From a virus: DNA of 30,209 bases. Shown here piece by piece: positions 1 to 30,209 of this stretch. The notes under the pieces were generated by a model. It was not told where the DNA came from. It ran no database searches and saw nothing but the letters and a program-made list of their open reading frames with translations. Each line of letters starts with the position of its first letter. The stretch's first letter is position 1. A program made the translations under genes and the position numbers. The stretch spans positions 1-30,209 of IMG/VR virus record IMGVR_UViG_3300007755_000011; one strand, given 5' to 3'.

Positions 1-1
1 A

Positions 2-1402
2 GTAGAGCTGGTGATGGCGCTGAGTGCGGTGCAGGGGCAACTCCAGGCGATAGCAAAGACGGGGAGTGCAGAGGTGCATGGTCGCTCTAAGAATGGGCGC
101 CCGGTCAAATTTGGGTACAGCTATGCGGAGTATCCGACGGTGCTGAAGGCGGCGCTGCCGTTGCTGGCCTCTCAGGGGCTGGCTCTCTTCCACCAGACCT
201 TGCCGCTGGCGAGTGGAGCGACGGTGCTGAGGTCCATGCTGGCTCACCGGAGTGGTGAGTTCGTGGCTTCGGAGATGGTGCTGCGGGTGGACCAGCCTGG
301 GAACCCTCAGAGGTGGGGGAGCTGGCTGACGTACTCGAAGAGGTACGCGACCTTGCAGCTCTTGGGGATGGCGGCGGGTGGGGATGATGACGCTTCTTCC
401 TATGTTCAGTCTCAGGGCTCTCAGGGCTCTCGGTCGCAGGGTGCGCCGCGCCAGTCTTCCCGGCCCCAGAGTCAGCAACAGCAGCAGCAGCAAGCTCAGC
501 GCCCTCAGAGGAGCGGGGGGGTGTACACCTCAGAGCAGCTGCGAGGGCAGCTCTGCGGCCTGTTCGAGGGTGTCAGCGCGGATGAGGTGGAGGAGCTGTA
601 TAGGCGGTCCAAGGGGGCGCTGTCCTCTGCGACTAGAGGGCAGCTGAGCCAGGAGATCAGCTACCTGCGAGAGCACCCTAGCGAGGTGAGGGCAGGGGTG
701 GAGGAGGTGCTCTCATGGAGGGCTTCCGCCCCGATCGCAGACGAACAGATGAGCAGGAGTGCGAGCCCCAAAAGCGCTCACGCCACCGGGGAACAGCCGA
801 GCAGGTGCGGAGCGCTAAAGGGCTCACGGTCCCCTGCTGAACATGCGACCCGGGGGGACGCGGATCTCCGCCCTATCCAGGCGGCGACTCCGCCTTCTAC
901 CCCAGAGGAGAGCCTCAGGGCCTTCCAGGAGCGCCACCGAGCTGAGCAGCCTCAGCCTGAGCTGCTGGGACCCACCACCCAGCCTCCCCAGCCTCCCCAG
1001 ATGACTGAGAAGCGGCGCTGGACGCTGGCTCAGAAGGCGCTAGTGAAGCTCTACCCAGAGCTGGACGTGGTGGGGGTCCGTGACCTCTACGATCTCCGAG
1101 GGATCGACCTGGGGGGCTCCTCGGCTGAGGATCTAGAGAGGGAGGTGATAGATCTAGAGAGCCGCGCCGATGCGCGGGAGGAGGTGCAGTCGCGCCTCGC
1201 TGAGTATGAGCGCATGAGGCTGATAGAGCGCCATGTGACCTCCTCAGACGGCTCCACCACCTACACAGTGCGGAGAAGGGGTGGGAGGTGGAGCTGCACC
1301 TGTAGAGCAGGACAGTGGAGAAGAGAGTGCAAGCATATCAAGCAGATCAAAGCCGAGACCGAGACGGCCACAGCAGGGGCTGAGCCCCAGAGGAGAGAGT
1401 GA
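2..1402 (+). CDS. erf: ERF-family ssDNA annealing protein with C-terminal SWIM zinc motif
   Basis: Single-strand annealing recombinase of the ERF superfamily, expected to coat ssDNA and anneal complementary strands during phage recombination or replication. Seen: the N-terminal part has the ERF pattern, a YAEYPTVLKAALPLLASQGL segment followed by WGSWLTYSKRYATLQLLGMAAGGDDDA near residues 100-127 (numbered from base 11), equivalent to the family's GSAxTYxRRYALxxLLGIxxDDDD signature. A Gln-rich, low-complexity linker follows. The C-terminus carries C429-x-C431-x8-C440-x-H442, a SWIM zinc-binding motif normally found in DNA- or protein-binding proteins. The frame is open to the window edge and ERF proteins usually begin a few residues earlier, so the true start is probably outside; first in-window starts are GTG at 11 and ATG at 14. 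The stop overlaps the next gene's ATG (TGATG). ERF is secure; the role of SWIM is inferred. Confidence 0.88.
   Translation, partial: VELVMALSAVQGQLQAIAKTGSAEVHGRSKNGRPVKFGYSYAEYPTVLKAALPLLASQGLALFHQTLPLASGATVLRSMLAHRSGEFVASEMVLRVDQPGNPQRWGSWLTYSKRYATLQLLGMAAGGDDDASSYVQSQGSQGSRSQGAPRQSSRPQSQQQQQQQAQRPQRSGGVYTSEQLRGQLCGLFEGVSADEVEELYRRSKGALSSATRGQLSQEISYLREHPSEVRAGVEEVLSWRASAPIADEQMSRSASPKSAHATGEQPSRCGALKGSRSPAEHATRGDADLRPIQAATPPSTPEESLRAFQERHRAEQPQPELLGPTTQPPQPPQMTEKRRWTLAQKALVKLYPELDVVGVRDLYDLRGIDLGGSSAEDLEREVIDLESRADAREEVQSRLAEYERMRLIERHVTSSDGSTTYTVRRRGGRWSCTCRAGQWRRECKHIKQIKAETETATAGAEPQRRE
743..886 (+). repeat. Imperfect 48-bp-period repeat in the ERF linker
   Basis: GAACA(G/T) recurs at 743, 791 and 839, exactly 48 bases (16 codons) apart. 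The first two copies also share GAGCAGG and an AAAG(N)GCTCACG block, with a small shift inside the unit; the third copy is strongly diverged. At protein level the units begin EQ-x-SR, EQ-x-SR and EH-x-x-R. It lies in the low-complexity linker between the ERF and SWIM parts, downstream of a CAG-rich Gln run (about 474-500). Probably linker growth by slippage. Confidence 0.35.
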
Positions 1403-1737
1403 TGAAGTGGGTGAGCGAAGAGCAGGAGATCGCCGCAGAAAATGCGGCGCGCGAGACTGATGGCCAGCGCCGGTTTCAGGCGCTGGTGTCCCGTAGGGAG
1501 GTACTGGAGAGACGCGCCGATAGGGCGCGCGAGATGATAGAGAGGTTGAAAAGGCAGCGATCCACCCTCCCTCCTCCAGGAGAGGGAGGCTTTTTGGCCT
1601 GGATAGACAGGCAGTGGGTGGAGGAGAGCCTCGCAGAGGAGAAGGCGAGGCTCTCCGATCTGTCGAAAAGGGCGCTCTCTGCGAGGGCGGAGGAGGAGGA
1701 GGCCCTGAGGCGCTGGAAGGCGCGTCGAGAGGGCTGA
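1402..1737 (+). CDS. Small coiled-coil protein of unknown function
   Basis: Unrecognised 111-residue protein. It is very rich in Arg and Glu and predicted by eye to be two long helices (about residues 10-50 and 70-110) separated by a PPPGEGGF turn, so a coiled-coil hairpin. The ATG at 1402 overlaps the ERF stop as TGATG and has AGGAGAG just upstream, which favours it over the GTG at 1399. This tight coupling to the annealing protein suggests an accessory role in recombination or replication, but no family was recognised and no catalytic motif is visible. Confidence 0.7.
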   Translation: MKWVSEEQEIAAENAARETDGQRRFQALVSRREVLERRADRAREMIERLKRQRSTLPPPGEGGFLAWIDRQWVEESLAEEKARLSDLSKRALSARAEEEEALRRWKARREG

Positions 1738-1747
1738 AACAGAAGGC

Positions 1748-1785
1748 GCCCAGGCCCCCACAGACTGATATCTAAGGGCCTGGGC
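1748..1785 (+). terminator. Perfect 10-bp inverted repeat, possible terminator or processing hairpin
   Basis: GCCCAGGCCC (1748-1757) and GGGCCTGGGC (1776-1785) are exact reverse complements with an 18-base loop. The hairpin begins 11 bases after the coiled-coil gene's stop. No T tract follows, so it is not a standard rho-independent terminator; it could protect or process the mRNA between the recombination genes and the next cluster. Confidence 0.45.
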
Positions 1786-1822
1786 AAGCGCTCCCCACAA
1801 GGGGGGCAAAGGTAGAGACAGG

Positions 1823-2041
1823 ATGATGAAAAAAACCCCGAGGGGCAAGTCCCCTCGTAGGGCTAGCGCCCTGAGTGTGTGGGCTGCTGAGTGGAGGGAA
1901 GAAATCGCTGTGTGGCTGATGCGGATAGCCGTCCTGCTGATAGTGATGCTGATAGCGGCGCTGCTGTGGGCGGAGTGGAGCGGGTCTAGCGGGTCTGTAG
2001 ACACGCAGCCCTGCCCAGAGATCCACAGGGGCAGACGATGA
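1823..2041 (+). CDS. Small single-pass membrane protein
   Basis: Unrecognised protein of 72 residues (71 if the ATG at 1826 is used). A Lys/Arg-rich N-terminus is followed by one strongly hydrophobic helix (about residues 29-50, centre AVLLIVMLIAALLW) and a short polar tail with one Cys. The positive-inside rule places the N-terminus in the cytoplasm. An AGACAGG ribosome-binding segment precedes the ATG pair. Its stop overlaps the next start (ATGA at 2038). Early position argues against a structural role; a superinfection-exclusion or host-modifying membrane protein is possible but unsupported. Confidence 0.6.
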   Translation: MMKKTPRGKSPRRASALSVWAAEWREEIAVWLMRIAVLLIVMLIAALLWAEWSGSSGSVDTQPCPEIHRGRR

Positions 2042-2199
2042 GCCTGCGGCCTGGGATAGAGGGGCTGCGCCTGCGCTCAAGGCGCGGCATGTGGGTAGCC
2101 ACCTGGACAGAGGGGGGCTCCCAGCGGGAGCAGAGTGGAGACACACCAGAGGAAGCCCTGCGAGGGCTGGTGATAGGAGGCGTTCATGAGCCCTCATGA
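2038..2199 (+). CDS. 53-residue protein of unknown function
   Basis: Short reading frame that overlaps the upstream gene by ATGA and ends inside the ParB-like gene (14-base overlap). The product has a GMWVATWTEGGSQREQSGDT core followed by PEEALRGLV. The pattern W-x-A-x-W ... G-x-TPEEALR-x-L is common in small phage proteins that form a compact beta-beta-alpha fold, but no function is assigned. Support is the coupled start, the tight packing and a protein-like C-terminal helix. It has no separate ribosome-binding site, so expression would depend on coupling. Confidence 0.55.
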   Translation: MSLRPGIEGLRLRSRRGMWVATWTEGGSQREQSGDTPEEALRGLVIGGVHEPS

Positions 2200-3472
2200 C
2201 TGGGTGATCATCGGGACGGTGGATGCGATCCCGATCGATGTGATCCGAAGGGATCCGTCAATACAGGCTCGGGTGGAGATAGGCGCAGCCCGCGTCACCA
2301 CCTACGCAGACGACCTCAGCCGAGGGGACCGGATGCCTCCGGTGGTGGTCTTCTGTGAGGAGGTCGAGGGAGAGTGGATAGCGTGGCTGGCTGACGGATG
2401 GCACCGCGTCGCAGCCGTAGAGGAGAGGGGAAAGAGCTGCATGATCCGCGCAGAGATGCGCAAGGGAGGGAGGCGAGAGGCGTTGATCTACGCGGCGGGC
2501 GCGAACGCCGCGCACGGTCTCCGGAGGAGCCTAGCGGACAAGCGCCGCGCCATCGACCTGCTGCTGGATGATCCGGTCTGCTCGCAGTGGAGCGCCAGGA
2601 GGATCGCCAAGGCCGCTCGGGTCTCAAACTCGACGATCTCTATGGCAAAAAAGAGGCGCAGAAACTGTGCGATCGCACACCCTGAAAGTGGATCCGGTGG
2701 GGAATTCCCCAAAAACGCGCAGCACGACTGTAATCGTCCGCCTATAGCGGCATCCGGGTGCGGAATTCCGCACCCATCCCCATCCTCAGAGCCCCAGCCT
2801 GCTACACTGCCTCCAGTCGAGGAGGGGATGATGAGCGCGCTGGATCCAGAGGAGCAGGAGGAGCAGGAAGGGGAGCCCCTGAGCCTGGGGGTGCTCCTGG
2901 GAGAGGGAGAGGGAGACGCGGGGGGGGAGACGGAGTGGCCTCTCAAGATCGAGGAGGGCCTGAGCCCCCACGAGATGCAGCTCCTCCGCAGGCTGGCCTA
3001 TACATATGGGGCCAGTAGCTGGGAGCGTGGGACTGGGGCGGACCACCCTCCGGTGGTGCCCAGCCTCCTGGAGCGCCTGCCCAACGAGATCCCATCGGCA
3101 GGGTGGGGCTTGATCCCCAGCTGGACCCACATGGGGGAGCTGCTGGAAAGGGGGCTGCTGATAGAGGCACGCCGAGAGGGGGTCGCAGTCCTCTGCCTGA
3201 GCGGAGCTGCATGGAGCGCCTACAGCGAGGCTCTCCACCCGAGAGTACGCTACCCAGAGATCAGGCCGGAGCTGCACTCCCTCGCAGCGCAGATTCAGCC
3301 TGGGCTGCGCTCGGTCTCCGTCCACGAGACAGGCCACGGAGTCAAGATCTCCTCCTGCCCTGTCGTAGAGGGGATCAGCGTAGACCTCCAGATCACCGCC
3401 TCTGACTGGGGAGGCGTGGTGGAGCGTCTACGAGAGGCTGTGGAGCTGATACGTAGGTGCTCTACAGCCTAG
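2186..3472 (+). CDS. ParB-like protein (ParB/Srx fold plus HTH) with long C-terminal extension
   Basis: ParB/RepB/Spo0J-family DNA-binding protein. Seen: residues 11-105 match the ParB N-terminal fold (MPPVVVF near 50-56, LADGWHR at 68-74), then an alpha-helical part (LRRSLADKRRAIDLLLDDP, 112-130) and a helix-turn-helix at about 136-156 (SARRIAKAARVSNSTISMAKK). Phage members usually act in replication, partition or transcription control; no ParA is visible nearby. Residues 157-214 form a Cys/Pro-rich linker whose DNA contains three perfect palindromes. The C-terminal 215 residues are unrecognised. GGAGG lies 5 bases before the ATG, and the start overlaps the 53-residue gene. An internal ATG pair at 2828/2831 with GAGGAGGGG could give a separate C-terminal product. 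Confidence 0.82.
   Translation: MSPHDWVIIGTVDAIPIDVIRRDPSIQARVEIGAARVTTYADDLSRGDRMPPVVVFCEEVEGEWIAWLADGWHRVAAVEERGKSCMIRAEMRKGGRREALIYAAGANAAHGLRRSLADKRRAIDLLLDDPVCSQWSARRIAKAARVSNSTISMAKKRRRNCAIAHPESGSGGEFPKNAQHDCNRPPIAASGCGIPHPSPSSEPQPATLPPVEEGMMSALDPEEQEEQEGEPLSLGVLLGEGEGDAGGETEWPLKIEEGLSPHEMQLLRRLAYTYGASSWERGTGADHPPVVPSLLERLPNEIPSAGWGLIPSWTHMGELLERGLLIEARREGVAVLCLSGAAWSAYSEALHPRVRYPEIRPELHSLAAQIQPGLRSVSVHETGHGVKISSCPVVEGISVDLQITASDWGGVVERLREAVELIRRCSTA
2666..2775. promoter_or_regulatory. Cluster of three perfect palindromes in the ParB-like gene
   Basis: Three exact palindromes lie within 110 bases: TGTGCGATCGCACA (2666-2679), GGGGAATTCCCC (2699-2710) and GGGTGCGGAATTCCGCACCC (2756-2775). 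The first and third share GTGCG/CGCAC arms; the second and third share the core GGAATTCC. Centres are 32 and 61 bases apart. They sit in the region coding for a flexible linker, where protein constraint is low. Known parallels are parS-type sites and the lambda origin inside gene O. A binding site for the encoded protein or an origin element is the inferred role. Confidence 0.45.
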
Positions 3473-3473
3473 T

Positions 3474-3510
3474 GCCCAGGTAGAGGGGAGCCCTACCCTC
3501 TCTGCCTGGG
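3474..3510 (+). terminator. Terminator-like hairpin after the ParB-like gene
   Basis: CCCAGG at 3475-3480 pairs with CCTGGG at 3505-3510. Pairing continues inward through TAGAGGGG (3481-3488) with CCCTCTCTG (to 3497), giving about 14 pairs including two G-T, around an 8-base loop. There is no clear T tract, so termination may be weak or factor-dependent. A second, smaller hairpin (TGTGGCC 3513-3519 with GGCCACA 3532-3538) follows at once. Confidence 0.5.
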
Positions 3511-3594
3511 TCTGTGGCCAATGGAAACAAGGGCCACAATGGAAAACTTTCCCCATAATCCCCCCAAAAAAAGCCAGAAAATCCCCAGTTTGGT

Positions 3595-3623
3595 TTGACA
3601 AGTAGGAAATAATTTCCTATTAT
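3595..3623 (+). promoter_or_regulatory. Near-consensus sigma-70-type promoter with palindromic operator
   Basis: TTGACA (3595-3600), a 17-base spacer, then TATTAT (3618-3623): a perfect -35 and a five-of-six -10. The spacer contains TAGGAAAT-A-ATTTCCTA (3603-3619), an exact 8-bp inverted repeat around one base, as expected of a repressor operator. Upstream, GGAAAACTTTCC (3541-3552) has the same GGAAA/TTTCC arms and may be a second site. The promoter points at the HNH/HTH gene pair; the start codon lies about 60 bases downstream of the -10. Confidence 0.72.
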
Positions 3624-3683
3624 GTAGATGCCGGTGGGGAGAGACCCCACAAGGCGACACCGCCCGAGAGGGAAGGGGACAAC

Positions 3684-4106
3684 ATGAGCAACACAAACGC
3701 AAACGCAGCCAAAACCGCTCCTAAGGCACGCAAGGGTGGGTCCAAGGCACGCAAGGGTGGGTCCAAGTGGATTCGACCGACCACCCGCCTCGCGCTCTAC
3801 CTGCGCGACGGATTCCGCTGCGCCTACTGCAACCGCGACCTCTCCCAGGCCCCGCGCTTCGAGACCACCCTCGACCACGTGAAGGCTCACCACAGCGGCG
3901 GCGATAACTCTCCCTCGAACCTAGTGTGTGCCTGCCGTAGCTGCAACTCCAGACGTCAAGACAAGCCAGTCAGCACCTACGTCAAGATCGCTGGCCTGAA
4001 CCCCAGCACGATCTGGAGCCGGATTTCCAGACGTCGCAGCCGCGACCTCACCCCCTACCGCGCCGAGGCCCGCCGCCTCATCGCTGAAAGGAAGGCCAAC
4101 CGATGA
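3684..4106 (+). CDS. HNH endonuclease
   Basis: HNH-family nuclease, 140 residues. Seen: zinc-binding pairs C46-x2-C49 and C84-x2-C87, the catalytic D64-H65 (TTLDHV), N79 and the final CRSCNSRR helix, all in canonical order. The N-terminus is a basic, disordered tail holding a duplicated KARKGGS. The enzyme should make metal-dependent nicks or breaks in DNA; phage HNH proteins act in packaging or as free-standing homing enzymes, and this one is neither next to the terminase nor inside an intron. AGGGAAGGGG precedes the ATG. It is the first gene after the promoter at 3595-3623 and its stop overlaps the HTH gene's start (ATGA), so the two are co-expressed. Confidence 0.88.
   Translation: MSNTNANAAKTAPKARKGGSKARKGGSKWIRPTTRLALYLRDGFRCAYCNRDLSQAPRFETTLDHVKAHHSGGDNSPSNLVCACRSCNSRRQDKPVSTYVKIAGLNPSTIWSRISRRRSRDLTPYRAEARRLIAERKANR
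3723..3764 (+). repeat. Exact 21-bp tandem duplication
   Basis: The 21-base unit AAGGCACGCAAGGGTGGGTCC occurs twice back to back (3723-3743 and 3744-3764) with no mismatch and keeps the reading frame, duplicating KARKGGS in the basic tail of the HNH protein. Exact identity suggests a recent slippage event. Confidence 0.85.
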
Positions 4107-4516
4107 AGATCAACCCCGAACACCTTTCCGGAGCAGACACCACAGGGGCGCGCGATAGCGCTTTTGTGGTGTCTGCTCATGACCCTAAGGCCCGGTGGGT
4201 CGGGCAGGTCCCCGTTACTAGGATCGGATGGACCCTCGAAGATCCAGAGGGCCTCCATGATGCCCTCATGGATGAGGCATCGCTCGGCAGTCTCATCGAG
4301 ACTGTCGGCGCGGTGAGCACCGAGACAGCGGTGGGCTATAAGGCCCCTCAGCCTTCGGAGATCAGAGCCCTCATCAAGAGGGCGCGCATCTCCCAGGCTG
4401 AGGCAGCGCGGAGGATAGGAGTGACCTCCAGGAGCATGAGGTACTGGGTGAGCGAGACAGCATCCAGGCCCATCCCTTTTGCGGAGTGGTACACGCTCCG
4501 CGCTATCCTCGGATAA
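4103..4516 (+). CDS. HTH DNA-binding protein
   Basis: 137-residue protein. The C-terminal half holds a helix-turn-helix (about residues 86-116: EIRALIKRARISQAEAARRIGVTSRSMRYW) followed by PIPFAEWYTLRAIL, the arrangement of small XRE/YdaS-like phage regulators. Residues 1-80 are unrecognised. The start overlaps the HNH stop (ATGA). A plausible role is control of the operon promoter at 3595-3623, whose spacer is palindromic; that link is inference. The first half of the coding DNA contains four consecutive inverted repeats, which may explain its unusual N-terminal sequence. Family assignment rests on the HTH only. Confidence 0.75.
   Translation: MKINPEHLSGADTTGARDSAFVVSAHDPKARWVGQVPVTRIGWTLEDPEGLHDALMDEASLGSLIETVGAVSTETAVGYKAPQPSEIRALIKRARISQAEAARRIGVTSRSMRYWVSETASRPIPFAEWYTLRAILG
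4131..4178. repeat. Long inverted repeat inside the HTH gene
   Basis: GAGCAGACACCACA (4131-4144) and TGTGGTGTCTGCTC (4165-4178) are exact reverse complements over 14 bp. In + strand RNA, pairing continues inward through three G-U and four Watson-Crick pairs to a GCGATA loop (4152-4157), for a 21-pair hairpin. It starts 28 bases after the gene's start codon. Further hairpins follow at 4259-4281, 4284-4308 and 4311-4322. Confidence 0.8.
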
Positions 4517-4539
4517 AAAAAGGCTCCCTCTCAGGAGCC
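4515..4539 (-). terminator. Rho-independent terminator reading the minus strand
   Basis: On the minus strand the order is GGCTCC, a six-base loop, GGAGCC, then seven T residues: a standard intrinsic terminator of modest stem length. On the + strand the A tract precedes the hairpin and no T tract follows, so it does not serve the HTH gene. All recognised genes here are on the + strand, so the orientation implies either a minus-strand transcript from the right or chance. Confidence 0.55.
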
Positions 4540-4640
4540 CACTCCACCTTGGAAAGGCTGGAGCAATGACCGGCTGGCTTCTTCGGGTCTGTCAATCCCC
4601 GCTCGTGCGGGGGAAATTTGCCGGCAAGCCAGCCTACCAC
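4515..4640 (-). ncRNA. Candidate minus-strand small RNA with CRISPR-repeat-like hairpin
   Basis: Read on the minus strand: CCCCGC-ACGA-GCGGGG (4612-4597) followed by ATTGACAG, then about 50 bases, then the terminator at 4539-4515. The hairpin and the next bases resemble a type I-E CRISPR repeat (hairpin CCCCGC-N4-GCGGGG then ATGAACCG or ATAAACCG; 5 of 8 match the first). An outer 9-bp stem also surrounds the hairpin: GGCTGGCTT 4572-4580 with AAGCCAGCC 4626-4634. Only a weak promoter is seen to the right (TTTTCA-N17-TAGGCT on the minus strand). It may instead be a structured + strand leader of the next gene. Transcription is inferred. Confidence 0.3.
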
Positions 4641-4661
4641 AGAAAGCACAGGGTGAAAAAA

Positions 4662-5624
4662 GTGAGTGATCGACTTTCCCCACAGCTGGCTGTCTCCCAT
4701 ATCGGGCGGCGGTATCCGGGCGTGTGGAAAAAGCACGAGCAGGTGCGGAGCCAGCACCACCATGACTGGCCCCGATGGTGCTACTGCCCGCTGACGGAGA
4801 CCGCCGAAATCCTCGCCTCATACGGGGCCTTCAGGGCAGGGGATATTGGAGTGGTCGGAGCGCTGGCCGCGTGGAAGGCCACGCAGGGGATCTATCGCTT
4901 TGACCCTGATCTCCAGAGAGCCCTGATGGACACCCCTGTTAAAGGGGATCTTCCGGTGGAGGTACTAGAGCACCTCCCTGGGTGGTGTGTATACGTCGAG
5001 ATGGACCCGTCTGGGTCCATACAGGGCTTCTGGGCACACCTGGAGTGGGATGAGGTGCAAGACCGGCGCGAACTGCGCTTGGTTTTGCACCCGACAGGTG
5101 AAGGCCGCGCCCTAGTGGCTGTGCCTATACACCTAGGCGTAGGCGGCCTAGAGGAGGCACTCAGGTCCATGGCGCAGGAGACTCCTCGGCCTGGGACTCC
5201 TGTGGGCTGGCTAGCAGACCTCCTCGAACCCCTCATCTCGCTTCTACTGTACCTATGCTCCGCTGCGGCGGAGATACGGGACAGCCGGACAGGGTGGGAG
5301 CGAGGGGCTCACTCTCCAGACAAGCCAAAAAGGAGGAAAAAGAGGAGGAGGTCCAGCGCTGGGCGCCCCTCACCCACTACGTGGGACGTGGGGTGGAGGT
5401 TCGGGGCAGCCCTGAGGGCCTCCCGAAAGGCTGCTGAGGGGTCAGGGGGCTCGGCGGGCGCAGGCTCTAGCCCTAGACCCCATATCAGGAGAGCCCACTG
5501 GCACACCTACCGGGTGGGGAAGGGGCGCCGGAAAAGAGTCCTGAGGTGGGTCCATCCCATCATGGTGGGGACGGGTGAGAGGGTGGCTACGGTGCATCGG
5601 GTAGCTCTGGAGCCACCCGTATAG
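4662..5624 (+). CDS. AcrVA2-like protein (anti-CRISPR family)
   Basis: 320-residue protein of the AcrVA2-like family. The founding member, AcrVA2 of Moraxella, lowers Cas12a by acting on the nascent protein and its mRNA; most homologues are untested. Seen, in family order: WPRWCYCPL (36-44), GIYRFDPDL (76-84), LPGWCVYVE (105-113), GFWAHLEWD (122-130), a hydrophobic helix LLEPLISLLLYLC (about 200-212), a basic linker near 225, and PHIRRAHWHTY (273-283) with the trailing LRWVHP. Length matches the family. The GTG at 4662 is chosen because AGGG lies 8 bases upstream and the family homology starts just after it. The ATG at 4566 gives 32 extra residues encoded by a structured, possibly non-coding segment. 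Family confident; function in this phage inferred. Confidence 0.78.
   Translation: MSDRLSPQLAVSHIGRRYPGVWKKHEQVRSQHHHDWPRWCYCPLTETAEILASYGAFRAGDIGVVGALAAWKATQGIYRFDPDLQRALMDTPVKGDLPVEVLEHLPGWCVYVEMDPSGSIQGFWAHLEWDEVQDRRELRLVLHPTGEGRALVAVPIHLGVGGLEEALRSMAQETPRPGTPVGWLADLLEPLISLLLYLCSAAAEIRDSRTGWERGAHSPDKPKRRKKRRRSSAGRPSPTTWDVGWRFGAALRASRKAAEGSGGSAGAGSSPRPHIRRAHWHTYRVGKGRRKRVLRWVHPIMVGTGERVATVHRVALEPPV
5581..5618 (+). terminator. Inverted repeat at the end of the AcrVA2-like gene
   Basis: GGGTGGCT (5581-5588) and AGCCACCC (5611-5618) are exact 8-bp reverse complements ending just before the stop codon. An alternative inner hairpin pairs GCTAC (5586-5590) with GTAGC (5601-5605). No T tract follows. 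It could slow termination or shape the mRNA end; evidence for a true terminator is weak. Confidence 0.3.
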
Positions 5625-5644
5625 ATCTAGAGCCCACCCTGCCC

Positions 5645-5650
5645 TACAAT
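5645..5650 (+). promoter_or_regulatory. Possible -10 box before the 50-residue HTH gene
   Basis: TACAAT matches five of six -10 bases and lies 27 bases before the ATG at 5677. The hexamer 17 bases upstream (TAGATC) is a poor -35. A small GGCG/CGCC hairpin follows at 5651-5663. A weak or activator-dependent promoter for this gene and perhaps the lysis cluster is possible. Confidence 0.3.
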
Positions 5651-5676
5651 GGCGAAAACCGCCATGCGGGGGAAAA

Positions 5677-5829
5677 ATGTGGGTGAGAAGAGCGGTAGAT
5701 GAACCGGGAGCCCTGGGAGGACGCGCCCAGGTGGCTCGCCTCATCGGGGTGGGCGTGAGGACGGTGGGCGACTGGCTTTTCAGCGGAGTCACACCACCGG
5801 CCTCAGCTCTCGCTATGATCTACGTCTGA
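5677..5829 (+). CDS. 50-residue helix-turn-helix protein
   Basis: Small gene with GGGGGA upstream of the ATG. The product is almost entirely one HTH: AQVARLIGVGVRTVGDWLFSG at about residues 17-37, followed by a PPASALAMIY helix. This layout matches small Cro/YdaS-like phage proteins that bind one operator as dimers. It sits between the AcrVA2-like gene and the lysis cluster; known AcrVA-type loci often carry a small HTH (Aca) regulator downstream, so it could act as an Aca-like repressor. That role is inferred from position only. No Aca family was recognised. Confidence 0.65.
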   Translation: MWVRRAVDEPGALGGRAQVARLIGVGVRTVGDWLFSGVTPPASALAMIYV

Positions 5830-5868
5830 ATCCCCCATCATCGAGCCTCCCCTTCGCTACACTGGGGG

Positions 5869-6141
5869 ATGGCTCAAGACACACCTCCCACCACTCCCAC
5901 CATCAAGCGCTCGCCCATCCGAAACCGGGAGGGGATCGTCGATAGTGATCTCCTCCTGAAATGGGGGGGGGCTGGGCTCGCTCTGCTCCTCCTGACGGCG
6001 CGCGGCCTTGGCCCGCTATTCGGTCTGACTCCAGACCGGCTTCCTGGCCTAGAGACGATAGGGGTATCTATTGCGTTGGGCGCTGGACACAGCGCGGCAT
6101 ACCTCGTAAAGCGAAAGCAAATCCCCAGGAGCACGCTATGA
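5869..6141 (+). CDS. Small two-helix membrane protein, holin candidate
   Basis: 90-residue protein. A polar, Thr/Pro-rich N-terminus is followed by two probable membrane helices (about 33-52 and 61-80) and a basic C-terminus (KRKQIPR). Size, two helices and position at the head of a run of small membrane or secreted proteins fit a class II-like holin, which would form the lethal membrane lesions that start lysis. No holin family was recognised. There is little ribosome-binding site; GGGGG abuts the ATG, with TACACT just before. A run of nine G (5963-5971) lies in the first helix, where slippage would inactivate the gene. The stop overlaps the next start (ATGA). Confidence 0.6.
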   Translation: MAQDTPPTTPTIKRSPIRNREGIVDSDLLLKWGGAGLALLLLTARGLGPLFGLTPDRLPGLETIGVSIALGAGHSAAYLVKRKQIPRSTL

Positions 6142-6488
6142 GGAAGATCTGGAAGATCATCCTCACCCTCGTCAGTGCTATCGCCGGAGTCGCGGCCGCG
6201 CTGATCTGGAAGCGCAGGGCCTCAGCCGAGGCGATCAAGGCTCATCGAGAGGCTGGTGAGGCTGCTGAAGAGGCAGAAATCCACGCCGATGGCCTCATCG
6301 ATGAGGCCGAAAAGCTGGGGATCGAGGCCGAAGGGGTCGCTGATGAGGACCGCCGCCGCGATGAAGAGATCTTCGATGAGGCCCTAGACGAGGCAAAAGA
6401 GATCACAGCCCCCAGAGGATCTGCTCCCAGGCCGAGGAGCGAAGCGCTGGAAGAGCTACGGAGGGAGCGAGAGAGGAGGGGGGGATGA
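6138..6488 (+). CDS. Membrane-anchored coiled-coil protein
   Basis: 116-residue protein. One N-terminal membrane helix (about 3-24, KIILTLVSAIAGVAAALIW) is followed by a long, highly charged, Glu/Asp/Ala-rich helix without Pro until residue 94. This topology resembles inner-membrane spanins, but also many unrelated small phage proteins; the basic residues after the helix (KRR) favour a cytoplasmic coil, which would argue against a spanin. Coupled to its neighbours on both sides by ATGA. Its coding DNA contains the exact 18-bp palindrome at 6291-6308. Confidence 0.6.
   Translation: MRKIWKIILTLVSAIAGVAAALIWKRRASAEAIKAHREAGEAAEEAEIHADGLIDEAEKLGIEAEGVADEDRRRDEEIFDEALDEAKEITAPRGSAPRPRSEALEELRRERERRGG
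6291..6308. repeat. 18-bp perfect palindrome
   Basis: GGCCTCATCGATGAGGCC is exactly self-complementary. A half copy, CGATGAGGCC, recurs about 80 bases downstream (near 6374). It encodes GLIDEA in a repetitive acidic helix, so part of the symmetry may follow from repeated Asp-Glu-Ala codons. Confidence 0.6.
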
Positions 6489-6985
6489 GGATATACCTCT
6501 GTCTGATCCTCATAGCAGGGACCGCCAGCGCTGAGCCCTGTCCCAGAGGGCTACTGGATCCCACCCATGACACACTCACTCTACCCAGGGGATGCAGGGC
6601 TCCCTTCACCGGGCAGCTCTACACCCTGAGCGCCCATGATGGGATCGCTCAAGATCTCGCGGCGCTGGACCAGCTCATCAGAGACCAGCGCATACAGCTC
6701 ACCGAGGCTAGAGGGGCTCGCGACGCCTGCTCCTCTCAGAGGGCAGAGGATATGAGGGGATGTGCAGCTCAGCTGATGAAGCTCAGCGCGGCGATCAAGA
6801 AGATCCCTCCACCAGTCGCAGACCAGCCCCTGTCTCCTGTATCCTGGGCAGCGATAGGCGCCCTGAGCGGCGCCGTACCCCTGGCGATAGGTGAGGCCGC
6901 TGGGGCCTCCGGTTTCGCCTCTGGAGGAGCTGCGCTGATAAGCGCCTCGCTAGCCCTTGGGCTCGCTTGGTGGATGGGAGACTGA
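6485..6985 (+). CDS. Secreted protein with C-terminal membrane segments
   Basis: 166-residue protein. Residues 1-16 form a signal peptide (YLCLILIAGTASA, probable cleavage after ASA), with Cys 19 nearby but no lipobox. The mature part has three more Cys, a helical coiled-coil section (about 48-105), a Pro-rich break (PPPVADQPLSP) and a Gly/Ala-rich hydrophobic C-terminus (about 119-163) that can span the membrane once or twice. So the central domain is likely periplasmic and membrane-tethered. Position suggests a lysis or envelope role; no family was recognised. Coupled to the preceding gene by ATGA. Confidence 0.6.
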   Translation: MRIYLCLILIAGTASAEPCPRGLLDPTHDTLTLPRGCRAPFTGQLYTLSAHDGIAQDLAALDQLIRDQRIQLTEARGARDACSSQRAEDMRGCAAQLMKLSAAIKKIPPPVADQPLSPVSWAAIGALSGAVPLAIGEAAGASGFASGGAALISASLALGLAWWMGD

Positions 6986-6987
6986 AA

Positions 6988-7248
6988 ATGATAGCGCTCA
7001 AAAGCTGGGGGGGATTTCACTCCCTGGTTCTGCTGCTTTTGCTAGTGGCTGGCGGTGGAGCCTGGATTGAGAGCTTTCGCAGTGATGTGGAAGCGCAAGG
7101 GGCTCGCGATGACGAACGACACCGAGAACAGCAGCGGCAGATCCAGGCGATAACAGCGGCGAATTTGGAGACATCCAAATCCCTGTATGAAATTCGCGAA
7201 ACGGTGGCAAACCTACAAGGGGCTCTTAACAGGGGAAAAAGCCCGTGA
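6988..7248 (+). CDS. Type II membrane coiled-coil protein, possible inner-membrane spanin
   Basis: 86-residue protein: one N-terminal membrane helix (about 11-28, SLVLLLLLVAGGGAW) followed by a continuous charged helix. Only one Lys-rich segment precedes the membrane helix and acidic residues follow it, so the coil should be outside the cytoplasm. That is the topology of an Rz-like inner-membrane spanin. GGGAG lies 7 bases before the ATG at 6988; an upstream in-frame ATG at 6973 would overlap the previous gene. Its stop overlaps the next GTG, and the next product is secreted, as in spanin pairs. No sequence family recognised. Confidence 0.6.
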   Translation: MIALKSWGGFHSLVLLLLLVAGGGAWIESFRSDVEAQGARDDERHREQQRQIQAITAANLETSKSLYEIRETVANLQGALNRGKSP

Positions 7249-7478
7249 GCCGCGCGTTGATCCTTGCCGCCCTCCTGTTTTCCTCGGCCACAGCTCAGCA
7301 TCCTGATGATCTAGACGGAGGACCACCGAAGCCCTGCCCAGATCAGCAAGACGCGGCAGTCGATTCAGCCAGAGAAGTAGCCGCTGAAGCTGAGCGTCTC
7401 GCCCAGGAGGTGGAGGCGCTTCGCGTTGAGATAAAGCGTCTCCAAGAGCTGGCGCAGAGAAGCATCCAAAAACCCTAA
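7245..7478 (+). CDS. Small secreted coiled-coil protein
   Basis: 77-residue protein starting at GTG, which overlaps the preceding stop (GTGA). The first 18 residues are a signal peptide (ALILAALLFSSATAQ). The mature part is short and Pro-containing, then a heptad-like helix (about 38-72). It would be a natural partner for the upstream type II membrane protein, like an outer-membrane spanin, but it lacks the lipobox Cys needed for a lipoprotein anchor. It may be an unusual spanin partner or a periplasmic protein of other function. Confidence 0.58.
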   Translation: MSRALILAALLFSSATAQHPDDLDGGPPKPCPDQQDAAVDSAREVAAEAERLAQEVEALRVEIKRLQELAQRSIQKP

Positions 7479-7591
7479 AACGGCAACTAGAAACCAGCGG
7501 AACGGGCGAGAAGCCTGTATCTTCATGGGTTTGCCTGGCTTTTCGGGGAGCGAATGTCGCCGGATCTCGGATGGTTCAGCTCGTTCTCTGT

Positions 7592-7620
7592 TTGAGGAAC
7601 AGGGGCTCAGAGGGTAATAT
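7592..7620 (+). promoter_or_regulatory. Candidate late-operon promoter
   Basis: TTGAGG (7592-7597), a 17-base spacer and TAATAT (7615-7620), four of six matches each. It lies in the 174-base gap between the lysis cluster and the packaging genes, 33 bases before the small terminase start. The rest of the gap shows no gene, tRNA or strong terminator. Confidence 0.45.
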
Positions 7621-7652
7621 CAAAAAAACGCATTGAGTTTAAGGAGTTCCGC

Positions 7653-8384
7653 GTGCTGCAAAAGGTGAAACCGGACCTCCATTACTGGACCTTGGCTGCA
7701 TTTAGGCTGCTTTTCTGGGAAAGGACCACACTGAGCCAGGCTGCTGCGATACTGAAGACCGAGTGGGATGAGATGTCGCCCAAGGAGAAGGAGCGATATG
7801 GGCTCCCTCCTAAAAGGGGAGTGATCCATCGCCGTAGCAGGGACCCGCAGCGGGTTGCTATCTGGAAACAGTGGCTGGAGGAGCGGAGGAAGGAAAAAGA
7901 GGAGAAGCAAAAAGGTGAAGCTTTTGAGCTGCTCGCCTCAGGGCGCGGGACTGTTGCTGATGTAGCGCGCCACCTGGGGATAAACCACCAGAGCGTCAGG
8001 AAGTGGCTGGCGTCTCCTGTGATGCTGGCTCAGCTTGAGTCAGCTCGAAACATCTCGACGATGGCGACATCTTTGCGGGTCAGTGAGTCTATTCCTGATG
8101 TGATCGGCTCCCTGATGGGTATAATTAATCGACCGACTGCGAGCGATCCCAAGATGGCACTAAGGCAGGATGACATCAAAATTAAGGCGGCGCGCGCGAT
8201 GTCTGAGCTTTTGAGGGCCTCGGCACCCCAGGCCAGCGCGCCTCAGGTCCAGGTGAATACGCAGGTCAATACAGGTGAAGCGGAAACAGCCAAAAAAGAG
8301 AGTCACATCTCAGGACTCCTAGAGCAGATAGCCGAGGCGCAGAAGGATGGAACCACTACGCAAGACTTGAATCTAGTAAGATGA
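7653..8384 (+). CDS. terS: Terminase small subunit-like HTH protein
   Basis: 243-residue protein directly before and overlapping (ATGA) the large terminase gene, the normal place of the small subunit that recognises phage DNA for packaging. Seen: an HTH at about residues 96-116 (GRGTVADVARHLGINHQSVRKWL), a possible second N-terminal HTH-like segment (LSQAAAILKTEWDEM, about 27-41), a helical middle and a disordered Ala/Gln/Thr C-terminus with a terminal helix. GTG start with AAGGAG six bases upstream. No specific TerS family was recognised; position and HTH carry the call. Confidence 0.75.
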   Translation: MLQKVKPDLHYWTLAAFRLLFWERTTLSQAAAILKTEWDEMSPKEKERYGLPPKRGVIHRRSRDPQRVAIWKQWLEERRKEKEEKQKGEAFELLASGRGTVADVARHLGINHQSVRKWLASPVMLAQLESARNISTMATSLRVSESIPDVIGSLMGIINRPTASDPKMALRQDDIKIKAARAMSELLRASAPQASAPQVQVNTQVNTGEAETAKKESHISGLLEQIAEAQKDGTTTQDLNLVR

Positions 8385-9757
8385 CGGTCACCCTTAACCC
8401 TTTCCAACTCCAGCTCTGCGAAGCTGTGCTTAGCGGCGCTCCGGTCATAGGGATCAGAGCAGGGTGGGGCTCGGGAAAAACTTTCGGGATCATCCAGGCG
8501 ATCATTTTGACCGCTGCTCGCTATCTGGCGCAGGTGGGGAGGCCTGTCAGGATCCTCCTGGTCACAGACACAGATGGAAGATACAGGAGAAACCTGCACC
8601 CAGAGGCTGAAAAGTTCCTGCCACCACTTGGCTGGAAATACAAGGGAGGGGCAGGGCAACACTGGAAAGGCCCGAGTGGTGAAAAGGTCTGGATTCGAGC
8701 TTATTTCAGGCAAAGCACCCGGTCGATAGACCAAAACAGTCTGGAGGGACTGGATGTTGATGTCGCCTTCGTAGACGAGGCGCAGACCATGGATGAGGAG
8801 ATGTATACCAGAGTATGGGGGAGGATACGCTCTGGGAAACCTCCTCAGGTCCTGATCTCTGGCGTACCGACCTGGTTTGACTGGTGGATTCGTAAGGCCA
8901 GGGAAACAGAAGGGGGTAGGGTTATTTTTGCTACCAGCTATGTAAACCACACCATCTCCCAGACGTGGTTCAACGCCATGAAGGCCTCTGGAGAATACGA
9001 AGAGAAGGTTCTTAATCTCCCGAAGGCGCCTAAGGGTTCTGTTTACGCTGAGTGGGTCCCGACCCAGTGGCCTGATGGGAACCTCGCTCCGACAGGGTGG
9101 ACCTATAATCCTGAGTGGGTCGGAAGGTTGACGATGGATTTTGGCTATCGCCACCCATCAGGGCTACTCATCGTCGAGGACCCCGATCTTGGTGTCGATG
9201 TAGTCGTCAGGGAGTGGAATCCCGAGCGGGTCCTCACCAAAAAATTCGGCAGCGCCATCCTTGAGGAGGCAGCTCCCAGACGGTTCAGGCAACGAGGTCT
9301 GCTTCAGATTGATGCAGCCTGCGGAGATGTGGCAGGGGGTCAGACCCAGAGCGCCACTGGCACGTCAGACATAGCTGAGATGGAAAGACTCTTGGGTATC
9401 CCCATCGTGGTGCCTCCTGGAGATCGAAGACGGATCCCTGAGGGAGTCAAGCAGACAAGGGCGCGCATCCAAAACTCATCAGGAAAACGTCGCCTCCTTT
9501 GCACTCGAGAAGTTTGGGAGTCCGGCCTGAGGGTCAAAGGAGTGTCTTTTGCTAAAGCTCTCGCCAGCTACAAATATCCATCGCGAGGAGATCGAGAGGA
9601 GCCGGTCAAGGATGGTATGGAGCATCCTCTCGATGCACTGCGTTACTATGTAGCTGTCTGGCGATGGTGGACGAAGCCACTGATAGGCTCAACGCCCGGA
9701 TGGGGCGCCCAAGGATCTCGACCCGCATGGTACGGCCTGGCTACCGGAGATAGATAA
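8381..9757 (+). CDS. terL: Terminase large subunit
   Basis: 458-residue ATPase-nuclease that drives DNA into the procapsid and cuts it. Seen: Walker A GWGSGKT (residues 28-34), Walker B VAFVDEAQ (128-135), a probable motif III region LISGVPT shortly after, and the RNase H-like nuclease with D253 in MDFGYRHPS and D411/D418 in the C-terminal DGMEHPLDALRYY. All catalytic acids appear intact and the length is usual for the family. The stop falls inside a 9-bp hairpin (9756-9776). Confidence 0.93.
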   Translation: MTVTLNPFQLQLCEAVLSGAPVIGIRAGWGSGKTFGIIQAIILTAARYLAQVGRPVRILLVTDTDGRYRRNLHPEAEKFLPPLGWKYKGGAGQHWKGPSGEKVWIRAYFRQSTRSIDQNSLEGLDVDVAFVDEAQTMDEEMYTRVWGRIRSGKPPQVLISGVPTWFDWWIRKARETEGGRVIFATSYVNHTISQTWFNAMKASGEYEEKVLNLPKAPKGSVYAEWVPTQWPDGNLAPTGWTYNPEWVGRLTMDFGYRHPSGLLIVEDPDLGVDVVVREWNPERVLTKKFGSAILEEAAPRRFRQRGLLQIDAACGDVAGGQTQSATGTSDIAEMERLLGIPIVVPPGDRRRIPEGVKQTRARIQNSSGKRRLLCTREVWESGLRVKGVSFAKALASYKYPSRGDREEPVKDGMEHPLDALRYYVAVWRWWTKPLIGSTPGWGAQGSRPAWYGLATGDR

Positions 9758-9794
9758 GTCTACTCGCAGTAGACTTGAGAGCCAACCTCCGGTA
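9742..9794 (+). repeat. Nested stem-loops between terminase and portal genes
   Basis: Inner stem: AAGTCTACT (9756-9764), loop CGC, AGTAGACTT (9768-9776), nine exact pairs. Outer stem: TACCGGA (9742-9748) with TCCGGTA (9788-9794), seven exact pairs. The structure covers the terL stop and ends 11 bases before the portal start, which has no good Shine-Dalgarno sequence. No T tract follows, so control of portal translation or mRNA processing is likelier than termination. Confidence 0.65.
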
Positions 9795-9805
9795 ACAATA
9801 AACCC

Positions 9806-11254
9806 ATGCTGGGACCCACTTACGGCGGAATCCACAAGGCCTCGTCTGAGAAGGCGAGGAAATGGGCTGAGGAGCTGCGAGAGCCTCCAAAGTTGGAAGG
9901 TATCACCGGACTGCTGCCGATGGTCGGTCCTCTAGCTGCTGTTCAAGAGGGGTACGAGCATCAGCAGAAGCTGCGCTCGAACGTCCGAAGATTCCGCGCA
10001 TATAGAAAAATGGGGAGGGACACCCCAGCGATTTTCACAGCAGCGCGCCACGTCAGCAATCAGTTGCTCACAGCCATTCCAAAAATAAGGGAGACAGACC
10101 GCACAAGCGAGGCAGCGGTTGAGCTTATCGAGCGTGCTCTCGGCGTAGGCGAAGAGAAGGGTGCTGGGCGCTGTGAGCAGTCCCTGGAGACGATTCTGGG
10201 GGAATTTTTTAAGGCGCATTTGTACGGCTTCGGCCTGTGGTCCATGGAGGCTGAGTTCGAAGATGGAAAATATTGGATTCGCAAGCTCCACTATCGTCAG
10301 CCAGATACAATCGTCGGCTGGGTGGTCGATGAGCGCCAGGAGTGGGTGGCTGCAATCCAGAGGGTGGGGCTCAAGGCCGCAATACTCCCCCGGAACGAGA
10401 CCGTAAAGTTGGTACAGTACCCAACGGAGGGTGGGCTTACTGGAGTAGGGCTCTTTCGCCCGATCTATGGACACTGGCTTGATATTCAAGACAGCTACAA
10501 ACAGGCCGCAGTCGCAAGACAGCGCTATGCGACAGGCACACCTCACGCTCACCTAGACGAGGAGGTGGCTAAAAAATTTGGGCTGTCTACCAAAGACCAT
10601 CTGGAAGCGGAGAGGAATGAGATGAGGACCCTTTTGTCCCGGTACGAGGGGCATGAAGAGAGTCATCTAATCACTTTCCCTTGGTGGAAGCTTGATGTAT
10701 ATGGAGGAAAGCAGACCTACGACCCTGAGCCACTCCAGAAAAGTGCTGCTTACCATGAGCGGATTATTGCTGAGCAGTTTTTCGCAGCACATCTGATGCT
10801 TGGAAGGCAGGGATCGGGCGGGACATACAACCTATCCGAGACACAGGCTGGCATATCCGAGCGGTCGATCATCAACCTTGCTGACTGGATCTTTGAAGCG
10901 CTCAACAGGCAGGTAGTCCAGCGGATCTTGCGCTGGAATTTTGGTGATGCGCTTAAGCCTGAGGAAATGCCAGTGATTGGCTATGAAGGGCTAAAAGCAG
11001 AGGGGTGGGTAGCTCATCTGGAGAAGATCCTGAGCGGATATAGCACAGGGGTGCTCACCTATCAGACTGAGGATGAGGTGGCATTCCGCGCTGGCATGGA
11101 TATGCCAGCCATGAACAAAGAGACTTTGGAGAGAAGTAAAACGAAGGCCAGAGCAGGGATATCTAAAAACACTCCCGATGGCTCAGCGCAGGCTCGACGT
11201 AGGCAGCGGACCCCAGCCGCGTCATTGGTCAAAAGAACCCCAGGAGAAGTTTAA
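9806..11254 (+). CDS. Portal protein (DUF935/Mu gp29-like)
   Basis: 482-residue portal protein, forming the dodecameric ring through which DNA enters and leaves the head and on which the neck assembles. Seen: early helical segments (KMGRDTPAIFTAARHVSNQLL, then FFKAHLYGFGLWSMEAEF near 140-160), the wing-like KLHYRQPDTIVGWVVDE, the LVQYPTEGGLTGVGLFRPIYGHW stem region, and a C-terminal clip/crown part with QGSGGTYNLSETQAG. This order matches DUF935 portals. The C-terminus is basic and disordered. Weak ribosome-binding site; see the stem-loops just upstream. ATG of the next gene overlaps its stop region. Confidence 0.88.
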   Translation: MLGPTYGGIHKASSEKARKWAEELREPPKLEGITGLLPMVGPLAAVQEGYEHQQKLRSNVRRFRAYRKMGRDTPAIFTAARHVSNQLLTAIPKIRETDRTSEAAVELIERALGVGEEKGAGRCEQSLETILGEFFKAHLYGFGLWSMEAEFEDGKYWIRKLHYRQPDTIVGWVVDERQEWVAAIQRVGLKAAILPRNETVKLVQYPTEGGLTGVGLFRPIYGHWLDIQDSYKQAAVARQRYATGTPHAHLDEEVAKKFGLSTKDHLEAERNEMRTLLSRYEGHEESHLITFPWWKLDVYGGKQTYDPEPLQKSAAYHERIIAEQFFAAHLMLGRQGSGGTYNLSETQAGISERSIINLADWIFEALNRQVVQRILRWNFGDALKPEEMPVIGYEGLKAEGWVAHLEKILSGYSTGVLTYQTEDEVAFRAGMDMPAMNKETLERSKTKARAGISKNTPDGSAQARRRQRTPAASLVKRTPGEV

Positions 11255-12594
11255 TGAAACCCAAATCGATCGTGCTCCTAGGTGGAGAGGTAGTGTCGGG
11301 GCAGCCGCTGCATATCCTAAGAGAGGGTTCAGTTTACGATATGGCCTCTGGAGAACTCATCTGCAAGATCACCGAAGAACTCATGGATGAGGTGGTCAAG
11401 GGACACACAGCACTGAGCCGCTCCCAGGAGGTCCCCATCGACTTTGAGCACGGGCTTCGGCGCGGGAAAACTCCCGAAGAGCGCCAAACCTACGGCCTCA
11501 TCGTTTCAATGGATCGATCTGATGAGGGAGTGTTCGGGACTCCGCTCTATAATGAGCTGGGTGTCAATCTTGTCGATAAAAACGACGGGGGCGCTCTCAA
11601 GACATCACCCGTGCTTCACTTCGGTCCGCTCTTTGACCCCAAGACAGGTGAAGAACTGAGTAAGGCCTGGGTGGAAATGGTCTCGTTGACCACACTGCCT
11701 AGGCAATCCGATCTCCAGCCTGTGGCTCTTGGCCGCATGAACGACGGAGGAATCCTCGGGACGCAGTTGGCTATAGACCCTGGAGAGTCTGTCAATGAGG
11801 CAAGGAAGCGCCTCTTTGATGGCGCGAAGGACAAACTGCGAGACTCGCCTTATGGCGAGGGGGGCTATCATTTCTGGCTTGAGGACTGGAGCCTTGAGCA
11901 CGTCATCATAGAAGTTTTTTCGCATATCAAAGAGAGCGCCTTCCTAATACGTATGAGCGTCGAAGAAGATTCGGAGGGGCGCCTAAACTTTGGCGCTCCA
12001 GAGCGAGTCCGGCGCAAGCTTACATACGAAACAGAACCCGAACCGATAAAGCCTCATATCAAGGGGCTGGGGAGAGACACAGTGGGAGACATAACCCTGC
12101 CTCGCGCCGAGCATGAGGCAATGGTAGCGGAGCTAGCTCGGCTCCGCTCTGAGAAGCAGGAGGCAGCACAAGTAGCCACCGAGCAAGAGGGAACTCTGGC
12201 TGAACTGGGGCGAACAATCGCCGGGCAAAAAGAAAAACTAGCGCGCCTTGAGGCTGCGGAACTGGCGCGCGCCGAGGCAGATAGGAGGGCGAAGGTGGAG
12301 ACTCTCCTCTCCAGAGCCCTCAGAGAAGGCAAGATCACCGCAGCATCCACAGAGGGCTGGCGCAAAGATCTCCTTGGTTCTCCCGAAGTGGCTGCCGCTA
12401 CTGAGCGCTCTCTGGGTCGCCTCCAGGCTGGGGCTGTTGCTCCGACTGAGCTTAGAGGATTTAACGGTCCCGGCGAGCCGACTACAGAGGGGAAAATCAG
12501 CGCCGATGATATCCTATCTCTAGCCAGAGAAGAGGGGCTAACGTACCACGAGGCTGAGACGAGGCTAAAGGCTTTAAGAGGGGGTGCCAAATGA
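11254..12594 (+). CDS. Capsid maturation protease/scaffold (Mu gpI-like)
   Basis: 446-residue prohead protease of the Mu I-like group. Seen: VPIDFEHG (about 61-68) and a second block ALKTSPVLHFGPLFDPKTGEEL through EMVSLTTLPRQ (about 113-150), as in that family. The last ~180 residues are a long charged coiled coil (EHEAMVAELARLRSEKQEAAQ onward), probably the scaffold cleaved during maturation. Between them (about 172-265) is an inserted domain with SVNEARKRLFDGAKDKL, FWLEDWSLEHVII and a beta section ending NFGAPERVRRKLTYE; similar modules occur in some phage structural proteins. Located between portal and decoration/capsid genes, the standard place. Confidence 0.82.
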   Translation: MKPKSIVLLGGEVVSGQPLHILREGSVYDMASGELICKITEELMDEVVKGHTALSRSQEVPIDFEHGLRRGKTPEERQTYGLIVSMDRSDEGVFGTPLYNELGVNLVDKNDGGALKTSPVLHFGPLFDPKTGEELSKAWVEMVSLTTLPRQSDLQPVALGRMNDGGILGTQLAIDPGESVNEARKRLFDGAKDKLRDSPYGEGGYHFWLEDWSLEHVIIEVFSHIKESAFLIRMSVEEDSEGRLNFGAPERVRRKLTYETEPEPIKPHIKGLGRDTVGDITLPRAEHEAMVAELARLRSEKQEAAQVATEQEGTLAELGRTIAGQKEKLARLEAAELARAEADRRAKVETLLSRALREGKITAASTEGWRKDLLGSPEVAAATERSLGRLQAGAVAPTELRGFNGPGEPTTEGKISADDILSLAREEGLTYHEAETRLKALRGGAK

Positions 12595-12983
12595 GTGGAG
12601 ACAGCGGGCGCTCGATTCGAGCACCACTAGGTGCTGCGCTGAATAAATATGTTGCGGTGCAACACAACGCGACAGGGGAGGCAGTCGTGTGTGCCAATGG
12701 CACCGACAACTTTTTGGGACTCCTCACGGACGGTGGGGCTGTTGGAGACGGAGTATCCGTTCAAACCGGCGGAGACCTCGTAGATGCCCTTGCGGGGGCG
12801 GCGCTCACCAGAGGGACGCACAGCCTCCTGATGTGTGGGGCCAATGGATGGCTGTACCCATGTACGCCCACCAACAAGCCCGTGGCTATGTGGGTCCCAG
12901 AAAGCGCCTCTGTGCCTGCCCCAGCCGGAGGACTTCCCGCTGAGATCCGCGTCAAAATTCTGGGCAACGGACCGGCGCTTTAA
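12591..12983 (+). CDS. Probable head decoration/capsid stabilisation protein
   Basis: 130-residue, beta-rich, Gly-rich protein directly before the major capsid gene. The pattern (LNKYVAVQHNATGEAVVCANGTDNFLGLLTDGG, then VSVQTGGDLVDALAGAALTRGTHSL) is that of small head decoration proteins of the DUF2190/lambda gpD-like type, which sit on capsid threefold or related positions and strengthen the shell. ATGA overlap with the protease. Call rests on position, size and pattern. Confidence 0.68.
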   Translation: MSGDSGRSIRAPLGAALNKYVAVQHNATGEAVVCANGTDNFLGLLTDGGAVGDGVSVQTGGDLVDALAGAALTRGTHSLLMCGANGWLYPCTPTNKPVAMWVPESASVPAPAGGLPAEIRVKILGNGPAL

Positions 12984-12992
12984 AAGGAAATT

Positions 12993-14081
12993 ATGAGTTA
13001 CCGAGAAAGGCATCCCGCCGACGAGTTTTTAAGAGCAAAGTTACTGTTGGCCAAGGGACCACGGCGCCAGAATTTCATTGCTAGAAAAGTCTTTCCCTCG
13101 ATCTCCATCAGCAAGCTGGTGGGAGCCGACGAGTTGGATCCCAAAGATCCAGCCTTGAAGGGCAACGGTTCTGGCCTTGTTTGGGTTGACAACCCGAACA
13201 ATGCCTTTTCATATCCACAACGAGATCTGCGGATAGGTCCCAAAGATCGGCGCCATGAAGTTAAGCTGGGCGAGGATGGAACCCTGCCATTCCACTGTGA
13301 AAACGAGGGGGTCTTCACGGAGATCCCGGCTGCATATGAGAGAGATCGCCAGACGCCAACGCCGACCGCCCTCCGGCGCGTGCTCGCGCTGGACAACACG
13401 CTGGAAACTCGGCTCGAGTATCAAGTAGCCCAGTCAGTGGAGAACTCTTTCACCACAATATCCTGGATCCTGATCCCAGGGGTTGACGGTCTTAAGCTCA
13501 ACGAGTCAGGCGCTGAAGACCTAAAGAACCTAAGGATCGCGCACGAATACGCAACCGACCTAAATAATGGGCTAAGGCCAGACGTTTTGGTCATCGGAGA
13601 GCTTGAAGCTCGAGCGATGATGAAAAACGACGAGGTCATGGGTTTCATCGGAGACCGTTCAGCTGGAATAGCTGGTGGCCGCGTGCCCGTACAGGAAGCA
13701 TTACTGAAGAGTAAAATATCGAGTGAACTGGGGGGCTGTCGAGTTGAGATAGGCAACGGGCGAGGAAATATGGCCGCTCCAGGCCAAACACCAGACATTC
13801 AGCGCATGTGGAGCGGAATGTTTTTCGGATACAGTGACATGGTTGAGGGGGAAAAGGGACTAGTTCGCCGAGAGCCTGCCATTCTGAGAGCAGAGAACAA
13901 CAACGCTCTCATCGAGGCCACGGTTGCCAGTGGCCTCATTTTTGACTTCTTTGGAACTGCTGCTGGGGCCTACCCGAGAGACGATGGTCGTGTAGATATA
14001 CTATGGGCAGAGCGCAGTATCGACATCGTGCCAGTAGACTCTAGTTTGGGATTATATATGAACAACACGCTGGCACCCTAA
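12993..14081 (+). CDS. Major capsid protein
   Basis: 362-residue protein with AAAAGGAAA before the ATG. It follows the protease and decoration genes and has features of HK97-fold or Mu T-like capsids: an N-terminal arm (RQNFIARKVFPSISISKLVG), a central A-domain-like stretch (ARAMMKNDEVMGFIGDRSAG, VPVQEALLKSKISSELGG) and a C-terminal beta region ending VDSSLGLYMNNTLAP. It would form the icosahedral shell. No residue-level family signature could be verified by eye, but gene order makes it the best candidate. Confidence 0.82.
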   Translation: MSYRERHPADEFLRAKLLLAKGPRRQNFIARKVFPSISISKLVGADELDPKDPALKGNGSGLVWVDNPNNAFSYPQRDLRIGPKDRRHEVKLGEDGTLPFHCENEGVFTEIPAAYERDRQTPTPTALRRVLALDNTLETRLEYQVAQSVENSFTTISWILIPGVDGLKLNESGAEDLKNLRIAHEYATDLNNGLRPDVLVIGELEARAMMKNDEVMGFIGDRSAGIAGGRVPVQEALLKSKISSELGGCRVEIGNGRGNMAAPGQTPDIQRMWSGMFFGYSDMVEGEKGLVRREPAILRAENNNALIEATVASGLIFDFFGTAAGAYPRDDGRVDILWAERSIDIVPVDSSLGLYMNNTLAP

Positions 14082-14089
14082 GGATAAGT

Positions 14090-14587
14090 ATGCCTATTTT
14101 TAAGTTTTTGCCTGCTCATCCTCATGCGAGGGCTCCGCTTCGTCGAGGGGCGTCGGAAGTTATGAAGGCGGGAGACGTTGTCCTAGTCGATGACGCTTGG
14201 GCTAAAGTTATTATGGACGAATATAGGGGGGCAGATGGGGAGCCTTGCTTGAGGCCCCACGGCGAAGAGAAAAAGGAGGAGCGACAGGAGGGAACAGAAG
14301 AAAACCAAGCGGCTCTTATCCAAGCCGAACTTGAAACCTTCAGGGAAGCTGCCGCTCAGAAGGAGGCCGAGTTCGAAGCCTTCAGGAAAGAGGTCGCAGT
14401 ATCTCAGGCTGAAACGGTCGGCGAGGATATCTTCAAAGCTCTAGATAACGATGTGATCATCGCCGTGGCCCAGCTGAACGGCAGCGAGGCCAAGACGATG
14501 CGGGGGGCAAGGAAGCACCTGTCTCAGCTGAGCGCCCTGGAGGCGCTCACTCTGGTCATCGCTCACATTTCCGGCTCCAGCGCCTAA
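14090..14587 (+). CDS. Head-associated protein of unknown function
   Basis: 165 residues. A short beta-like N-terminus (MPIFKFLPAHPH, then GDVVLVDDAWAKVIMDEY) is followed by a Glu/Gln/Ala-rich coiled coil (about 62-115) and a helical C-terminal domain. It lies between the capsid and minor head genes, where many phages have small head-completion or adaptor proteins. No family recognised. Confidence 0.6.
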   Translation: MPIFKFLPAHPHARAPLRRGASEVMKAGDVVLVDDAWAKVIMDEYRGADGEPCLRPHGEEKKEERQEGTEENQAALIQAELETFREAAAQKEAEFEAFRKEVAVSQAETVGEDIFKALDNDVIIAVAQLNGSEAKTMRGARKHLSQLSALEALTLVIAHISGSSA

Positions 14588-14588
14588 G

Positions 14589-15548
14589 ATGCCTCGCCCC
14601 CTCCCCCTTGATCGCAAGATCCAAGAGAGCCTCAGAACTCTCATCAGCAGCCGTTTGGCCGCACAGGATTCAGCTGTCGAGGAGCTTGAGGGTTTACTCA
14701 AGTCTCTTTCGAAGGCTATAGGAGAGAGACTTGAGCAAGCCCTTAAAGGGAAAGCCACTGGGGACACCCCTCTGGAAGAAGCTCTGAAAGGGCTGAAAGA
14801 GGATGACCAGGTAAAAGCTGTGGTGTTCTCCACCAAACTCGACGAGATCGGGGAACTGGTGGATGACGCGGGCCTTGGCTTTGCACGTGAGGCATGGTTC
14901 CAGCGATACCGGGAGCTTGCAGATCTTGCTGAGCAAGCTCTTGGGACTCAAGGCATCGAAGAGGCTGATCGGATTTTAGAACAAGAGGACGCCCGGATTG
15001 CCATAGAGGCTCTTGTCCAGCGCCATGATGATGCGCTCTGGGAAGGGATGGAACGCGCCTCCAGTGTGAGAATCATTGATTCTCTTCACTCCCAGGTGGG
15101 GTTACTCTCCCATCACGAGCTTGCCCAGATGATCTATGAAGCCGAGGAAGCTTCGATACCCCAGGCCCTCACCGAGGCTCGTACTCGCATAGCCGAGGCT
15201 GATAGGTTTTTCTCCGAGGAGGCAGCACAAGCTGCTGATCCACAGGGAAAAATACTTTTGAGAGCCTACACTGGACCGGACGATAGGCGGACTCGCCCTT
15301 TCTGCGATGCTCTCGTAGGGAAGGCGTTTAAGCCGGAAGAACTACGTCCTCTCAATAACAACCAAACTGGGACCCATCCCATCGACTCAGGAGGTGGGTA
15401 CAACTGCCGCCATGGGTGGGTATCGATTTTCCCGAAGCTGATATCAGAACTCGGCTACCAGCGCGGGACCAAAGCGGACATCCAGGCCGCCAATGCTGGG
15501 GCTCGCAAAGCGAGGAAGAAAAAAAAGAAAAAGGTGGGCTCCAAATGA
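14589..15548 (+). CDS. Minor head protein (SPP1 gp7/Mu gpF-like)
   Basis: 319-residue minor capsid protein. The long helical N-terminus leads to the diagnostic C-terminal domain: ILLRAYTGPDDRRTRPFCDALVG, then LNNNQTGTHPIDSGGGYNCRHGW (about 220-280), with the conserved RPFC and GGGYNCRH motifs. Family members bind the portal and enter the procapsid in few copies, helping assembly or DNA ejection. The C-terminal tail is very Lys-rich (KKKKKKVGSK). The next gene overlaps by ATGA. Confidence 0.88.
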   Translation: MPRPLPLDRKIQESLRTLISSRLAAQDSAVEELEGLLKSLSKAIGERLEQALKGKATGDTPLEEALKGLKEDDQVKAVVFSTKLDEIGELVDDAGLGFAREAWFQRYRELADLAEQALGTQGIEEADRILEQEDARIAIEALVQRHDDALWEGMERASSVRIIDSLHSQVGLLSHHELAQMIYEAEEASIPQALTEARTRIAEADRFFSEEAAQAADPQGKILLRAYTGPDDRRTRPFCDALVGKAFKPEELRPLNNNQTGTHPIDSGGGYNCRHGWVSIFPKLISELGYQRGTKADIQAANAGARKARKKKKKKVGSK

Positions 15549-16537
15549 ACATAAAGCTGAGGAAAGGGAAGCCTAACCGTTTTTTTTGGAGTCCCGAGGA
15601 GAAGCCCCTCAATCCACCGGAGCTGAGCATCCGCTTCCCATCTGGACCCCAGTTGTTCCCCCTGTCTGCGTTGAGGGCTGATGTGGCTGTTTCCGCAGTT
15701 GGGGCTGATGGACAGACACTGACTCTGGCTGATGCCGTCGGAGGGAACTCGCGCGGGCTCGTGGGCTCACGTGGAGGGGCGGCTTGGTTGGATTTGGGCT
15801 CAGCGGGAATTTTCGCAGTACAGGTGCTGACATTTACAGAGACTGACGAGGTGTACCTGTCCGAGCCTCTTCCCCACACCATCTCCGGTGCTTCGGGAAC
15901 CCTTTCTTGGAATCTTTGGAGCGCCGAGCTTACCGCACTCGAGGTGGGGAGCAGCACTCTCAGGGGAGTGCCTTGGAGTATAGACTGGATCGCATATCTG
16001 GGGGAGGATTACCCGAATGGGTACCGCTATGAAGAAGGACTCCTGGACATTGTTCGGCGTCCTTTCGAGACAGGATTGACGGGGAGAGCGCTCGTTGAGA
16101 GATACTCTTTTCTCGCCTCCCAGGTCCCGACCCGCCAAAGTTCTTGGCAGATACAGGTGGAGGATGCGCTTGGCGATCTGGTTGATCTCATCAGGGACGA
16201 GCTGCCGACAGGGCGCTATGAGGACGACGTAGACGGACATCCATTCCAACACGTCCATAGCCTCTTGACCCTGGCCCTGATCGTCCAAGGCCACCAGCTC
16301 GCCGGATATGATCGTTCTCCGACTGAACTCCTTGACCAAGCTGATGACGCGCTCCAGCGCATACTCAAGCGCGGGCTCCCCTGGGTGGATATAAATGACG
16401 ACGGCGTTGTTGATGACAACGAGATTGACACAGCCCCACAAAGCCGTTCCTCAGGCCTCCTCTCTTGCCACGTCCTAGATCCTGGCTGGGAGGATGCCGC
16501 CGAACCTCGGCGGCGATCTATTTGGGAGGACCGCTGA
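15545..16537 (+). CDS. Head-tail connector-region protein with EF-hand-like loop
   Basis: 330-residue protein. The ATG at 15545 overlaps the preceding stop; an open frame extends further upstream but only inside the minor head gene. The N-terminal half is beta-rich with Gly/Ser turns (about 30-140), the middle is helical (VEDALGDLVDLIRDELPTGR), and the C-terminal part LILVQGHQL-type helix precedes a 12-residue DxNxDGxVxxxE loop at 282-293 (DINDDGVVDDNE), a textbook EF-hand/dockerin calcium loop. Position between minor head and neck genes suggests an adaptor or connector. Exact role unknown; calcium binding inferred from the motif. Confidence 0.62.
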   Translation: MNIKLRKGKPNRFFWSPEEKPLNPPELSIRFPSGPQLFPLSALRADVAVSAVGADGQTLTLADAVGGNSRGLVGSRGGAAWLDLGSAGIFAVQVLTFTETDEVYLSEPLPHTISGASGTLSWNLWSAELTALEVGSSTLRGVPWSIDWIAYLGEDYPNGYRYEEGLLDIVRRPFETGLTGRALVERYSFLASQVPTRQSSWQIQVEDALGDLVDLIRDELPTGRYEDDVDGHPFQHVHSLLTLALIVQGHQLAGYDRSPTELLDQADDALQRILKRGLPWVDINDDGVVDDNEIDTAPQSRSSGLLSCHVLDPGWEDAAEPRRRSIWEDR

Positions 16538-17082
16538 TGCCGTACAAGCGAACTGGCTCCTTGGATGGCATCAAGCCTTGGGATGCAAGAGCAACGAGGC
16601 TCCTCGCTCAGCAAGTCAGAGCTGTCGTCCTTGCCCGCGCTTTCGACCGAGGGCATGGGCTTAAAGATGATCCCCACAAGCCCTACTCATCAAAGCCGAT
16701 CCATATGCCGATCGACACCTTTCCAAAACCGAGGGGGGGGCAGCGGAGCAGCAAGAAGCCGAGAGGCGGGGCTCAAACTCTCTCTAGGGCGAGTGGGTCA
16801 GTCTACTATGAAGGCGGATATCGTGAGTACAAGGAAAACACGCAGGGCTCTTCCAGGGTAAATCTAACCCAATCAGGAGCAATGCGCAGGTCTTTCAGAG
16901 TAAAAAAGACCACAAAAACTCAGGCATGGATAGGTCTAACAGGGGCTCCCACCGTCTACGGACTCAAGGTCAACCAAGAGCGGCCCTGGCTGGGGCTGTC
17001 TCCAGCCGATAAACGGCTCATCAAGGCCGCCACCCAACTCCTCATCAAGCAGACAATCTCCTGGACAAAGGGGGGGCGATGA
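16537..17082 (+). CDS. Probable neck/virion morphogenesis protein
   Basis: 181 residues, starting at the ATG that overlaps the previous stop (TGATG) with GGGAGGA upstream. The middle and C-terminus (YREYKENTQGSSRVNLTQSG-x-MRRSF ... AWIGLTGAPTVYGLKVNQERPWLGLS) follow the pattern of Mu gpG/HK97 gp10-like proteins: L-x-x-SG-x-M-x-x-S, then an R-P-x-x-G-L-S segment. Such proteins complete the head-tail joint or the tail end. A run of eight G lies at 16733-16740. Confidence 0.62.
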   Translation: MPYKRTGSLDGIKPWDARATRLLAQQVRAVVLARAFDRGHGLKDDPHKPYSSKPIHMPIDTFPKPRGGQRSSKKPRGGAQTLSRASGSVYYEGGYREYKENTQGSSRVNLTQSGAMRRSFRVKKTTKTQAWIGLTGAPTVYGLKVNQERPWLGLSPADKRLIKAATQLLIKQTISWTKGGR

Positions 17083-17519
17083 GAGAGGCGCGAGAGGTGA
17101 TCGCCACTATCGTCTCAGAAACGAGACCGGAGGAGTCGAAAGCCGAGAGATTCAGGGAGCTGTCTCAAGGTGTGCTGGAGGAGCAGCCCCTTACGAGGCT
17201 ATTTGAGGTCACTAGCGCGGCAAGCCCGATCCAGGAGCCCTTGACTCAAGCGACTCAGAGCCTTTGGACTGAGGAACTCATCTTGCGAGTCAGATATGAG
17301 ATGGGGGGGGCTCCCTCCACCAAACTAATCCGCTATAAAATGGAGAGCGATGCCCGGTTGATCATAGCTGGGCTCCAGGCGGCAACGGCTCAGTGGTGCC
17401 CGGTTTTATACAACCTGAGAGCTGGACATCGCTCTTTGCCAGAAGAGCCGATAATGGGACTGGGCGGGCGGGTTGGCACGGTGCTGAACATTCCGATCAC
17501 AATCCAGTTTTTTGCATGA
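17079..17519 (+). CDS. Probable tail completion/terminator protein
   Basis: 146-residue alpha/beta protein just before the tail tube gene and overlapping the neck gene (ATGA). Helical N-terminus, then alternating strands (LILRVRYEMGG, RLIIAGLQAA, GTVLNIPITIQFF) like lambda gpU-type tail terminators, which cap the tube and set its length together with the tape measure. Assigned from gene order and secondary-structure pattern only. A run of eight G lies near 17303-17310. Confidence 0.5.
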   Translation: MREAREVIATIVSETRPEESKAERFRELSQGVLEEQPLTRLFEVTSAASPIQEPLTQATQSLWTEELILRVRYEMGGAPSTKLIRYKMESDARLIIAGLQAATAQWCPVLYNLRAGHRSLPEEPIMGLGGRVGTVLNIPITIQFFA

Positions 17520-17527
17520 GGTAAGCG

Positions 17528-18820
17528 ATGGGTGACACACGAGAAATCTCAGGAGCGTCTTTACGGGTGACCCCGAGTCCGCTCAACGACAGCAACCACC
17601 TTCCTCTTCCAGGCGTCGATGCGGATTGGGATGGGATCCCACAGCTCATCCGAGCGAGCTGGCTAGACGGCGCCGAAGCGCAGATAAACGACCCTGACTT
17701 CACTAGAAGCGGACATTTCAGCCGAGTGCCCGAGTTAGAGAGCATCCTTAACTGCACTGGAGGCGCTTCCTACGGTGTTGCTGATGGAGAGAAGTTCCTC
17801 CGTATGGCCGGAAGCATCTCCATGAGATGCAGAGTTCCTCAGATAGGTGACAAGAGCGTTTACGCCGACCATCTAGCGCACCCATTTTTTCGAATTCTAA
17901 ACTCACTCTTAGACATCTTAGTTCCTACTGGAGACTCAGATGTGCTTGCCGCTGGGGTCCACACCAAAAATACTTTTGTCCCAACCGACAACACGAAATA
18001 CGTGCTCGGTGGAGTCATAGCCCTGTCCATAAATAATCGGGTTGAGTTTACGGCAGTAACCAAAATAGAAGCAGCGCTCATTACCGTGAGCCCTGCTTTT
18101 GAGGAGATCCCCAGCGACGGGGATCTCATCAGGCTTTGCACCACCTTCTTCCCGAGAGCTGGGAACACCCAGCCTGAAATCGACATCCGCTACGACTGGC
18201 GGACCAGACGCTATTATGCTTTTAGATGCCGTCTTTCTGAGCTGAATTTTAGCTTCGAGGGAGACTCCCTCTATGCTGACATGATGATCAGTCCATCAGT
18301 GATCATCCCTGACCATGCTGCTGCTAGCGTCCCCAGCTGGACCCCATCGGGAGCCCCTGCCATCAACCGGAGACAGAGCGCCTGGGCTCTCGGCGCTCCA
18401 GTCTCTGGTGGCGTTGTCCCAGGAGCCCTAGCCTCTCAGCAACTCAGCCTCACAGACTGGAGCGCCAAAATTTCTGGCGCCCTTGCTCCCATAGTTTCCC
18501 CCGATCTGGTGGGGGCATCTGATGTTGACATAGGCTTCACGCCCTGCGAACTGACGCTTCAGCACTCCACCAACGCAGATCTAGAGGACATGCTGCGCTT
18601 GGCTGAGGAACGTCAGGTGGTTGTTGGCGCAGGGCCTGGCTGTGAAGGCACTGGCATGGGGCTTGTTTTTACAGGACACCCCACGACCAGATCCAAAGAG
18701 GGCGAGACAGACCAGATGATGGAACTCATGACGACAGTGCTGCGCTCAGGGCGCTGGGAGCTGGATGACGGTGCCGGAGACGGCGCCAACAAGAGCTGGA
18801 AGCTAGGCTTCCCGATCTAG
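17528..18820 (+). CDS. Major tail tube protein
   Basis: 430-residue, beta-rich protein located before the G/GT chaperones and tape measure, where the tail tube protein is expected. Composition is rich in Ser/Gly/Pro with many beta segments. It is longer than the usual 200-300 residues, suggesting an extra surface domain in the second half (after about residue 260, PSWTPSGAPAINRRQ). It should polymerise as stacked hexamers into the tail tube. Call is by gene order; no signature motif recognised. Confidence 0.68.
   Translation: MGDTREISGASLRVTPSPLNDSNHLPLPGVDADWDGIPQLIRASWLDGAEAQINDPDFTRSGHFSRVPELESILNCTGGASYGVADGEKFLRMAGSISMRCRVPQIGDKSVYADHLAHPFFRILNSLLDILVPTGDSDVLAAGVHTKNTFVPTDNTKYVLGGVIALSINNRVEFTAVTKIEAALITVSPAFEEIPSDGDLIRLCTTFFPRAGNTQPEIDIRYDWRTRRYYAFRCRLSELNFSFEGDSLYADMMISPSVIIPDHAAASVPSWTPSGAPAINRRQSAWALGAPVSGGVVPGALASQQLSLTDWSAKISGALAPIVSPDLVGASDVDIGFTPCELTLQHSTNADLEDMLRLAEERQVVVGAGPGCEGTGMGLVFTGHPTTRSKEGETDQMMELMTTVLRSGRWELDDGAGDGANKSWKLGFPI
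18104..18127. repeat. 9-bp inverted repeat in the tail tube gene
   Basis: GAGATCCCC (18104-18112) and GGGGATCTC (18119-18127) are exact reverse complements around a six-base loop. It lies mid-gene. In 30 kb one or two such hairpins could occur by chance, so no role is assigned. Confidence 0.5.
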
Positions 18821-18828
18821 GAGGAGCA

Positions 18829-19503
18829 GTGGAACTTCAGCTGGCAACAGATAGGCCATTTGTCTTTGTCCTCGCTGGTGACCCAGCCATGCAACGCTGC
18901 AACCCTGAGGGAGACTTGGCGCTGTATAGACTCTCCAGCAAAGGGGAAGAACTCAAGATCCCCGAAGATGCCACGCTGCTCACTGCTCACGCGCTGACCT
19001 CAGCCGAGATAGCGAGGGCTGAAGCCAAGGCTGGAAGGCTGTGGAGAAAAGGACAGCGCCTTTATCAGGAGATGGTCGGGGTCATCAGTTCCGCTGGGGC
19101 GGAAAACAAACACACGGCGTCAGAAGCCTTGGATGAGTTTCTAGACGGCCTTTCCGATGAGGATGCAGAAAGTTTTAGGATCCACGAGCGCTGGCTTGAA
19201 CAGCGAAGCTTGGAACTTTGTCGCCTCGCTATCGAGGGCGTCTCGAGCTTGTCTCTTCGGCCTGAGCGCGGCCTATTTCCCGTTGAGGTGCTAGAGCGCG
19301 CTTTCACATCGGCGTTTGCCAGGGCTGGACTCTACCAGCAAGGCTCTGCCCTCATCAGGGAAGCCTCTGAGCACATAGTGCGAGTGGGTCGCTTGGGAAA
19401 AGGGACGCGGATCTCATTACCCTCGCGGTTTGGCGAGAAGGCTACCCTTACGGGGGAGCCTGGGACTGCGAGCAATGCACTTGCGGGCACTATCCCTGGC
19501 TGA
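18829..19503 (+). CDS. Tail assembly chaperone G
   Basis: 224-residue, mostly helical protein between the tail tube and tape measure genes, the position of lambda gpG. It starts at GTG four bases after AGGAGG. These chaperones coat the tape measure before tube assembly. Near its 3' end the codons GGA AAA (preceded by G) form the slippery heptamer GGGAAAA at 19395-19401. The frame -1 to it stays open to 19853, so part of the ribosomes should produce the longer GT fusion. Sequence similarity to lambda gpG was not visible; the call rests on position and the frameshift. Confidence 0.72.
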   Translation: MELQLATDRPFVFVLAGDPAMQRCNPEGDLALYRLSSKGEELKIPEDATLLTAHALTSAEIARAEAKAGRLWRKGQRLYQEMVGVISSAGAENKHTASEALDEFLDGLSDEDAESFRIHERWLEQRSLELCRLAIEGVSSLSLRPERGLFPVEVLERAFTSAFARAGLYQQGSALIREASEHIVRVGRLGKGTRISLPSRFGEKATLTGEPGTASNALAGTIPG

Positions 19504-19853
19504 AGAGATCTCGCGGGGATTGCGGTGGTCCATTCAGAAAAGAGACTGATGAGGCTCAACTTGAGAGCGGAGCCTATGTTGTTTCCGGGGATGTTATTCT
19601 TTCGGGGGATGCTCGGCACGAAGAACTCCTCTTCAAGAGCTGCCCTCTCGCTGAAATAGGTTGGAAAGGGTGCCCACACCCTGAGGAGCGCTTGGAGTGG
19701 CTAGGGACGGTATACGATGCAGCCAACTGGACCCTGGATGGGGGAAGCCTGCGAGACATCGAACCGTCGCCATCTCAGGCGCTAATCGACGCTATACTTC
19801 ACCTGAGGGCTCAACGTAGAGCCCTGGATGCTGCCCTTGCGGAGAGAAAATGA
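18829..19853 (+). CDS. Tail assembly chaperone GT, made by -1 ribosomal frameshift
   Basis: Frameshift product: frame from 18829 through 19401, then -1 continuing from 19401 to the TGA at 19851-19853, about 341 residues. The -1 extension has no stop codon and looks like real protein: ITLAVWREGYPYGGAWDCEQC, then TCGHYPWLKRSRGDCGG, then a helical end IDAILHLRAQRRALDAALAERK. Several Cys (CxxCxC ... C) suggest a metal site. The slip site GGGAAAA fits X-XXY-YYZ and resembles the lambda G/T site GGGAAAG. A small CTCGC/GCGAG hairpin lies 20 bases downstream (19422-19437). The extension ends with ATGA overlap onto the tape measure gene. In lambda the T part recruits tail tube protein. Confidence 0.8.
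19395..19401 (+). promoter_or_regulatory. -1 frameshift slippery heptamer
   Basis: G-GGA-AAA in the reading frame of the G gene, followed by GGG. Both tRNAs can re-pair after slipping back one base. Without the shift, translation stops at 19501-19503; with it, translation continues to 19853, filling the otherwise empty 346 bases before the tape measure gene. Confidence 0.8.
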
Positions 19854-22800
19854 TCCTGACCGAAGAGGACATCCTCATCAGCGTAAAGGTGGAGGGTGAG
19901 GAAAAATATAAGGAGCTACGCGAGGAGCAGAAGCGCACCACCAAAAGCACAGAAGAATTCGATGACGCCCTAGAAACTACTACCGACAGCATGGGGCGCC
20001 TCCGTGATGCCCAGGGGCGCTTTATCCAGGAAGCTGGTAAAGCCAACAAGGCGGTGGGAGGGCTCAAAGGCAGCTTCACCGAACTGAACAGTGTCGTCCA
20101 GCTCACTCAAGCGGTGTTTTTGGCTGCAAGGGCATCCGCAGAGAAATTGGCTCAGCCTATCGGGCTGGCGACCTCTTTCGAGAAAGAATTCGCGCAGATT
20201 AAAACTCTTTCTAGTCGAGTTGGGGATGAGCTTGAACAGGGCCTCCTCAACCTCGCTGCAACTCTTCCCCAAACAGCAGGAGACATAACCAAGGCAGCCT
20301 ATCAAGCCATCAGCGCAGGTATTGACCCGGATGAGGCTGTTGGTTTCCTGGACGCTGCCTCAAAGGCCGCTGTTGCGGGGAACACTAGCCTCACCGAGTC
20401 AGTCGATCTCCTCACCACAGCCACGAACGCCTACAAGGCTACGGGGCTGAGCGCCAAAGACGCTTCAGACCAGCTCTTTGCGACTATCCGAGCCGGGAAA
20501 ACAACCGCCGAGGAGCTGAGCGCTTCGTTGGGACAGGTTGCCCCTGTCGCCTCGCAGTTCGGCGTGAGCCTCGCTGAAATTGGGGCTGGGGTGGCTGTGA
20601 TCACCAAGCAGGGGTCCAGCACCAGCGAGGCAATGACCCAGCTCAATGCGCTAATCAAGGGCTTCGTCAACCCATCGCAAAAGGCGGCCAAGACCCTCAA
20701 AAAACTGGGGGTTGAGTATGGGGCCACAGCTATCAAGACCAAGGGCCTTACTGGAGTAGTCGAGGATCTCCTGGAGAAATCTGAAGGAAACGTTGAGGTC
20801 CTCGGAAAACTATTCGACCGCTTTGAGGCAACCCGCGCGCTGTTGACCATCACGTCAGGAGGGATGCAGACCTACGCCAAGGATCTAGAAAACATCTCCT
20901 CAGCAGCTGGGCTCACCGAGGAAGCTTTCCAGACTATGCAGGCCACCACCCAGGGACAAATAGATCTCTTTCAAGCTCAGCTTGAGGGAGTTCTGTCTGA
21001 GGTGGGCAAAGTCGCTCTTCCTGCTGTCAACGAGGCCCTGCGCTCTGTCGGCTCGTATCTAAGTCAGCATGGCCCTGTTATTGTCGAGACAATGATGTCT
21101 TTTGCTGGAGCGCTTCTGGATGCAGGGCGCTGGGTCTCTGAGCATGGTGATGAGATCATCGCGCTCCTGGAGTCGATAGCCATCTATAAGGCTATTGGGC
21201 TGACTACTATCGCTATTCAGGGCCTTGGAACTGCCCTCACAGGACTCGCGGCGTCTGCGGCTGCTGCCGGAGGAGGCATAGCAGCCTTAGGGGCTGCTCT
21301 CAGCGCGGGTCTTGCCAGTCCAGTATTTATTGCAGCAGCTACAGCCGCAGCCTATTTTGCAGGAGACGCTATCGGGACTGCACTGGGTGAGTCGATGACA
21401 GAGAGTTATAGGCGCGAGGCAGACGTGCTTGAGCTTGAAGTCAAGCAGAGGAGTGCAGCACTCGCAAAGGCCCTCAAAGACGCAGGGGTAAAGTCCACTG
21501 GGGAGCTACGGCAGCTGCGTGAGGACGTTAGAGCCGGAGCGCTCATCTCGACGGCAGGAGTTCAAACTCCGACAGCAGATGTTGTCTATACACCTAAGGC
21601 TCTGATAGCGGAGTTTGGAGCTTTTCAGGCTGAGGAAATTGCTATCGCTCAGGCTGAAGACCTGAGGCTGAGAGCTGACGCAAAACGCAACGAGCTAGAG
21701 GCAGCCTCATCAACTCTGGCGTCGATGGAAGCTGAGTTTCAAATCAAAATCGAGGAACTTGCACAGAAGGGGGAGGAGGCAGCTGAGGCAACCGGGGCAA
21801 AAGGAGTTGCAGCAGTGTTGCGAGTCCGAAAAATGGAGGAGGAAGTCGCCAATTTCGAAATCTTGGTGGGTCGTTATGCCCAGGATGTGGTCACAGCAAG
21901 AAAGGCGGCGGAGCAAAGCGAAAGGGGTGCAGAGGAGACTCTCAGGAAAGTTCGCGCTGCTCTCCAAGCTAGCGTCGGCGCAGAGAAGAAGCCCCCCAAA
22001 AAGAGAAGGGATCCTTCCGAGAGGAAGGCGAGGCGCGTAGATCCCCGTGTTGTTGATGCTCGTCGAGCTGCTCAGCTTATTGAGGATGAGGAGGAGCGGC
22101 GCCTGAGGTTGCTTGGACTCAAGCAGGCTCAGGAGCAGGTCAAGGCCAAGAAAAATCGCGAGAATCTAATAACCCTTGAACAACTCCATTTCCAACAGCG
22201 GGAAAAGTTGTTGGAGAGCTTCGACGACAAGCGCTTCGGGGAGTGGGCAGAGCTTGAGCGCCGCCGCGCAGGACTCATCGAAGACCGCGTTGATCGAGAG
22301 CTGGCGCTGCTTGATGTGGCATTGGCTGCCGAACAGCGAAAATACAGTGACAATCAAGAGGCGCTCGCTCTTATAGCGCAAACCGATGCGCTCCAGCGCC
22401 AGGATATAGCCGAGGCCCAGAGTCAGAGGGCCAAAGAGATTGCAGCACAAGCAGCCGAGGAGGATCTGCTCATCCGTGAGCGCAGCGCAGAATTAATTGA
22501 AGATGAAACGGCTCAAAAACTAGAGATTCTGGCTGTCGCGCAGGAGAGGGAGCGTCTTCAGTACGCAGACAACGAACAGATGCTCACGCTGATAACTCAA
22601 GACTATGCCCGCCAGCGTCAGGCTATAGAGGAAGGAGCTGCTGAGGCTAAGGCATCAGCCTGGAAAGCAGCTGCTGACCAGTCAATTTTGTCCTTGGATT
22701 CACTTTCGAAGAGCCTCAAACAGCTCGGCATGGGCTCGATGGTCCTGGAAGGGACTATCATGGCAGCGAGAGGGCTTAAAGCTGGCGTGGACGCGATGGA

Positions 22801-23188
22801 TTATTACGCCTCTGCGGCAGGTGAGTATGCGGGGCTCAGGTTTCCTACTGCCATCGCTTATACAGCAGCAGCTCTCGCTAAAACTGCGACCTCTGCTGCA
22901 TACTTCAAGGGGGCAGCAGAACTGGGAGGCCGCAAGAAGGGTGGCGCGGGGGGAGTTTCTAAACCGTCCGCTCCCAAGGGGCTGAGCGGCTCCGGCTCCT
23001 ATGAGCGCCCAGGGAGGAGGAGCTACAGGGGCCGAGGCGCAGGCGAGAGCACAACAGTGGTGCTTAGGCTGGATGCCCCCAGCAATGAGAACTTTTTCAA
23101 TGAATTCATGAGGTACGGCAATATCCATTTGGAAAGAGATGATGCGATAAGGCCATCAGCACGCTGGAGAGGAGAGAGTCATGCCTAG
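19850..23188 (+). CDS. Tail tape measure protein
   Basis: 1112-residue protein, the longest gene, that sets tail length and is ejected ahead of the DNA. Seen: an N-terminal coil, the PhageMin_Tail/TP901-type core at about residues 85-330 (FEKEFAQIKTLSSRVG, GDITKAAYQAISAGIDPDEA, DLLTTATNAYKATG, AEELSASLGQVAPVASQFGV), hydrophobic membrane-active segments at about 440-510 (Gly/Ala-rich, GLASPVFIAAATAAAYFAG), then a long charged coiled coil. In that coil three related units begin LIEDEEERRLRLL, LIEDRVDRELALL and LIEDETAQKLEIL (about 743, 808 and 882). The C-terminus is Gly/Ser/Arg-rich. At about 0.15 nm per residue the tail would be near 165 nm. Confidence 0.93.
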   Translation: MILTEEDILISVKVEGEEKYKELREEQKRTTKSTEEFDDALETTTDSMGRLRDAQGRFIQEAGKANKAVGGLKGSFTELNSVVQLTQAVFLAARASAEKLAQPIGLATSFEKEFAQIKTLSSRVGDELEQGLLNLAATLPQTAGDITKAAYQAISAGIDPDEAVGFLDAASKAAVAGNTSLTESVDLLTTATNAYKATGLSAKDASDQLFATIRAGKTTAEELSASLGQVAPVASQFGVSLAEIGAGVAVITKQGSSTSEAMTQLNALIKGFVNPSQKAAKTLKKLGVEYGATAIKTKGLTGVVEDLLEKSEGNVEVLGKLFDRFEATRALLTITSGGMQTYAKDLENISSAAGLTEEAFQTMQATTQGQIDLFQAQLEGVLSEVGKVALPAVNEALRSVGSYLSQHGPVIVETMMSFAGALLDAGRWVSEHGDEIIALLESIAIYKAIGLTTIAIQGLGTALTGLAASAAAAGGGIAALGAALSAGLASPVFIAAATAAAYFAGDAIGTALGESMTESYRREADVLELEVKQRSAALAKALKDAGVKSTGELRQLREDVRAGALISTAGVQTPTADVVYTPKALIAEFGAFQAEEIAIAQAEDLRLRADAKRNELEAASSTLASMEAEFQIKIEELAQKGEEAAEATGAKGVAAVLRVRKMEEEVANFEILVGRYAQDVVTARKAAEQSERGAEETLRKVRAALQASVGAEKKPPKKRRDPSERKARRVDPRVVDARRAAQLIEDEEERRLRLLGLKQAQEQVKAKKNRENLITLEQLHFQQREKLLESFDDKRFGEWAELERRRAGLIEDRVDRELALLDVALAAEQRKYSDNQEALALIAQTDALQRQDIAEAQSQRAKEIAAQAAEEDLLIRERSAELIEDETAQKLEILAVAQERERLQYADNEQMLTLITQDYARQRQAIEEGAAEAKASAWKAAADQSILSLDSLSKSLKQLGMGSMVLEGTIMAARGLKAGVDAMDYYASAAGEYAGLRFPTAIAYTAAALAKTATSAAYFKGAAELGGRKKGGAGGVSKPSAPKGLSGSGSYERPGRRSYRGRGAGESTTVVLRLDAPSNENFFNEFMRYGNIHLERDDAIRPSARWRGESHA

Positions 23189-24368
23189 GGTAGGTCCTGG
23201 CTCGCTCACTCCGAGAGTCGGTATTTTATCGGGATTTGATGCCACAGCCTGGAGCGGAACGGCCCCTTTTCGGCAGGGTGTTGCTGTGACAGTGCTGCCA
23301 GTCCTTGAAAAGGGACAGCAGATTTTTAGCGACGTGCTTGCTTTCCTCAACGGCCACGCATCACAGGCACCTATGACACTCCAATCCCAACTCACGGCGA
23401 GAGGGACTGGTGTTGGGGTCTGGGAGGTTGCTCTGAATGCGGACGACCGCTTGGTCATTACAAACGACACGGAATCTTTTTCAGTACTAGGTGGGGGAGT
23501 TTTCGGGTTTGAGACTGGACAAAATGCTACTCTAGACGGGGGGGCCTGGAAAATTATTGCAGCGTCAGAGTGGGATAGGGGAGTTGTCGAGTCTTCGTTC
23601 GTCAAGATTGACTGCGCTTCTGGGATTTTTGAGTTCCCTGACTCCTCTATGGAGTACCGCGCCCAGTCTGTCCCAACGGTTTTGGAAGAAGTTGGGACAT
23701 CCCCAGGTGCGCTCGAAAGCTGGAATAATGATGCTATCGACAGCATCAGCAGGAGAGTTAGGTGGGGATTGACAGGGCAGGGACACGTTTATTGGAGCGT
23801 TGATAGTGCGGTGGGAGGTACAGCCATCACTTGGGAAAGCGAGAGCTTTATGAGGCGCTTGGGGTTCTCGGGAGAGGAACTGCTTTCCCCAGGGAGCCTT
23901 ATCCGCCAAGAGGCAGACAACCCATGCCCTGGCGTCATCATCCCGCAGCGTCCACCGCTGAGCCTAACTCGGGGCTGGGAGCACATCGGAGAGCAACTCC
24001 AACTCGCAGACGGGAGCTATGCAACGGCTCAGGTGGGAACCTTTTATCGCTCTGAGCTGGAGATTTATCTGAGCGGTCCCGTTGGCAACGCCAGCCGAGA
24101 GGATATCCACTGGCAACGTCAGATGATCCCATATCTTTATCCTGGCGCTCCCGTAACCCTCTACCAGGACTGGGGAGAGACTCGCCTGAGGGGATGGCTC
24201 GCCGAGGGGGATGCCTACAGTTCTCTTGTCACGGTCCAGATGGAGGGGGAGTACGGGAAGTTAGTGGGCTCAGTCTCCCCCAGCGGCAGGAGAGCTGACG
24301 AAATAAATTGGAAAAACAGCTTCAGGATGCAGACCTTGGTAAGCCTTAGGATTGAGGCCATCCAGTGA
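23181..24368 (+). CDS. Distal tail/tail tip protein
   Basis: 395-residue, beta-rich protein overlapping the tape measure stop by 8 bases. Position right after the tape measure is that of distal tail (Dit-like) or lambda M/L-like tip proteins. Seen: an immunoglobulin- or jelly-roll-like N-terminal half with many short strands, a central VRWGLTGQGHVYWSVDSAVGGTA segment, and a C-terminal part with YLYPGAPVTLYQDWGETRLRGWLAEGD, resembling a small barrel. No family signature confirmed. The next gene starts at an overlapping GTG. Confidence 0.6.
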   Translation: MPRVGPGSLTPRVGILSGFDATAWSGTAPFRQGVAVTVLPVLEKGQQIFSDVLAFLNGHASQAPMTLQSQLTARGTGVGVWEVALNADDRLVITNDTESFSVLGGGVFGFETGQNATLDGGAWKIIAASEWDRGVVESSFVKIDCASGIFEFPDSSMEYRAQSVPTVLEEVGTSPGALESWNNDAIDSISRRVRWGLTGQGHVYWSVDSAVGGTAITWESESFMRRLGFSGEELLSPGSLIRQEADNPCPGVIIPQRPPLSLTRGWEHIGEQLQLADGSYATAQVGTFYRSELEIYLSGPVGNASREDIHWQRQMIPYLYPGAPVTLYQDWGETRLRGWLAEGDAYSSLVTVQMEGEYGKLVGSVSPSGRRADEINWKNSFRMQTLVSLRIEAIQ

Positions 24369-27346
24369 GCATTGAGGTAAGGCCCCACCAGCGGAGACAT
24401 ATCCGCCCTGTCTACCTCCTAGAGATAGACGGTTGGGAGTACCGCTACCACTCCTCCCCTGTAGACCCTGCATCAGTCTCCCCCCCAGTGGTGGATTATC
24501 CCTACAGCTCCGTGCTGGCGCTCAAAGATCCATCAGAGACATCACAGCAGCTCAATGTTATCTCAGGCGTAGTCCAGGCTGGCTCTGTGTCCCTCAAGCT
24601 GGCCTATGGACCAAAAGGGGAGATGGGCCAGCTCTTGGCAGCAGGACCACACGAGGCTCCTGTTTACGCTCGTCTCGCTGTGACTATCCCTCAAGCTCTT
24701 ACAGTGGCAACGGTTACAGTGGACCGCGAAATATCTACGGCTCCACTCACCAATGGGGTCATTTGGATCGGTCAGGAGGCGTTCGCCTATAGTGCGCGTT
24801 CCGTATCAGTTCCCTGGACCTACACTATCGCTGCGCGAGGATTCTATGGGAGTCAAATCCAGCGCCATGAGGTCAGCGCCGAGAGGAGTTGGGCTCCATT
24901 TGTCACCCTCTCTTGCTGGAGCTGGGGAAACAGAAGGGCTCGCCTCAAGGTTGCCCAGCTCCTCCCCAACGGGGATTTCAGCGACTGGATAGAGGAGATC
25001 AGCGGCTATATCTCAGCGACGCCCAGACTATCTCCAGGAGGAGAGTCGATCAGCCTGACAATCTCTCCTCTTTCGGCGATGCTGCGGAGGGAGATAGGAG
25101 GGTCCAATACGGAGACCACCCTGTACCCGAGAGGGCACATCTTTGATGGGGAGGTGGGACATACGTTCACCATCTGGCTAGGGTGGCCAACCGCCTCATA
25201 TCAAGCAGCGCTTACCGCTGATGTTTTAGCTGGTGACTCAGTGCTTCCAGCTGACACGAGCGCTCACCAGGACATGTTTGACATCTCTTTGCCCTCTGGA
25301 CATCCCAGGCAAGGGCGAATCGCATTGGCTGGCGCAGGCCACCGGGTTTCGGGCTACACTGGGGGGCTGGAGATTGACCCAGTTGCTGGGGCCAATGCGA
25401 GCCAGTTTGACATTGTTAGCTCTGCTGTGGCAAGCGAGCTTCATCGCCTGAAAATTGTAGCATCTGGTGGTGGTGCTCAGGCCGTAGAGTGGCCAGGGTG
25501 CCTTAGAGCTGTTTTTGACAGTGAGTTCGGGACTTACACCAATAAAGGTGTAGGTGGGAGAATGGCACGTATACGGCTGGGTCTAGAAGAGGGTCCGACA
25601 GGAGAAAGCCGCCTGGAAGTCCAGGTTAATAGCTCGCAACAAGGTAAAGACCTGCATATGACCATCCCGCACCCAGGACGAAGAGGGCACTATTTCGCTT
25701 TCGGCCTTGATGACCCTGGGCTCGAAGTCCCCATGTATGCGCCTCTTGACGGACTGGACCGCAGAAAATGGGGCGGATACCAATACAGGGAGATGGATTT
25801 CAACGCAAAGGCGGACTCTGGTGAAGTAAATTTCACCGAGCTGCCTCCCATCGCGCTGGCGTGGTGGCAGACTGGAGAGCGCTGGCTTTGGGTCAAAGAG
25901 GATGTATTCGGTACGCCTGGTGCTCCTGGTGGACCAGTCGCTATTCGGATTTTAATAGAAGCTGAGCACCCAGTCCATGGGAAATACACACAGGGCCTGT
26001 GGGTGACAGGGAAGCAGTCCGCTTCTGCGCTTATTCCGGGGCTCCCAGGGGTGGTTCTAGAGCTTCCAGAGAATGACCGATGGAAAAGGTTATCTTTTGG
26101 AGACTTTCCTGGGCTTCAACAGGTGAGAATTAGACAGCATTCGGGCGGGCGCTCAATCCCTCCTCCAAAATTCATGCTTCAGTTGCTCATGAGTACGGAT
26201 GGCTCTGGCTTCAACGGGATCTATGATGCGGTTCCAGGTGGGCTTGGACTGACATCAGAGCAGGTCAATGTTGACAGTTTTGAGAGCTTCCCTATCCCTG
26301 GAGGAGTTGCTCAGGAGTGGGACCTCAGGCTAACCAAGGCGCAGCCTCTCGAAAAATACCTGAAGCCCATCCTCTTCACACTCCAGGCCGCCATCGTCCC
26401 CAAGCTCGATCTTTCAGATGGGCGTCGCAAGCTCACCCTGGTGAAACTGGGGCTCCCGGCTTTCACAGAGGCCGGTCAGACCTTGAGAGACTGGGAGGTC
26501 GAAAGGGCTCTTTTCCCTGAGCTTGATGAGGAAATTTGCAACCGCCTGAGGGTCAAAACCAACTATAACTACACAGAAAATCGCTACGATGTAGAACTGC
26601 TGGAAATAGACCAGCCCTCAATCGATGCGCACAGGCGGTCAGCAGAAAGAACGCTCGACCTCAGGGGAGTGGAGGTGCAGCCCTTCGATGTCGCTGCCCA
26701 ACGAGCGTCCCTGATGCCGATGATTGTTTCACAGTTTGCCCTGCGCTCGCATCCTCGTAGGATTTACAGAGGGACCTGCCCTTGGTCTGAAGCTGTGAAG
26801 CTCGATGTCGGCTCGGTTGTCTTGGTAGACGCTCCCAAAGGGTTTGTTCCTGGGACAGCTGTACGCGGGTTCTCCAGCGCGCTGATGCGGGTGCTAGAGA
26901 TAAGGAGAAGCCCCCTCAAGCAGCGCGCCACGCTTAGGCTCGTCTGGTATGGGGTTCCAGCAACTGGGTGGTCCCCAGCGCTGAAGATGAGCGCCTACAT
27001 CTCAACCCACACGATAGAGGTAGAAACTAACGCTTTCAGCGCGGCGCTTTCTCCTTTCACTGGGGAGGTGCAGGAGGACCTTAGTTTTTTCCGGGTGGGG
27101 GATACGGTGAGGACTCGCCCTAGGGGCAAGCTGGAGGATGCCGTCTACAGTCTGTCCATCACAGTGATCGATACAGCACTGCATCAGCTCACGTTCCATG
27201 CTGCACATGGACTCACGATGCCTAGAGGTGGGCTCATCGTCCCTGAAGACCGGACCGCCGCACCCCAGCGGCTCAGGGAGTTCTGCTATCTGGTCGATTC
27301 CACAGGTGTTTTCCTTAACGGCGACGCGGGCTATAGGTACTCCTGA
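24365..27346 (+). CDS. Large tail hub/baseplate protein
   Basis: 993-residue protein starting at GTG that overlaps the previous stop (GTGA). N-terminal VYLLEIDGWEYRYHSSP and the later SLKLAYGPKGEMGQLLA resemble the opening domains of phage tail hub proteins that close the tube. Middle parts (about 290-640) are beta-rich and may hold carbohydrate-binding or host-binding insertions (HPGRRGHYFAFGLDDPG; GQHS-type loops). The section near 680-870 (EKYLKPILFTLQAAIVPKLD, EICNRLRVKTNYNYTENRY, LDVGSVVLVDAP) looks like the conserved hub core. Function as the central tip protein is inferred from size and order; no peptidase motif seen. Confidence 0.65.
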   Translation: MSIEVRPHQRRHIRPVYLLEIDGWEYRYHSSPVDPASVSPPVVDYPYSSVLALKDPSETSQQLNVISGVVQAGSVSLKLAYGPKGEMGQLLAAGPHEAPVYARLAVTIPQALTVATVTVDREISTAPLTNGVIWIGQEAFAYSARSVSVPWTYTIAARGFYGSQIQRHEVSAERSWAPFVTLSCWSWGNRRARLKVAQLLPNGDFSDWIEEISGYISATPRLSPGGESISLTISPLSAMLRREIGGSNTETTLYPRGHIFDGEVGHTFTIWLGWPTASYQAALTADVLAGDSVLPADTSAHQDMFDISLPSGHPRQGRIALAGAGHRVSGYTGGLEIDPVAGANASQFDIVSSAVASELHRLKIVASGGGAQAVEWPGCLRAVFDSEFGTYTNKGVGGRMARIRLGLEEGPTGESRLEVQVNSSQQGKDLHMTIPHPGRRGHYFAFGLDDPGLEVPMYAPLDGLDRRKWGGYQYREMDFNAKADSGEVNFTELPPIALAWWQTGERWLWVKEDVFGTPGAPGGPVAIRILIEAEHPVHGKYTQGLWVTGKQSASALIPGLPGVVLELPENDRWKRLSFGDFPGLQQVRIRQHSGGRSIPPPKFMLQLLMSTDGSGFNGIYDAVPGGLGLTSEQVNVDSFESFPIPGGVAQEWDLRLTKAQPLEKYLKPILFTLQAAIVPKLDLSDGRRKLTLVKLGLPAFTEAGQTLRDWEVERALFPELDEEICNRLRVKTNYNYTENRYDVELLEIDQPSIDAHRRSAERTLDLRGVEVQPFDVAAQRASLMPMIVSQFALRSHPRRIYRGTCPWSEAVKLDVGSVVLVDAPKGFVPGTAVRGFSSALMRVLEIRRSPLKQRATLRLVWYGVPATGWSPALKMSAYISTHTIEVETNAFSAALSPFTGEVQEDLSFFRVGDTVRTRPRGKLEDAVYSLSITVIDTALHQLTFHAAHGLTMPRGGLIVPEDRTAAPQRLREFCYLVDSTGVFLNGDAGYRYS

Positions 27347-28413
27347 TGGTGCGAAAAATCCCTCAGTTACCAGTCACCCTACCAAACCCCTTGGACATGA
27401 CCAGTCGCCAGCTCGTGGATGCTGGTGACTGGGCACTGATAATGGAGGGCCTCAACCTCAGCTACAGCACAGGCCATGCTCAGCCGGTCGTCTCTCAGGA
27501 GATGGGTGATGATACACTGCTGACAGGGCTCTCATACACAGTGCGCTGTGTATGGAGAATCCCGCCCTTGAGCCCAGAGCACTCAGGGCTCAGGGTGGCT
27601 ATGCGCTGCTCCTCTCCCTCAGGCACAGGGGTCCAGCGCTGGACCTCCCTCTACGGGGGAGGGAGCCTCACTTTTGATGCTGGTCACGTCGCTGGAGTGC
27701 CTACGTCAAAATGGTATGATTCCCCGTCTCTGCTCCCTATCGCTGCCGATCCTTCGGGGGAGTATGAAGAAATTACCCTGGAGACCAAGGACCAGGTGTC
27801 GCTTGAAAATATTTACGCGACCTATGAGCGCCTAGACATTCTGAGCGCCTGGCCAGCTGCTGATGGCGAACTCAGCGATTTTTTCGACGCTGATTTCTAC
27901 CCACTTGACTCGAGCGACATCTCCCAAGATGAGTGTCTTTCCTCTGGTCTTGTTATCGATGCCATTAAGCCGATGGTGGGGCACCTCAAGGGGCGCAGGC
28001 GCGTTTACTGTAGTATATCTGCTATTCTGGGCTTTTTTGGCTCTAGACTGGGGCATTATCCACATAGGGCAGTTATCCCAGTCACAGTAGAGCAGGAGTT
28101 GGTTGTCTGGGTCCGATATGAGAATGTATCTGGAAATCCGGGCAGGATATCCATTCTGGTAGGGGATGGAGGACCAGATGAGCTTGACAACAGAGAGGAG
28201 TGGCCTATTGCTGGTGGGGGCATCTATTCTATTGATGTTCCAGGCATCCAAGCCCCTACCTGGGTGCGATTTTTTGCCCCCGTCTCTGCCCGCGATGACG
28301 TGGGAACTCCTGGGCTCTACCCAGGTTTTACTCACATAGCCATCAATGATGGCGCTCAGAGCCCAAACGGCTCAGGCGCCATCGTGACCTCCTTCGTCGT
28401 CTGGGGTCAGTGA
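27346..28413 (+). CDS. Tail-tip protein of unknown function
   Basis: 355-residue protein whose ATG overlaps the hub stop (TGATG). Beta-rich, with few Lys, many Gly/Ser/Pro and aromatic residues, and a C-terminal half (VEQELVVWVRYENVSGNPGRISILVGDGG ... THIAINDGAQSPNGSGAIVTSFVVWG) that looks like a jelly-roll or carbohydrate-binding domain. Likely part of the adhesion apparatus. A perfect hairpin lies at 27533-27554 and a bipartite one at 28348-28383, near the end of the gene. Confidence 0.58.
   Translation: MVRKIPQLPVTLPNPLDMTSRQLVDAGDWALIMEGLNLSYSTGHAQPVVSQEMGDDTLLTGLSYTVRCVWRIPPLSPEHSGLRVAMRCSSPSGTGVQRWTSLYGGGSLTFDAGHVAGVPTSKWYDSPSLLPIAADPSGEYEEITLETKDQVSLENIYATYERLDILSAWPAADGELSDFFDADFYPLDSSDISQDECLSSGLVIDAIKPMVGHLKGRRRVYCSISAILGFFGSRLGHYPHRAVIPVTVEQELVVWVRYENVSGNPGRISILVGDGGPDELDNREEWPIAGGGIYSIDVPGIQAPTWVRFFAPVSARDDVGTPGLYPGFTHIAINDGAQSPNGSGAIVTSFVVWGQ
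27533..27554. repeat. 9-bp perfect hairpin
   Basis: CATACACAG (27533-27541) pairs with CTGTGTATG (27546-27554) around a TGCG tetraloop. It is inside a tail-tip gene; no function can be assigned. Confidence 0.55.
28348..28383 (+). repeat. Bipartite hairpin near the end of a tail-tip gene
   Basis: Outer arms GATGGCGC (28348-28355) and GCGCCATC (28376-28383) and inner arms GAGCC (28359-28363) and GGCTC (28369-28373) nest around a CAAAC loop. It lies 30 bases before the stop codon and could stabilise or process the late mRNA. Confidence 0.5.
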
Positions 28414-28997
28414 TGCTCTACTCTCCTCGTGTCCCTCCGATGCCCAGCGACTCAGAACTTTACACAGGGATGCCGGTCAACGGTTCGGCTGGGGCGCTCA
28501 TGGCGGAGGCTTGCAACGCGCTCATCGGCTTCCGTTTCCTCCGCTTTGTCTCACACCAAGTGCTGCTCACCTACGAGAGTAACGACTGGGTCGGCTACGC
28601 CAACCAGCGCAAAATCCACAGGGTGCGCTGGAGACCCTCGCCCCTAGCTGACAAGATCTGGGTGACTGCCTGGGTTTTGGCTGCCATCGACGGCGCTCCT
28701 GTCCCATCTGTGGCCGCAGAGATCAGGCGCTTATCCACCGGGCTCGTGACAGATGGGCCTGTATCCTGGTCTGCGACAGCAGCTGACCTGCCTCTGGAGG
28801 ACGATGGCGCGACCTCAGGCACAAGAGGCGCGACGGTCTACAGGGACCGGCTCCTGAGGATGAACTGGGTGGATGGGGTGTCGCCGGTCATGCTGAGCGT
28901 GGATGGGTATCAGGGAGAAGATATGGAACTCGAGGTGTTGGCGACAAACGCCAGGGTTTACTCCCTTTCCGTCTTAGAGGTCGCAGATAGGAGCTGA
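28413..28997 (+). CDS. Tail-tip or fibre-associated protein
   Basis: 194-residue protein. The ATG at 28413 overlaps the previous stop (TGATG); a GTG at 28410 is the alternative. Start segment GMPVNGSAGALMAEACNALIGFRF is helical, the rest alternates strands (QKIHRVRWRPSPLADKIWVTAWVLA type spacing, LSVDGYQGEDMELEVLATNARVYSLSVLE). The end resembles the folded face of a beta-sandwich. It belongs to the run of coupled genes after the tail hub. No family recognised. Confidence 0.55.
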   Translation: MLYSPRVPPMPSDSELYTGMPVNGSAGALMAEACNALIGFRFLRFVSHQVLLTYESNDWVGYANQRKIHRVRWRPSPLADKIWVTAWVLAAIDGAPVPSVAAEIRRLSTGLVTDGPVSWSATAADLPLEDDGATSGTRGATVYRDRLLRMNWVDGVSPVMLSVDGYQGEDMELEVLATNARVYSLSVLEVADRS

Positions 28998-29000
28998 GAT

Positions 29001-29369
29001 ATGACGAAAAGAGTAGAGATTGCGGATGCTGGTGCCCATGGGGTGCTGGAGCACTCATCGGGGGATACAAGCTGGAACAATGTTACAATCACATCGTTCC
29101 AAGATGCTGTTGCAGACCATGGCACGACAATAGCAACCGGGCTTTTCTCGTATCTCATTATTGATGCGAGCGAGGCGACAGACTTCACCCATATAAAGCT
29201 GGGGCCTCGACAGACCGCTGGGGATAGCACTGTCAACCGGCATCGGATTCCAGCTGGAGGTCAGCTGGAGATCGGCTTCCGTGGGCTTTACCGGCCCGAT
29301 ACCATCAGCATCAGGCAAAACACCGGAACGGATCTTTTACGCCTCTATGCTGAGATAGATAACACATGA
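29001..29369 (+). CDS. Small beta-rich tail protein of unknown function
   Basis: 122 residues, no Cys, rich in Thr/Ser/Asp, with an ATG three bases after the upstream stop. Repeated strand-like segments (NVTITSFQDAV, FSYLIIDASEATDFTHIKLG, QLEIGFRGLYRPDTISIRQN, LLRLYAEIDN) suggest a compact beta-sandwich such as a receptor-binding head or carbohydrate-binding module. No family recognised. Confidence 0.52.
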   Translation: MTKRVEIADAGAHGVLEHSSGDTSWNNVTITSFQDAVADHGTTIATGLFSYLIIDASEATDFTHIKLGPRQTAGDSTVNRHRIPAGGQLEIGFRGLYRPDTISIRQNTGTDLLRLYAEIDNT

Positions 29370-29668
29370 GCCGGAGTCGCACCAAGCTCGCAATCCCAGT
29401 CCCATCGGGGGGGGCTTGCCCGATAGCTGCCACCGGTGTGGTAACAACTATCCTCTTATCTCCATACACCACCGTGTTGCAGGTAGACCCAGCTCTGGAC
29501 GGAAATCCGATCACCTTCGCCTGGATGGATTACTCCCTCAATTCATCGTTTCCAGGGATACAGGCGGTATGGGATGGTACTGGAGGGATAACTATTAATC
29601 GCAGCGGTGGAGGCTGGCCTTATGCTGTGGGGCAAGACATCCTCGTCAATGTGGAGCACGCGCCATGA
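29366..29668 (+). CDS. Small beta-rich tail protein of unknown function
   Basis: 100 residues, ATGA overlap with the gene before and after. Sequence alternates short strands and Gly/Ser turns (GVVTTILLSPYTTVLQVDPA, AVWDGTGGITINRSGGGWPY). Eight consecutive G occur at 29407-29414. Likely another component of the tail tip or receptor-binding complex; not recognised. Confidence 0.5.
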   Translation: MSRSRTKLAIPVPSGGACPIAATGVVTTILLSPYTTVLQVDPALDGNPITFAWMDYSLNSSFPGIQAVWDGTGGITINRSGGGWPYAVGQDILVNVEHAP

Positions 29669-29907
29669 TACCCAGCACCGTAGAGGCTCTAGGGCTCACC
29701 CTCATCAGGAGAGATGATGTCGGTCAGTTTCCCCACTCCTGGGAGAGTCTGACTGGGGAACTGAAGGCGGTGATTACCGAAGAGAAACAAAACGAACAAA
29801 GTATCTACCACCATCATCTATCCAAAGAGACAGGTGTTTTGGCTATGGGTACAAGCCAGACTCTGGACGAAGCTGTTCTTATGCTAAATTCAGTACAAAT
29901 ACAATGA
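29665..29907 (+). CDS. Small protein of unknown function in the tail-tip run
   Basis: 80 residues with ATGA overlaps at both ends. Unlike its beta-rich neighbours it looks alpha-helical and charged (SLTGELKAVITEEKQNEQSIYHHHLSKE), so it may be a linker or chaperone for the adjacent tail-tip proteins. Not recognised. Confidence 0.5.
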   Translation: MIPSTVEALGLTLIRRDDVGQFPHSWESLTGELKAVITEEKQNEQSIYHHHLSKETGVLAMGTSQTLDEAVLMLNSVQIQ

Positions 29908-30209
29908 GAACAAGCGCCCCGACAGCAGGTCTACCATATCCTCCGGGCTCCCAGCCCCACACACAACATTTTACAGAAAGCGGGCTCCCCGGTTATACTG
30001 AGATTTTGGGGGATTACTCGGTTCTGGAGGCGTACTTCAGAATCAAGCCCGCGCCCAACAGAACGATATATATTTTCGCCCTGATGGGGGCTTATGCAGA
30101 CACAGCGCCATTTGTTACCACCAAATACGGCGCCAATCTTGAGCTATCAAATGGGATCTCCATGGAGATGGTCAGGGGTGGGGTGCCAATTCAAGACATG
30201 TTCGACGGC
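29904..30209 (+). CDS. Partial beta-rich protein, cut by the window end
   Basis: Starts at the ATG overlapping the preceding stop and stays open for 102 codons to the edge. Begins MRTSAPTAGLPYPPGSQP and continues with strand-like segments (LEAYFRIKPAPNRTIYIFALMG, ANLELSNGISMEMVRGG). Probably another tail-tip or receptor-binding component; the rest lies outside. Confidence 0.55.
   Translation, partial: MRTSAPTAGLPYPPGSQPHTQHFTESGLPGYTEILGDYSVLEAYFRIKPAPNRTIYIFALMGAYADTAPFVTTKYGANLELSNGISMEMVRGGVPIQDMFDG

Follow-up and report, generated by a model that had tools for sequence, protein, structure and literature searches.

A DNA stretch of 30,209 nucleotides from a virus (IMG/VR record IMGVR_UViG_3300007755_000011; hereafter, the window) carries, on the minus strand directly before an AcrVA2-like gene, a hairpin resembling a CRISPR repeat. 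This raises the question of whether the phage encodes a small RNA that mimics a CRISPR repeat or whether the resemblance arose in some other way. We judge it reasonably probable that the unit is a solitary type I-E repeat mimic on a minus-strand small RNA, making it a candidate RNA anti-CRISPR (Racr). This interpretation was put forward by the first-pass annotation, and it is supported at the sequence level by the match to type I-E arrays, the AcrVA2 homology of the neighboring gene, and repeat-like units in other viruses; the activity of the RNA would be presumed. The features of the locus are listed in Table 1. The mimic and the terminator occupy a gap of 136 bp between the stop codon of the helix-turn-helix (HTH) gene at 4516 and the AcrVA2-like gene.

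Table 1 Features in and around the gap upstream of the AcrVA2-like gene (positions in the window).
Feature	Position	Strand	Remarks
Strong promoter-like TTGACA-17-TATTAT	3595..3623	plus	For the HNH, HTH, and AcrVA2-like genes
HNH endonuclease gene	3684..4106	plus	First in operon
Small protein with C-terminal helix-turn-helix	4103..4516	plus	Possibly a regulator; putative Aca-like role
Intrinsic terminator, 8-pair stem then T7	4540-4515	minus	Adjoins the stop codon of the HTH gene
Second predicted hairpin in the interval between mimic and terminator	4564-4541	minus	Predicted by folding
Outer 9-bp stem, 3' arm AAGCCAGCC	4580-4572	minus	
Handle-like ATTGACAG	4596-4589	minus	Directly 3' of the stem GCGGGG
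6-bp stem, 4-nt loop	4597..4612	minus	CCCCGC 4612-4607, ACGA 4606-4603, GCGGGG 4602-4597
Putative CRISPR-repeat mimic, stand-alone	4617-4590	minus	Reads ATTTCCCCCGCACGAGCGGGGATTGACA; identity of 24/28 to a Myxococcota type I-E repeat
Outer 9-bp stem, 5' arm GGCTGGCTT	4634-4626	minus	
Weak promoter candidate TTTTCA-17-TAGGCT	4631..4659	minus	TG before the second hexamer; predicted start near 4624
AcrVA2-like gene	4653..5624	plus	Homologues favor GTG 4653 or GTG 4662 over ATG 4566

To compare the unit with real repeats, we scanned the pattern CCCCGC-N4-GCGGGG-ATTGAC-N-G in 84,980 bacterial and archaeal genomes and obtained 13 loci, five of which were real arrays (period, 61–62 bp; repeat, 28 nt). 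The repeat of the Myxococcota array (L003) is GTTTCCCCCGCACACGCGGGGATTGACC and that of an Acidobacteria array is GCTTCCCCCGCACCCGCGGGGATTGACC, with variants in L009, L012, and L013. Of the 28 positions of the phage unit, 24 agreed with the Myxococcota repeat and 23 each with the Acidobacteria and Tistrella repeats. The Myxococcota array and two Acidobacteria arrays had a period of 61 bp, and their contigs gave matches to the Cas6e and Cas5e models over the cut-off. Therefore, these three arrays are type I-E. L012, a Bacillota genome with an array of this kind, has both cas6e and cas5e on another contig. The type I-E repeats ending in ATTGACC (Myxococcota, L003; Acidobacteria, L009 and L011; Bacillota, L012 and L013) share with the phage unit the 6-bp stem CCCCGC/GCGGGG, a 4-nt loop, TTTC or similar before the stem, and ATTGAC after it. 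The stem, the preceding TTTC, and the trailing ATTGAC were identical to those of the Myxococcota repeat, and the only differences were two loop bases and two end bases. In contrast to the ATTGACC repeats, the phage unit stands alone, has the two loop bases changed, begins with A, and ends with A rather than C.

The type I-E likeness noticed at first was thus borne out and proved better than had been thought. The earlier count of five matches among the eight handle bases was right, but the reference used for it, ATGAACCG, was wrong; real repeats ending in ATTGACC give 6/7, and in real arrays ATTGACC at this position is followed by a variable first spacer base. The sequence and positions had likewise been read correctly, except that the unit is 4617-4590, one base off from 4591-4618. 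A refuting condition raised earlier, that the unit resembles no host repeat at all, is countered as far as bacterial repeats generally are concerned. The unit retains what Cas6e requires, namely a stem-loop and a G-A junction at the stem base, and, as is known for type I-E systems, Cas6e is predicted to cut after position 4597. The closest repeat found is 86% identical to it, a figure obtained in a single genome scan with a fixed stem and handle pattern that may miss closer repeats, and in this it differs from Racrs, with at least 90%, which is also the identity to a known repeat set as the cut-off in the published SRU search (SRUFinder).

We compared the gap with a panel of 46 array repeats, each occurring at least two times in the fetched loci. 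The gap reached 24 matches, against a maximum of 22, attained once, in 500 dinucleotide shuffles of it; elsewhere in the window the best score was 19/28. As the panel does not cover all repeats and the finding was selected in hindsight, a chance match is unlikely without being impossible. In a chance resemblance, an ordinary GC-rich hairpin and an ordinary terminator would simply share a phage gap; such hairpins are frequent in viral records, where CCCCGC...GCGGGG stems recur with other flanks, and thousands of known repeats are available to match. However, the match is as good over ten bases flanking the stem (TTTC and ATTGAC) as over the stem itself, and in 775 Myxococcota and Acidobacteriota genomes no sequence other than the Myxococcota array matched with three or fewer mismatches in 27. 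We consider chance very unlikely. The unit is also solitary, being the only one within nine mismatches in the window, and no cas-like match was obtained among the scanned window proteins. These observations bear on whether it is left over from a CRISPR array, or from an integrated spacer unit, and has no function today. Whole I-E arrays do occur in some viral records (e.g., L002, with eight repeats), but here there is neither a second repeat nor, among the window proteins scanned, a cas gene, and the unit ends in a same-strand terminator instead of a spacer and a repeat, which leaves such an origin extremely unlikely. Both chance and an array remnant are the less likely explanations of the unit.

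Searches with Rfam gave weak chance matches only in the region (CRISPR-DR28, 16 bits on the wrong strand with a cut-off of 35), and in 60 related loci they gave tRNAs and ribozymes and no CRISPR families at the gathering level. Exact and peptide searches of viral contigs with the element, the AcrVA2-like protein alone, or the terminase gave no relative, and thus no related phage or locus with which to examine covariation. For clues to the host, a portal search gave identities of about 25% or less among the matches listed. A 21-nt exact copy of the core of the unit, TTCCCCCGCACGAGCGGGGAT, was present on a Sphingomonas plasmid (L018, 2999-3026), and no array was found around it.

The open frame of the AcrVA2-like gene begins at TTG 4479, and a start at ATG 4566 would enclose the unit. 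Nine plasmid or phage homologues and most of 80 viral loci, which were found with an alignment of these nine AcrVA2 homologues, start at or align from approximately window residue 31–39 of this frame. Therefore, the gene likely starts at GTG 4653 or GTG 4662 and the unit is intergenic, the element nearly filling the gap. We rejected a coding explanation of the unit by an open reading frame from ATG 4566, which would be ca. 30 residues longer than the homologues; ATG 4566 is thus an improbable, if conceivable, start. The same gene start makes it unlikely that conservation here would follow plus-strand codon positions, a point raised earlier against an RNA. The identification of the neighboring protein as AcrVA2-like held (phmmer E, 1.1e-16; family profile E, 3.8e-71, vs PDB 7ci1; PHROG 6160 E, 1.3e-41), and by these matches the gene is a true AcrVA2 homologue. 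The phage protein is homologous to AcrVA2 (PDB 7ci1 and 7ci2) over nearly its whole length, with about 22–24% pairwise identity to the Moraxella forms. To our knowledge, Cas12a is the only effector that AcrVA2 has been described to inhibit. It lowers Cas12a via translation-dependent mRNA loss (review, PMC13131331).

The minus-strand order noted earlier, a hairpin followed by ca. 50 bases and a T7 terminator, was seen: 48 bases separate the handle-like ATTGACAG from the terminator hairpin (4540-4521), which runs into seven T and ends at 4515. Positions 1-15000 contain 18 terminator-like sites (10.4 in shuffles), and this minus-directed terminator ranks with the strongest of them. The minus-strand 126 nt folded at −59.8 kcal/mol compared with −45.7 ± 3.7 for shuffles (z = −3.85, 0/200 shuffles), and the plus strand folded nearly equally (z = −3.77). 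Therefore, folding does not give the strand, and the T run alone gives the direction. A strict promoter scan of the minus strand of the region found none. The sole minus-strand candidate scored 9.0 (background median, 8.5; 90th percentile, 9.5), no better than chance, and we agree with the first-pass annotation that only a weak promoter is visible. With a start near 4624, the RNA would lack the 5' arm of the outer stem, and the segment 5' of the mimic would offer a Cas7 filament little room.

In contrast to this candidate at background level, the plus-strand promoter-like site in the same region is near-perfect. In a cis-antisense control of the AcrVA2-like gene, a minus-strand RNA would tune its leader, or the plus-strand hairpins would form a leader attenuator, the CRISPR likeness being incidental or a sensor of host Cas6e. 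The plus strand has the strong promoter and folds equally well, and a minus-strand RNA would be wholly antisense to the leader (4517-4652). However, an RNA with the predicted start near 4624 would not cover the ribosome site (4645-4661), and an incidental likeness of 24/28 was never reached in shuffles. We regard such control as possible but unlikely.

The extra outer stem of nine pairs (4572-4580 with 4626-4634), which had been held against a CRISPR repeat, is real, and no other repeat-like unit in other viruses had one. It also bears on whether the RNA is a crRNA-like regulator of the CreR/CreA type, in which the unit and the next 33 nt would direct the Cascade of the host to a promoter, either of the phage or of the host, with no titration of Cas proteins. 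CreA and CreR RNAs resemble the phage unit in that a single ectopic repeat is followed by a spacer or spacer-like stretch (PMC12737573, PMC9458426). The CreA and CreR RNAs on record come from the CRISPR host itself. No partial complementarity to a promoter was found for the phage unit in its own genome. The 33 nt after ATTGACA matched the window at best at 21/33, the level of shuffled spacers (19–21), and the one full-seed match among the best listed (11635) lies inside a head-region gene and not in a promoter. Furthermore, pairing in the outer stem occupies the 33-nt stretch. A guide of this type was rejected as having no support in the phage genome, and the explanation as a whole appears quite improbable.

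Returning to the interpretation as a candidate Racr, the gap would contain a minus-strand small RNA gene of ca. 110–125 nt, the product of which would consist of the solitary I-E repeat mimic, a spacer-like stretch with the second hairpin, and the intrinsic terminator. Racrs are repeat mimics: Cas6 binds and cleaves them, and both Cas6 and Cas7 become trapped in nonfunctional complexes (PMC10651486). By analogy with them, the hairpin would be a binding site for host Cas6e, which would cleave after GCGGGG; Cas6e, and perhaps Cas7, would then be sequestered by the product in dead-end complexes, so that real crRNAs would be starved of Cas proteins. The analysis shows the sequence, the predicted structure, the terminator, the likeness to I-E repeats beside cas5e and cas6e, and the AcrVA2 homology; transcription, Cas6e binding, and inhibition are what we infer for this RNA. 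The AcrVA2-like protein on the opposite strand might act as a second, independent counter-defense.

Type I-E Racrs and the acr-racr neighborhood are experimentally established (Camara-Wilpert et al. 2023, PMC10651486), including I-E inhibition by the type I-E members; RacrIE1 and RacrIE2 are the closest to the phage unit. In common with these Racrs and solitary repeat units, the phage unit is a single mimic in a phage intergenic region, without cas genes and beside an acr gene. Unlike RacrIC1, which is co-transcribed downstream of an acr gene, it is antisense to the acr gene, and it differs from Racrs in having an extra outer stem and no clear promoter. The antisense placement and the outer stem are unusual in this type I-E candidate, which comes from a phage without a close relative and extends the short list of RNA anti-CRISPRs.

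Repeat-like units were also present in other viruses carrying AcrVA2 homologues. In L072 (5600-5770), a promoter-like TTGACG-17-TAATAT is followed by TTGCTCCCCGCAAACGCGGGGATAAACC and a terminator, a textbook layout, in a gap 1.7 kb downstream of the homologue. In L064 (2190-2217), an I-E-like unit, ACGTTCCCCGCGCAAGCGGGGGTCAACC, immediately precedes the start codon of a gene that overlaps the homologue; this unit could also be a Cas6-responsive leader. L110 (1440-1310, minus strand) has three tandem hairpins 48 bp apart, two of them followed by ATGAACCGT, and their stems are changed yet paired (CTCCTC/GAGGAG and CTCCCC/GGGGAG); it looks like a multi-unit I-E repeat mimic. L087 (2414-2180, minus strand) has four degenerate I-C-like units with the ends GTGGATTGAAA or GCGGATCGAAAC, 48–63 bp apart, two with intact and differing stems. 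This mini-array ends in a minus-strand terminator and is located upstream of the gene preceding the AcrVA2 homologue. A weak I-F likeness in L086 (21/28 matches, poor handle) was not relied on.

Among 50 whole records with AcrVA2 homologues, only two exact I-E-like matches were found, both less than 2 kb from the homologue. A search from the repeat side gave ca. 35 solitary I-E-like units in 119 viral loci; in one case, the L072 virus, an AcrVA2 homologue was present as well. These results are suggestive of an association between AcrVA2 homologues and repeat units and are not proof of enrichment. It is possible, if rather doubtful, that AcrVA2-like genes and repeat-mimic RNAs constitute a recurrent two-part counter-defense module against type I systems, in which the RNA would titrate Cas6 and Cas7 (I-E, I-C, or I-F) and the protein would act on the synthesis of type I effectors instead of Cas12a. 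The presence of AcrVA2 relatives beside type I repeat mimics, here and in other viruses, suggests that the family may act beyond Cas12a, and AcrVA2 homologues are possible markers for finding further RNA anti-CRISPRs.

Other elements were observed in these records. A canonical I-E repeat, GTGTTCCCCACGCCCGTGGGGATGAACCG, lies apparently alone between two genes in L250 (249-277), ca. 10 kb from an AcrVA2 homologue. Type-P5 twister and twister-sister ribozymes were present in viral records carrying AcrVA2 homologues (L085, 318-374, and L099, 1929-2015). In the window itself, the start of the HNH endonuclease gene contains an exact 21-bp tandem duplication (3723-3764), and the 5' end of the HTH gene contains an inverted repeat (4131-4178; 21-nt arms, 86% complementary, with a 6-nt loop), which is possibly an operator or a leader hairpin.
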